Source: Agarophyton chilense
Lineage: Eukaryota; Rhodophyta; Florideophyceae; Gracilariales; Gracilariaceae
Length of the DNA stretch: 64,000 bases
Assembly: GCA_030374765.1 (NCBI GenBank)
Contig: JARGXX010000090.1
Coordinates: 62,001-126,000 of the forward strand
Direction: 5' to 3'
Positions 1 through 64,000 of this stretch are shown one piece after another; the stretch's first letter is position 1; every line of letters starts with the position of its first letter. A model generated the notes under the pieces. That model was given only the letters and a program-made list of their open reading frames with translations. It was not told where the DNA came from and did not search any database. Made by a program: the position numbers and the translations under genes.

Positions 1-1956
1 AACTTCGCTTTCCTCGTCACCCACCGCACCACCTCCTGCTGAATCACCTCGAAATGGGTGTAGAGCTTTTTGGTAGACCTGTGTATCGGAGCCACAAGCG
101 ACATAGCGCACGTTCACCTTCTTACAAGAGCATCTATATCTTGTTCAGTTGCCTTTGCATTTGCAGGGAATCAAGACTCGTCTCATTTTCTGTTGCAGTA
201 ATTCAACCTCGAAAAGCTTTTCTAAGATAATTTCACCGTCCTTGTTGAATCCTAATTTCTCTTTACAGCCCTCAGTTCTATCTGGTGATAGATCTAATGA
301 CCATGCCTCCTTCCAGTATTTAGAAACTATGTACATCACCCTTCTTGCCTGCAGTTCGATGTGCTCTTTTGGCGGTATGAGGTCGGCAGCTACAGACTTT
401 AAATTGTCAGCAACGAACCTCCGTAGATCCCGCTTCCATTCATCTGCTCCCACTGCATGTTCACTTATGAACATTCTCTTCGCTCGCCATGATATCTCGT
501 TGGATGGAACAGCATCCCGCGCCCACTTCGCCCGCAGTATATCGTGCTGCGCACAGGTATTCATTTCATATTTTCCATGTTTCCCTAAATATGTAAACAA
601 TGCCAACAGCTCACACACTTCAATAAGTCGCCCTGGAGTGGTAAGCCCAACCCATTTTTGCGGCTTGACTGCTGCATTCACGTAGTGAAGGTGACTCACA
701 CCAGAGGTTCTTGCTGTGAAATCACATCCGGCGATAACATAAACTACAGCGAGGAACGTCATTTCCAAGCCTACGTTTTTGAAAATTCTCCTCATAACAT
801 CAATATTCACAATGTTATCGCCAAGAACGTGCAAAAGTCCATTGCCTTCAAGAATATCGCTTAGACCTGAAATCAGAGTAGCATATGTATTCTTAGATAA
901 AACTATCATTGTGCATTCTATACCATCACCCGTTTTAAGTTTTCTATCTTCTCCAATGTTACACCCTTCTATACAAAGAACGGAAGCTTCGAATTGGTTG
1001 TATGCGCATACAAACCTTGTATCCGCTTCACAATGAGACACATCAAGCTCAGTGAAAGTTAATCTGTTTCCCATTGGTAAATGTAACACTGCCGTCCTTC
1101 GAACGTGGACCGCATCCTTCTTTCTAACTAAATTCAATCTGCGAGATATACCGTTGAATTCTTCGTCCAGAGAAATCGTCAAAAACACCTCACCACTTCT
1201 GGGGGTAGAACACGACCTACTTCTCTCTGATAACTCTGGCAGAATATCCATTACGGGCTTTCGAAAACAGTCCAGGGGCAATGAAAAGCACCCTCCGTGT
1301 AAGAATATCTCCAAATTTAACGACTGTTCATTGCACACTTCCATTGCAGCAACACCGGAACAGAACGAGAGCAAGGACTCGAAGGACTCCTTGATTTCCC
1401 GATCGTTCACCAGATGAATCCATGGAAACATGATTGGCTGGTAGAATTCCAATCCATACAACGCCGTTTCCTCTGTTTGTACAATTTTTGATCTTTTTCC
1501 CCAATAAGCATCTCTTCTACGTTGTTCGCCATGTTTTTGTGGGATGACCAAAGGAAGATCGCCTATGTGGCGATGAATCTGGAGAAGTTTCAAACTTCGA
1601 CGACCAGAGACCCAAAGGCCCATAGTGTTTTTGGGCTTAAGAAGCGTTCACTGGATGAATGAACTGTCCCTTCGAGCGGCTATACCACGTTGGCAAATTT
1701 TTATCATTATATCCATCATGACTAAAGCAAAAATGGCCATGTTGTCATCGTAGTACAGGTTAATTGATGGCTCAGAATTTCTGCTTGTAAACGTAATTGA
1801 TTCGTCTCCAATGCTCCTACCATTAAGATCCGCCCATTCCCTTAAGTGCTCCAGATAAAAGGCCTTAAGAAAAAAGACTCTTCTTTGCCTTCCTGATCTG
1901 GCCCCTATTGTCGCGGTTTGCATCGGGGAATAGAGACACTCGGTATCGGTATACAT
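1..1956 (-). pseudogene. C-terminal part of PIN-like 'EADT/GCD' protein with CXC tail, broken, runs off left edge
   Basis: One reading frame stays coding-like from 1956 to base 1, broken by TGA at 1648-1650 and TGA at 145-147. The central block (ATG 1623 to 145, 492 aa) has EADT at residues 199-202 and GCD at 299-301. This pairing is typical of PIN-like nuclease domains in transposon-associated proteins of other eukaryotes (family recognition from memory, not a search). Past the second stop the frame continues to base 1 and reads CKCKGN, then RYRCSCKK and VACG. This is a CXC-type cysteine motif, so the TGA cuts a real domain and is not the natural end. The 5' end is separated from coding material at 1970-2779 by a frameshift. 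Function is inferred to be nucleic-acid related. I see no splice sites that would rescue the stops. Confidence 0.55.
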
Positions 1957-1969
1957 GAACTACTTCCCA

Positions 1970-2779
1970 TCACCCTGTTGATTCTCTTGCAGCCTGCTCT
2001 TTCCCATCTGCTATGCAAAAGTGTTCTGCCAGAGCCAGCGCAGCGAGTACCTTGTTTTGAGCATGATCTCTGTCCGACAAGGACTTCCCTGCAATTTTCG
2101 TACTACTAGAGATGTCTTTCAACTTTCTGTTTCTTGCCCCCATTACACTACTGACTGTTGGAATTTGCCGAGCCCTGGTCCATTCTCCCTTTTATTGCAA
2201 ACCTTTAAAGTGCGTTTCTATATCTGTGTCAGAGATACACCCAGATACCTCAGGAAATAAAGCCGAAGCATGCATCTCGGAAGTGGTCTGACCGAAGAAA
2301 TCGGCGGATAAGATAAGCTTCTTCGTCTTCTCATTTTTGAGATCCTTTTGAGTATCCCCCAACACGTTTCTCAGCGTATCGACAGACCTGTGCTCTACTA
2401 CTAAGAAATCATTCAGTTCCATCAGGTCAAAAAGATGTTGGACAGTTCTCACGTGAATTTTGTTCCTGCTACAGACATCGAGACAAATCACCTTTCCGGC
2501 TTCATTGTTTCTAAGTCTGTTTTGAGAACGCATAGCACCTGTTACGTGCGTTAAGATTGCCCTTGCATTGGATATGGACACTATCCACGCAGCAAAGAAC
2601 TCCAGCTCATTAAGCATCGCATGATTCAAGCGTTTCAAGAGCCGAACAAATAATATTCCTATTAATTCGTCTAGGCGGACATTTGTCCACCAGCGGCAAT
2701 CATAGAGGCTTTCTTTCCCCTGTGAAGTTTGGAACGCGTGGTAACAAAGTTCCAGGTTTAAGAAGGAACAATTCGGCAT
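1970..2779 (-). pseudogene. Upstream segment of the same decayed gene
   Basis: ATG at 2779 opens 195 codons to a TAA at 2192-2194. The same frame then continues open through a second coding-like block (ATG 2143, 57 aa, rich in Ala/Glu/Lys helix-type sequence) to TGA at 1970. A single in-frame stop inside otherwise coherent sequence suggests one exon with a nonsense change (probably CAA to TAA). No domain recognised. It feeds into the 1-1956 block after a one-frame change. Confidence 0.45.
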
Positions 2780-3117
2780 AGATATCTCGGGACATTATAG
2801 CACGAAAGTAGGCGTGATGCAAGTAGAGCTCCCGGTACTTGAGATTCCCTGTAGTATGCATGAGTTTGTTAGCTCGCAAGAAGAATGCGTCAAAAAATGT
2901 CGCGATGCCCGGTCGTTGACAGGACGTGAAAGCGTACTTTCGGGAACAACCACTGAAAGAGAACAGTTTGTAGGAGATGTTTTGCATTGGGTCCCGTTTC
3001 AAAGAATTCCAGCACCTTCTTTCGAAGTTCTCTATCAATTTCCAAGGTCTCAGCTGATAAGCTTTCGGAAGTGCAGTTGAACAGTGACGTATTAGCTTTT
3101 GCTATTGATGATGACAC
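2700..3117 (-). pseudogene. Frameshifted segment of the decayed minus-strand gene
   Basis: Two overlapping frames carry coherent protein. The frame from ATG 3117 gives about 75 aa of helical, Leu-rich sequence. A second frame takes over near 2,890 and gives the block containing NLKYRELYLHHAYF. The reading then passes to the frame of the 1970-2779 segment near 2,740. The composite needs two small indels. No family recognised. Confidence 0.35.
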
Positions 3118-4207
3118 TAGGGCTGGTTCCCCGTGGTTCTAGAGATTCCTTGATATCTGTGCTTTCCGTAGGGAAAAAATCTGTGATATGAATGATCAAC
3201 GCAAGACATATATTGAAAAGGATTGCAAGGTTATTCCGGGCATGTCCGTGTTTTAAAAACTTTCTCCACTTGAATCTTGGATAGGCCAAAGCACATTGCC
3301 AACCCCTTCAATTCCAACCAGTGAAGCATCTTCTTTCATAGTGGGTAAAGGCTTTGTTTCTCAAGATGTAAGAAGCCTGTAAAGGGCACTAGCCCTTAAT
3401 GAACTTCGAAATAGCCCGTAAGACGCTCTATTAAACCCCCGCGCTTGTTCTACATATAGAATTTCCTCCTATCTTAACCAAGATCTTGTACGTCCGTTGG
3501 TCCTCACTTACCATAATGTATCGAAGCCCCCCTCCAGATCCAGGATGAATTAGATCTGCGTTTAGAGAAAGCTTTTCATTTATATTCAAAATATCTGCAG
3601 CACTCAGCTGCGAAATATCCACGAATCATACTTGCTGCCCGTACAAAGTTGGAGCGTCTGACGATAGCTCTTCATGGGGCGTGAAACAAGACAGACGTAA
3701 CTTTCTGAAATCTACTTTGTTGCTAGGCAGTGGTAGAGTAGAATAAGTACGGTTCTACTGGGCTGAGGTTGTTTTAAAAACGAGAAGCCATTTTCTCTTT
3801 TGGAGTACCAATCCGAACACCACTCTACAGAAGTCTTCCACAATTTTTTTTCATGGTTGGTTAACGAAGTAATGAATTGATCTGGGGAAAGTAGAGTTTG
3901 TTTGGGATCCTGTCATTCTCTGTCCTTGAATGTTCCCTGTTGTGAAAGTTGTGAATCAAGCGGTAAAGGGTAGTCGTTTCGGGCATGAGAAACAGCCTGT
4001 GTGACAGTTCTGCCGATTATGAAGAGGTGCTTGCCTGACACTTTCACGCTTAGGAAAGAGAAGAATGTCAAAGTTATCCATCTGGACACACAACAATCCC
4101 TTTCCTACCTGTACCCCGGAGAAACCACTTCCTTCTACAGCTTCACGTGTTGCAATCAGCCGCTTTCGATAAGAATAAGATTCCATATTGTCATATGAAG
4201 TCGTCAT
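3092..4207 (-). pseudogene. Decayed coding stretch with repeated in-frame stops
   Basis: A single frame, read from 4207 down to 3092, keeps coding-like composition over about 370 codons. It is interrupted by at least six stop codons of all three types and by no obvious indel. Recognisable blocks include ISQLSAADILNINEKLSLN (3431-3622) and the hydrophobic block around 3092-3289. I recognise no domain. Its place between the flanking segments suggests it belongs to the same long gene. Confidence 0.35.
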
Positions 4208-4331
4208 TCCGAGAGCATTCAGTACACTCGTTCAAGACGCCGTACTTTCGACCACGCCAGCAATGGAAAGAGTCATTGTTAGTAGACCAATTGTGACGCG
4301 AGATGGACTGTAAATCACTTGTTCGAGGTTT

Positions 4332-5201
4332 TTAAGCGTCCGCAAACAAATTAATAACTCTTCTCTTGCGATATACCCGTTTTTTATGAGTGAGCGACAA
4401 AAGTTCAGAAAACCTGTATAGGCTGTCGGGCATATCCTCGGTGAGCTCTTTCGAAACAGGAATGAGTTCAGCGAGATTGTTATTTGCCGCAGTTGCAGAC
4501 ACTTTCCATAACGCTAGCTGCTTATTGCTTGCCATGTTTATATTGAAGGATGACCACAGACTCTTTGGCACAGCACAAATTTCCCTAGAGATTACCCAGT
4601 TTTCACTCTGATCTTCTTACTTTCTAGATATGAATCTCTTAGCAACATCTCCGATTAAACGACGACGCTCCTTTGATGGCATAGAATCATCATCTCCAGC
4701 AGGAAGAGAAATAAGTCCACATATCGTATCCGATAACGCAGTCTGTAAAGCGTAACATCGAAAAATTTCGGTCAGAAAGTAAAGATGGATGTCTTTGGAG
4801 GCAAGGATCGGTCCCAGCCGAGACTCCATAGTCCTCAAGCACACGTTTTGTGAGTCGTCGAAGAATTGTACTAAGTTCCGTTGAAGTTGAAAGAGCCTAG
4901 AAATGGTTCAAAATTTCGCTGCGGGAACGGATGGAAATGGTGCCACGACCATGGTGCGCAGCTTTTTTGCCAAAGGAAATGCACGATCATTGCCTCCAAT
5001 ATAATTACTGTCAGTGGCGGCGCCCTTAAGAGCATTGAGAACGCTGTGAAAAAGATAGCGATCAACAACTTGTTTAAATATTACTCCATCAAAGATGAGT
5101 TGCGAACCTTGGCTCCCTTTGGTGATAATGTAAAAACATGAACAACATGACCTACTTCCAACGAATTCAGTAGCTGTGAACTTCCCTCTAGAGTGACTCA
5201 A
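4332..5201 (-). pseudogene. Decayed coding stretch, one frame with two stops
   Basis: The frame from 5201 to 4332 is coherent over about 290 codons. It is cut only by TGA at 4908-4910 and TAA at 4617-4619. The sequence between these stops joins smoothly (for example the block ending GDDDSMPSKERRRL before the TAA). Family unknown. It is probably the N-terminal half of the gene that ends at the left edge. Confidence 0.4.
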
Positions 5202-5245
5202 GCATATTTCAGAAAATTCTAAGAATTCCTTCGAATCTTCTAATG

Positions 5246-5864
5246 TTATAACTGGATGACAAAGTAACAGACGAAGTTTTCGGCAATCGCGACGAGAAGA
5301 GACTCATCCGTGATTTTTGAAGACGCAGAAGCCGTGAACCAGTCCCCTATGAATTTCCTCCGTCGCACTCGCCACATCAAATACATGGCTTGTGTGTTTA
5401 TGGTGCTTCGGGCAGAACTACGCATTTTACAGGGAGTGAAGCACGTATTTAGAATCCTGTAAACTAGTTCCTGTTCGCCGTTAAAGCTCTTCACAAAAAG
5501 GCTTTTTGCCTTGACTGAGTAGCCCTGTAGTTCTTTTAACTGGTTGTTGACAGCCTTGTTTTTATGAAGAAGTAACACAATGATTTCTACCTGTGTCTTG
5601 GGTCTACCCTGTACCTCCATGCTTATAAAGCGCTTGAAGATCGCTCCTTACTTTTCTCTCCAAGAGAGATGACTGCCCATCCCATGTTTGTAGACCGATA
5701 GTGAGCACAAAGTACATATCTTCGTGCCTTATCGTTTCAGAATAGATTGGCGTAGAGGGTAGTTGAAACAGGTGCGTACCTTTTGACTTGCAATAAACTG
5801 AGCCAGTGGGACATTTATGCATCAACGACGGGTAGTGCAAAACAATGTAAACACCGGCGCACAT
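5246..5864 (-). pseudogene. 5'-most recognisable pieces of the decayed minus-strand gene
   Basis: Two ORFs in different frames (5604-5864 and 5246-5620) overlap by a few codons, consistent with one small indel near 5,610. The first contains short beta-like repeats, the second Lys/Leu-rich sequence. No motif identified, and the link to the downstream segments is by position and strand only. The opposite strand from 5,820 on carries a different coding family, so the boundary of this gene lies near here. Confidence 0.3.
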
Positions 5865-6140
5865 CTTGTCACATCAGATATCGACTATAAACGCTTCTTT
5901 GGCACGCAATGGAAAACGAAATTGGTTAGCGGAGGTGTTACAAAAGTGGACGCTGTTATAAAAACTAATCGGAGACACACTTTTGTCACTATAAACTTCG
6001 AGCTACCTTGTCGAGAGTAAGTATGCACTCTCAAACTTGGCAAGGTGAAAGCTGGGGATCATGTAACGGTTCAGCAAACTTCTCAAGAAGCCTTCAATTT
6101 CGGACGTGAAGATGAATGGTGCTGCTACTATTAACGAAGT
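5817..6140 (+). pseudogene. Fragment of a two-copy unknown gene family (copy 1)
   Basis: The plus-strand ORF 5817-6020 ends after the block NRRHTFVTINFEL. The same protein block (NRRHLFVTINFEF) recurs at 32,954-33,175. The similarity continues past the stop in both copies: CTLKLGKVK here, CTLKLCNLK there. Amino acids match better than bases, so the family was once protein-coding on this strand. No domain recognised. Here the reading frame is cut by TAA at about 6,018. Confidence 0.5.
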
Positions 6141-6199
6141 TTCGAAAAATGAAGAGCAGCATACTGTCACGGATGGCGATGACATTCACACAATGAATC

Positions 6200-7290
6200 C
6201 GTTGAGCCCGCCTACTTTCATCGCCAGTGACACGGAAGACAGCTTTGTGGAAGTTCTTTCGATGAAATGGACCTTCGCAGAGAGCCGTGGGCGTACGCAG
6301 TGATACCCGGGCATCGGTTCCCTTTTGAAACAAGAGCGCGCGCGACATTATGGGCGTGCATGGCACAAATGTTACGTGTGCGCTGCAAGCGTGCTACGCG
6401 TGGCGCACGCTACGCGTGGCGCTGTGCACGTTCGGGGCGTCTTTGCGTCCGGCGGCGCCTTACAGCGTGCTGGATGGGCGAGACTGCTTTTCGAATTCTA
6501 GAATAGAAGGACAAAAAACGATCTGAAGCTGTGGCTAAATTGCTTGTGCGTAACGTCCATTTTGTAGCAAGAACGCCTGTGAAGATTTGTGCAAACACTC
6601 GTGCTGCTATCAGCCCCACTTGGAAGCTTGCGACGCTGGTCCTATCGGCGCTTCCTTAGTCCCCATACAATCCCTCCTTCTTCTCTACGGTGGCTCTTAT
6701 GCTCCTTGCTTCGTCTGCAACTCACCATCATGGCAAATCTACCAAAACTACTCTTACTTCTTCTTCGCCTTCTTCATTGCTTTCCGTCACCCTCCTCTGC
6801 CCCCTTCATCGCTGATCGCTCTTCCCTACCGAAATTTTGGCTTCTACCCGCGCAAAGTTTGAACGGGACGCGCGTTTTTTCTAGCATATACTGCTTGTAC
6901 TCGTGCATGCCACATCTCGTTTCCGATATCATCATCATAATTCTTCTTTACATCCTATGTTTCCTGTGTTTTCTATGTCCACCTTTTCTCAAGTTTTAAT
7001 TACAAGTCACCGTCCAACTGCGTCATCCGGGAGCACCATGAGTTGCACAAGAATTTCCGTTTTTGCAGTATCACAAATGGTTTGTCCGGGTCAGGTTTCC
7101 ATCCATATGGATAACAGTGTGTGTGCAGCTCTTTGAGAGTTCGCTGGAACCGGTTTTCCATACACGCACTTTCCTTCAGCTTGACGTAAGTGTCGTACAG
7201 GCGAGGTGCAACACCCGAATATTCTATTGAGTCCTGTGTTTCAAATTGGGACTGTTCATAGGACATGGACTGATATTTTAGAATGCGTGA
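6200..7290. other. No supported gene; GC-rich patch with short direct repeat, then C/T-rich DNA
   Basis: Bases 6,330-6,470 are CpG-rich and contain a direct repeat of the 14-mer GCTACGCGTGGCGC about 17 bp apart. From 6,600 to 6,990 the plus strand is C/T-rich (runs of TTC and CTT). Open frames here are short and composition-driven. I see no coding signal. Confidence 0.4.
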
Positions 7291-7304
7291 ATGGGATCAT
7301 GGAC

Positions 7305-7769
7305 GAATAGTATGATATTTATGACATAGAAGGCACGGAAGGTCATTCCTTAAGAAGCAGCAGCGAGGCAGAGATCCACCGCCAGCCATCCTTTTCGGCT
7401 TATGAACCACCCGGAGTCCTCTCACGGCCCAGTAAACAGAGTGTAGACACAAAAGCTAGCTCCATCGGCAGCGATGCCGAAAGTAGAACGAGCCTGCTAC
7501 CGGAGTTTGTCGTGATGGACTACCAGGAAAGGATTCAAAAAGGCCATACTGGAGATGAGTTTAACTACGCCGCAAACCACACAAACGTAGAACAGATTCC
7601 TCTGAATCGCATGCATCAAGCTCAGATGCCCAATAAGCAATTACAGAAGAGCACGACCCAGAAGGATCTTCGTCACTTAGCGCGAGTGATGATGATGATG
7701 GTGACTCTGAACTGGTGGTCAGTGGAAGAGAATATAAATTTGTTAGGAGTTATCATCAGGGGTGAACTC
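7305..7769 (+). pseudogene. Serine- and acid-rich coding fragment, frameshifted
   Basis: A coherent plus-strand frame runs from about 7,305 with Ser/Glu-rich sequence (SLRSSSEAEIHRQPSFSAYE), continuing through DYQERIQKGHTGDEFNY near 7,540. A one-base frame change near 7,600-7,640 leads into an acidic tail (SSSLSASDDDDGDSELVV) ending at TGA 7767-7769. Low-complexity acidic/serine sequence suggests a disordered nuclear protein region. No domain seen and no upstream start located. Confidence 0.35.
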
Positions 7770-8059
7770 TGATACGCCAGAGACGCACTAGAGACACGCA
7801 TGGCTTTCACGGCGCCTGTGTCGCTGGGAAAATGGATTGGAATGAAAACCTTCAGAGTTGTATAATTTCTAGAGCGGCAGTGTCGACTTGTGTTGATTGG
7901 GAGTAAAAAGGTGTGGATTTCCTGGACACCGAATGAGCAGTAGTGTGATCTTCAGATCTTGTGATATGATGTGTGTAGTACCTCAGCCCTTTTCTGCGTT
8001 TTTAGGTCCGCGAGAAACGGTATTGGGTCTGTTTCGCCGTGCTTTCAACAAGTGCTGAC

Positions 8060-8480
8060 TCTGTTTCTATTTGTGCGCGAGCGGGAGGAGCACGAGCGGG
8101 AGGAGCACGAGCAGGGCGTTAATTGAGGCGGCGTGGGGTTGAGGTTGAGGGGTTTACCAGCTTGCGCTTGGAAGGTACGTGTTCTACGTTGATCCCGTGT
8201 GTCAAATCTGTTTCTGGTCATGCACGAGCGGGCGGAGCGCGAGCGGAGCGATAGTTGTTGCGGCGTAGGGTCCAGTGTAAGTGGGTTGACCGGCTGCCAA
8301 TTGGGAGATACTTGATGCACTACGCCGATTCGGTGCGTTGGATCTGTTTCTGGTCATGCAAGAGCGAGCAGAGCGTGAGTCGAGCCAAAGGTGATGTGGT
8401 GTGTCAAGGAGGGTGAGGGGGTGACCGGATTGATTGTGAGTGGTGGTACGTTGTGCGCTACGTTGATCTAGAGCGTTGAA
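8060..8480. repeat. Imperfect tandem array, period about 136-147 bp, three copies
   Basis: The anchor TCTGTTTCT followed by a GCACGAGCG-like block recurs at 8060, 8207 and 8343, with a fourth degraded start near 8,476. Each unit also contains a GGTGACCGG/GGTTGACCGG-like segment and a CTACGTTGATC-like segment. The copies have diverged through substitutions and small indels. Minus-strand open frames here are by-products of the array. No gene assigned. Confidence 0.55.
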
Positions 8481-8639
8481 TGTCTTTGTAGTTGCCAGCA
8501 TGGGAAAAACTATGTCAGCGGCCCTCACGATGAGAAACAGAGGAATTTGCTACTTCATCTGCTTTGAAATATGGACGGAGAGACCTGAAATGTTTTTGGT
8601 GTTTTACGATGAGCCACAGAAAAATGGAATGGGGGAGAA

Positions 8640-9080
8640 GGAGTGGTTGATGTAGAGGTGAGTGCCAGTACCACTGGTGTCCGGTATTAATTTAGGAAGG
8701 AGATATGAGATGTTGTTGTTTCCTGCCGAGAACCTACAGAGACGAAGGACTTGGTGAGGAGGTGAACCTGCTCGAAGAAGTTGTTCAAGCGAGTTGCTTA
8801 AGAGGTGAGTGCGTCGTTGAAGTAATTTGGTTTCGTTTTCGGATGGAGATCTGACTCGTATTTGTTTATTGTTACGACAGTGCAGCCAACGTTATATGAA
8901 TGGGAAATAATAGAAGTATGGGTAAAGGCGATTTTTAATGTTATCTGGTATTGGTTAGAGAGAGAGATTTCACTGGCCCTTGTTTGCTGCTGCTAGGAGA
9001 CATGGAGGCAAAACTGTACAACAAGTGGGAGAAGTGGTTGCTGCACAGGTGAGTGTGGTGCTGATGTAGTTTGGTTTTGT
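8640..9080. repeat. Degenerate dispersed repeats with GAGGTGAGTG core
   Basis: A core (A/C)(G/A)AGGTGAGTG, preceded by GTTG and followed in two copies by an AGT(A)ATTTGGTTT-like tail, appears near 8,651, 8,803 and 9,027. Spacing is uneven (roughly 150 and 225 bp), so this may be an old array or dispersed copies. No coding signal is seen. Confidence 0.35.
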
Positions 9081-11800
9081 CCTTTAACAGAGAGCTGTTT
9101 CTTTTTTTTATTGATGCGAATGGAGAAGAGTCGTGGCGAAAAAAAGAGCAGAAGTTTGGAACAAGTAAGTCTGATGCTATGGAAGGCGTTTTGAATGAAG
9201 CGAGGAATAGGGTTCTAACTTTTTGTGTCATTTGCGTGCTGTTTTTCTAATTACGTAGGGAAATGTGATGGACGAAGAGGACGGGCTTTGAAAGTTTCAT
9301 GTCGAGTTCTCTAGAGGCAGCGTTACTGCTTGAACAGTCGATTGTGAGAGAATAGAGGCGCAGATCAGTTTGCGTCACATTTCGCGAGACACGAAGTGAA
9401 GTGCGACGATCGGGCGAAGCGAAGCAATCAGCGACCGGTCGAGGCGCAATGATCTGAAATCGGGCGGGCGACGGGACGGGAAACCGGTCTCCCAATTTGA
9501 AATGAGGTCTTCATATTTCACATCCGGACGCCCGCTTCGGGTCGAGTCGCCCGAGCATTCAGAGTGCTGGCGCTATAGCTGTATTACGCACAGACGATAA
9601 GGGTGATTAGAGGGCATTAAATTGAATGTGCGGTGCATTTCAACGGTTCGTATTAGCCACGGAACCTGCGCGATATGAAAGATTTCGCGCTAGGTAACAT
9701 TCGATATTCGTTTCATTGCCGGTAGAATTCGTGATCTAGAATGAATGATTAGTGAAAGATATCGTCCAAGTTCCCTTCCATTATTATTAGTATTCCAATT
9801 CTATTCTGGACGATTTCTAGTTTTCTTTATTCATCTCAACAGTCAATTGAACTCTTTTTTAGCCCTAGATATTCGAGTATCAAAATTCAGTAAATTTTTG
9901 GAAGCTAACCGTAGACACTCTAGCACACCCAAACTAGAAATCTAACAACCCATATTAGCATTCCGAAAACACAGACGTTCTCTCTCCTAGTACGAACCAA
10001 TATAAATAATTTCATTAGATCTGAGCTTCATATTATCCGTGATAGTTTTGAACAAGAAACCTTCTTGGGGTGCAATTGCTGTGACATCGAGAGTAGTGGC
10101 GTAACTTTTTTATTGCTTACTTACTAATGCTGCTCCTATGTGAAGATCTCGTTGCATTTGCAGAACCATTTCCCTCCTTGATCTGATATTGGAATACAAA
10201 TTTCAAATTAAATTGCTAACATTTAGGTTGGAAACGATTGGTTGGGTATATGAAGCTCAGTAGCCAGGTTGATTAAAACTGGAAGCCCCAGAAACTCACA
10301 TAACTAGGTAAAGCATCACTTGGGCAGTTATAGAAAGATGAATACCTTTTAGAAGACCAAGGAAAGACAAAGCACGTTCTTCGGCGTAGTTAAAGCGGAT
10401 GAAAGTCACAGCGGTGGAAAAGAGAACAGTTCAGTGCGTCTATATATTCCGAAACAAATGTAGACAAAACATGTCGTTGACAACCAATCTTAGATGGGCC
10501 CCTTTAAAACTCATTCTCAATGAACTGGACTTTTTGTATTCACAACATGTCCTTTTATTCTCCCCTCTAAAAGAACTGAACAACGATGCTTGCATATCTT
10601 ACTAGCAAAGGTCCCCCAAGCTTCTTGTAATGGACATCATGGAGTTCTACGACCAATTGTACCGCTTATGCTGAATTATACGACCAAAATCCGGGGAATG
10701 CCTTGTTAATTTGGACTGGAAGAGCTTCGGTGGACTTCTGCTCTGATGCTTTTGGCTCTTGGATCCCTTGCTTATCGAGTTCTAAAATGTGCACCGCATC
10801 GAAAATTTACGACGTATCACACTATCGTTATATCACAAAGAACATCAATTCCACATTAGGCCCGGGACTGGTTATACAGTTCTTCAGGATTTTGAGGTTT
10901 TCTGAAACTTTGGGCATGTTCGAAAGGGTTTTCCGTGTCCATTTCTTGTAGCGCCTCTCTCGCCGCACTCGATACATCATCAATTTCTCTTTACCTAAAG
11001 GTCGACCGATACCAGACACTGACCCCCGCTTTCCAGAGAATGGTTGTAGAGAAGGGCCAATTGACATAGGTCATAGACTTGTTTTGATAGGTCCCGGACT
11101 ACACACACATAATGTGTGCCTAGAGGTCGGAGGACAAACCCGAAAAGGCATATGGTGCATTATTGAAACAACAGATTCATATAGGTGAAGGAAGTGACAC
11201 AGCATTAGTAGCACTACGTATTCTGTAAAATTATATGACACGTTGGATTTGACTGTGAACAAAACCTAAAAAGATAATTCTTCTACGAAGAGTAAAGTCT
11301 ATGCAACAGCGTTTCACACACAGATAAACTCTTTCGAATGAACAAGTATTAATTAATATTGTGACTGTCATACAATGGAAAACGTTACAACTGTCTTCTG
11401 AGCTTAGAGGTCTGTTACCTTCGTATGTCTCCAATAGTATGAAAACATAGGCATTCATACTTACGTAAGATCCACTCTTGGGTATTCTATTATTTTTATT
11501 AAACTCAAATATTGCTTTTGATGTTTGTATTCTTGTTTCAGTTTCAACAATTTATTTGACGCTGAAACGACAACGTGTAACTATTTCAACTCTGGCAAGT
11601 ACTTATCTGGAAAAGATCCGTTTCGGGCGCCGTCAAGACACGCTCATACAAAACATATGTAATAACCTGGAAAGATGTGTATTTTATAGTCAGTTTCAAA
11701 AATTCTTTATTCACGGGAAAATGAAAGAAATAGTTCTTCTCGGACGTAGTATTGTATACCATCAAGCGCATTGTCCGAAGTGCAATCAGCGTACTACAAG
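9080..11800. other. No supported gene
   Basis: About 2.7 kb of mostly AT-rich DNA with a CpG-rich island at 9,370-9,560. Open frames are short (under 130 codons), change strand and frame, and show no recognisable motif. I see nothing here that I would annotate as a gene. Confidence 0.4.
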
Positions 11801-11804
11801 AAAT

Positions 11805-12791
11805 TCAGCTAAGTGGATATTCTTTGCATGTAACGCGTCCATCTACATGTACGAAACAACCTAAACCATTTTTTGGAATAAAAACGTACCCCAACCATAT
11901 GTTTTTAACAATAAACATTTGTACAATTTTTTGCGTAGTTGGTTCTAGATCAAGTTTTATGTTTAAAGCAAAGGTAGCGGGCACAAAGTGACGGCAGGTA
12001 AACAGCGAGCACGAGCAAGGGTCCCAAACAGCTAACGCAAATAACTCCGTGCGGTCCTTCATGTGTTTTCGCCTGCTAAGAGAAGGCTGTTCACAGATGT
12101 CAGGCGAGAGCATCCGACGCATGGATTGCCACGTGTGTGGCGGTTGCCGCACGGAGGCGGCTGTTTCGGGCGTTGCCTGTGCCCAGTGAGTGTTGCGCAT
12201 AACCGTAGGGCGGGAGCTGCCTACACGACAAGAGTGGGGTGGTCCTCTAACCAGCTTAGTATAAGTAGTCATTTGGCAAAGCAGGCTCATGGAATGTCCT
12301 AGCGCAGTGAGATATGGCTCTGCAGGGGTGTAGCACTTTGAAGAGCTGCACCAGGCGCAGTTCTCGTGCTGAGGAAACTGGTTTTTGATTTTGCATGGCT
12401 GGACAGTTCTAAGCGCGGCAAAAGTGCGGTACGTTTTAGGGCAGCAATGATGAAACCATAGGCACGGCGAGGGTGGAGGGTTTTGAGGAGTTGCAGGCGA
12501 GCTGAAGGCTCTTGGCATGGGGTAAAGCCTGTATAGGAGCGGGAAAAGCATCTGTGGTGACGCTTCATTGAGTACGATTAGTGCACGGCGCAAGCTCGAG
12601 AAAACACAGAGCGCAGACGCGGGTAGGATGATCCTAACGAGTGGTGGACAGTATGTAACCGTGGTGTAGAGGCGTCGTGGAGCTGCAGTGGAGTCGCGGG
12701 TGAAGAGGGGCGTGCTTACGCGCGACTGCAGGGCGTGGCACGCCCTACTCGGCCGCCACCCGTTTAAGAGAGCTAAGCAAAATTCAGGCAT
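11805..12791 (-). CDS. Long open frame of doubtful coding status
   Basis: From ATG 12791 there are 328 codons without a stop, longer than chance in AT-rich DNA. However, 12,000-12,870 is locally GC-rich, which lengthens random frames. The product is rich in Cys, Pro, Ser, Arg and Thr, with no repeated motif, signal peptide or domain I recognise. The last third (below about 11,990) is AT-rich. I keep it only because of its length. It is as likely to be non-coding. Confidence 0.2.
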   Translation of the reverse strand: MPEFCLALLNGWRPSRACHALQSRVSTPLFTRDSTAAPRRLYTTVTYCPPLVRIILPASALCVFSSLRRALIVLNEASPQMLFPLLYRLYPMPRAFSSPATPQNPPPSPCLWFHHCCPKTYRTFAALRTVQPCKIKNQFPQHENCAWCSSSKCYTPAEPYLTALGHSMSLLCQMTTYTKLVRGPPHSCRVGSSRPTVMRNTHWAQATPETAASVRQPPHTWQSMRRMLSPDICEQPSLSRRKHMKDRTELFALAVWDPCSCSLFTCRHFVPATFALNIKLDLEPTTQKIVQMFIVKNIWLGYVFIPKNGLGCFVHVDGRVTCKEYPLS

Positions 12792-12859
12792 GGGACGGGC
12801 GCTTCGTTGGGTGCAGGACTCGTATGCATGGCTGCGATGTTGTAAGCGAAATGGCAAAC

Positions 12860-13497
12860 AGCTTTGCCCATGAATGCTGGAATCACGTCTGCTATATTAA
12901 ACTGTAACTGAATCCTCTTTCTTTTTTTTGAACGTTTGCAAAACGAAAGAATAAGGAAAATCTTTTAGGAAAGCTTTGGTATTCCGGTCAGGCAGAGGTT
13001 TCTTTTTTGTTCTTAGAATTGGGGTGGTTTCTGTTCATCACATGTGTGTAGTTCTTTTCTTTTTGGCGACTTTGTTCCTTTGATAGAGTTGGGCCCACAA
13101 TCCTGCATCCTCATAGCACTACGAAACTCCGGTTCGCTTTGATTGATATTTTATACGTAGATACAGCCAGCACCTTGGTCGGAATTACGCCACACATATT
13201 GCAGACACGGATTGCTCTTGCCAACGCTTCACCCTTGGAGGAAGCAGTGCTTGGAACACTTTTAAAGCATATCCTCCTGAGGATATTAGCACTACAATGA
13301 TTGGTCTCAGGAAAGGTGCTTTTGGCGTCAGACGACTATTTCTCCACAGATGAAGGTCATAGAAGTTCTCAATCTATAACAAAATGCATTACGTGACTAC
13401 TGCAGTTCTAATCCTGATGTCCAACGATATTGAACGCAATACTTCAATTTTAAGTGTGTCTTTGGCATTGAACTCTATCAAAGTAATAGTTCAACTA
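12860..13497. other. No supported gene
   Basis: AT-rich DNA with T-runs, directly left of retrotransposon A. No coherent open frame or repeat seen. Joining base 13,502 to 25,242 restores the pre-insertion locus. Confidence 0.4.
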
Positions 13498-13502
13498 GAC
13501 GG
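13498..13502. repeat. Target site duplication of element A, left copy (GACGG)
   Basis: GACGG directly precedes the left LTR and recurs at 25237-25241 directly after the right LTR. A 5-bp duplication is normal for Ty3/gypsy integrases. Confidence 0.9.
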
Positions 13503-14380
13503 TGTGGAGCAAAACCCGGCGACGGGAAGTGCTCTCAAGGTGTTCGAAGCCTTGCTCCCTGGGGGAGGCAGACTCAGAGACGGAGCCCTACGTTCCACCC
13601 GTAGTGTGGGAGGTGAGGGGTAGAAACCGTTGGATCGGGAATGGGTATGGGTATCCCAAAGAATGGGGGAAAATCCGGCGAAGAGGAAAAACGGGGCGAG
13701 GGTCGGGCACTAACAGGCATCGGACCCGAGAACCAGAAAAGGGGCGAAACAACAAAACAAACCCAATAAAGGGGCAAAACCCTGTCCTCGAAAGGAAACA
13801 CAAAAAGCACGCAGCAAGTAAGCAGAACCCCCACGGGGTATCGTGCACGCAGGTCGTCTGAGCGGTCCCAAGGGGGTGGTTGCACGGAACCCAAACGTGG
13901 GCACTCTCCAAGTGGAGTCGTGTCCCTATGCAGGCGTTGCTAACCAGAGCCCGTTTCGGGTTGTAAGGCCGAAACGATGGCGACGAAGAACCTCTAAAGG
14001 TATCGAAGGCCAACCTTGGTTCCCATTTTACTCTGAGCTTCGGACTGTCAGATCTCGTCTCCCTAAGTAGGGCCCACTAACTAAACTCTACAGTAGTGCA
14101 CACCTGCTCAGGGCCATACACGTGGAAATCACTGCCAGGGCCCAAAAGTCCAATGTTCTAACAAATATCCGAAAATCGGTGCCAAAACTAAGCCACGTGT
14201 ATCACGGGGCCAATCCAACCATGGGCCATCCGAGTTTTCACTTCATCGGCGAACTCTAACCAGAAAACAGTGCCACCTCAGCACACCTTAGAGGGGATCA
14301 TAGTCATAACCCTCGGAGGGTTCAATCCTCATTCTATGAGTTGCATCTTCAAGTATCCCCTAACTGGGCGTTGCTCTACA
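13503..14380 (-). repeat. 3' LTR of element A
   Basis: Begins TGTGGAGC and ends CTCTACA on the plus strand, 878 bp. It matches 24326-25236 except for about 20 substitutions, lack of a 39-bp segment after position 13,610, a 6-bp GGGTAT duplication near 13,648 and a 2-bp difference near 14,130. Confidence 0.93.
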
Positions 14381-14393
14381 TCTCCCCCTCCTT
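14381..14393 (-). promoter_or_regulatory. Polypurine tract of element A
   Basis: On the minus strand AAGGAGGGGGAGA abuts the TG that starts the 3' LTR. This is the usual plus-strand DNA priming site of LTR elements. Confidence 0.85.
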
Positions 14394-14442
14394 AAGACGA
14401 GGAAGAACATTCCGAGCCGCGAGTGTCTCACGTTCCGGTCAC

Positions 14443-14450
14443 TATATATA
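14443..14450 (+). promoter_or_regulatory. TATA-like sequence before the antisense ORF of A
   Basis: TATATATA lies 12 bp before the ATG at 14462 and about 140 bp before the next in-frame ATG at 14591. If it is a real TATA box, transcription would start past 14462 and the later ATG would be used. No direct evidence of promoter activity. Confidence 0.3.
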
Positions 14451-14461
14451 CTGCTCTCCCA

Positions 14462-16318
14462 ATGGGGTCCTTCAGCACTTCTGAGAGTCGCCACAAAACC
14501 GGCACGTCGGTACAACTTTCTTTTACTCCTCCGACTTTTGGCGATAAGAAACTTCTCGCAACAGCAGTCTCAACCAGCCCTCTCAAGGGAATGAACCCAT
14601 ACGTCCTCAACCCACTCTCGGGGCCATCGGCCTCCGCGCCGGCGGACAACGAAGCTCCCCAGCAGCGTGGATATTTCTCCGGTTTGGATGCGGCTCCGTC
14701 AGGTACCGAACCTTCCGCCTCGGCGAGCAACCGACATCCTCCGTAGGATTTGGACATTAACGCGGTGGCGTGGAACTCCGCTCATGCGATGCCCTTGGTA
14801 GCAAACTTCAGAGGTTGGATCTCAAACGAATCCTTTCGAAGGTGGAGTCCCCTTACCGATCCGGTGTTATATTCCCGCGCTCCGTGGTTCCATCCGACAG
14901 CGGTTCGCGACGATGAGCTCATCGACTCCTACGTGGAGGACAGCTTATTGCCGGGTGGCCTACCTGTCGAGGTTGTACGTTCTCCCGATTGGAGGGCGCG
15001 GGTAGCCATAGAGCCTCAGTATCTATACCGCGGTCGCGGGGAGTCCCTGGAAAGGGCGCGCGCAGCGATGGCGGCTCTGGCCTACCAGCGATTGGAGAGG
15101 TCACGCTTTGACCATCTGGTTCCCCCGGAGTACGGGTTCGATGTCGCCTATTACCGCACGTACGGTGAGGTCTCCTACAGGGATAACCTGGCAGCCATTC
15201 CCGAAGCCGAGTTCCGCGGACCGGGTTTTCCTCTCCGAGAAGATATGCTCCAATGGAGTCGTCCCATCCTTCGGGCTGAATTCAGGTACCTTCAACGGCA
15301 GTTTACCCAGTATGGGTTCGATCGACGCGTGCGCTTCGAGCGCCGCTCGCGCTCCCGTTTCGGGTTCTTTTTCCCGTATCCTCACGTGGAACTGGAGCGT
15401 ATCCGTAACACGGCGAAGGTTGGGCGATTCGTGCCCCTTCCAGCTTGGTGGAGTAAGGTCGAGGTCCCCCGAGGGTGCTCTGCTGAACTGCCCCCATGCA
15501 TCTACTATATCGGGTCTCGTTTGATGCAGGACCCGAACTCGGGATACTGGGCCCTCGTTGCAGCCGAGTGGGCAGCCGGCGTAGCGGCGCACCTCCTCTG
15601 GGATGCTCACGACCATTTCCGTATCTGATATATTCCTCCGATGCTACGGACCATCATGCGTCAGATCGACCTTGTCCCAGCGGTGGGTTCGGCCAGCAGC
15701 GTGCAGGACTTGTATCCAATCTTGGACGTGATCGACAACACCCAATGGGATCGAGTTCCAGTGGAAAATCAGCCCGCAGGGGAAGGATCCGCGCGAGACA
15801 AGTCTGCTGGCCGGTACGATCCGGGCTCCGGTAACTGGGTCAATTACAATCCCTTCGAAGGGGTTCGCATCAGCGCGGCCCAAGCACGGGCGCTGATTGA
15901 CTCGCCTCGACCGATGTCGGTGGGACACCCAACGGGGTTCATTTATACCGACGATTACGAGTAAGAGCCTCCAGTAGACCTGGACGATCCAGCGTTGGAT
16001 AACGACATGCCAGCTCCTAATGGAGTACTCCCTGTGGAGCCATCTGCACCCTTCCAACCAGTGGGAACGACCTCAGCTGCAGCGGCGAATGCATCCGGTG
16101 GCGGTCCATCTGCTCCCCTCGGGTGGGGTGTGAACACCCTTGCGCAGGCGCCGGTTGCCACTCCGCAAGCGGATAGTGTGCGACAAGGCCTCGTGAACGC
16201 GGGCATTCCGATTCCCCCGGGTATGATGGATGTGAGCCAGATGTTGGCTTTCGCCTCGGCGTACCATCAGGGCCAGAATCCCAACGGTGGGGCGCGTCCC
16301 TCCTCGGGCTTTCCGTAG
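14462..16318 (+). pseudogene. Antisense-strand extra ORF of element A, three in-frame stops
   Basis: One plus-strand frame stays coding-like over about 619 codons between the 3' LTR and pol, opposite in direction to gag-pol. It is cut by TAG 14744-14746, TGA 15626-15628 and TAA 15962-15964. There is no frameshift, and the sequence on both sides of each stop reads as one protein. The N-terminal third is Ser/Pro/Thr-rich, the middle third is folded-looking with many aromatic and Arg residues, and the C-terminal part is Pro/Gly/Ala-rich. The core VEVPRGCSAELPP (near 15,458), followed about 30 residues later by AAEWAAGVA, matches the antisense ORF of element B (VDVPRDLSVMTPP, then AYAEWAVCA). There is no signal peptide, long membrane helix or env-like cleavage site. 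Function unknown. Stops may be decay or recoding. Confidence 0.7.
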
Positions 16319-16374
16319 TTGCGCCTTCGGGCGATTGTGGAGTCCATAGCTTGGCGACACTAGTAAACTTCTGA

Positions 16375-16555
16375 TATTTGCATAACTTCTTTTCTTCTTC
16401 CTTCCTAGGATCTTAACTTCTACTTCTTTTCTTGTTCCTTCTTAGGATCTTCTTCATCTTCTTCTTCATCTTCTTCCCTTCCTAGGGTCCAATCTTCTTC
16501 TTAATCTTCTTCTCCGCTTCGGGGGTCTTCTTTTCCTTTTTAATTATAAACTGTC
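16375..16555. repeat. CT-rich low-complexity spacer between convergent genes of A
   Basis: Runs of CTTCTT and TTCTTC with recurring TCCTAGGATCTT-like units lie between the end of the plus-strand ORF (16318) and the chromodomain ORF (16718). It is probably the shared 3' region where both transcripts end. No clear single terminator can be chosen. Confidence 0.5.
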
Positions 16556-16717
16556 CCGATAACCGGTGCTGTGTTCCCCGGTTAACGGCGCTAGGCCGAG
16601 GACCAGTAGACATTCCCTCTCAATACGTGTTCTTCGAAATACTCTCCTCAATTCCTCTTCAGAGGTCCAACATCTTCCTCACTTCGAGGTCCCATCCACA
16701 CCAGTTCCCGTGGTGGC

Positions 16718-17008
16718 TTACCCGACTTTGGCACGATCCAGACTTGGAGGCAAGGTTACCCGAGCGCGTTGGTGATAGGATAAACCCTTACACCTCGGAA
16801 GGTGCTCAATGGGTTCCACTGTATCCTCATCAGGCGAGAATCCGTACCATCGGACTTGGTAGCGGACTTCTCCCTCGGGGGTGTAGATGTGACGCACGAT
16901 GCGATCGATAACTAATTCCTGCGGGTACACTTTTCTCTGTTCGGGATTCTCTTCCATCTTGGAACGCTCTAGTTCCCTTGAGGGTGTCAACGTAGGGTTT
17001 AGACACAC
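16718..17008 (-). CDS. Detached chromodomain ORF of element A
   Basis: The product contains a chromodomain-like block: VIDRIVRH, then YQVRWYGFSPDEDTVEP and IEHLP, with the aromatic/Trp positions typical of chromodomains that end chromovirus integrases and bind methylated histone tails. It is in the same frame as pol but about 525 bp beyond the pol stop at 17534, across several stops. An ATG at residue 18 (MEENPEQR) could start a separate product. The alternative is that the pol-chromodomain link was destroyed by mutation, or removed by splicing I cannot see. Confidence 0.7.
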   Translation of the reverse strand: MCLNPTLTPSRELERSKMEENPEQRKVYPQELVIDRIVRHIYTPEGEVRYQVRWYGFSPDEDTVEPIEHLPRCKGLSYHQRARVTLPPSLDRAKVG

Positions 17009-17533
17009 CCCGGTGGGTTCTTTTCCGTGTTACGAGCGGGTCTCAGCACTTCGTCCACACGGCGCCGAGTGGCCTGTGGGCAAAGTTGTAACTTCCGTCT
17101 ACGGAGTCAAAACGGCCCAGTTTTGGGTTCTTCTTAAAGCTGAGATCTTCCTGATAACAACGGTGTTCTTAGATTCCGTGACGGTTGAGAAACCGCGACG
17201 CGGTAGCGTCTCCAATCTCAGGGGAGTAAGACTTCAACGTCAACCCGAGCTACGGGGACGAAGGTTGCTCCCGTGCAAAGCGCCGTGTAACGGAGGCAGT
17301 TTGCGCGACGGTTGGTCGTCAGAGCCTTTTGATTGGCTCGGTGCCATTCGACGTGTGCCACACAAATGCGCGGGCGCCCCGTGTGGGTTGACCGTTCCTT
17401 GTGCGGGAAAATCTGCCTATGCGGATGTGAGGTGGCGCTTTCGACACGCGCTAGCACTCTCCTGAGCTGACCCCGACGGGTCTCACTCATTTCTTTCCCA
17501 TTCCTGAGGGTTCCAGTGTCTCCACAGAAGTTC

Positions 17534-20500
17534 CTATTCCCATTCCATAATGGAGAGCCAAATTTGGTCAGCCTCGTCGTCGAGATCTTCCCCGTGCTGG
17601 TCCGCTGACACAGCTCGTTCCCGAGAAAGCGGGGTTTGAGTGTGCGACACCTCAGTGTCACGTCCGCGGCGGCGGGTGATCGTCGGCTCTGTAGACGTTC
17701 CGGGTGCGGAGTTCTCCACACGACTCTCCCTAGGCGGGTTTTCGTCATCTTTTCTGACTTCGTGCTCGTCTGGGTCGGCAGTGATGTCGCTAACCATATG
17801 CTGGGGTTGTGACTTCTCTGTCGCTGGCTCGGTCGGGCTCGCCGTCTCACTGTGAGAACTAGATGCCCTGTTAGGGCGACTGGCTGACGCCGAAACATCG
17901 TCCTGCGATGGAACTAAGTCCTCCTCCCCCTCCTTAGGCGGAGAGCCAGGAGGCTTCATTACCTTGGGTGGGGGAGTAACTCTGTAAGAGTTCGTTGACT
18001 GGGCCCTTGAGGGAGCGGGCCCAGGTTCGGGAGTATCCGAAGTTTCCGGTAGGTCGGTTAAACCACGTTCCGGATGCGGAAGTATAACGGAGCGGGTGTT
18101 CGAATCTCCGCCTGACGGGTTAACTTCCGTTGAATCATCCCCTGTGGAGGGCGTTGGTGCCGACACCACTTCCACATTTGGGTTGGGCGCTCGTGTGATG
18201 CGGTCCCTGGAGATCCGTTCGTGGCGGTTAGCGATATCCAATACCACCGTGTCCGGGTCTACAGAAACCACACGATAGGGTCCGTCCACAATTGGCGAAA
18301 GCTTGTGCCTACGTTCCTTTTCAGGAATGTAGTATTCCTTTCGAAGGAAGACGAAGTCGTCGGGCTCCACCTGAGGTAGAGGTTTGCGAACCCGATTGTC
18401 AAAGTCCTTCTTGTAGGCGCGTTGAGCTTTGTCCATTGCTTTCCGGGCTATCGGCACCATCTTCGTAAGCCACTCCTTCCAGGCTTCTCGGTACAATCCC
18501 GGTGACGGGTACGTCGACAGCGTCGGTTGAGCCTCGATGGCGACCGGCGGCGGTGTCCTCGACAGTACCAGTTCGAATGGGGATAACGATGTAACCCGAT
18601 GTACCTGGGTGTTGTATGCATACGTGATAGCGTCTGTGTACAAGTCCCAATTTTTGGGGTGATCCGCAACATACGATCTCAAAACGTTGAGTATCGTGCG
18701 GTTAAACCTCTCCACCTGGCCATTCCCCCAAGGGTGATACGTAGTCACAAATAAATTCCTTACATCAAGGATTCGACATACATCCTGAAAGAACTTTGAT
18801 GCGAATTGCCCTCCGTTGTCGGATAACAACTGCACCGGCGGTCCATATACGAACACCCAATGGGTCACGAACGCTTGCGCGACGGTAGCGGCGGTGATCC
18901 GCTTCAGCGGCACAGTTCTCGTTAGCTTAGAGAATCTGTCAGAAATGACAAGCAGATACCGATGACCTCGGGGCGTCCTGATAAACTCCCCTAGGATGTC
19001 TATGGCCACTAATTCGAGTGGAGCCCGTGCCGGGAACAGCGTCAACTTCTTAGAGTGCTTCCGGAGTTTGACGTCATTCTTGGCGCAATTGGCGCAGGCC
19101 CGTCTGACGGCGTAACAATCGAATGCCATTGCCGGCCAGTAAAAGTCCCTTCTCAACGTGAGGTACAGTTTTCTTCCCCCGGGGTGGGCGCCAACCTTCA
19201 CATAGTGAGTGAGGTGTAATACCCTCTGTTGTAGGGTGTGCGGCACCACTATCCTCGGGCGAGGTCCAACGGTCCTGATTAGGTAACCCTGATCGTCGTC
19301 CTCGAAAGGTAACTGAAATCCTCCGTTGAGGCGAGCCCGAATCCGTGTACAGAATGGGTCGAGCTGTTGCTTGCGTATCATCTCCTCTGGAGAGATAGGT
19401 ATAAAAGAGCCGGTCGGGGAATCCAGACTCTCGTTGACGAGTATGTCGTCACAAACATCATCCGTCAGCGGTTGAGCTCCTCCCTCGAGGTCCGACACCA
19501 TAAAACATGGGATGTCATCGTCCTCGTAGGGTTCCGTTTCTGCTGTGGTTCCCAAGCGGGATAGTGCATCAGCCTGAGTGTTCAGCTTCCCTTTCTTGTA
19601 CAGGATCTCAAAGTCGAATTCCGACAGTCGGAGAGGCCAGCGCATAAGGCGGCCCGAGGGTTCGGAGATCTCCAGGAGCCAACGCAAGCATGCATGGTCC
19701 GTATGGACTTTGAAACGAGTACCCATCAGATAGGGGCGAAGTGTAGCTAAGGCCAACACAACGGCTAAACATTCTTTCTCGGAGACCGAGTAGTTCCTTT
19801 CATGGACATTCAGGGAACGTGATCAGTACCCAATAGGGTGACGTTCACAATCCTCAGAGGATTGGAACAGTGCACACCCTACTTGGTTTGCACTAGCATC
19901 GGTGTCCACTTCGTAAGGGAGCCCAGGATTGGGTAGAGCCAAGATTGGCGGTGATGTTACGTAATTCACCAGTGCCGTGAAGGCAGACGCTTCCGCGTCG
20001 CCAAAAGGTTCCAGTTCAACTGGTTGTCCCATCGTCAGGAGCCTGTTGAGGGGGGTGGCAATATCCGCAAAGTTCGGGACGAATCGGCGATACACGTTAC
20101 ACAGACCTAAGAAGGATCGAAACTCCGTTTGAGTTTTCGGGTGTTTTGCTTCCTTCAAGGATTTCACTCGTACTTCATCGATTGAAAGCTGTACGGGACG
20201 GATGATATGACCCAGATACTTAACCGAATCGGTGAAAAACTCGCACTTCTTGATTTTCAAGGTGATTCCCGCGTCGCGGAGTATCTTCATTACGTCCCTG
20301 ACGTGTTAGAGGTGGTCATCCAGGTTGTTGGAGAAGACAATAATGTCGTCTGAATACACTAGACACGTCCTCCACTTGAAGGGAGCCAACAGAATGTCTA
20401 TCGCCCGTTGAAACGTTGCGGGGGCATTTGTCAACCCAAAAGGCATCCCCCAGAATGGGAAAAGTCCTTGATGACACATGAAAGCCGTTTTGTCTCGATC

Positions 20501-22078
20501 TTCCTCCCTAATAGGGACTTGCCAGTAGCCCGAATTGGCGTCGAGGGTAGAGAAAACAGTAGCGCTCCCAAGGGAGTCGATGTATTCGTTCATCCGAGGG
20601 ATCGGGTACACATCCTTAATGGTTACCTCGTTCAGGCGTCTGTAATCGATGCAGAAACGCCACGATCCATCCGGTTTCGGAACTAACACCACTGGTGAGG
20701 CCCAAGCGGACTGGGCAGGTTCAATTACGCCCGCTTTAAGCATCTTCTCCACCTGAGATTTCTCCTCTTCCCGAGCTTTCGGTCCAGCCCTGTAAGGGTG
20801 TTGGGCAATAGGCCGAGTGTTCGGTAACAAGTCGATGCGGTGTTCTGTAATCCCAATAGTTCCAAGGGAACCATCCCACATGGGGGTAAATTCACAAAGC
20901 ATGTGCCTCAGCTTCTCCCGATGAGATGCAGGTACATGGTTGAGATCCCATTTCTCCAATTCCTGAACAGGATCCGTCTGGTCTGCTCCTGTGATAGGGG
21001 CCGTAACCTTTTGAGGTTTAAAGTGTTCAGCGTGTGGAGCTGCAGTCGTATGCTCACCGTCTTCCGCGATTTCGGCAGTGTCCTCCCCCTCCTTAGGGTC
21101 CGCCACACCAAGGACCTCTGCGATAGAGATCTTTGTAGGTACGACCGCATGCGGGTGTGGAAGAACAGAACCCAGGATCTGGTGTTTGACCAAATGCTGC
21201 GTTGTCTTTCCAAAGTTGGCTACCAAAACCTTGAAAGGTTTATCCGGTTCCACGGAGACAACCCCATTCGCAAGGGCGAGTTGACGCCGCGTATACAGAG
21301 ACGGGTTCGGTTGTACCACATGCCCACCAATTTGCTTGGCAACAACTGTGACCCAAACCTGGGTCTCTGGCGGGATAGCCACTGACTTCGCAACCTTTCC
21401 CCGTGTAGACACCGGGTCCTTCCTCACAGATTCCTGCGCGACAGGGAGAGGAACGCGTGTTCGCGCTGCTCCCTGTAAGGGTTTACGAACGATTGGGATC
21501 GTAGACCCGTCTTCGAGTTCCACAGTTCTATTCCGAGGACGGATGGCTTCCACGAAGCGGTCGCAAAAGTCACAACCCAGTATGACTGGTGCTGCAAGTG
21601 ACTTGCATACAATAAACTCTAGTTGAACAAGATAGGAGCCTAACCTCACCATGAGGGAAATTGTACTTAGTGTCCGTAGCGGGTTGTTGTTCGCATCGGC
21701 GATATCCAAACGTGGACCGGTACGAACTTGAACCCGGAGCAGCGGGGGTAACAATTCAACATGAATTAAGTTAGGAGCGGCTCCTGTATCCAGGACAGAT
21801 ATTTGACGAACCATAAACTGGTTGGACAGACCGAAGTCGGCGAATACTTTATAATTCCGCTTGGCCATTACCATAACTCGATCCGGAATACGGAGATTAC
21901 GGGACCGTATCCACGGGCGACGGAGGACACTAAAGTATCCCGAGTTAACGTCGGTGTCAGCCGTTCTCCTTGAAAGGATAGTCACAGCTGGGGAGCGAAG
22001 CTGGAGCGCCTCGGTCGTCTTCAACTCCGGCTTAGAAGACGCCCCTCCCGCAGGGGAGACTCCCAAGTTTAGTTTTTC
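17534..22078 (-). pseudogene. pol: pol of element A: protease, RT, RNase H, integrase
   Basis: Entered from gag by a -1 shift at about 22,077-22,073. The order is protease (VLDTGAAPN), reverse transcriptase (CIDYRRLN, STLDANSGYWQ, active site YSDD where YLDD/YIDD is usual), RNase H, integrase with an HHCC zinc region (H, H, CANC) and the DDE triad (VAIDILG, SDNGGQ, QVERFN). A long Ser/Pro/Glu-rich tail follows and ends MEWE at 17534. Two in-frame stops: TAA at 20306-20308, where relatives have a polar residue before HVR, and TGA at 19823-19825, which replaces the Trp of GYWSRSL. Catalytic residues are otherwise intact. Confidence 0.92.
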
Positions 22079-22080
22079 GA
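22069..22080 (-). promoter_or_regulatory. Candidate -1 frameshift site, gag to pol, element A
   Basis: Minus-strand reading TCG AAA AAC TAA. Slipping back one base on the five A residues gives AAA CTA AAC TTG, which continues as pol. The heptamer G AAA AAC is near but not identical to the canonical X XXY YYZ. The shift lies immediately before the gag stop. Confidence 0.55.
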
Positions 22081-24098
22081 AGCGGACCCCACCGAATTCG
22101 GTGCAGCTGCCTCGAAGGGGACCGGTTGTTCCCCGATTGCGGGTACAAGTTCTGTATCCCTGTCAGCAAGGTGAGCTCTGAGTATCCTTTGTTCCTCATA
22201 GGACCTACTCGGGACTCGAGCTTTCTCCTCAGGGGTCAGAGCCTCGTACTGAGCGATAATTCGTGAACCCTCCCGCAGGGGAAATGTGCAGTCTGGTGCT
22301 TTGTGACCACGAGGGTAACACAAATAGCAAATCAGCTCTGCCGGGTTCGGTTGTGGACGTGAATCCACGCGACGTGGTGCTGTATCCTTCCATCCGGGGC
22401 GAGAGAACTGAGCAGCGGTATTCGCAAAAGGTAGCGATGCGGCTGGCACCCTCCGTCCTTGGGTATAGAGCGCAGGGTCTTCATCCGTAGTCGGAGCGGA
22501 TGTTGACGGCAACTCAGACGTACCCATAGATTCGGGGTTACTTCCCATGAAGTGAATGTTAGCATTGACCCCCACGGGGGCAGGGCCTCCTGCGAGTGAC
22601 AAAGACGAGTTACCTCCATCGGCGAGGAGTGCGCGTGTCGGCCGACTCTTTCGGTTCTGCCAGGCACGGAGAGTATCCCCCTCAGCCTGGGCGTACTGAA
22701 CCAGTTCCAAGTAGGTCAGCTTGCGCTTCTCTTCCCGATGTCGGGCAACCAATGCCCTTATCGAGGGGTCCAAACCATCCACAAACATGGTGCATCTCTC
22801 GTAGGCGGGGAATACATTCCCGCATCGGTGAAACGCTTTATTCAAACGAGTTGAATACACCGTTTCGGTTTCCATCGGCTTCTGCCGCGTATCCCTTAAT
22901 GCATGGATTGCTTCCTGAATCGCATTTCCAGTAGCGTATGACCTCAAGAGGTACTGCACCGCTTAGGGCCAGCACGTGACTCCCCCTTCCGAGGCTCGGG
23001 ATGATCCACGGACAGAGTTGAACTGGTCTTCAGCCGTCCTCTTTAAGAAATAGGGTAATGCAAGATACGCTTGCGCTTCACTCATACCGAGGATGTCAGC
23101 CTCCTGGACGAACCTCGCAAGGAAATCGAGCACCAGAATTGGGTCTGTTCCTGTGAACTCCCTCTTCTATAGGGTGATGCTCAGCCTTTTGATGTAGTCC
23201 TTGACCTTACCCGTTCCGCGGGATGTTCGATCTCCCGAAGGGTTATCCAACTGGTAATAGCGGTACGATAGCAGCTTCCGATAGAGAGAATTCGTGGGCT
23301 TCAGCTCCCTTAATCCAAGGTGTTTCCTACCCTTCTTCCCGGTACGGATTGCCCCTTGAGAGGTGTAAGTAGCCTTCGACCGAGTCGCCCGGGATGACCG
23401 GCGTCCATCTTCACTATCCAAAGATTCGGAGGACGAACTCGATGACGAGCGATTGGGATCGGAATCCGATAAATCCTCTTGGAGGTAAACCCTCCTCTTG
23501 GACTTGCGGCGGTCCCGTTTAGCGGAGCGGTGTTCTTCGTCTTCCGAAACGTCGGGTTTATACTTCGAGGCTTCTGTGTCTCCGTCGATACGGATAATGG
23601 CCTCGAGGGTGTCCAGCCGAGCTCGGAAGCGTTCCGCTTGCACGCGGTGTTCCTCCACGAGGCTCCGGTACTCCTGGATAAAGACCCCAGGGGTACCAAA
23701 GCTTTCCAAAAGGGAGTTCACATCCCTCCTCAGGGTACGAAGGTCATCGGCGACTCCCCGCACCGGGGCGTCCTCCACCTTGAGGCGGAGTGTAGTAACC
23801 TCCTGAAGGAGCTCGACGTGAGCCGCGTTGGCGATATCGATTCGAGTCTCCAGGCGCTGTAATTCAGGGTCGGCCCGACTTCGGGGTGCTGCTGAGGGGT
23901 CTCCACCACTGGAGCTGGGCCCAAAGCCACGACCTCTCGAGGACCTGAAACCACTGAGGGGGCTCTCCGAGTGTCCGGATCGATACCGGAATCGTTCCGA
24001 CCTTCGGGAATTGAGCTCCTCGACCTAAGCGGGGCCGGGGGCACTGAATCCGCTTGACGGTTCGATCCAGTCCTGGAACCACGGGTAGGCGGCGACAT
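22069..24098 (-). pseudogene. gag: gag of element A
   Basis: Structural polyprotein that forms the virus-like particle. From ATG 24098 a Ser/Pro/Arg-rich N-terminus runs in one frame and passes, by a likely one-base indel near 23,880, into the main frame. There a coiled-coil-like stretch, an acidic Ser/Arg region and the capsid (FTGTDP..VLDFLARF, then AIQEAIHALRD) follow. In-frame stops: TAG 23167-23169 and TAA 22963-22965. Near the C-terminus a canonical CCHC zinc knuckle, CYLCYPRGHKAPDC, fits C-x2-C-x4-H-x4-C. It ends GSASKN before TAA 22069-22071. Confidence 0.88.
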
Positions 24099-24305
24099 GC
24101 TGCAGACACGACACCGACGATTCGGGGTAACGATGAAATTCGATCACGAGATTCCCGGAGAACGGATGACGTAACACAAAACAAAAATAAAAACCAATTC
24201 CACCCTTTCCAAAGGGGACCACTACAACAAATCTTCACGACGGTGCTTCCTCTTCCAAGAGATATTCCAACACGTAGATGACCAACCCAAAAGTCCGAGA
24301 GCGGA

Positions 24306-24323
24306 TTCTAAGTCGGGAGACCA
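24306..24323 (-). promoter_or_regulatory. Primer binding site of element A
   Basis: TTCTAAGTCGGGAGACCA on the plus strand, two bases inside the 5' LTR. Its 3' end ACCA matches the discriminator-CCA end of a tRNA. The identical 18-mer is at 53260-53277 in element B. I could not assign the tRNA. Confidence 0.8.
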
Positions 24324-24325
24324 CT

Positions 24326-25236
24326 TGTGGAGCAAAACCCGGCGACGGGAAGTGCTCTCAAGGTGTTCGAAGCCTTGCTCAATGGGGGAGGCAGACTCAG
24401 AGACACAGCCCTCCGTTCCACCCGTACTGTGGGGTGTAACTTCCACGGGGGATTCCGGCAGTACCGACGGAGGTGAGGGGTAGAAACCGTTGGATCGGGA
24501 ATGGGTATCCCAAAGAATGGGGGAAAATCCGGCGAAGAGGAAAAACGGGGCGAGGGTCGGGCACTAACAGGCATCGGACCCGAGAACCAGAAAAGGGGCG
24601 AAACAACAAAACAAACCCAATAAAGGGGCAAAAACCTGTCCTCGAAAGGAAACACAAAAAGCACGCAACAAGTAAGCAGAACCCCCACGGGGTATCGTGC
24701 ACGCAGGTCGTCTGAGCGGTCCCAAGGGGGTGGTTGCACGGAACCCAAACGTGGGCACTCTCCAAGTGGAGTCGTGTCCCTACCCAGGCGTTGCTAACCA
24801 GAACCCGTTTCGGGTTGTAAGGCCGAAACGATGGCTACGAAGAACCTCTAAAGGTATGGAAGACCAACCTTGGTTCCCATTTTACTCTGAGCTTCGGACT
24901 GTCAGATCTTGTCTCCCTAAGTAGGGCCCACTAACTAAACTCTACAGTAGTGCACACCTGCTCAGGGCCATTCACGTGGAGATCCCACTGCCAGGGCCCA
25001 AAAGTCCAACGTTCTAACAAATATCCGAAAATCGGTGCCAAAACTAAGCCACGTGTATCACGGGGCCAATCCAACCATGGGCCATCCGAGTTTTCACTTC
25101 ATAAGCGAACTCTAACCAGAAAACAGTGCCACCTCAGCACACCTTAGAGGGGATCATAGTCATAACCCTCGGAGGGTTCAATCCTCATTCTATGAGTTGC
25201 ATCTTCAAGTATCCCCTAACTGGGCGTTGCTCTACA
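24326..25236 (-). repeat. 5' LTR of element A
   Basis: 911 bp, TGTGGAGC to CTCTACA on the plus strand. It carries a 39-bp segment absent from the 3' LTR. Transcription of gag-pol would start here and run toward lower coordinates. No convincing TATA box chosen. Confidence 0.93.
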
Positions 25237-25241
25237 GACGG
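25237..25241. repeat. Target site duplication of element A, right copy (GACGG)
   Basis: Second copy of GACGG, directly after the 5' LTR. Confidence 0.9.
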
Positions 25242-25377
25242 GAAGGTCAGCTTTCAAAATTAGCAATTTGACCTTGCCATCTTTTTGTTTACTTCATTTT
25301 GGAAAAGACCAAAGCTCTTTTGTGCACAAGTTTTCTCGAACTTGGAAGAAACAGAAGTTTTTACTACGCCACAAAAT

Positions 25378-27033
25378 TTAATCCGACGAGTCTTCATCAA
25401 TGGCCTCCGATGTCTTACGCCAAGAAGAGTAAGCTCCGATGTCCACTCGTGCAATTGGCCACAGATATACCATACTGCCTCCACATGGAACTGGATCAGT
25501 GTTTTCTGGGCCTTGCATAGACCGAATAGTCTTGAGAATAAAGTCGACAAGATCTGATGGTATCTCTGACCCTGACGCATCCGTAGTAATTTGTCCAACC
25601 TCGTCTGTGTCTATTGTCATGTCCCATGTTTGACCCCTTATTTTAAGCCTAGCAATTTCGAATGTTCCTATGATTCTTTCGGCAAGCATTCTACAGAACT
25701 CTTGAGGTGTTTCTGACGCAGAGGCCATTCCAACTAAGGATCTCATAGAGACAACCTTTTCAACCATGCCAGCCCTAGATGCCCCACCTTCAGCCTTTGC
25801 TAGACGTGTTAAGAACAACTCATAAACCACGGCACTTTCGGGACCACTTGGGGAGACGTCGGAGTTCTTGATAATCTGGTACTCTTTGAAGCTCTTCACG
25901 ACGGTTTTATGCTCACCCAGAACAAGTTGATGGAGAAATTGCGACATCCATCGAGGCACATCTCGAATACTGGATTTAAGAACTGGTTGCCGAATCATAT
26001 GTCTGCCACTCGCTCTGAACTCAGACAAAAGACTTAGTCTAGAGTGACTGTCGGTGCAGTATTCTTCTTCTGTTTCTGCGAACCAACGGTCACCGGTCGG
26101 GAGTCCGTGAATGGAAACGCCGTGCACCACGAACATTCTTCCAAGTATTCCGAGCATTACTCCACGTGGAGTTGGAGTAGGAGTTAATAAAATACCTCTT
26201 GCCTCAGAACTGAGTTGTACAGTAATTTCTCGAATCCACTTATCGCCAACTGCTTCATATCCAGCTTCTCCACATGCTTGTATAGCTATAGCTATCAAAT
26301 CGAGTTCATTAGTTCCTGTTATGCTCCGCGACACGCTGTCGCGCACATCAAGATAATGTAGAACCGGCAAATCACACTTAACTAATAGTCTTACCAAACG
26401 ATCAACTTCAGTTCGAATTTCTGCATTAAGTCGCGCAGAGTGGCGATATCTGTACCTCATCCACCTGTCAAGATACTGCTTCAGATATTCGGGAAGATGT
26501 TCGTAAGTTGGTGCATCATTGACCAATTTGATTAACGTTGCGACGATTCGATATGTTCCAGCTTCTTCTGCCAACTGCCCGGCAAGGAAATGACCTGTAT
26601 TGTCATGACCGCATGGGATCATAACATTGAAATCGTTAACGACGGATTCCAAAGTCGTTACTGATGCCATGATTAATGGTACTAAACCACGTCGTTCTAA
26701 TGACGGCCAACCGGCCATGACTGCAATTCGAGAATGTAATCCGTACAGGCCACTTCTTATAAGATGAAGGATTGCTTTCCCGTAGTACTGGTCGTAGAGA
26801 CCAAACATGTCGGATATTACTTGCAATGTGCGTTTAATACTGTCTTGAAGAGAAACTGTTGGAATTGACATTGATTCTATGCGACATGGTGTTTTGCTAG
26901 TTGGAGGATTTGACCTTGGGGTTAGAGCTCGAGTTGATCTAACCGCAAAGCAACATGAACGAGGAGTGCCACCATGTGCACAGCTGTAGCATATCGGACG
27001 TTTGAAGTATCCAACGCGAGGTTTTTCACACAT
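25378..27033 (-). CDS. Unknown 551-aa protein with N-terminal cysteine cluster
   Basis: The only long uninterrupted host-like gene in the window. The first ATG is at 27033. The frame is open another 60 bp upstream (with one more Cys), so the true start may lie in an upstream exon. The N-terminus has paired cysteines (CYSC, then SCC) that could form a zinc-binding knuckle. About 400 residues of helical-looking sequence follow with many Leu, Arg and Glu and a basic block MRYRYRHSARLNAEIR. There is no signal peptide and no long membrane helix. The tail is acidic (DEDSSD). I recognise no family. The stop codon is only 142 bp from retrotransposon A, which may supply or disturb its 3' end. Confidence 0.65.
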   Translation of the reverse strand: MCEKPRVGYFKRPICYSCAHGGTPRSCCFAVRSTRALTPRSNPPTSKTPCRIESMSIPTVSLQDSIKRTLQVISDMFGLYDQYYGKAILHLIRSGLYGLHSRIAVMAGWPSLERRGLVPLIMASVTTLESVVNDFNVMIPCGHDNTGHFLAGQLAEEAGTYRIVATLIKLVNDAPTYEHLPEYLKQYLDRWMRYRYRHSARLNAEIRTEVDRLVRLLVKCDLPVLHYLDVRDSVSRSITGTNELDLIAIAIQACGEAGYEAVGDKWIREITVQLSSEARGILLTPTPTPRGVMLGILGRMFVVHGVSIHGLPTGDRWFAETEEEYCTDSHSRLSLLSEFRASGRHMIRQPVLKSSIRDVPRWMSQFLHQLVLGEHKTVVKSFKEYQIIKNSDVSPSGPESAVVYELFLTRLAKAEGGASRAGMVEKVVSMRSLVGMASASETPQEFCRMLAERIIGTFEIARLKIRGQTWDMTIDTDEVGQITTDASGSEIPSDLVDFILKTIRSMQGPENTDPVPCGGSMVYLWPIARVDIGAYSSWRKTSEAIDEDSSD

Positions 27034-27069
27034 AGTTTCTCTACAATCTACGAAATAAGAGTTTTTCAC

Positions 27070-30000
27070 GGTAACAACGCTACCTTTTGCAAGAGGTTGT
27101 GCTTATTTCTGAGGCTTGAAACAAAGAACTCCAACGAAAGAAACCCAGACGTTTATCAAAGGGTGAAAAAGATCAACAGTACACTGTTCTTCCAACTTAA
27201 CCCTTCGTCGAAGAACACGTCAGCGAGGTTTGCCGAGGCCGAGGTGCATGCCAAGGATCGCGTTTTATTTCCATTAAAAGATAGAGCGGCTGTATATGTC
27301 CTGTAGTTATATATTGATACATATATTGTGGTGCACAGGCAGGGTATTTTACAATACAAATGTACTTGTCCCTGAGCGGGGTTTTCCAACCCACTGGCGG
27401 ACCGGTTTGTAAACCGGCATGAGGACAAGTTTAGACATGTCCAGGAGAGGGGTTATCCGCCCCACTGGTGGATATTTTTAAACATTGGGATTTGGACCAA
27501 AACATCTCCGACAAAGTGTTTAGGGCAACGACCCTCTGGTTTTTGGGCCAACTAAATATGTGGCAACTACTAGTGTTTATACGACCGCTGGCCTCATATG
27601 AGGCCAAAATGTAAAACTCTGTACTGGTTTTTAGTAATTTTGACCGGTTTTTTTTCGTGTTTTGACCTCGAAGCAGCAAAGTCTTTATATCAGCTTTCTA
27701 TAAAAATCTCCGCTTCATGGAATTTCTTATAAGCGTAAGAATAAATCTAAAGAAATCAGGTAATACAGAATTTATATTTAAATGACGAGCAGCCTAATTT
27801 TTATGTTGGCATAGAAAATCTTTTTTTGGTGCAAAAACAGGGACTGCACTCTAAAAAATCGTTCTGGAGCTGTGTATGAAACAGAGCTATCCTTCAAAAA
27901 ACTATTAGTTTCGAACAATTGCCCCAGTCGTATAGACACTAGCTTCTGTTTGACAAAAAATTAAAAAGCAGACTTGCCACTCTTCGGATTATCATGGTAT
28001 TATGAAGGGGTTTTTGTGGGCGCCATCATTGGCGTGACGCTGTGGGCTTGACGTTACAGTAAACTTCGGCTTAGTAAAGCCTTTTCCGTTACTGAACTGC
28101 CCAGATAGATGAAATGAGATATAAATATTTTGAAATGATCTTCTTAATCTTCTTAAACCAACGCAACCAAAGACTTATGTCAATAGTCACTAGGGGTCAG
28201 ACACCCTGGCTTCCGGTCAGACACTTCGGATGTGTAACGATTTCTTCAGCCTTCCCACTTCTGCGTTATCCAGAAGCAGGCGTGTACAATCCCTACAAGG
28301 CTTCCCGAGGAGAGGTAATAGCAAAAGGATATGTTTTCACTCTATACCCGAAGCTGGCCTTTTGCGGGAAAGGTTACGCGGCACCACTTGCGGCAGCTTC
28401 CCGTCCAGTACTAGATCCCAGATCGCCACCAAGTCTTTAGGACCGTCACAGGCTTTTCACTCTGTGGGGGCTCTCTAGACAGACCCAGTACCGTTGGTAC
28501 ACACAGACCGTCTCCCGTCCACGCCGAGGGCGCTTCAACCGGTGCAGTGGGCTGACAGGGGGTCCTCCGCCCAGCTGCTAACGCCTCACTGGACCCCTGT
28601 ACTGCGGCAAACGCCTCACAGATTTTTTTATAATATATGGGGTTGCTCTTCCAGCGGCAGTCGCCTCACTGGACCCCAGGCGGCAAACGCCTCGCCTTTT
28701 GATAAAGTTGAAGGGCTCGAAGCCAAAGGAAAATAATGTTGTTGGGTGTTCATTGTTGGTTGAAGTCGTCCGAGAAAGAACTCGGAGACATCAGAGCCCT
28801 TTTCATAGAGATCTAGAACCTCGAAAAAGGAGCTAAAGCGCATTACTAATCGATAGTTACTACTATGTGCTTCTAGGTTACTCTAATTGCTGCTAGCAGC
28901 GATTAATGCAGCACACTAACCAATAAAATTATAACAACTATATTATTTTTCCTAATGCGCCATTCTGGCTTTCGACGCCAGCGGTGAAATACAGAATGAA
29001 GATCCTGCTGGCACTCCTCAAACGTGTGTTCCAGCAATGCTGGAACACTGTACGCATTACGAGACCCACAGTTTTGTCAAGAGAAAAACAACAGCAATGT
29101 CTTAATCGAGAGCCTGCGTAGTGATTTATATTTTGAGACAAAGAAAATTTAACTCCTCTGCGTTTGGTCGACCAAAGCTTTTCTCCACCTCCTCGTGTTG
29201 TCCAAAGGGCAGCGTATTCTGGCTAACGGAGTAAGTCAGGAAGGGATCCCTTTTGGAGGGGGAAGTGATCGAGCCTTAGAAGGCCAGTGATCCCTATTTT
29301 GTTGGTCTGTTTTTCAGAGTTCCTGAGACTTGATTTATTTTTCTAAGAAAAATAATTTACCGGTGATATGGCCCGGCATTATGGTATGCTAGTGAAAACT
29401 ATTTTTTAAAGCTAAGTTCGACAAAATGCAAAGCTGAAGTGAGTACACGTGTGGGTTGTTGGCCATTGGATTTTGATAGCGTTGTTTGTGTTCGTGTTCG
29501 GAAACAGGAATTTTGTAATGTCTTTCATTGATTGGGTGAAAAGGGGTTTTTGCTGCGTGCGCCAGTTTATCGTTAGTGCATTCTGGGAGCTGGTGTGAAG
29601 GTACTTGGCTGGATGTTTCGCGTGTCATCTAATTAAGTCTTATAAGGGTTTTAGAATTTGTATATGGTAAAGAACAGATTCCTGATTATTTGTTTGGTCA
29701 TTGAAGGGTTTTCTGAAAAACAAATGTTCAAAATTCTGTACCTTTCGCACTGCATAATGATACAGAGCGGGGCTGCTTAAAGCACCAAGGCCTGTCCAGT
29801 AGTAACTTTAGTAGTTTTGTCGAGGAACAAATCTCAGGCACCTGGCGGATACGAGGCCCAAACCGTGTTCCCCTTTTATGAGGGTCGGGTGATGGCTGAA
29901 CCTATTTGGGGCGCGCGCTCAGCCAGGAGCAGCCTTTCTTGAAGCGCAAGCCTGAACTACGGGTGAAAGTAGTCCCGGGGACTGAATGAGTTGACCGTTT

Positions 30001-30260
30001 TCAGACGTGATGGAGCTGCAACAAACAAAATATGAAGGCGCAAGGCTCTCTGCAAGAAAATCGAGGGCACGGGGAGGATGCCCTGGGCATTTTAAACGAG
30101 GTTAAGCTTTCAGTTTACCTTGGAGAAAATTAGCGAAGCAAAAATATTCTCCCTCGTGCAACTAAACATGACATACTCGGGATCCCTACAGAGGGTGAGT
30201 GAATACCTTAGTCCGTTGCATTGAAGATAATTCGTACCTAATCATTGTCGAGAGATTGCG
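27070..30260. other. No supported gene
   Basis: About 3.2 kb of AT-rich DNA with short unrelated open frames (up to about 108 codons). Apart from a small direct repeat at 28,584-28,697 I find no structure. Confidence 0.4.
28584..28697. repeat. Short direct repeat around a 50-bp spacer
   Basis: CGCCTCACTGGACCCC followed by CGGCAAACGCCTC occurs at about 28,584 and again at about 28,666, with the second copy lacking a few internal bases. Function unknown. Confidence 0.4.
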
Positions 30261-30266
30261 CCGAAG

Positions 30267-30700
30267 GTGGAATCATCAAGGGGAATAGTAAGTTCTCTAG
30301 TCGCAACAGTTTGGGATCAAAAACCCCGAGAGCATTCTAAACGCAAACCAGGAGGCAAAAAGGTTGAATCCTCGAGTGAGTATAAGTCCGAGTCCGCTCC
30401 AGATTCCGACTCAAAGAAAGAAACTACTGCCCACCCCTGTGAAACGCAAAAGGTTCTTTTTCACATGGAGCGTGTGGGAAAGGCGCAAAAGCACATGCAG
30501 GAAGACATAAAAAATTGAAGGAGCCGCGGAAAAAGTCAGAGAAAAAAATCAAGTGTTCAAGATTTTCTTGTCGATGTCAGAAAGGCGATGGCAAGAGTGG
30601 TTGTGGATTCCAGCAATGACCCCGGCAATGACTCCGGCTCTAACTCCAACGGCGGCAATGAGCCGAGTTCGACCCTCTAGAGAGCGGCTTTGATTTCGAA
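30267..30700 (+). pseudogene. Lys/Ser-rich fragment followed by CXC-like cysteines
   Basis: ORF 30267-30518 is rich in Lys, Ser and Glu (ESSSEYKSESAPDSDSKKE). Just past its TGA another frame reads KCSRFSCRCQKGDGKSGCG. The C-x4-C-x-C spacing recalls CXC motifs such as the one at the left edge of the window. The sequence then breaks up. This may be a relic of the same 'EADT/GCD' family, but the cysteine match is short. Confidence 0.3.
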
Positions 30701-32950
30701 GCGGCAGAAGGCGACCACGAAGTTCTGGATTGCTTTTGCTAGCAACCTGTTTCCTGAACAATATGTTTCTGTTGACAGTCTTGGATGTGCAGATACGCTT
30801 TGCAAAGACCTTCCGAATTATGCGACGGTGACTGCGTGGTTTGAAACTTGACACAAAATGGACATTTGGAGCCGGTTGGAAGCTGCAACGTTGGCTTGGG
30901 TTATTTACTGAATCCTCAGCTCGTCGGGCGTTATGCCATCCAAAAACGAGTTGCCGGTGGATTTGGAAAATAGTAGATTGGCGGTAGTGCTGATGGTTGA
31001 TAAGACTGGCAACTTGAAAGGTGCAAGAGAACTCGCAGAAGAGCACGGCCATTTCGGAAGCGAGTCAGAGAAGCGCAAGCTTCAAAAGTCGCCAAAACTT
31101 CGAAAAGAGGTTTAAAAGGATAAGTGTGTCTTGCTTGATATAGAAGATGGGGACAAGGTTTAATTTAAAACGAATGACAACAACAACAACAAATTCTAAT
31201 CCGACGGACATGCGGGACGTGCTTCCGATTGCAGAGGCGTCCAAAGTATAGGACAGTGATACAAAGAAAGAATGCGCACGACAGGAAAGTGAAAACACAA
31301 AAAGAGAATTCAAAACATACTTCAGGGACTTCGAAGTCGGCTTACTTGCTTATATGCGGGGCATGTCTACTTCTTTCAACTGTTACAAGAGAGAAAAGCT
31401 GTCCAAAATGCCTGGCAATCAATATTTTACAAGGCATTTAGGAAGGACTTACATCGCCGGACTTATTTCGTTGCAGAGGAGTCAGTCAGAAAGATTGATT
31501 CTACGTTCGAAAACAGTGACACAATCAATGGGTTTTGCTGAATTCCGATCGAGTATCGTACCCTGAAAATGATCTTGCACCCTAGGCTGATATTATCTCT
31601 TTAATATAAAAGAATAACCAGCTACAGTATATGACAAACGTATATATTCTAAGCGAAGAAGGGTTTGAGAGGACTGAAAAGCCTTGTTCTGGAGTAAAGG
31701 CGGCAGGATATAGGGCACTTATCAAGAAGTTGGCTGCAGGCGGGGCAGTAGAACTGGGGAAAAAGAAAAAAGTGCTCGGGTAGACTACCGGGAAATAAAT
31801 TGCGAAGAACGTTGGAAAAGCGATTTAAGGGATACCATCAACCACATAAACTCTATCAGCTGTCAACGGATTATCGCCGGCCTAAGTCCAGTCATTCGAA
31901 GAAGATTATACTAGTGCATTTACATCTTTCAGTGTGTCGCTGCTAAAATGGGCTGGGGTTTGGGATCATCACGTGCCGAAAATCGCTTAAGTCAGTTTGT
32001 CATAATCCTGCATCCGACTCGCAGAATTGTGACATTGGGAACCAGTTTTCTGAAAACTCGTCATATCAGAAAACTGCCTCCTGTAATATCGACCTGGAGC
32101 TTGGAAAGAATATCAGCAGTAGAAAGTTTAATTTGAAATATAGTCCTGGACCTAGTGTTGGAAATTTAAATTGGTTTTTGGGGAGTATAGATGTGGTGTT
32201 TAGATTTAATTATATTATGGCTAAGCCGCTCGAATGCCATCGCGTGGTGATTTAGAACAATATAGGTTCGTAATAAGAATTTAATTGTTATTTTCAAAAT
32301 ATTGTTTTCACCTTGTCAGTATTACTTCGTTAAATTTCTAGGCAGTATAGAATGAGCGTGGCGAGCTTTCAATGTAGTCGATGAGAGGAAACGATGTAAA
32401 TCAGTTCTAACTGCTCTCCACCGAGCTTGGACTGCAAGGAATACTGTGAAAATGGAGTCATGGCATTTGGCACGGAACAGCGCTGCGTGCCGCAGCCGAT
32501 TTTGTCCGTCGTAAAGCTCTTCATTCAGCTTTGACGCATTGCCAGACCCCTGCAAAGGATGTAAGATCTTAACGACTTGTGTTGCCTGGGGGTCGCGAAA
32601 CCCGAATAATGCTCTAGCAATATTGAAGACAAAAGTATGAGGTGCCTGCAGTGTCTGCACTTCGTCTCCCATCGACAGCATCCGGGCCATATTAGGGCTT
32701 TCGTGAAAATTGGTGTAGTTCTTCTACTTGTAATGGTTAATGTACTTCTACAAACGATACAAGTGTAGACAGGACCATTGGTCTTATATGGTGCTCTACT
32801 TACAAAATAGATGGGTTTTATAATCTTTGTAAATAATCCGAAATTTTGGCGGCTAGATGTCCTCAATACTCTCTTCTTCTCTGGCATAAACCTTTTAAGT
32901 AACAAGGTATCACCAAAACGTTTCAAATAACCTCATTTTCCCTTCACTCT
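30700..32950. other. Scattered short fragments, no supported gene
   Basis: Includes a 60-codon Lys/Leu-rich plus-strand frame at 30933-31115 and an (ACA)n run at about 31,177. Frames switch strand and do not join. I see no gene here. Confidence 0.35.
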
Positions 32951-32953
32951 TAT

Positions 32954-33816
32954 ATGATTGGTCTACTATTTCATCATCTCCCGATCGCTGACATATGGTC
33001 GGACAAAAATTCAATGCACTTGCGCACCTGGTCATATCAGAGAGTGAGCGTTACCGCTTCTTTGGCGAACAATATAAAACGAAACTCGTGCGGAACTGTG
33101 ACAGAAGTAGAACTTGTTGTCAAAATTAATCGACGACACCTTTTCGTCACGATAAACTTCGAGTTTTCTAGTTGAGGGGAAATGTGCACCCTCAAACTAT
33201 GTAATCTCAAGTTGCTCTTCAACTCATTGTTAAAAAAGATTCCCGAAAAAGCCGTCTTTTTCCGAAGACAACTGGTTCTCACAATAGAAATGAAATTCCA
33301 TCCGTGGCTCAGCATAATGGAACGCATAGCGATGCCGGACACACTTTTACTCCATCGAATCTCCCTACAGTAACGGGCCGTGACATCTAGGACACTTAAG
33401 TGAAATTTCATTTGACCAAGTGGATAACAGAAAATGTGTCCTTTTCTCTGATTGGTCTACCGCAGAAGTATAAATGGAAATACATCGGACCGTTTGGAGA
33501 TCCTACTTCGTCGATCCAGGCTCCAATGGGTCTCTTACGGTATGATTGCAATACTTTGATATTTTCTGTCGGTCATTTGGGAAAACTTGTTCCATCTACT
33601 AATGTCAGGCTAGAAGGTAAAGGCCTAGAGCTCACTACTGGGAATGGTTTGAAGATGGTTAGTATGATGGTCTTAAGAAATTCCCTTAAGTTCTCAATTC
33701 CAAACAACCTCCTAAATTCATCGACTCTCCGGAGCTGTGAAGGAGCGATGATAACCGTTGAGCTTTGTAAGCCGCCGGGCCCTGAGGTATCTTACAGGCG
33801 ACACGTGGACGGGTAG
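32954..33816 (+). pseudogene. Fragment of the two-copy unknown gene family (copy 2)
   Basis: Two plus-strand frames together match copy 1 at 5,860-6,100. One reads RFFGEQYKTKLV (RFFGTQWKTKLV in copy 1); after a frame change near 33,090 the other reads KINRRHLFVTINFEF. The match continues as CTLKL. A 138-codon ORF at 33400-33816 follows on the same strand, with beta-rich sequence (DCNTLIFSVGHLGKLV), and may be the next part of the protein. No domain recognised. Confidence 0.45.
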
Positions 33817-34199
33817 ACTTCAGGTGGACTCATGTAGATTGTTAATTTATTTTGGTTAGTGTAATAGATTAGCAATACAGTGCCAGGGAGATCCCAGCAC
33901 CTCTCCAGTACTATTTACTTGGCTCGAGTGACGCTTCTCCCTTAGAGTACGGTAGGAACCATTAGGATACTAAATATTCCCCTTTGGTGTATTAGTTCCA
34001 CCCTTTGGTCTTCAAGCCATCGTTTTCGTAGCTCCAACCTGTAGGAATACGCAGTAAAGGCCAGCCCATTTCATCAAGTACTCTAGGAGTGCCGCCGTCA
34101 AGGATTCGATCCTTAGAACCCACTCTACCTCGCTACCACCGGTCAAGACCCGTACGCTGACCCACTCGTCATTGCGTTACAAGAGCTCGGAAATATTAT

Positions 34200-35310
34200 G
34201 TCACGGAATTGGTTTAAACACGTATGTCAATATGTTTTCAGTGGCTCTGAGAAAGATCAAACTTCAGATGAAGCCAGTTGGTCGTGCGTATCCGATGTTT
34301 TGAAAGCGATGGAAGACCTTAGAAAATCATTTATTACTACGTCTACCGAATAGTTTGTAAATGAAAGCATGTCACTGTGGTAGGGACTCGGCGAGAATGG
34401 GACGGAAATTAGACGTCCTCATTACACTGCTCTCGATAGGATACCTGAAAATGACTGCGAATTGGAAACAGTTTGTTTCAGGAAAAGTGCAATTCTTCTC
34501 AAAATAGAAATAACGTGGGGACCTGCTGAAGGAAATGTCCAGAGTTTTAGTTTTGGGTATGCAAATGTAACAGCAGTTCAAATGAAATTGGTTGAGACAT
34601 GGTTTGCAAATGATCGCATAGTCAGCGTTAATTCATATAATGCTTTGTTGAAACCGCCGATGAACTTCTGAAAAACGGTGTGATATTTGTTAAAGAGCTG
34701 AATACAGCTAACAAAAGATTTTCTATAGAAAATCTTTCAGAACTTATTGTGTCCCAACGAGGCCAGCATGTTACAATGGTTTTTAAACGTCATGAAATGG
34801 ATCAAAAGTTGACGTCTGTGATCTGAGTGGATCGAAAAAATCGGTAATTCATAAGCCCTTGCAGCACAACTCAACCAAGAACTCCCATTTTTATTCAAAG
34901 TTGGAGAGCCACCAGTTCAATAAACAAGTTAATCCCACTTCCCATTGCATCTCCAGAGCCTTCCGAGGAGTATTATTCAATTTGTTCAAGAAATGCGATA
35001 TGTACATAACAGATCTAGTCAAGATTGTTTAAATACGGAAACGATGTTTCACGACATGGAATAGTCTTTAAGATTGAGAACATCTTTGCTGGAAATCTGC
35101 GAGGTCGATTCAAGCATTCACTAGGAAGTTTCATACGTTAAAACGTTGACAATCTCACTGCGTTATTTCTTTGGGAGAATTGTAGGTGGACTAACTGGAA
35201 ACAACTGGGTTACTATTCGAACTATGAACGGAATCTCTATCTCCAAGCTGGCCCGTTTCACCTTGGTAGACTCCAAGCACCGCCCATTGTTTTTATCCCT
35301 CTTTTAGTTC
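34200..35310 (+). pseudogene. Further decayed plus-strand coding blocks
   Basis: Three coherent blocks with stops between them: one at about 34,235-34,355 (DEASWSCVSDVLKAMEDLRK), one at 34462-34671 (ITWGPAEGNVQSFSFGYANV) and one at about 35,161-35,306 (YFFGRIVGGLTGNNWVTIRT). The same strand and spacing suggest a long gene continuing from 33,816, but this is inference. Confidence 0.35.
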
Positions 35311-37320
35311 TAGTATCTTCGTCTAAAGAAAATTATTCAACCAAGTACAGCACAAACCCTTCAAAAATGGCAGGCCATGAAGATGAAATGATATTCCATT
35401 AAAGGCGAAGGGATGACACAGATATCAAGATTCCGAGTTTTACTGGGGTCTCAAAGATGGGTTCATTGAAAGGTCAGAGCGAACGAAGTATGCTAGATAA
35501 GAAGTACTATTGGACTCCATCGAATACAACTAGACCTTTTTGACGCTCTATTTACAATCCGCGCGTTATCAAGAAAACGAAAAAATAAAAAAAAGCCTTA
35601 GAGTGTCCATTTGGAGCGCATATAGACTGCGTTTTGAGTTCATTAAAAGAGTGAAGTTCACATTTCTGTACTTCCATTTTCTCTAAAAAACGAAACACTT
35701 TCATTTAGGGATCCCAAAAGGGTCATTCTTCGCCGTTACTGGCGCTTCACGTCTGTTTGGTGGCCTGTTGTTGCCGTTTGTTTTCTGTTCATCTGTCACC
35801 GCTCGGGTCTTGCGCCATTTCTTTCCCTACCGTGCACATTATAAAGTATCTTCGACCGGTGCCCTTCAACTGGTCTTTTGACTGAAAAGTACCCTACCTG
35901 AAAAATGTTTTGCACCTTCTGTGGTTACGGTTGATTGGTTTTGAATTTCTTAAATTGACGTTGAAGGGCCTCAGTTTCCGCAAGCCAGACACAATTTACT
36001 CTCCAAATACCGCCGTGACTATTCCAGTAGAATCTTCTCGGAAACATACCAAGCGCACGGCCTTCTCCCGTGCGTTCATTGCTGCGTTGATGCCACTCAT
36101 GGGCCCAGTGAACAATGTCGGCGGCCATTCAGTGATCAAAATATGGCCGACACGTGGCCATCTTTACAAGTATAAATTGCGGTCCGAATAACTACGAAAT
36201 ATTGCCGAAATATGTGCGAAAAAAGAACTGGATCTCAGGACGAAAATGGTCCCATTCAGGATGCCCAAATGGCACCGAGTAGGGTACAATTGATGTCCTC
36301 CAGCTGTGTACCTATCTAGATGAACACACAAAATATAGTCCTCGACTGTAGAAATAGAGTTCTATCTTGACCGGGCCGTAGCAGGCTACACAGGGTCCAA
36401 TTGGGACCCAAGTAGGTCTCTTTTGTTGACCCCCCTTTGTCCAAAATATTGCTTTTGTTTTAGCGAAATTATGATCGTCATGTCTTCTGTTATAGAACAA
36501 GCAGTCGGTGTTGGTACAAACGGAAAGTTTAAGGCAGAACAATTTTTAAGCCTATAGTATACGTAGAACTGGACGTTCTGTTGAGCCAGTCGTACCAAGA
36601 ATGGCACAAAATACAATCAACGTGACACTGGAAGATGGACTTCTAGCTTCCCAGAAGCCATTCGTGATCTAATCATGGAATCCTGATCATATGTAAAGGT
36701 AAGGTTGGTTAATGTCCAAAACGTTTTAAACAATCCCTCATCACAATTGTAGAGCGCGATGAAACCATAACGTGGGTTTTTATTCATTCAACGAACTGAA
36801 AAGCTCGTGATTCCTACTGCATGTGATTCTGTGTGTTAGCGATACCATGAAGGAAAAATGAAAGCGTGAAACTGTGGTAAATCTTTTTCACTACATTGTA
36901 AAAGTCAGATGGCTATCACCTGTGGTTTTTTTAAATGAGTCGTACGAGAAGATGGAATGTGATAAAAGAATGTGCTTCTTCAACAGGAAGCACATTAATC
37001 GCGCTCAGTTTTCGAATGATCTAGTTCGGAGTTTGGTATGAAAGGTTTTTGGATTCTTCCAGTAGCGTTTCCACAAAGGTCGGCCATTTTTCGCTCGGGA
37101 AATGGCGAGACGATCGAACATCAGGCCTTGATTGATCTTGGAGCACTTCTTCTGCATATTAATGTATTCCGTGCTGGATATATACTTTCACCTCAGTGCT
37201 TTTTCAGGCTGATTCTCGGCCAGAAGTGAAATAGGAACAGGCTACGGTTTGTTACCGGAATGATCAATGGTACCTTCTTCGCTTTTTTTAAGACAAACGC
37301 CTAGCCTTACGGGTTTGCGG
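35311..37320. other. No supported gene
   Basis: AT-rich DNA. A TATA-like TTATAAAGTA lies near 35,840, but no coherent ORF follows. Open frames are below about 95 codons and show no motif. Confidence 0.35.
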
Positions 37321-37354
37321 GTATGCTCCTTGGCTACATGCCTCTCAATATCTC

Positions 37355-37853
37355 TTATGCTTCGCGGTTGTTGAAAAGTTTTCTCCTCATCCTCTCTCTC
37401 ATCAACATCATTGCACTCGACATTGTTATGAGACTCTCCATCATCTGCATGAGACTCTTCGGGACCTTCTGCTGTTCCTCCGTCGTACTGTCAATTGATT
37501 TCATTGCCGTGTATCGGGCACTCATTATCAGAGGCATCTTCTCCATCAGTTTTGTTATTGCTCTTGTCCTCCTTTTACCCACCTTCAAGGTTGTCATTGA
37601 TACTGACATGCATTGCGTTTTGCTGGACTTCGGTACTACCCACGCATCCATGGCTATCTGGTTCACTTTCATCGCAGTTTCTGCCACGGGCAAGTGAGCT
37701 GTGAGCCTGTTTACCATGAAGGGCTGTTTGACATTTAAATCCAGCCACAGACCCAGAGGTTGCTTTAGCTGTCTGCGGCTCATGTCGTTTGATCGCCTCT
37801 GTAGCCGCGTTTTTGTCTCGTTGATTAGCATTATTCAGAAACTCATTTAACAC
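37355..37853 (-). pseudogene. Acidic low-complexity coding fragment
   Basis: ORF 37575-37853 (92 aa, Asn/Lys/Ala-rich with EAIKRHEPQTAKATSGS) is followed in a shifted frame by an acidic run containing EESHADDGESHNNVEC and DVDEREDEEK, with one TGA inside. Charge pattern suggests a disordered region. Other overlapping frames here are shadows of the repeated GAN codons. Confidence 0.35.
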
Positions 37854-37950
37854 CCAACCACCTTCAGCCGCTGTTAGAACCCGGATATGCTTCAGTAAGC
37901 TATCGCCTTAAATACATAACTTGAGGGGAGAATCCCTTCTTCACTCAAAT

Positions 37951-38424
37951 TTATGTGTGGCTACCAATTTCAATTCCTAAACAGTGATATAATAATGTTC
38001 GAATATCTTCTTTGATTGAATTCGCCATCGTGGTGTATATGAACAAGTCATCTTCAATTGATTTAGAGTCACGAACCATTCTCTGTTGATACAATTGGTT
38101 GAATAGAGCTCGTACGAAAATCGCAGTTCCGGTAGGAACCCCTGGTCTGTCGGAATCCTTCAGGCTTTTCTTCATTGAAGCAGTTGGTATAAACACAATG
38201 TTGGAAGAAAGCAATTCTTGGTCGGGCAAGTCACCACTATTCGATAGAGGGACAGTACCAACTTTTGATTGAGCGAGAGCCCCACCATATGATCGAGCGA
38301 AAACTGAATCCAGTGGCACAACCTCACTCTGATCCGACCCTTGCAACGAAAAAGAAGGGACCGGGGGTATATTGGAGTGAATGGAATTGTCAACAATGAC
38401 CCTGTAAAGTGTTCGGATACTCAT
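37951..38424 (-). CDS. Unknown 157-aa ORF
   Basis: From ATG 38424 the product is well balanced, with Ser-rich loops and a helical C-terminal half (FVRALFNQLYQQRMVRDSK). The frame is open further upstream to 38457 without an ATG. It may be a fragment of a longer gene continuing from 38,500-38,715. No family recognised. Confidence 0.35.
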   Translation of the reverse strand: MSIRTLYRVIVDNSIHSNIPPVPSFSLQGSDQSEVVPLDSVFARSYGGALAQSKVGTVPLSNSGDLPDQELLSSNIVFIPTASMKKSLKDSDRPGVPTGTAIFVRALFNQLYQQRMVRDSKSIEDDLFIYTTMANSIKEDIRTLLYHCLGIEIGSHT

Positions 38425-38832
38425 GATGCATTCGAAGCTTTGAGAAAAAGTTAGCACTTCTCTTCTCGTCGCAAACCTTCATTCAAATGCAAACCAGTAC
38501 AATTACCTGATATCACGCGGTGCTTTTTTATCAAGTCGAATGCCTTGAAGATATCGAGTGTGGTCTCCTGAGATATGTATAATGTAAACACTGAAGTGAT
38601 TTGAGTCCCAACAGAATAAAGTGGAGATGCTAGAGGAAGAGAATCTTAAAGCAGTTCTGGAGAAGCTTTTTGGGCCTTTCATCGCGCTCAAGTAACTTTT
38701 TGCAGCCTGAAACAAATTGCACGGACGAAGTGAAAACCTCCTTGATTTGAAAAAAATCGAAGCTTCAGTTTTAAAAATAACTCACACGAGATTCCAGAAT
38801 ACTTCCAAGTTTTAGGAACCTCCTCTACAAGG

Positions 38833-39690
38833 GTGATGTCTTTTTGTCTTTCTCAAGTCCAAGGTGAGGTTCCATACATCAAATTTTGTCGTAATGGCAA
38901 GGAAATGGGGAGGGGGGAAAAAGATACCGATGGGAAATCTCGACGTACGGAAATTCTTCTTTCAATGGATATGATCAGCGTTCTGAAAAGGCTTTTTTTC
39001 TCCAGTCGAGTATCTTTCAAAATGGGCGGCTAATAAAAGATCCTGTAGAATTCCACCTGTTTAAAGTGATAAGGATGTACGAGGCTCAGACGGAATTGAA
39101 CAAAGATTCCAAGAGAAGTGCGGAGCATTTGAAGGAGAGGTGGAGTGATGTTAAGGTCAACATTATGATTAGGTACACGATGATGATAACATTCGTTCTA
39201 TTCTTCTCTGTCGTTCTCCAGATTTCGAATGAAGAGATCCAGGTTCAGAGACTGATAGTTTCGTACCTGGTGATGAACGAAGCAAGATTGATTCATGCAA
39301 CATGGCATTCAACTCGACAATTTACGGCAGCCCCTCCTGCTTTCTCGGCTTCTATTGCCACGTTTGGACTCCATAACCACAATTTTGGCGACGCAAAGAT
39401 AGTATGGTCGGTTGGCCAGTTTCTTGTACAACCCGGAACTTTCCGGTGTGTCCCAACGAGCAATATAGAGACTACGTAGACACATTTTCATACAGAGCGA
39501 TTATACTGTACGCCGTGAAAAAGTATCTCACTGATAAGTCAAACATGCGGATATGTATCAATGGACATGCTGTTTAAGCGGAGAAGTTGCGTTCGACACT
39601 TTTATGTCCAAATTGTGACTCTTATTTAGCGATGATCAATCAGAAGTTCTGGTTTCAGAAGCCGTCATCGGCACTGTAAGATTTTTTTCG
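38833..39690 (+). pseudogene. Decayed plus-strand gene of unknown family
   Basis: Coherent blocks occur in different frames: a Lys/Glu helix at 39,075-39,160 (SKRSAEHLKERWSDVKV) and, in another frame at 39,440-39,680, YRDYVDTFSYRAIILYAVKK followed after one stop by a CPNC pair. At least one frameshift and two stops separate them. Function unknown. Confidence 0.35.
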
Positions 39691-42210
39691 TGCTAGTGAA
39701 TTTCTCCACTAAATGATGAGTGGTTGTATGAGAGCAAAGGATTCGTTAGCACACGACCGCTCTGAAACCAAAGAATACGATTATTACCACTGTGAACGGT
39801 TTCTTAGGCTTAATGCAGCCCAGCTTGAGAGATGTAACCCCCAAAGTAACAAACTATTCTTACTGCTTACTCTTTCACGCGATGGTTTTGAATGAACGAA
39901 GGATAGAAAGCGTAATCCAATATTCTCCTGGCCAATTGTGACCGCTATTCTCAATCATGGAGCTCATGAACGAAATCAAGCATCCAAACTTCTTCTAAAT
40001 AAGTTCGTTTCATCAGGTCATGATCCAGAGTACTTCGACATGTTCATGAGCGACATCATCGCCGACTTCAAGTAGCTAGAAAAAGGTATCTCGACATATT
40101 GCCACTACGGTTTAATAAGAAATCCTCGAGCCTTCGTCATGCTTTCCACGGCGTATCGGCGTGCAGCGTCCAAAGACCTTGGCTAAGTGGGTCATACGAG
40201 GACACTGCTCCGTCAGTTTTGTACGATAAAACGGTTCTATCTGAAAGAATGGTGATGCATTTGTGCTACTTCGGAAAAGAAATCGCTCCTTATGCAATTC
40301 TTGAGTACAAGATGTTTATATTAAGATGGTGATATCTTCAAAACGGAGTGCTGCCGAAAGTGAGAAACGTCGGAAGTAGGTTCGATTTGGAGGAAGCTGG
40401 GCCCAAAGCGAAACTATGAAGGGAGAAAGCGCAACCTGATCAAGGCATCTAAAATAAAGAGACCGTTTTACATGAAACATTTCTCGGTTGAAATTTTGTT
40501 CCCATTCATTTATGATTTTATGCTTTTGTCCTTATCAGCTTTGTTAAAAGTGTTCTTAGACTTATAATGAACGTCCATCCGCGACATGCAAAGCTTGCAA
40601 AAGTCCCAAGGTATTGCATACCGTCAAATACTCTCCAACTCTCCAAAATACTAACAAAGTAATGTACAGCCGCGCACATGGTGTACCGAGCTCCTGGGAA
40701 AGATCTCTGTTTTCATTAAACATACTTTTTCGTTTTAAAGCGGAAGACTTTAAACGTTACTCCGAAATGTACCTTTTTCTCTTCTTCCACAGATACAGAG
40801 TGAAAAGGGTGATCCTGCTCCTCTTTACCCAAACGAAGCATCTAGTACTCTATAGTTTCAGATACAACTGCGACGAATCCAGTTTGAGGGAACTGACGAG
40901 AGTTGCTTAAGAATTTTACGCTAGATTTGGGCGGTTGATTTGCAAAGACAAATAAGCGTCTTGTTGTCTTACGCCAACTACAACTACGATGCTACATCTT
41001 CTATAGCTTCTCAAAAAATGTCCTCTACTCCTGACTACGTCCCACTTCTTAGTTGAGAGACTGCTTGCAAAGGCTGTGAAACATGTCGAACAGACCTCCC
41101 ACATGCCTTTTACCTGCTCCACAAAAACATCAAATTGCTTTCTCTTAAATTCTCTAATGAAGGGAAGCCATTGTAGCGTTGTGATGAGGAAACAATGAGC
41201 AATTTCATTTCGGTCTCAAATTGTGTGAGTGGTATTTTGAGTCTGCCAGATCGCATACTGGGGCCAACTTTCATGGGGCTGGGAATGTACATCTGAAACT
41301 GAGCTATGAGCAAATGCGGGCTCTGAGACATCGGAGCAGACTTTCCGAGAAAGAGGGGAAAAGTGTATATCGCAGTCGTGAAAGAGTTCAAAAATGCTAT
41401 TGTCATCCGTGGGTCTTACGCTGTTAAATTTGAAACTATCAAATCGCATAGTGAACGCTCAAGTTCTATTTAAAAACAGTCAAAGCAGAAGTTTTGCACC
41501 GCAGCCCACTCTGTTTTCGAGACCTCACCGTACTGCGGTTTTTGCACTGAATCCAAAAGAGACAGCGATTGTTTCCATCGTTATTAAAGAACCGTCCACA
41601 ACATAATAGGGGTCGTACTTGATTTCGAGAGATTGGAACTGACAGCTGGGTTTTGGAATGTAACCTAGCAATTTGACATGGTTCAAGATCAGTGCTTTCA
41701 GCTTGTGTTCACCGATAAACAGTGTTTAGGAAAAATAAACACAGAGCGTGCCAGATATATTCAAAGCGTTATTGGATTCCATCTTTATGGTCGCTGTTGT
41801 TACGTCGATCTAATTCGGTTGAGCTGGTAAACTTCTAAAATATTGTCATTGAAAGGTATCATAAGAAAACAGTCATGCTTTCCGTCACAAAGACTTTGGG
41901 TTAACGCGTAGCGTCTTGTTTCCTTTTATTCCAATTTAGTCGAATAATTATTTGAGCTCCAATTAATCGCAGCGAAGAGCCATAACAACAGAGAATTAGA
42001 CACGAAGTTGTGCACCAGGTCCATACCAAATTACTTTTTAATCCTTTGCATCAGAGTAGTAGTCTAGCCACACACAACAAAAAATATCGCTGAATGCGCT
42101 TTCATTGTTCGATGAAGCATAATGATTAGTGTTTATAGTTCGTAGATTTCTAGTTGAAGGAATTTGTTAGGAAGATAGTAGCATACCATACGAGAACCCA
42201 AGAGAACTTT
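39690..42210. other. No supported gene
   Basis: About 2.5 kb of AT-rich DNA left of retrotransposon B. Short open frames on both strands do not join or show motifs. Confidence 0.4.
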
Positions 42211-42211
42211 C

Positions 42212-42216
42212 ATATC
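42212..42216. repeat. Target site duplication of element B, left copy (ATATC)
   Basis: ATATC precedes the left LTR and recurs at 53842-53846 directly after the right LTR. Confidence 0.9.
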
Positions 42217-42779
42217 TGTGAGATAGCGCCGAAAGGCGTGTAAGTTTCCTAGAGGCGCGATCCGTGCGGAGTCCGTAAGCGGGGCGTGCGTGTCACACGA
42301 GGCCGGTCGGGGAACGGTGACGCGTGGAGACGAGCGCCAGCACCGGGCGGTCGTAGGGAGACTAGGCGGTTGGGAACGTCAGCCGCGATCGAGGTACGCG
42401 CGAAGAGTCCGAACGGCTTGTAAACCTGTAGATATCCCGTGCGGAGTAACGCTTCAGGTCTGCTTTAGAAACGATACTTAGACTAGGACGGTGGTGCTTA
42501 CCCTTTACTGTTTGGAGGGTGGCGGGGAGCGGAGGTGCATAAGTAGTGTGCGCCTCCGAGCTGCAACCCGCATTACAGTCCGTGGTGGCGCTTGCACCAA
42601 CGTGGCGGAAATATCACGGGGTGGGGGACGCTAACTACCTACAACTATGCTACGTGTTAATCTACTGTACATGTCCGTCCGGTGTGCCATCTTCGCACAC
42701 GTGTGCGACCAGGCCACTTGCACTCAGTCCTGACCACGCCCTTCTTACCTGACAACCCGCTCGGATTCACTATACTACA
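42217..42779 (-). repeat. 3' LTR of element B
   Basis: 563 bp, TGTGAGAT to TACTACA on the plus strand, aligning without gaps to 53279-53841. It contains five CCGNNCGG palindromes (42262, 42303, 42409, 42437, 42675). Confidence 0.94.
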
Positions 42780-42791
42780 GACCCCCCTCCT
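42780..42791 (-). promoter_or_regulatory. Polypurine tract of element B
   Basis: On the minus strand AGGAGGGGGGTC abuts the TG of the 3' LTR. Confidence 0.8.
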
Positions 42792-43060
42792 AGAGCGTGC
42801 GACGTTCTCGGAGCGCCAATATCCTAGGCAGTAGCTGGTTGAGTGCGCACCGAGCGGACACGGCGTTACGTTCGCGGATCGACACGAAACGCGCTAGAAG
42901 CGACCGGTCGCGTTATACGGGCCCGTTCGGAGATACGCATTGGGCCACAGCTGCTCGGAAAGGCCTGTAATAGCGCAGCCGTCCGGGAGTAGACGTTATA
43001 TCGCAGCCGTTTGGTAGTGCCCGTCGAATCGCGCCCGCCGGCGAGCGGTCGTCGGTGGTG

Positions 43061-43070
43061 TATTTAAGCA
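43061..43070 (+). promoter_or_regulatory. TATA-like box upstream of antisense ORF of B
   Basis: TATTTAAGCA lies about 112 bp before the ATG at 43173. The spacing allows a start site about 30 bp downstream and an 80-bp leader. The ATG context AACCATGG is favourable for eukaryotic initiation. Confidence 0.4.
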
Positions 43071-43172
43071 CGTCTTTGTCCCGGGCGGAGTGACGGGTAG
43101 ACTCCAGAGAGGACCGTTGCGGCAGTTCCGAAGAGTACGGACTCAGAGGCCGCGTGTCCGTTTGGTTCAACC

Positions 43173-45659
43173 ATGGAGGACAACAGCAGCGCTGTCAACC
43201 GTGACCGGGAGGAGAACGCGGGGCGTCAGACAACTTCAGCCCTGGCAGATATACCAATACCGCGACGGGTAGCGGTAACCGCGCCCGCTGCAGCGCCCGT
43301 AGAGCCTCCGTTCGGTGCCCAAAGCCGGGGCTACGCGGTTTGGGATGCCCGCCAGGCGGGGGTTCCACCGGTGTCGTCGGGAAACCCTCCCGTGCCTTCG
43401 TTTCTCCCGTTCGGTGCCTTACAGCTGCAGATAGCAGGGCGTGTTGGCGCGGGCGTACTGATGCCTCCGTTTGAATACGGAACACCCGGAGCGGGCTTGC
43501 CCGGTGTGTTTCGAAACCCGCTACCCGGGCAGGAGCATGACCACCGCTGGCGACGACTGCAGGGCCGTAGGGGCGGGCCGACAAGGAAACAGCCCCCGTT
43601 TTCGGTCGAGACGTTGATCTCGGGAGACGAATGGAGCGAATGCTTGGACGCGCGGCGGTTCGGCGCAATACCGACGCAGCGAACGTTTTTCGAACGCACC
43701 GGCTGGAATCCGAAGCGGACGCGCCACGAGGTGTGGCGTGCGCGATGGAGGCGTCTTCCGCGAATAACCGGTCGGAAGGGGAGCGAAACGGTAGGCAGCT
43801 GTGACATGCTGTTCCTCCGTTGCCCAGAGCAGTATGACTACCAGGGTCGTATGCGCGACCTCGTTACGCAGATGCTGTCAGATGAGAGTATTCACGATCT
43901 GCACGGTAATCCGTTGGGGCTTGTGATGTTTTCCCCTCCGTACGACGGGCTCTATTTCCTAAACCGACGCCGCTGGGGCGATCATGTCGCGACCGAAGCG
44001 CGGATCCGGTCGGGCTTGGGTGGTTTCATGTACCGGTGGCATAACGTGGAGTTCTTTGACGTTCCAGTGTCCGAGCGGGAAAACTTGTACGTGAGGATTC
44101 CGGAGAATTGGCCCGACGTGGATGTGCCCCGAGATCTGTCCGTGATGACCCCGCCAGTTCTGGCCTACTATTCCGACGATGTTCTTAGTGGGACGTCGAT
44201 AGCCGAACGGATCATGCGCGTAGCATACGCAGAGTGGGCGGTATGCGCCCTCATGTCATTTCTTCAGGCCGTAACGGAGGGTGTGAGGGTCTTCACCAAA
44301 ACGGAGGATCCGCGGCTGAACCTGTACAGAGGGGATCCTGGTCCGCGCGAGCTCCCTGGGTTGGGAAGGTTACTACCGTTACCGTACGGTTTAGTCTGCT
44401 TCATCATGCAGATGGGGCTGCGAAATGTGCTCCGCGGAACGCGGTATACGCCCGAAGAAGCGAGAAGGTGGCTCTTTTTATCCGTCATGACGGACTGGAG
44501 GTCGACTCCTGGTGTCTTGTGGTTCGAACCCCGGTCGGGCGGTTTTCCAACAATGCCCATCATCCGCGTCGGTGAAAATCCCATCGTCCATCGCCTGATT
44601 CCGGAGGCGGAGAGGCCTTCATGGGAGTTCGGAGACGTCACTGATTACTTTCCGCTCGGATTCATGGACCCCCATTCGCGAAGTGGGGACGGTGACGGGC
44701 CCATTGCCGATGCGGATCTACCCCTTCCGGCGAACAAACCGTCGACCGTCCAGAGGGCCGTTACCGAAACGGGCATGCAAACGGAAAGTCCCCCGAGAAC
44801 GGTAGATGCCGGTGTGCAGGTATCCGCATCGGACGGCGGCTAGGAGCGTGACGCTTTAAGGACGCTGCAGGAAGTTTGCCGGGCGAATGACGAAGAGCCC
44901 CCCGAGTCGGTCGTCGAAGCTTTAGAAATGGCGGCTGAGGTATGGGTGCCCGGCGCGGATGCGTTCACCAGCCTGTTGAGCGGGGAGATGGTCAGTACTG
45001 TCGACTTGATGTCATATGTCAGTGCTGTCTACGTTGAGCTCCTCCAGCAGCGCATCAATGCCTTTGGAGACATGGTAACCCGAACGGGCGGCGCAACAGT
45101 GTCCCAGCTTATTGGGCGTGTGGACCGGTCGATGGGGCGTACGAACGACGCCGCCCATGAGTGGCTGCAGAGAGTCCGAGCGGCAATACAGTCCGGGTCA
45201 TTCTCCGCGGCGCCTTGGGCTTCCGGCGTCCCGGCGGCTGAGGTCGCGGCGGGCGCATCGATGCCGGACCGGGCAGGGGATGCTGAGGACTCACCGACAG
45301 TGAGGGCGGCGGCTCAGGCCGCTGCATCGCCGCGAGGGGAGGAAGAAACCGAAGGGCCGACTCCTGGCTGGGGTCCGACGGACGAGGCCTCCGTACCGAC
45401 CGGGCCTCTTTCCTCTCTGAGTCGTACCGTTCGGAGGGTCGCGCATGGTACGGCGGTTAGTGCCCTCTTTCAGCCGTCCGGACGTCGTTTGGGCTCCCCG
45501 TCGCCGGTACGAGCTCCCAGAGTTGCTGCCAGGGGTGTTTTGAGAGGCCCGCGAGGAGGCCGCCGCTGTGTACGTCGTCGCGTTAGGGACTTTGCGTCCC
45601 TTCCGGTGAGTTCCCGTATCTCGAAAACGTCTTCTCCGTCCGGAAAGCGGGGAAAGTGA
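43173..45659 (+). CDS. Antisense-strand extra ORF of element B, split by one in-frame TAG
   Basis: ATG 43173 opens 556 codons to TAG 44841-44843. The same frame is then open through a 28-codon linker (from ERDALRTLQEV) into a further 243 codons from ATG 44928, ending TGA 45657-45659. The total is 828 codons opposite in direction to gag-pol. The first part has a Pro/Arg-rich N-terminus and a folded core with VDVPRDLSVMTPP at residues 316-328 and AEWA at 353-356, matching the antisense ORF of element A. The second part is Ala/Gly-rich and ends in a strongly basic tail (RGGRRCVRRRVRDF, SGKRGK) suited to nucleic-acid binding. There is no signal peptide or membrane helix. Two products (556 and 243 aa) or one readthrough product are both possible. 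No known family recognised. Confidence 0.75.
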
Positions 45660-46405
45660 GTCAGTCCGCCTCGCGGTTGGACATGAGTAAAATGTCCTAG
45701 CATCGCCATCATGCTTCACGGCGCGGGCCACGGTGCAGCGACGCGTGCGAGATTGCGGTGCTTGCGCGCGCGTTGCCACACGCGTGCGCCAGGCGCGTGC
45801 CAGGTGCGTGCGCCACGCGCGTGCTTTACCGACCGGTGCGTTTGCAGACTTAGAGTGCACGTGCCGTTACAGCAATGCCCGGCTAGGACGGTATCCGATT
45901 CGGTATACAGTAACGCGCGTTGTGCGCCTTTGCGTCTGCTCAAAAAATCACAAGTCTTTTGGCCGTGCGGAGAGTCCAAATCGGGCCTTTTTGGAGCCTG
46001 CAGCGGCTTCGTTTCCGAGATATCGGCCAAGACATTTTTCTGCGTTTTTGATACCATACGGGGCGGTAACTTCCGCGTCGGATCTTTTGATTATCCTTGC
46101 AGGTAACCGCTCGGTTTGGCGTGGGGCGCAGTGCGTATACGCTTGTTGCGGGTATGCAAGCGGGCACCGCCGGCGCGGGCAGGCACCGAGTGCCGTGTTT
46201 TAATCGGTGTACGCGTGTTGCTTGGCTCCAGGCGGGCTGCGGTGCCGGAGTTACCGAGTATATCATGGTAGTGGCGTCGGGGGGTTGTTGGTCAATGTCC
46301 ATGTCCGGTCGCAGGGGGGTACGGTGCCGACGGATTCGCACACAATCGCCACCTTCTTCCCTTTGCCGCACGGTAGTTCAGCAAACGCTAGTGGTTACCG
46401 ATGGG

Positions 46406-46649
46406 AGGTGATTCCCAATGTTCGGCCGGAGCCCATGTCCAATTTTGGGATTCCCTCAGTGCTGACGGAGTCGCACGGAGTCACCACACACGCTGGTGAG
46501 TGCCGATCGGAGGTGAACACACGCTGGTGAGTGCCGATGGGAGGTGAATCCACGCTGGTGAGTGCCGATCGGAGGTGAGTCCACGCTGGTGAGTGCCGGT
46601 GGGAGGTGAACTGCAATGTTCGGCCGGAGGCCATGTCCGATTTTGGAAT
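46406..46649. repeat. Nested repeat: four 31-bp tandem units flanked by a duplicated 45-bp block
   Basis: Four units of ACGCTGGTGAGTGCCGATCG type, 31 bp each, run 46487-46517, 46518-46548, 46549-46579 and 46580-46610. On each side stands a copy of a block with AATGTTCGGCCGGAG and CCATGTCC (about 46,406-46,453 and 46,601-46,649). Units 1 and 3 contain CCGATCGG, while units 2 and 4 have lost it by single changes. The array lies between the convergent ends of pol and the antisense ORF. Confidence 0.85.
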
Positions 46650-46715
46650 GCCTCCTATCGTTCGGCTTGTATCCCCCCCCCTTCTAGATGCGACGGCTCC
46701 GCCCGGCGTACAGTT

Positions 46716-49700
46716 TCATGCCGTTCGGGATTTGCGCTTCCAATATCGGCTAATAAAGTGTTGCGGAAGATTCTTGGGAGGTTCCCAAGAGTCTTCCGCA
46801 GCACTGGAACCGTAATAGCGTACGCGATAAACAAGACCGTGCGGAGGGTCGTCGGCCAGCCCATGGTCGAGGATTCGCTCGACAATGCCAATGCTGTCCG
46901 GTTGGGTAGAGTTAGAGTTAGCCGAATCGGGTTGTGAAAGCTCCGCTCGCTGATTATTTCCAGCAGGGGGCGAGGTAGTGTCCGTCACGGGTTCCTCTGC
47001 GAACGGACCGTCCGGATCAAAAGTTACCGTACGGGCGCGTTCTGTTGTAACCGGGACGGGTTGTATCCGAGCGGGGGCGCGAGTGACGCGGTCAATGCTG
47101 ACGGTATCGTGTATCCCGTCAACATTGATCGTGACCGTGCTGTCCGTCGCGTAAATGACCTTGTAGTGCCCCGTGGTCTTTGGCAGAAGTTTCCGTGAGG
47201 TACGTTCCTGCTCCTCGAACACGCCACCGGTCGGAGTTGTCGTAGGACGGTCAAGGAAGACCTCCTCGTCGGCCGCAAATGTGGGGGTTGCCCGTACGGA
47301 TTTGTCGAAGTCTGCCTTGTAGCGCTGTTGCGCATTTGTGAGGCGGTTCCGAGCAGACTGGAGCGTAGCCTTGAGAAGCCTGAGTGTGTAGCGCTTCATC
47401 TGTCCCGGGGTTGGCTGCGTCGGTGCTGCTGGGTCCGTGGCGGAGCTGGGTTCGTCCAGGACGACGTTCGGGGGTACGCGGGTCAGGGCCAAATCGAAAG
47501 GCGTGGTGCCCGTGCTTCGGTGTACCTGAAGGTTGTAACCGTACGTTAGCGGCTGTACGTATGCGTGCCAGTTAGACTGGTGGTCCGCAACGTAGTGCCG
47601 TAGGCGCTGGACGAGCGTCTTATTAAACCGTTCGGCTTGTCCGTTCGCCTGAGGGTGGTACGCCGTCGTTGTGACGTGTTTCGTACCTAACGCCCTGCAA
47701 GTCTCCTCGAAGATCTTCGAGACAAACTGAGGTCCGTTGTCGGTGAGCAAATAGTTCGGAATTCCGTACGGGTAAGCCCAATTCTCTAAGAACGTCCGGG
47801 CCACCACCGGGGCGGTTGTGGACCGTAGCGGAACTGCTCTGCAGAGCTTTGTGAACCGGTCGGTGATGACGAGGATGTACTCGTGTCCAGTGACTGACTT
47901 CGGAAACGGACCGACGATGTCCATTGCCACGAACTCAAGTGGCCCCGCAGCGGGAAAGAGCTTAAGCCGCTTCTGTGAGCGGTTTTGTGTGCCGCGCATT
48001 GCGGCGCACGAGCGGCAATCCCGAGCGGTTTGATAAACTTCATTAGCCATCTGCGGCCAGTAGAAGTCCCTTCGGAGAGTGTTGTACATTGGAGTCCCGC
48101 CCGGGTGTCCTTCCAGGCGCGGATAGTGCGAAAGATAGAGGACGCGCGGAACCAGCGAGCGGGGTACCACCTTCTGTAGGGCTCCGTCCAGCGGGGAGCG
48201 ATGGATGAGAACTCCGTAACGGTTGATGTCGAAGAGGGTAATCCCATTACCAACGTCCTTCCGCACGGATTTGCAGTACTTGTCCTCCGCCTGCTCTCTG
48301 ATGAGCTCTTCCAAAGTGACCGGTCGGACGGACGTTCGTCTCCTCTTCGACGATGGCCATGACCTCGGGGCAGCCGATCGGGTTCTGTCCGTAGTGCCAG
48401 TCAAGGACAGCGTCTGTCTTGACCTCACCGTCGACGGTGATGTCCGCAACGAGGTCGTCGTTCTCTTCCGCGCGGTCCGCAAGGAGTAGGCATGGGACCT
48501 CCTCGTCCAGGGGAGTGGTGTCTTCTCCGTCCGTCTGGATTCGCGACAGCGCGTCAGCGGCCTGGTGTTTTATGCCCGGCCGGTGGACTATATCAAAGCC
48601 ATACTCCATGAGACGGAGCCGCCAACGAGCCAGCCGTCCGGAAGCGTCCGCCAGGTTGAGTATCCACCTCAATGCGTGGTGGTCCGTACGGAGGGTGAAG
48701 CAGGCGCCCTCGAGATACGGCCGAAGGTGCAGTATTGCCCACACGACAGCGAGGCATTCCCGTTCGGTTGTGGAATATGACCCCTCAGCCTTATTCAGCG
48801 AGCGGCTCCAGTATCCGATTGGGAGTAAATCACCGTCCGGTTGCTTCTGTAATAAGACGCAACCGACTTGCTTATCGCAAGCGTCGGTATCCAGGACGTA
48901 CGGCATATCTTGACGTGGGATAGCCAGAATGGGGGGACGTATTAACCGTTGGCGAAGTTCCTCGAAGGCCTCGTGCTCCGTATTGGTCAGGGTCTCGAAG
49001 TTGAACGGTTTGTTCTTTTCGAGCTTGCTGTTCAACGGGGCTGCAATTCGGGCAAAGCTTTTAACAAAACGTCGGAAGACGTTGCACAGTCCCAAGAACG
49101 AACGGAGTTCGGTTTGGTTAGTGGGGGATTTAGCCGCTCGGATAGCATCTCGGGTCCTTGCGGAGACCTGCAGCTTGCCCGGGCGGATAACGTGACCCAA
49201 ATAGTCGACAGTACCGCTGAAGAATTGACACTTATCCAAACGGAGAGTGATACCGGCCGATCGGAGTGATGAAAGAATGGTCCGAACATGGTCGAAATGC
49301 TCTGAAACCGTGTGGGAGTAGATTATAACGTCATCCAGATAGACCAACGCGTATTGCCACTTGACGCGGGACAGTATGATGTCCAAGGCCCGTTGAAATG
49401 TGGCGGGGGAGTTCTTCAAACCGAACGGCATTCGAACATACCTGTACAGTCCCATATGAGAGGTGAACGTTGTTTTATCCCGGTCGGCTTCATCCACCTC
49501 GGTCTGCCAATAGCCACTGTTCGCGTCCAGGGTGGAGAATATTTTTGCTTCTCCAAGAGAATCTATGCATTCGTCCATTCTCGGTAGTGGGTAAGTATCC
49601 CGAACGGTGACTGCGTTTAGTCGACGGTAGTCCACACAGAAGCGTAAAATTCCGTCTTTCTTTTGAGCGAACACAACCGGACTGGCCCACTCGGCCGAGG

Positions 49701-50949
49701 AAGGCTCAATTACACCGAGCTCCAACTGCTTGGTGACCTCCGTGCGTTCGAGTTCGCGACGCGCCGGACCCGCATGGTATGGCATCTGGTATATCGGCTT
49801 TGTACCAGGTTCCAGTTGGATCCTGTGCTTCGCTGCCGCGATACGGCCCAGATGGCCGTTCCACATGTCCCGAAACGGTTTGAGGAGCTCAATGACCCTT
49901 TCTCGTTCGGATTCGAATTCGGGGGACAACTGGACCTTTGCGATCCAGTCTTCTTCTGCATCAGGCGTTGGCTCTTGTCCGGTGGGCTTTGACACGTCCG
50001 AAACGGAAATAGATGCGTTGGAGGGGCCCCCCTCCTTAGTTTCGTCACTCCGAGACGGAAAGTCGGGTGTTATTAATGCGACGGGGGAGGGTAACGCCAG
50101 GCCGATAATTTTGCCTTTGTGAAGGCGAACCGAACGATCGGAAAAGTTAGCTACCTGAACGTAGAATGCCACGTCTGTTCGGATTTCCATTACCCCATTA
50201 GCCAAGAGGGTTAACTCCTCTTTATGAGCAGAGCGGTGATGTCCTTGGATAAACATGAGGCCAGCAGCCCGGGAGGTTACCAATACATGAGATTCCGACA
50301 TTGGTGGTATAGAAACCGGGCGGGCGACACGAATCTTGTTCGACGGAGGTTCCCGAACGGTAGCTTGGGCTGGTAGCATAGATTGCCCGGACGGGGTTGA
50401 GCTCTGCCCGGACGCGGATTGAATCGCCACGGGGGGCGAGTTGCGTAGTACAACAATTCGTTTCGGAGGTAGTATCGCCAAGACGTACTTGTCTATGAAA
50501 GACGTGCCGAGTATGCAGCTGGCAGCGAGATTGCTGGCTACCATAAACTGAACCCGGACGGTCAGCGCTCCAAGCTGGACAAGGAGGGGTACGACCCCCA
50601 ATATGTCCATTCGGTTGCGAGACGCATCCGTAATGTTATCCAACGACCGGGGCTGCAAGTGCCCTCGCCAGTGGGGAGGAAGGTGCCGCTCGTGAATTAA
50701 GTTCGGACCCGCGCCAGTGTCCAGTACACCTGTAAGTGGAAACATTACCGATCGGGAGAAGCCGACGGAGAAATTCACTTTATAGTGCAAACTGTTTAAC
50801 AGCATTACTGGCGCGGCCGGATCGGTTTCATCCAAAGCGTCTACAGGGCGTCGCTCCGTCAGGTCGGAGGTCGTACCCGTGTAATCCGTTTCGGTGAGGC
50901 TTTCCGGCCTAGGAGAGTCGTGCGCCTCTACACGCTCTCCTCGGCTTTT
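46716..50949 (-). pseudogene. pol: pol of element B: protease, RT, RNase H, integrase, chromodomain
   Basis: The pol frame is open from before 50,946 and reads the protease (VLDTGAGPN, DTG about residue 40 of the block starting 50835). RT follows (CVDYRRLN, STLDANSGYWQ, active site YLDD), then RNase H (DTDACDKQVGC, GYWSRSLN) and a connection region to about 48,330. There a small indel moves reading to the next frame (48482-46716). That frame holds the integrase with its zinc region (H, H, CRSC), catalytic D, D, E (VAMDIVG, TDNGPQ, QAERFN) and a C-terminal chromodomain (YRVRYYGSSAAEDSWEP). Apart from this single frameshift all key residues are present. The pol stop is at 46716. Confidence 0.92.
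46762..46800. other. Near-perfect 19-bp inverted repeat inside the chromodomain codons
   Basis: TGCGGAAGATTCTTGGGA (46762-46779) is mirrored by TCCCAAGAGTCTTCCGCA (46783-46800) around a GGT centre, with one imperfect pair. It codes for AEDSWEPPKNLPQ. It may be chance plus the coding constraint, or a structural signal near the 3' end of the pol transcript. Confidence 0.6.
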
Positions 50950-53204
50950 TCCTGTTCCATAACGGGCTGAGATGGAGGTAGCTCGCCACTCGTAGCTCGC
51001 GGGGGCTCTTTCTGTATGAGCATAACCGGCCGGGGTGAGCTAGCGCGGAATGGGGTAGCCCGTGCAGGGTTGCCCGAGCGTACGCCAGTAGAGACCCGAG
51101 CGGAGCCATTAGTACCATCACGGTTGTAGTATCCCTCTTCACGACGGAGTTAGTAGTTTCTCTCCCGTGCGGCCAGTAAGTCTTCCCGGACGCCCGGAGG
51201 TACCATTTGACAGCAGTTGGGCTCTCGCGAGAGACAGATCCGGCACGGGCGATTCACCAACCGACCGGGCGGTGCCGTACTAACCGAAGGCCTCTGGGCG
51301 GTACCTGGGGTCATAGCTTGTGCCGTGCGGTATGTGCCCGAGTTGGAAAAGGTCGACGACGACGGTGTTGTCGGGACCGACAGGGTGGAGCTTCCACGTC
51401 CAACGGCGAGAATGGCTTCGCCATCTTCCGAGTCGGTGTCAAAGGACTCCGTTGGGGTCCCCACGCTCAGGACTTTCCGTGCGGAACTCCGGGGAGTTAT
51501 CAGCTTCGTGCCGGGCGGTGTCTCGGTCCGGACGGACTGGCGTCTAGCCGAGCGGTGGGTATCCCCGTAGGACTCGGCGTATCGGGCGAGTGCGTCGTAT
51601 CCGATGTGGGGATGAGACGTGAGATGATTTCTCACCTTCGCCCGTATGGCGGGAAGCAACCCCTCTACGAAGATAGACTTCAACCTCCGGTCGGAAAAGA
51701 CATTGCCGCACCGGAGGGCCTTCGTCCACAGTTTCTGTGAGTATTCCGTTTCGGACATTCCAGAAGACTGGTGCTACAGAATAACCTCCGAGTAGGCGTC
51801 GGCAATGACTTCATCCGTGGCGTACGTAGTCAACAGAAAGTTGACGACTTCCGAGTACGTACGGAGCATTTCGCTGCGCCGCACGTCAACGGCGCCCGTT
51901 TCTCCCAAGAGGCGAAACTGGATCAACGCGTGAGCCGGTCCGGTCAGGTAGAATTGGAAGCACCAGAGTGCTGCTCCCTCGGACAGTCCGTTGTGGTTGC
52001 AGGCGGTTTTAAATCGCTGCAAGAAGTTCAGAACTGAAATAGCATCAGCTCCGGAGAAGGAATATCCCTTCATCTGGACATTCAACTTCTTTTGGTAGCG
52101 CGCGATTCCCCGCGCTACCTTCGAGTTGTACTTCCGACTACGGTCGTTGAGCGGGTACGTACGGTAGTCCACCACCTTGGTGAACAGTTCGTTCAGCGGC
52201 TTGATGCGCATGGGTGCAGATTTCTCCGAACGGGAACGATACCGGTCGGAGCGCCTTCTGCGATAAGAACGGTTTGAATCAGAGTCACTGTCAGTCCGGG
52301 AAACGGCATCCAAACTATCCGAGCGGTCAGAATCAGTGTCCGAATCGGAGGAGCGTCGTTTCTTTCTACGACGACGGCTCTTCCGCGCGCGACGGTGGCG
52401 ATCCGAATCGGAGTTGGAATCAGCCCTACCGCCCTTCTTGCGGCGGCCTCTTCCCACGTCATCAGAGGAAGAGTCGTCTGAATCTCCGTACGGATCATCT
52501 CGGCGTGAATTAACCGTACGGGCTGGGACCATGGGGGCACTCTGCTGTCCCCCTTCATGTGGTTCCAGAATCCGTTCGGGTTCGTGGTCTGGGGCTACGT
52601 CCGGGCGGCCCATTGAAAACTTTGGGAGGGGTGGCAACGTCGCCGTTGCCGTGTAAACTGCCGGTCGGTCTTCCTTATTTCCTTTTCCAAACCCGATCGG
52701 TGTCAACTGCTGCAACACCTCTTCGACGGTCTCGCGCACCATCGGGGAGATGATTTCGGAGAGCAACTCCGGTAGGCGCTCGTGCAGATAACGCTCAACC
52801 CGAACGGGAACACGAAACTCTATCTCGGTCTTGACCTTATAGTGCCAATACGGTTCAAGTTCCTTTCACAGTTCTGTAAGCGTCCACGGAGGGCTATTCG
52901 GAGGGTCCTGTCCGATCGGAGCGGGGGACTGCTGGGCAGCCCCTGCAGCGGCCGAACTCACTGGGGGGCTTTCGTACCGTGCGGATGAGGAAGCGGAGGG
53001 CCCAGGGGGCCTCGAGGGTTTTCGGACGAGAACCTCGGGGTTCCCAAGGGGGAATTCCAGGGTAGGTGCAGTGCTGCGGGTGCTGCGGCGGCCAACCGAA
53101 GCGGTACCCGAAGCAGTCTGCAGGGGTGGCTCGCCGGACGGAGCCAATTCTTTTTCGACATCAACCCGTGCGGTCGAATCTACGTTTGCGTCACGGGACT
53201 GCAT
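50928..53204 (-). pseudogene. gag: gag of element B
   Basis: From ATG 53204 one frame is coding-like over about 758 codons, cut by TGA 52866-52868, TAG 51774-51776 and TAA 51150-51152, and ends at TAG 50928-50930. There is no frameshift. The N-terminus is Pro/Ser-rich. A Ser/Asp/Arg repeat region (SDSDTDSDRSD type) precedes the capsid (FSGADAISVLNFLQRF, then MSETEYSQKLW). The nucleocapsid has CRICLSREPNCC in place of a CCHC knuckle, lacking the His. A Pro/Arg-rich tail follows the last internal stop. Confidence 0.88.
50942..50953 (-). promoter_or_regulatory. Candidate -1 frameshift site, gag to pol, element B
   Basis: Minus-strand reading CAG GAA AAA GCC, six codons before the gag stop at 50928. 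Slipping back one base in the A-run enters the pol frame, open from there. The heptamer is not canonical, so this is a candidate only. Confidence 0.4.
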
Positions 53205-53259
53205 CGCGTGACTCCTTTTCCAGATCTGATCTAACCCGTTCGGTAAACACGAATCCCAC

Positions 53260-53277
53260 TTCTAAGTCGGGAGACCA
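53260..53277 (-). promoter_or_regulatory. Primer binding site of element B
   Basis: The same 18-mer TTCTAAGTCGGGAGACCA as in element A, one base inside the 5' LTR. Confidence 0.8.
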
Positions 53278-53278
53278 A

Positions 53279-53841
53279 TGTGAGATAGCGCCGAAAGGCG
53301 TGTAAGTTTCCTAGAGGCGTGATCCGTGCGGATTCCGTAAACGGGGCGTGCGTGTCACACGAGGCCGGTCGGGGAACGGTGACGCGTGGAGACGAGCGCC
53401 AGCACCGGGCGGTCGTAGGGAGACTAGGAGGTTGGGAACGTCAGGCACGATCGAGGTACGCGCGAAGAGTCCGAACGGCTTGTAAACCTGTAGATATCCC
53501 GTGCGGAGTAACGCTTCAGGTCTGCTTCAGAAACGATACTTAGACTAGGACGGTGGTGCTTACCCTTTACTGTTTGGAGGGTGGCGGGGAGCAGAGGTGC
53601 ATAAGTAGTGTGCGCCTCCGAGCTGCAACCCGCATTACAGTCCGTGGTGGCGCCTGCACCCACGTGGCGGAAATATCACGGGGTGGGGGACGCCAACTAC
53701 CTACAACTATGCTACGTGTTAATCTACTGTACATGTCCGTCCGGTGTGCCATCTTCGCACACGTGTGCGACCAGGCCACTTGCACTCAGTCCTGACCACG
53801 CCCTTCTTACCTGACAACCCGCTCGGATTCACTATACTACA
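53279..53841 (-). repeat. 5' LTR of element B
   Basis: 563 bp, TGTGAGAT to TACTACA on the plus strand. All five CCGNNCGG sites of the other LTR are kept (53324, 53365, 53471, 53499, 53737) despite about 11 substitutions elsewhere. Confidence 0.94.
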
Positions 53842-53846
53842 ATATC
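53842..53846. repeat. Target site duplication of element B, right copy (ATATC)
   Basis: Second copy of ATATC, immediately after the LTR. Confidence 0.9.
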
Positions 53847-53849
53847 CAA

Positions 53850-55170
53850 AGGTAAAGAGCAAAAAGACCTTGTCTTTTAAGGCTTTTTAAAAAAACCCGA
53901 AAGTCAGAGGTCGTGGAAAAGATCAGCTTGGAATGCTGACTAAGTCATATTCCTTTCAAAATGGCTTCAGTAAATCTCATAATTGTTGTTTCTTCGGATG
54001 GATGAAATAGTGTGTTCGAAACAGACGAAGAACTTTCATTCATGTAAACATGTGTGGATCTGAGCACGTCTATCTATGCATTTCACTTCGGCGGTGGTGG
54101 GGCAGCGGACGCCTGTAATGGAGAAGAATAGGAAAAAGAAAAACATTTTCATGGCGTCGAATTTTTTCGCGAACACTGGTACTGGAATACCGTCTGTTCA
54201 GGGCTATTCAGTCAGCCCAGATATAGTTTCAAGTACAGAATCGAACAAAGGACTCGAGATTTCAAAGTTAACTGAGTGCTAGGAGGAGTGATGGTGCACA
54301 TTCTTTTTTTCTGTCCCGTGAGTAATGCGTTTTTCAGAACGGCCATGTGAATCAAAAAGTGATTCATATCCATGTCATACGCAAAGTTTATGGCTGAAAA
54401 CCCGAGCGGTCATATATACCCCGCGTTCACAACAAGCAGCGTGGGAGCAAATGACCGTATGAAAGAACCGAGCAGTAGCGCCGGGGCCGATGGGGACACC
54501 AGTCTGTAAATTTACATCGGAGTAATTTTATGATGACCATATATAATATTGTAAAAGATCTTTTCACAGTACCGTGTTATTTGCATTTGAAACACAAAAC
54601 ATTGTACTCAAAAAATAACCATGCGATACTTCTGAGTGCCTTCATTCCGAACGCAGACGATGCCGAGTGATTAGACAAGCCGGAGATGAGATGCAGATTG
54701 TGTAAAGTTTCTCACTCCATCATAGACAGACAGAAAATCAGTTAAATGTGCAGTAGGAGCGTCGTCTGTGTTCTCGGATTGCTAGTTTACACGTCAAAAA
54801 GGGACGAACTAGAATGGAAAGAAAACCGATTGATTTTTGATTTTTGCAGTTCTACATTTTTTCAACATAATTGTACTCATTCAAAGTTATTATTTTTTTG
54901 AGATTCTGTACTAGCACAAAACTGCAGAACCCGAAGTTCGTATGAGCCTCAATCAGGTATGCGTACTAATACATTCTGCTTATATTTCAAGATTTTGCGA
55001 CTCTTATTCATGCTGGCGTCATAGTAATTGAAGCCTGGCAATAGTAAAGAAATATCCAAATAAGAATAGAAATCTGGCACATCGGTGGCACACAGACAAA
55101 CTCCGATTTCACTACACAGCAGGTGTAACTGCCCGCAGTCCGTCCAGATTTCTCCCCAACGCCCTGGTTC
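53850..55170. other. No supported gene
   Basis: AT-rich DNA with several A- and T-runs. No ORF over about 70 codons and no repeat recognised. Confidence 0.4.
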
Positions 55171-55172
55171 AC

Positions 55173-56354
55173 GTGAAATACATGTCGGAAAACTCTCCCC
55201 ATCCTTATCACCGCAGTCCGTGCCGCATAACCTCTACGCCCCCCTGTCTCTTTTCCCTTCTTCCGCCTCGGGAGGCCACCGCATTCCTCATTAGGCTCCG
55301 GTGCTGCTTCTCCCGGTGCTGCTTCTTCGCCCGCACCACTCCTGCTCTACAGCGCCACGAACACAGGTGCTCTCTCCGGCTCTCTCCCACACAAGGCACG
55401 CCTTTACCAGCCATCACCCACCTCGCCCGACGCACAAAGCGCCAGGAATCCACTCTTCAACTACACGTTTCTCTCACCTCTTAAAAGAACTCCTCTCATA
55501 ACCTCGTCCTCACAGACGACGACTCCTACCACTACCAGAAACATGCACTCTCCGTCCACACCGCAAACGCACACCACATCGCTAACCGTCCTTTCTGCTC
55601 CGTCTCATACTCCACCCCACTACGCCATCTCCCCTTCACCCCCATCTTTCAACAACCACAAGTAGAACAGCTCGTTTTCTACGTCTCCTCCATCGCCTCC
55701 CACCTCGGCCAACAAGAAATGGACGAGCTCATCTCCATCCTCATGAACACCACCCCAAAATACGTCTCTTCCATTTCATCGTCGTCAAGTCTGCTTACAT
55801 CGTCGGTAGATTCATGCCTACATCGGAGAATTACCACCCGGCACAAAAAAATCGCACTCAAGGATCCCCCTATCCAAGTCATTCCACGCATCTTCGCCGC
55901 TCCCTTCTTCGGTCCCTGGAAGTCCCAAAATCTTTTACACGTCATCGACGCTGAAAAAGCCTCCTTCATCTCTTCCCCTACCATCCGGGAGTTCAAACTA
56001 AATTCCCTCAGTCCACTCTAATCAACAAACACCCCCAACACCTCCACCGAACTTGTTTTCGTTTAATTCTTGGAGGTAGTCCCCCCAAGAGACTACATCG
56101 ACAAAGCACTGAACTGTATCTCCCTTCGCTGAGCCACAAACGACTTTAACAACCACAGAGTGCACCCTGTACCCTCTCTTCAGCCTAAAACTCTGAAAAC
56201 GTCTCCCTTTGGTTCGGTCTCATCCTCTCTTCTTCCATTTTCGACTCCGTCCATTTCCTTTGAGAAAACTGCCCCGCTCCCTCTTTCGTACCACGATTCG
56301 ACTGACGCTTCCACCGCTTCTACCTCAGCCATTTCTATCGAGACCCAGGTGTGA
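55173..56354 (+). pseudogene. Decayed plus-strand gene, one frame with several stops
   Basis: A single frame is coding-like from about 55,173 to TGA 56352-56354. It is cut by TAA 55482-55484, TAA 56019-56021, TAA near 56,074 and TGA near 56,133, without frameshift. The clearest block (55,485-56,021, 178 codons) has balanced composition (LGQQEMDELISILMNTTPKY, IPRIFAAPFFGPWKSQN) but no ATG in its first half. A Ser/Thr/Pro-rich tail follows. Minus-strand frames here are shadows. Family not recognised. Confidence 0.45.
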
Positions 56355-56989
56355 AACCATTCATTCAACCGTTGCCTTAGTTCACGTCTCCTAATACTAT
56401 TTATGTTGCACCCACTATTGGTACTTCTTCTTCTATTTTCTTTTCCACTTCGCTCCCCCTCACTCAATTCAACCCAGTAAAATGCGACTCTTCCGGTTTG
56501 AAGGCTCCACCGTATCAATCAGTCACAGCACCGAGACGTTTCGTCGAGGTTTTTACAAAGAGCACCTCTTTCACTGCAAGGTTGATATTCCCAGAAGGAG
56601 CCATCCCAATTCCTACCGACGCAACGCTCTCCTAATTTACTGCCACCCTCCTTCTTTCCTCAAAAAAACCCATTGTTCTAAAACTCCACACCATTCCTCT
56701 TTTAACTACGTCACAAGAAACCTCCAAAATCCCCTCCACTACAAGCAGTAAATACTTACCGTATAACGTAGAAAACCACAATTTCCTCTGCCGCCAGGGT
56801 CCAGCCTCCCTGTCCATCGCCGTCAGTACGCAAGCAATCCACGAATCCAATCTTACAAGATGAATCACCGTCCCATCCAGCACGCGAACGTTGCCCACCG
56901 ACGACAGCCACAGTTGCCACACCGCTTTCAGCTTGCTGCCGATGGGCTCTGCCACCATGCTTTTCAATCGCCGTTCAAAAGCCTTCTAC

Positions 56990-57830
56990 CTTCTAAGTAA
57001 CCCCCACGCACTTGTTAATCCACGGTTCTTTAAGGCACTTCGTAATATCCGCTCTTTTCGCCGGATCCTTCTGCAACAACGACGAAATCAAGCACCAGAC
57101 ATTACGCGAAGCATCTAAATGGCCCAGGAATGACGGTTTTTGCATGCAGATCGTATAATATATTTCAACACAGAACGGGAAAAGAATGGTGCTTCCCCAA
57201 ACATTATGCAGTACAACGTGACCCCAAGCCACCACATGTCTGCTTTGGAAAGGTTCACGAATATATTTGTACCAGTATCCAAAATTGTCACTCCAGGCGC
57301 TGTAAAATCCTGAGTTCCAGCCGTGGAGTGGTCCGAAACAAACGTGCCGTTTGCGTTGCGCTCGAACTCCACCGCCGCTCCAAAATCGGAGATTTGCACT
57401 GTTCCATCTTCGGCTTGCGAAAGGTTGTCCGGTTTAGTATCGCGGTGAGCGATACTAATGCGGTGCAAGTACTCAACCCCATCGACCACATCAATAAATC
57501 TGCTTCTTGATTGGTCCATACTCAATGGGTTTTCCTCTTTCAGCTTGGCCGAACTCATGATTGGACCCCGTGCCACAATCTCAAACTCAATGTAAAAACA
57601 GGCATCTTCAGTGTTGTTGTACACACCCATGTACAGTATAACATTCTCCAGGCGCAGCGCCTTCATTGCCCGAATTTCGTTCACGTCTTTTCCCTCCAAT
57701 TCTGTAAAAACCGCAGAATTGGTGTACACATCATACACCGGAATGCTTCGAATACGTTTTCTCATCATAGACTTGTTCAGCACCTTGATAGATTTTAGAT
57801 GACTATTCTCAACATCCAGAATGAATTTTT
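56990..57830 (-). pseudogene. CaMKK/LKB1-type protein kinase relic
   Basis: The ORF 57783-57115 covers most of a Ser/Thr kinase domain. The lysine of subdomain II lies in KSIKVLNKS just upstream (57,790-57,830). It has a helix-C Glu in NEIRAMKAL, catalytic loop HRDTKPDNL, DFG in ISDFGAAVEF, AGT..F.APG where APE is usual, and ADMWWLGVTLYC in subdomain IX. A frame change near 57,178 continues into the last subdomain (LLQKDPAKRADI, KEPWI). The pattern best fits the CaMKK family, which activates SNF1/AMPK-type kinases. The glycine loop is missing, the APE Glu is Gly, and a stop follows at 56993. It is probably dead, though an unseen intron could explain the frame change. Confidence 0.75.
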
Positions 57831-58357
57831 TCTATCAAAATGAACCTTTTTAAATGGTATCCAGTAAGAAATAACTAGCGAACTGCTTCCTCGTCTCGAT
57901 TTTCTTTCCATTCTACGAGTCTGTTAACGGGTCACAATTCTCTATATTCCAAACCGGTCTATCCCCGGAATTGTCGCTTGCATACGCAGGAATCAGCACA
58001 GTTGGCTGAGCCAAACATCGGCGTTGCCCTTTCCTGGAAATATAAACTCCACACGTATTCGTGCGTCAATAAACAATATGCTCAACCCGCGAGCAGAGCC
58101 CTTTAACGTGCTCACTTTACAAAGCGAAAGATTCTTTGTCACCGATTCGTTTCCTTTTTTAGGGCATCTATATCCGAGCTCCCAAAGACCTGTAGTGAGC
58201 TACAAATAAATCTGAGGATGATACATAAAAGAGGGTCGCTTATGAACAGTGGCACCTTTGAGAATTTACAATACACGCCCCAAGAAATATATGGTGTTGC
58301 TGGGGGGCACAGGGGCAGGGTGATAAGTCCTTGAGCAATAGATTCTGCCAGAAGAAA

Positions 58358-58567
58358 ATGAGCGTAAAGAAAAAAGCATATGCGGTGGAAACGTTTTGCA
58401 GCGCTTGTGGATGCACGGGAGAACTGGTAGGGAATTCCGTGCCAGATGTGAACGATGTTGCGGCATTTGAAAGAGGAGGTGCATCTGAGGAAAATGAACA
58501 ATGTAAACGAATGTTCATTGCAACAAAATATTTAAAAGTACAAGAGGTGGATGCCATAAAGAAGTAA
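58358..58567 (+). CDS. Small Cys-containing ORF, 69 aa
   Basis: From ATG 58358 the product starts with a basic MSVKKKAYAVE, then FCSACGCTGE (four clustered Cys/metal-type residues) and an acidic middle, ending VQEVDAIKK. The frame is open upstream to 58,331. It could be a fragment of a larger metal-binding protein. No family assigned. Confidence 0.3.
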   Translation: MSVKKKAYAVETFCSACGCTGELVGNSVPDVNDVAAFERGGASEENEQCKRMFIATKYLKVQEVDAIKK

Positions 58568-58569
58568 TA

Positions 58570-58971
58570 AGTGATATCACAATTGTACAGTCTTTTGATA
58601 AAGAATTGTTGAGTTTTGGTTCATCAATGTTCTCGCTGCAGTTTTCTCTGAGCCGTTCTTGCATGGTGTCGGAAAGTTTAGATTGGTTCGGACGATGTTA
58701 GGCGGTTGAGGCTTGTTGTAGGTATAGCTGTGGCGTTTTGAGATAAGAAGAGTTAGACGGGTGATTGCTAAACTCCAGAGGGGTTGAACACGAACTGGTG
58801 GCCAGTAGAGACGAGGCAGCTAAGGGACGGTTTGCATTTGTGGACTGCATATCGAAAGAAACATTTTCAGATGATTGTGGAGGATGTGTTTGAGGCAGGT
58901 CGGCGTAACCTAGTGAGAGGCGCTGGCCGCTGGAGGTAGCATGCGCTGCTTTCCTGCCCCTCACGCTCATC
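58570..58971. other. No supported gene
   Basis: Spacer between the small ORF and retrotransposon C. One short minus-strand open frame only. Confidence 0.4.
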
Positions 58972-59398
58972 TGTAACAAGTAGCGCCCTGGCCGCTCGCG
59001 GGCTCGCCTTACCGCGGCAACAATCCTGCAGGTGCCGATGAGGACAATGAAGTTACTTCTGCGCTGCCCCAGTGAGTCCGGTTGGTGTTCGGAGCGCTTC
59101 CGCGAACCTTTAGGTCATACCGAGGGCTGTAAAACCTCTGTTAGTTACTCGAGTAAGTTAAAAAAGTATTGCTTGCGCTTTCCCAAGGTCTTTTTTGTAT
59201 ATCAATTATGCGTGCCCCGGGACGGCGGCCTGTCTTGAGAGCGTCCCGGGTCTTCCTCAGGTGTCTCCGAAGGACTGACTTTGTTCCTTGATGCAGGAGC
59301 TACGACAAACCGTCGTGCTCCGGTGAACTGTCGTATCGGGAGGCAGTTTGGCAGACGTTTTTGGACTATTAGGGCCAATGGTTAGATTATTCGGACCA
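58972..59398 (-). repeat. Probable 3' LTR of element C
   Basis: TGTAACAAG at 58972 to GGACCA at 59398, 427 bp, positioned directly after a purine-rich tract that follows the pol stop. TG...CA ends fit. The partner LTR is outside the window, so the boundaries are inferred. Confidence 0.5.
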
Positions 59399-59409
59399 TT
59401 GGCTGCCCC

Positions 59410-62400
59410 CTACTGAAGGCCGCGCTCCGAGTGGCTGGTTCTGCGCCAGTAGCGGGCAATAAAATTAGCCGGAATGGTTTGAGGCTCTTGCCAAGTATCT
59501 CTCTCAGGTGTGTACCCGAACCAACGGACGCGATAGCGCATAGTTCCACATTCTCCAATACCGGCGGAGATGATGTGCTCAATCACATACTCCGGTTGAT
59601 TTTCATCCTCGGGAAGGAGAGTGTGGTCCAGAGGGGCGAGTCCATCGGACTCGGTCGGGAGCGATGGGTCATAGTAGTTGGAATTGACCATTGTGTCCGT
59701 GGGGCTAGTCGAGTCCTCGGGAACTGCCTTAGAAGGTGTGGAGACTAGAGTGTCTACTTGATGTCGTGGTGCTTCCGTTGGGCCAGGGGGCTGGGAAGTT
59801 CGTGGTCCGGAGGAACATGGAGCTCTTGTCACGCGGTCAATAGGCACAGTGTCCTATCGGCAGTCAATGAGTAAAGTAATGGTGTCATCATTGGCCTTAA
59901 GGACTTTGTATGGTCCCGTAGAGCGGGGTAAGAGCTTCGGCGTAGTGTCCTCGAGTTCTCCAATGTCCTTCGGTGGCCGGTCCAGGTAAACCAGATCTTC
60001 TTTCGCAAAGTTCGGTGTGTTCCAAACGGCTTTGTCGAAATTGGACTTGTAGCGCCGTTGGGCTTTGGTTAGTACAGTTCTGGTCGATTGGGGAATACTG
60101 TTAATGCGTCAGCGCGAGTAGCGCTTCGCCTGGGTAGGATTCATCGCTACGGTTACTTCCTGGGGTATGATAGACTCCTGGAGGTCAACATCTATAGGTG
60201 GCGGCGCTCTCTTTAGCGTTAAGTTGAAAGGCATTGTCCCTGTGGAAGCGTGCAACTGCGTGTTGTAGGCATAAAACAGTGGCTCAACGTATTCGGCCCA
60301 GTCCAATTGGTGCTCCGAAACGTAGTGCGCCAATTGGTCCAGAAGGGTGCGATTGAAGCGTTCGGCTTGGCCATTGGTTTATGGGTGGTACGCAGTGGTG
60401 GTCACATGTTTGATACCTAAGGTAGCACAGACATGCGAGAAGAATTTGTATACAAACTTGCTGCTGTTATCCATAAGGAGGTAGAGGGGCATGCCATATG
60501 GATATCCCGAGTGGCACAAGAAGGCTGAGGCGACATCCGTGGCCTTTGTCTTTCCTAGGTCTAGGGCTCGGGTAAGTTTGGGAAACCTATCGGTGATAAC
60601 CAAAACAAACCGTTTCCCATGGGATGACTTAGGCAAAGGCCCAATTATTTCCATCGCGACAAATTCCATTAGACCTGCGGCGGAGAAGAGCTTCAGTTTG
60701 GCCTGATGGTTGGCGAGAGACCCTGGGAGCTGTGCGCACGATGCACAATTCCGTGCGGTTTTGCATAGGTCCTGCGCCATTAGTGGCCAGTAGAAGAACT
60801 TCCTTCGGACCTGGTACATTCGTGGGCCTCCAGGATGACCAGCCAAGCCGGGGCAATGGGCGAGATATAGGAATCGCGCCGTTAGCGAAGTTTTTAATAC
60901 CCGTTGGAGGGCGCCATCTAGCGGTTAGCAGCGACATAGTAGTGCAAATTGGTCATAGTCGAATAGGCATCCTGGTGTTCTCACCAATTCGGCTGTTTCC
61001 TTGCAGTACTCGTCTTTGACCTGCACCTGTAGGAGTTTCTCAATAGCTGTAGAGAGGAGTTCTTTTTCCTCCGGGGCTATCGCGCTAACCTGAGGTGGTG
61101 CCGAACTGGGCGGTACTGTCTCCCAGTCCAAGAGGTATACTTGGTTCTCCTTTACCTCAGAATCCCCCGATTGCACCTTACGTATAAGGTCATCTGTTTC
61201 CGTATAGTTCTGTGGTCCATCGTCTGTAAAGGGGATGGAAATTAGGTCGTGCAATGGAGTGTCATCAGTTCCGTCGATAATTATTCGCGACAGGGCATCT
61301 GCTGCCTGGTGCTTGATGCCTGGCGTATAGGTTATCTTGTAGTCATATTCTGACAGCCTGAGGGGCCACCTAGCGAGGCAACTAGATACATCTGTCAATT
61401 GAGTAGCCAGCGGAGTGAGTCAAAGTCTGTCCTAATGGTAAACCTGGTTCCCTCGAGGTATGGACGGAGTGTCAATACGGAACATACGATGGTTAGACAT
61501 TCCTTTTCGGTCGTACTATAGTTACGCTCCGCGGTGCTGAGCGTTCTGCTCCAGTAGCCAATAAGTCGATAGTCCTTCGGTGACTCCTGTTCCTGTAGCA
61601 GTGCACAACCCACTTAGAAATCAGAGGCATCTTTGTCCAGGACCAAAAACGTATTGGGCTTTGGTAAGGCCAATATGGGTGAGTTCAGCAATTTGTCCTT
61701 TGGGGTCTGAAATGCTTCGTACTGGTCGTCCGTAAGGGCTTCGAACTCCGAAGGTGTTCCTTTCTTAAAGATCGCGTTGACAGGGACCGAGATCTTGGCA
61801 AACCCTTAGACGAACCGTCGGTAAACGTTGCACAAGCCCACGAAGGATCGTAGTTCCGTGTGGGTCCTAGGAGGCTTAACCTGGCGATTCGCATTCGTTG
61901 TGCGTGTAGCCACCTTTAGCTTTCCTCGGAAGACGAAGTGACCAAGAAAGTCCACTGACTCCTGGAAGAAAGCGCATTTGCGGAGTTTCAGTGTTACTCC
62001 CGCGTTCTGTAGGATTGTTAGCACCTTCTTCACGTGGGGAAAGTGTTCCTTTACGGTCCGTGAGAAGATTTTAACGTCATCCAAATAGACCAGGGCGAAC
62101 TTCCATTTGACTCTGGACAGTATAATGTCCATTACCTGTTGGAACGTGGCTGGTGCATTCTTCAAACCAAAGGGCATGCGAGTAAATCTGAACAGACCTT
62201 CATGGGTGGGAAAGGTTGTCAGCGCTCTCGCGGCTTCGGCCAAAGGGATTTGCCAATATCCCGAGTTAGCGTCCACTGTGGTAAATACGACAGCTTCGCC
62301 TAAGTAATCCAGACAGTCGTCCATGCGGGGTATCGGGTATGAGTCCCTCTCGGTTACTGCGTTCAGCTTCCTGTAGTCGACACAGAACCTGACGGAGCCA

Positions 62401-63635
62401 TCTTTCTTCGCCACACGGACAAGGGGACTTGCCCATTTGGATTGGTTTGGAGGCGCCGGCTCTATGACTTGAGCTTTGCGCATCTTTTCCATCTGGTAAG
62501 CGACAATTTCCTTACCTTTAAGGCCGATACGGTATTGGTGCAGGAAATGTGGTCTAGCATCATCCTGAAGGTCAATGCGGTGTGTAGTGGCTTGGATTGT
62601 GCCCAATCTACCTGACCACATGGCCTGGTATTCCCGGAAGAGATCAAGTACTAGGGGCCTATAGGATTCGAATTCTTCGCCTATGGCGACTGTCCCCTCG
62701 CAAGAGTCGACGTTCTCTTCGGGAGTTGTAGTTGAAAAGTTATCCATTTCGGCCTCCACAATTGCCATAGGCGCAGGTAGAGTGATGCCAATCACTGTAC
62801 GTTTAGTTAACCGCACGGGTTTATCTCTGAAGTTTCTGATTGTGACCAAGAAGGACCTGTTGGGGTGGATTTACATTACTCCATTGGCCATCAAGGTAAG
62901 GTGCTTCAGAAACGTTTTCAGGTGGTTCTGAATTGTTACGAGATCTGAAGACTGGGAATGGACCGATACAGCGATTTGGGTCATCGGAGGTATCGTTATG
63001 GCCGTTGGCAGGCGAACCTTATTGGACTTCGTGTTTTCGGAGAAAACCGCTCGTTTGCGGCTAGCTTCTGGCCCTGGGGTTGAACCAGTTATGGAGATGG
63101 AAGGTGCGCGGTAAAACGCGACTTTCCTAAGGCCTGGATAAATGGACTTAATGTATCGATCGATAAAAGAGGTCCCTAGGATTGCCTCAGCGCCCAGGTT
63201 AGGACATACAAGAAACCACGTGCGGACTTTGAAATGTTCTTCCTAAAGGTAAAGTGGTACTATCTTTTTAATGTCTATTGGTCTACGACACGCATCGGTA
63301 ATCCTTGGAATCTTCCTTTCCTGAACGAAATATTGCCAACCCAGTGGGAGCAGCCAAGGAGGGACCAAGTTGGGTCCAGCGCCTGTGTCCAATACAGCTG
63401 TGGTCACTCGAGAGTTGCTGGAACGGAGTCCTACGGCTACTCGAACTTTGTAGTTCTCTTTCCTGAGGATACAGACGGGGTCGTTACTGTGTTCCAATTG
63501 TGGTTCATCCTGAGTGGTCCACTGTGGGTGGTTTGTATTGGGAGGTGAGGAGCTCTTTTGCTCATGACCGTCCAATTGGTTGAGGCAGGGGCTTAAAGAA
63601 GGAGGATTTGCCTCGAGTCGTCCCTCTAGGAGTTT
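59410..63635 (-). pseudogene. pol: pol of element C
   Basis: Order: protease (VLDTGAGPN), RT (CVDYRKLN, TTVDANSGYWQ, YLDD), RNase H (DKDASDF, then a stop, then VGCALLQ), integrase zinc region (CASC) and core, chromodomain (YRVRWFGYTPERDTWQEP) ending at TAG 59410. The first catalytic Asp of integrase is Glu (VAMEIIG where A and B have VAID/VAMD). In-frame stops include a TAA replacing the Gln before VGCALLQ (about 61,615), TAA 61806 after YRRFV, TAA near 60,926 and TAA 60379-60381 replacing the Gln of HPQTNGQ. One frameshift lies near 61,395. Confidence 0.88.
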
Positions 63636-64000
63636 TCCGCTGGGGTTTCCGTTTCTTCCCGAGGATAGGGTTCTTCCACGGGTTCGTACGTAGGACCTAC
63701 AATGGCATGGACCTTTGGGGCTTTGATCGGAGTGTCCGGAGGCGTGACATAGCGTGAGCTTCCAGGGGTCCCTGTGGTTCGTTGCTGGGCCCTGTGAAAA
63801 ATTCTTTTGGATCTCCGCACCCGGTCATTCTCTTCCCTTAGGGCTAGGAAGGTTTTTCGTGCGTCCTCAGGCAGATACCTCGTACAGTCACAAGGGTGGG
63901 TCACTGACAGGCAGAGGAAGCAAGCGCTTGGGGAACGAACAGAAATGTCCTTGTGGGGCGGAAAGGGAGAATACTTAGGTGTGGGTGGTCCAGTGGTCAC
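63626..64000 (-). pseudogene. gag: C-terminal part of gag of element C, cut by window edge
   Basis: 124 codons ending TAG 63626-63628. It contains CFLCLSVTHPCDC, a modified zinc knuckle (His four residues after the second Cys, but Cys spacing off). A helical Arg/Glu-rich tail resembles the one after the CRIC motif of element B. The gag stop is three codons after an A-run (63633-63636), where a -1 slip (GCG GAA AAC to AAA CTC CTA) enters the pol frame. Confidence 0.75.

Follow-up and report, generated by a model that had tools for sequence, protein, structure and literature searches.

Inverted CC..GG palindromes with family-specific spacing are dispersed throughout Ty3 retrotransposons of the red alga Agarophyton chilense

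A stretch of 64,000 nucleotides of Agarophyton chilense DNA (hereafter the window) was analyzed and found to contain a Ty3 chromodomain LTR retrotransposon, element B, that is saturated with the palindrome CCGNNCGG. This saturation, noticed in a first-pass annotation, was confirmed and is larger than first noted. It is not special to B, as had been thought, since three element families carry palindromes, which fall into classes of different half-site spacing (Table 1) and whose occurrence is independent of protein coding. The best explanation, to which we give an even chance of being right, is that each Ty3 family would have its own two-fold-symmetric DNA-binding protein recognizing the copies of that family through dispersed, spacing-coded palindromes; the likeliest binder would be the product of an antisense ORF, and its likeliest job, countering silencing.

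Table 1. Features of the Ty3 elements found in the window
Feature	Position	Strand	Remarks
Element B, Ty3 chromodomain LTR retrotransposon	42217..53841	-	gag-pol on -; 98 CCGNNCGG sites
B LTR, 3' relative to gag-pol	42217..42779	.	7 CCGNNCGG sites
B LTR, 5' relative to gag-pol	53279..53841	.	7 CCGNNCGG sites
B antisense ORF, first part	43101..44843	+	580 aa, stop at its end
B antisense ORF, second part	44844..45659	+	271 aa
B pol: integrase H2C2, rve core, chromodomain	46716..48569	-	upstream part of frame overlaps RT frame
B pol: protease, reverse transcriptase, RNase H	48247..51039	-	
B gag region	51150..52865	-	two frames with a stop between; assigned from its location and weak similarity to element A
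Element A, Ty3 element	13503..25236	-	LTRs about 13503-14380 and 24326-25236; target-site duplication GACGG; dense in CC-N6/7/8-GG
A antisense ORF region	14396..16315	+	numerous other copies have 640 aa open; here 3 stops, open piece 14747-15628
Element D, family C copy	59024..64000	-	broken at antisense-ORF end, element cut by window edge; dense in CC-N3/4-GG

The Pfam domains RVT_1, RT_RNaseH, rve, Integrase_H2C2 and Chromo all scored above cut-off in element B. Its LTRs are 98% identical and have TG...CA termini, and the insertion is clean, with ATATC as target-site duplication. On account of these domains, paired LTRs and duplication, B belongs to the Ty3/Gypsy chromodomain LTR retrotransposons, with which it shares the LTRs, the PR-RT-RH-IN order, the chromodomain and the 5-bp target duplication. 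By contrast, the ORF antisense to gag-pol and the saturation with palindromes are extras of the element described here.

An exact search found 98 CCGNNCGG sites in B versus 12.9 expected (z = 22; order-2 Markov simulation, 60 runs), which rules out base composition as their cause. The first-pass annotation had counted about 77 and expected six, both too low; its first site (42262) and 11 of 11 example positions were correct, and the last site lies at 53819 instead of 53737. When other spacings of the two triplets were counted, as it had advised, CCGN3CGG was likewise raised (36 versus 12.7, z = 6.8), and N0-1 and N4-12 were not raised over the order-2 Markov expectation. As had been stated, sites occur in both LTRs, gag, pol, the antisense ORF and non-coding DNA. 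The LTRs and leader are densest (12 per kb), all three frames are used within the pol ORFs, and 16 of 16 central dinucleotides are present, instead of nearly all. Gaps between sites are near-exponential (mean 119, s.d. 110), and the base preferences flanking the sites are mirror-symmetric, as they are in the other two spacing classes. Tandem repeats hold 2 of the 98 sites, which discards repeat expansion as their origin; RNA hairpins were also rejected, on the theoretical argument that a CCGNNCGG stem would have a 2-base loop. A 2-kb profile bore out that the signal ends at the boundaries of B. The rest of the window contains eight sites (12047, 12147, 19410, 26093, 35799, 54402, 60751 and 62811), of which four had been listed, that at 19410 as 19413.

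The relation of the sites to coding was assessed with 500 codon-preserving shuffles, which keep each protein and its codon usage. None reached the number of sites observed in B gag-pol (52 versus 10.4 expected) or in its antisense ORF (15 versus 3.9), and none matched the observed CCGN2/N3CGG in B. The codon usage of a single gene is thereby ruled out as the cause, as the first-pass annotation had maintained. The looser CC-N4/5-GG core was weak inside the antisense ORF of B, 72 and 21 of the 500 shuffles attaining the observed values. The enrichment is strong specifically for the inverted CC..GG order, other orders of the half-sites (CC..CC, GG..GG and GG..CC) attaining at most 1.41-fold in A, B and the third element. 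Combined, mirror-symmetric flanks, survival of the codon shuffles and inverted-order enrichment favour a dimeric binder, and the earlier suggestion of a dimeric protein that binds DNA is retained as the best explanation.

Element A had been described as free of the signal, which is correct for the N2 spacing only. CCGN3-6CGG was raised in A (16, 27, 22 and 26 versus about 5 expected each), and its inverted CC..GG half-sites are wider apart, with CC-N6/7/8-GG at 2.1-2.4-fold. None of 500 codon-preserving shuffles matched the observed CC-N5 to N10-GG in A gag-pol, or CC-N3 to N5-GG in D pol. The family consensus is WCC-N3/4-GGW for C, CCG-N2(3)-CGG for B and YCC-N6/7/8-GGR for A, so the core common to the three is CC..GG, and CpG is not obligatory in the A and C classes. 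Adjacent spacings rise jointly (N4+N5, N6+N7+N8, N3+N4), which excludes the 3-base periodicity of coding DNA as the cause.

The copies inspected elsewhere in the genome keep the spacing of their own family, with few exceptions. The spacing k in CC-Nk-GG was read individually for 45 of 72 loci. Every locus from L001 to L012 peaks at k=4 or 5, the eight sister-group loci (L013-L017, L019-L021) at k=4, and the further relatives L023, L026, L028 and L030 at k=4 or 5. Family C loci peak at k=3 in nine of ten cases and at k=4 in the other, and A loci at k=6, both individually (3 of 3) and as a pool of 29. At L022, which combines pieces of both A and B, the peak is at k=6; at this locus, judging from a single junction, an A element is apparently inserted into a B-family copy. 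As a control, four 3-kb Copia stretches, including L073, showed no clear peak (top z 2.1, at N4). L072 was left out because it holds a B-like Ty3 piece; a 12-kb Copia pool including it gave 41 CC-N4-GG versus about 25 (z 3.1). The spectra of the Copia loci L069 and L073 are almost equal, and the two probably belong to a single family. Within the window, host DNA showed no such enrichment, except for a small bin at 26-28 kb adjoining A (expectation 3.7).

A comparison of site conservation between copies, also advised in the first-pass annotation, gave a divided answer. CCGN2CGG sites of B were intact in the sister subfamily in 250 of 415 cases (0.60), and in 250 of 339 (0.74) in the reverse direction; the corresponding controls, with these triplets in different spacings or orders, gave 0.36 and 0.39, and six single-pair tests gave p = 0.0003 to 0.068. 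B sites are thus conserved between the two subfamilies. Conservation also exceeded the control in one of seven family C pairs. It showed no excess over the control among recent B copies, and was not significant between B and the distant L023 and L028 (p 0.19 each). These data bear on whether the palindromes could be a mutational or compositional by-product, family-specific biased mutation or repair yielding the CC..GG spacing without selection. Such an origin would fit the GC-richness of the element loci (0.51-0.61) and the lack of extra conservation within B copies and in six of seven C pairs, but is made very improbable by the conservation between B subfamilies, by a fixed spacing of inverted dinucleotides in excess of order-2 composition and codon shuffles, and by the fact that most other spacings of these triplets are not enriched.

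The first-pass annotation had also considered a DNA-modifying protein, a part of its proposal that was not upheld. Every CCGNNCGG contains CpG and CNG positions, as expected if the palindromes were targets of a DNA methyltransferase or were maintained by CpG/CNG methylation. However, CpG is not needed in the A and C classes, and no match to the C5-methyltransferase family PF00145 was found in the genome. The same search was positive in 10 of 14 control genomes, no eukaryote being among them, so this negative is suggestive. Taken together, we regard methylation as an extremely improbable cause. The genome contains four Argonaute matches. As to the host, TTTAGGG triplets occur at 3 places and no elicitin was detected, by a search that was negative in the controls as well, and an initial idea of an oomycete host was discarded.

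An ORF antisense to gag-pol adjoins pol in families A, B and C. In A and B it sits between pol and the 3' LTR; in C it lies beside pol. The ORF of B is a single 852-aa frame in six other aligned copies. Homology between the ORFs of B and C is clear; A and B show weak similarity (E 1e-5; E 0.0025, hhalign probability 12%), and A and C no significant similarity. In B and C it is a gene under purifying selection, with dN/dS of 0.18-0.36 (B versus sister) and 0.25-0.56 (C); among recent B copies the ratio is near neutral (median 0.77, 21 pairs). The antisense proteins matched no Pfam family at E<=1, including zinc-cluster, TRP28 (PF04195) and DUF1985 / DUF287 domains, and no PDB relative was found. 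Two structure predictions were uninformative (pLDDT 27 and 33), and viral contigs yielded no relatives of the B or C ORF. The homologous B and C ORFs are paired with N4/5 and N3/4 spacings, and the ORF of A, with its wider class, is only weakly similar. Motif divergence tracks the divergence of pol as well as that of the antisense ORF, and pol distance explains the pairing equally, so the link between motif and ORF is a correlation. The sister subfamily has lost the core of the antisense ORF and its sites are still dense, which implies that the protein would have to act in trans.

Retention of sites in these sister elements is also compatible with binding by several dimeric proteins of the host, either transcription factors or chromatin proteins, that each prefer one spacing; every element family would have evolved toward one of them for expression, insulation or nuclear tethering. 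The high density in LTRs and leader points in the same direction, though sites are everywhere, and an activator would need sites in the LTR, not in 11.6 kb of coding DNA. Given also that host DNA of the window is not enriched beyond the small bin beside A, and that three classes would take no fewer than two or three factors of this kind, we consider host factors unlikely, if still worth serious attention. Alternatively, the sites might be bound by a product of gag-pol, either Gag or the chromodomain-bearing integrase, for instance to compact cDNA or to steer integration toward or away from own copies. Dispersed sites without positional pattern and with near-exponential gaps fit packaging or target choice, and the apparent presence of an A element inside a B-family copy at L022 would fit too. 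On the other hand, A, B and D share 43-59% identity over their RT and integrase stretches, and a strand-symmetric palindrome would be unnecessary for packaging genomic RNA. We regard a gag-pol binder as decidedly improbable.

In the favoured explanation, that of a binder particular to each family, a predicted two-fold-symmetric protein would bind the DNA of its own element along the full length via inverted CC..GG palindromes, with family identity encoded by half-site spacing plus the neighbouring base. The candidate binder, encoded by the antisense ORF that adjoins pol, would act on every family copy. Site density rather than position would matter, and synonymous codons of gag and pol would have been bent to provide sites. 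The likeliest role would be self-recognition for chromatin control, the protein coating own copies against host silencing as VANC does for VANDAL transposons. The fuller proposal of a spacing code is advanced tentatively, its probability falling somewhat short of even: several Ty3 families of one genome would each carry, on the strand opposite gag-pol, the gene for a dimeric binder that matches the half-site spacing of that family and coats only kin, and selection would have reshaped the whole element, coding DNA included, into an array of binding sites, which in B occur about once every 120 bp.

Fungal Zn2Cys6 regulators such as Leu3 bind everted CCG-Nx-CGG, and the spacing of the triplets confers specificity. 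The same principle is proposed here, with the difference that the antisense ORF has no zinc-cluster Pfam match. Two reports on Streptomyces also print CCGNNCGG, one of them on the regulator BldM (PMC4125116). A precedent for self-recognition is the sequence-specific anti-silencing of VANDAL elements, MULE DNA transposons of Arabidopsis in which the transposon protein VANC finds its own family by dense motifs (PMC5735166). As in that system, an accessory protein gene accompanies copies rich in a short motif that is uncommon elsewhere (in the present case, in four 3-kb Copia stretches and the window's host DNA), and related families carry different motifs, in our case differing in spacing. By contrast to VANDAL motifs, which are described as lying in same-orientation tandem repeats in non-coding DNA, the motifs of these Ty3 retrotransposons are dispersed, spacing-coded palindromes in both coding and non-coding DNA, 2 of 98 in B being in tandem repeats. 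No Pfam relation to VANC (DUF1985 / DUF287) and no C5-methyltransferase were detected, and the binder is predicted from sequence. VANC-DNA structures are mentioned as unpublished in PMC12859917. Plant Ty3 elements of the Retand/Tat group carry antisense ORFs of suspected DNA-binding function between pol and the 3' LTR, in the same position and orientation as here (PMC11963269). Retand is, however, described as a non-chromovirus lineage, whereas the present elements have a chromodomain and no TRP28 match, and the part of that report considered here describes tandem repeats, not an element-wide palindrome (PMC11963269). Judged by titles and abstract openings, no earlier report of such element-wide palindromes was found in the literature.

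Binding-site sequence has apparently been imposed on protein-coding DNA across an entire element, which matters whenever selection, codon usage or GC content of transposable elements is interpreted. To our knowledge, there are very few selfish elements for which it is understood in molecular detail how they distinguish their own copies from other DNA of the genome. In the present families, specificity is seemingly a simple number, the distance between CC and GG half-sites, that differs among related families of one genome; since the sequence by itself reveals this spacing, the co-evolution of a protein with its target becomes testable over many lineages. These results suggest that the families are each marked with a molecular label of their own, by which a protein would recognize them.

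An exact count found 98 CCGNNCGG sites within element B and 8 in the remainder of the window; the saturation of B claimed by the first-pass annotation is thus real, and its count of ~77 was too low. Order-2 Markov simulation gave an expectation of 12.9 for B (z 22), CCGN3CGG was likewise in excess (36 vs 12.7 expected), and CCG/CGG pairs at the remaining spacings from 0 to 12 were at or under expectation. Codon-preserving shuffles, a check proposed with that claim, were made by permuting synonymous codons 500 times while retaining each protein and its codon set. They did not reproduce the count, either in gag-pol of B (52 sites observed vs a mean of 10.4) or in its antisense ORF, an extra ORF beside pol on the strand opposite gag-pol (15 vs 3.9), with 0 of 500 reaching the observed value in each. 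Per kb, there were 12 sites in the LTRs plus leader, 11 in gag and 7–8 in pol; the antisense ORF had 5–7 and non-coding DNA 7. Inter-site gaps were near exponential (mean 119, sd 110), and 98% of B lay within 250 bp of some site.

Element A had been used as a signal-free contrast, which holds for N2 alone (1 site): CCGN3-6CGG is enriched there, with 16, 27, 22 and 26 occurrences for N3, N4, N5 and N6. In an unbiased dyad count, CCG/CGG at N2 was the top dyad of B, and CCTN4AGG, CCCN6GGG, CCAN4TGG and CCGN4CGG were those of A. Spectra were computed over k for CC-Nk-GG, the core common to the families. B was in excess at k=4 and k=5 (172 and 159, each vs ~80 expected), A at k=6, 7 and 8 (194, 179 and 170, vs ~80 each) with a lesser excess also at k=4-5 and 9-10, and the third window element, D, at k=3 and k=4 (62 each vs ~27), with 44 at k=5. 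The other orders, CC..CC, GG..GG and GG..CC, were at most 1.41-fold in all three elements, and CC..GG flank preferences were mirror-symmetric in A, B and C. Relative to expectation, B was depleted in CC-N2-GG (0.65) and CC-N3-GG (0.72), and A in CC-N0-GG (0.69) and CC-N1-GG (0.66). The excesses in A gag-pol at k=5-10 and in D at k=3-5 were matched by 0 of 500 codon shuffles. The excess was weak in the A antisense piece (293 codons), where 16 (k=7) and 21 (k=8) of 500 shuffles reached the count, and for the looser CC-N4/5-GG in the B antisense ORF (72 and 21 of 500), where CCGN2/3CGG was strong. Weaker additional palindromes were CAGNNCTG (15 vs 2.6 expected) and TT-N4-AA (1.77-fold) in B, and GC-N4-GC (1.72-fold) in A.

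The CC-Nk-GG excess was absent from the two host stretches of the window; in a 2-kb profile, the bin beside A was raised 1.9–2.3-fold on an expectation of merely 3.7. Four pooled Copia stretches of 3 kb each (L069, L070, L071 and L073, a pair of which probably belong to a single family) gave a maximum z of 2.1 at k=4, a weak control because expected counts were low (~21). Stretch L072 was left out because it contains a B-like Ty3 piece; a 12-kb pool including it gave z 3.1 at k=4.

Coordinates of elements, controls and side observations (window positions unless a contig is named)
Feature	Coordinates	gag-pol strand	Remarks
Element A (Ty3)	13503-25236		
Element B (Ty3, chromodomain)	42217-53841	-	LTRs 98% identical; ends TG...CA; target duplication ATATC
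Element D (family C copy)	58.6-64 kb	-	truncated by window edge
31-bp tandem repeat, 4.1 copies	46486-46611		non-coding B DNA between antisense ORF and pol; contains 2 of the 98 CCGNNCGG sites
Host stretches	25.2-42.2 and 53.8-58.6 kb		
Bin beside A	26-28 kb		
L022	G000:C92:55309-58707		A element apparently inserted into B-family copy; single junction seen, locus 1898/1899
Copia RT matches	G000:C91:54762-63748		4,120-base period, one orientation; apparent head-to-tail array
Copia RT matches	G000:C92:2819-15925		4,120-base period, one orientation; apparent head-to-tail array near contig start
Copia RT matches	C75:1198209-1222556		~5,900-base period, one orientation; apparent head-to-tail array

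The B antisense ORF has 76 matches in the 79.8-Mb genome (75 scored among 1230 first-look candidates): 11 at 92–100% identity along most of the ORF, fragmentary others at 90–94%, a sister group, i.e. a subfamily related to B, at ~68–78% and a large group at 31–40%. The A antisense ORF has 134 (134 of 1656 candidates scored), all 92–100% identical. The spacing peak was read locus by locus for 45 of 72 loci. CC-Nk-GG peaked at k=4 or 5 in L001-L012 and the short B pieces L018, L024 and L025, at k=4 in the eight sister loci (L013-L017, L019-L021; L020 and L021 overlap), at k=3 in nine of ten family C loci (L027, L029, L061-L068; L061 at k=4) and at k=6 in all three A loci read singly. Pooled spectra (10 B, 6 sister, 29 A and 10 C loci) agreed with this reading. 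Loci L023, L026, L028 and L030 peaked at k=4 or 5, and their antisense ORFs gave better E-values against B than against C, L026 being 29.5% identical to B across 220 aa and 32.7% identical to C across 107 aa, and L030 matching B only, across 29 aa. L022, with adjoining A and B pieces, peaked at k=6 in a mixed spectrum. D is 78–87% identical in DNA to C loci and broken at its antisense ORF end. The original observation is confirmed and extended to a palindrome pattern in three families, of which no earlier report was found in the open-access literature, as judged from listings.

Conservation of sites between copies, also proposed as a check, was found between B and its sister group and not among B copies or in six of seven C pairs. 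Between three B and six sister copies, in comparisons that overlap one another, CCGN2CGG was intact in 250/415 (reverse 250/339) and CCGN3CGG in 87/154 (reverse 87/103), vs 474/1330 (reverse 474/1206) for control CCG/CGG pairs of other spacings and orders. Six single-pair B-sister tests of CCGN2/3CGG gave p 0.0017, 0.00031, 0.0048, 0.00057, 0.068 and 0.00056, and the looser CC-N4/5-GG gave 0.0039 to 0.13 for the same pairs. Among B copies themselves there was no excess (0.838 vs 0.840 control), p was <0.05 in just one of seven C pairs, and conservation between B and the distant L023 and L028 was not significant (p 0.19 each). In 15 A copies, intact fractions of 0.91–0.92 at k=6-8 vs 0.84–0.85 at k=0-2 say little because some other spacings (k=14, 15) also reach 0.90. 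We read these data as selection on the sites during lineage activity, inserted copies afterwards decaying neutrally; they also fit weak or absent constraint in C.

In A and B, the antisense ORF occupies the interval from pol to the 3' LTR; in C, whose LTR is unseen, it sits next to pol. It spans 852 aa in six B copies, 640 aa in many A copies and 698 aa in L068 (C); in the window it is divided by a stop in B (580 + 271 aa) and has three stops in A. A core of ~300 aa is common to B and C (31% identity; hhalign E 3.8e-30, probability 99.8%), A and B resemble each other only marginally (blastp E 1e-5; hhalign E 0.0025, probability 12%), and A vs C similarity is not significant; the three extra genes appear to be at least partly of one origin. 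Between lineages, dN/dS was 0.18–0.36 (B vs sister) and 0.25–0.56 (C); it was 0.51–0.67 for three A copies, with a median of 0.77 for seven recent B copies. The ORF matched no Pfam family and no PDB relative (best E 0.62), and two AlphaFold models were without confidence. Sister loci L013-L017 and L020/L021 (one place) keep both ORF ends and have no match to B residues ~325–570 (L019 is too broken to judge). Since CCGNNCGG is still dense in copies that lost this core (14–26 per 3.5–4 kb), the binder, if it is the antisense ORF product, would have to act in trans, and the sister subfamily possibly relies on B for the antisense protein.

Half-sites that are strand-symmetric, fixed in spacing, dense and blind to gene boundaries point to a two-fold-symmetric protein, which, in coating a long target, would select such an inverted arrangement. 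The dimeric DNA-binding protein suggested earlier gains support from the sequence statistics. Three spacings in three related families, each having an additional gene at the same position, argue for a family-specific binder that the element itself would encode. Host factors are a rival reading, and we consider them unlikely binders. Spacing tracks pol as well as the antisense ORF (RT identity 58.5% for B-D and 54.6% for B-A; integrase 53.5% and 49.6%; D pol stretch vs A 43.1%), so that the link to the ORF is a correlation. Gag-pol products are another rival as binders, which seems improbable.

VANC21 of Arabidopsis is described as binding a 9-base motif whose dense occurrence is confined to the protein's own family, in which it relieves silencing (PMC5735166); other families are the targets of a related VANC (PMC5735166, PMC10398659). 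As described there, that system involves DNA transposons, non-coding tandem repeats and DNA methylation, unlike elements A, B and C. Plant Retand elements, too, typically carry antisense ORFs for which a role in DNA binding is suspected (PMC11963269); the domain described for them was not found in the antisense ORFs of A, B and C. In the genome, four Argonaute/Piwi matches were present and no C5 DNA methyltransferase (PF00145) was detected; therefore silencing of the elements via small RNA or chromatin is possible, and cytosine methylation in the host unlikely. Binding, the identity of the binder and its effect are inferred. Element-encoded self-recognition, to which we give an even chance, is the best single explanation; its likeliest role would be to counter silencing.
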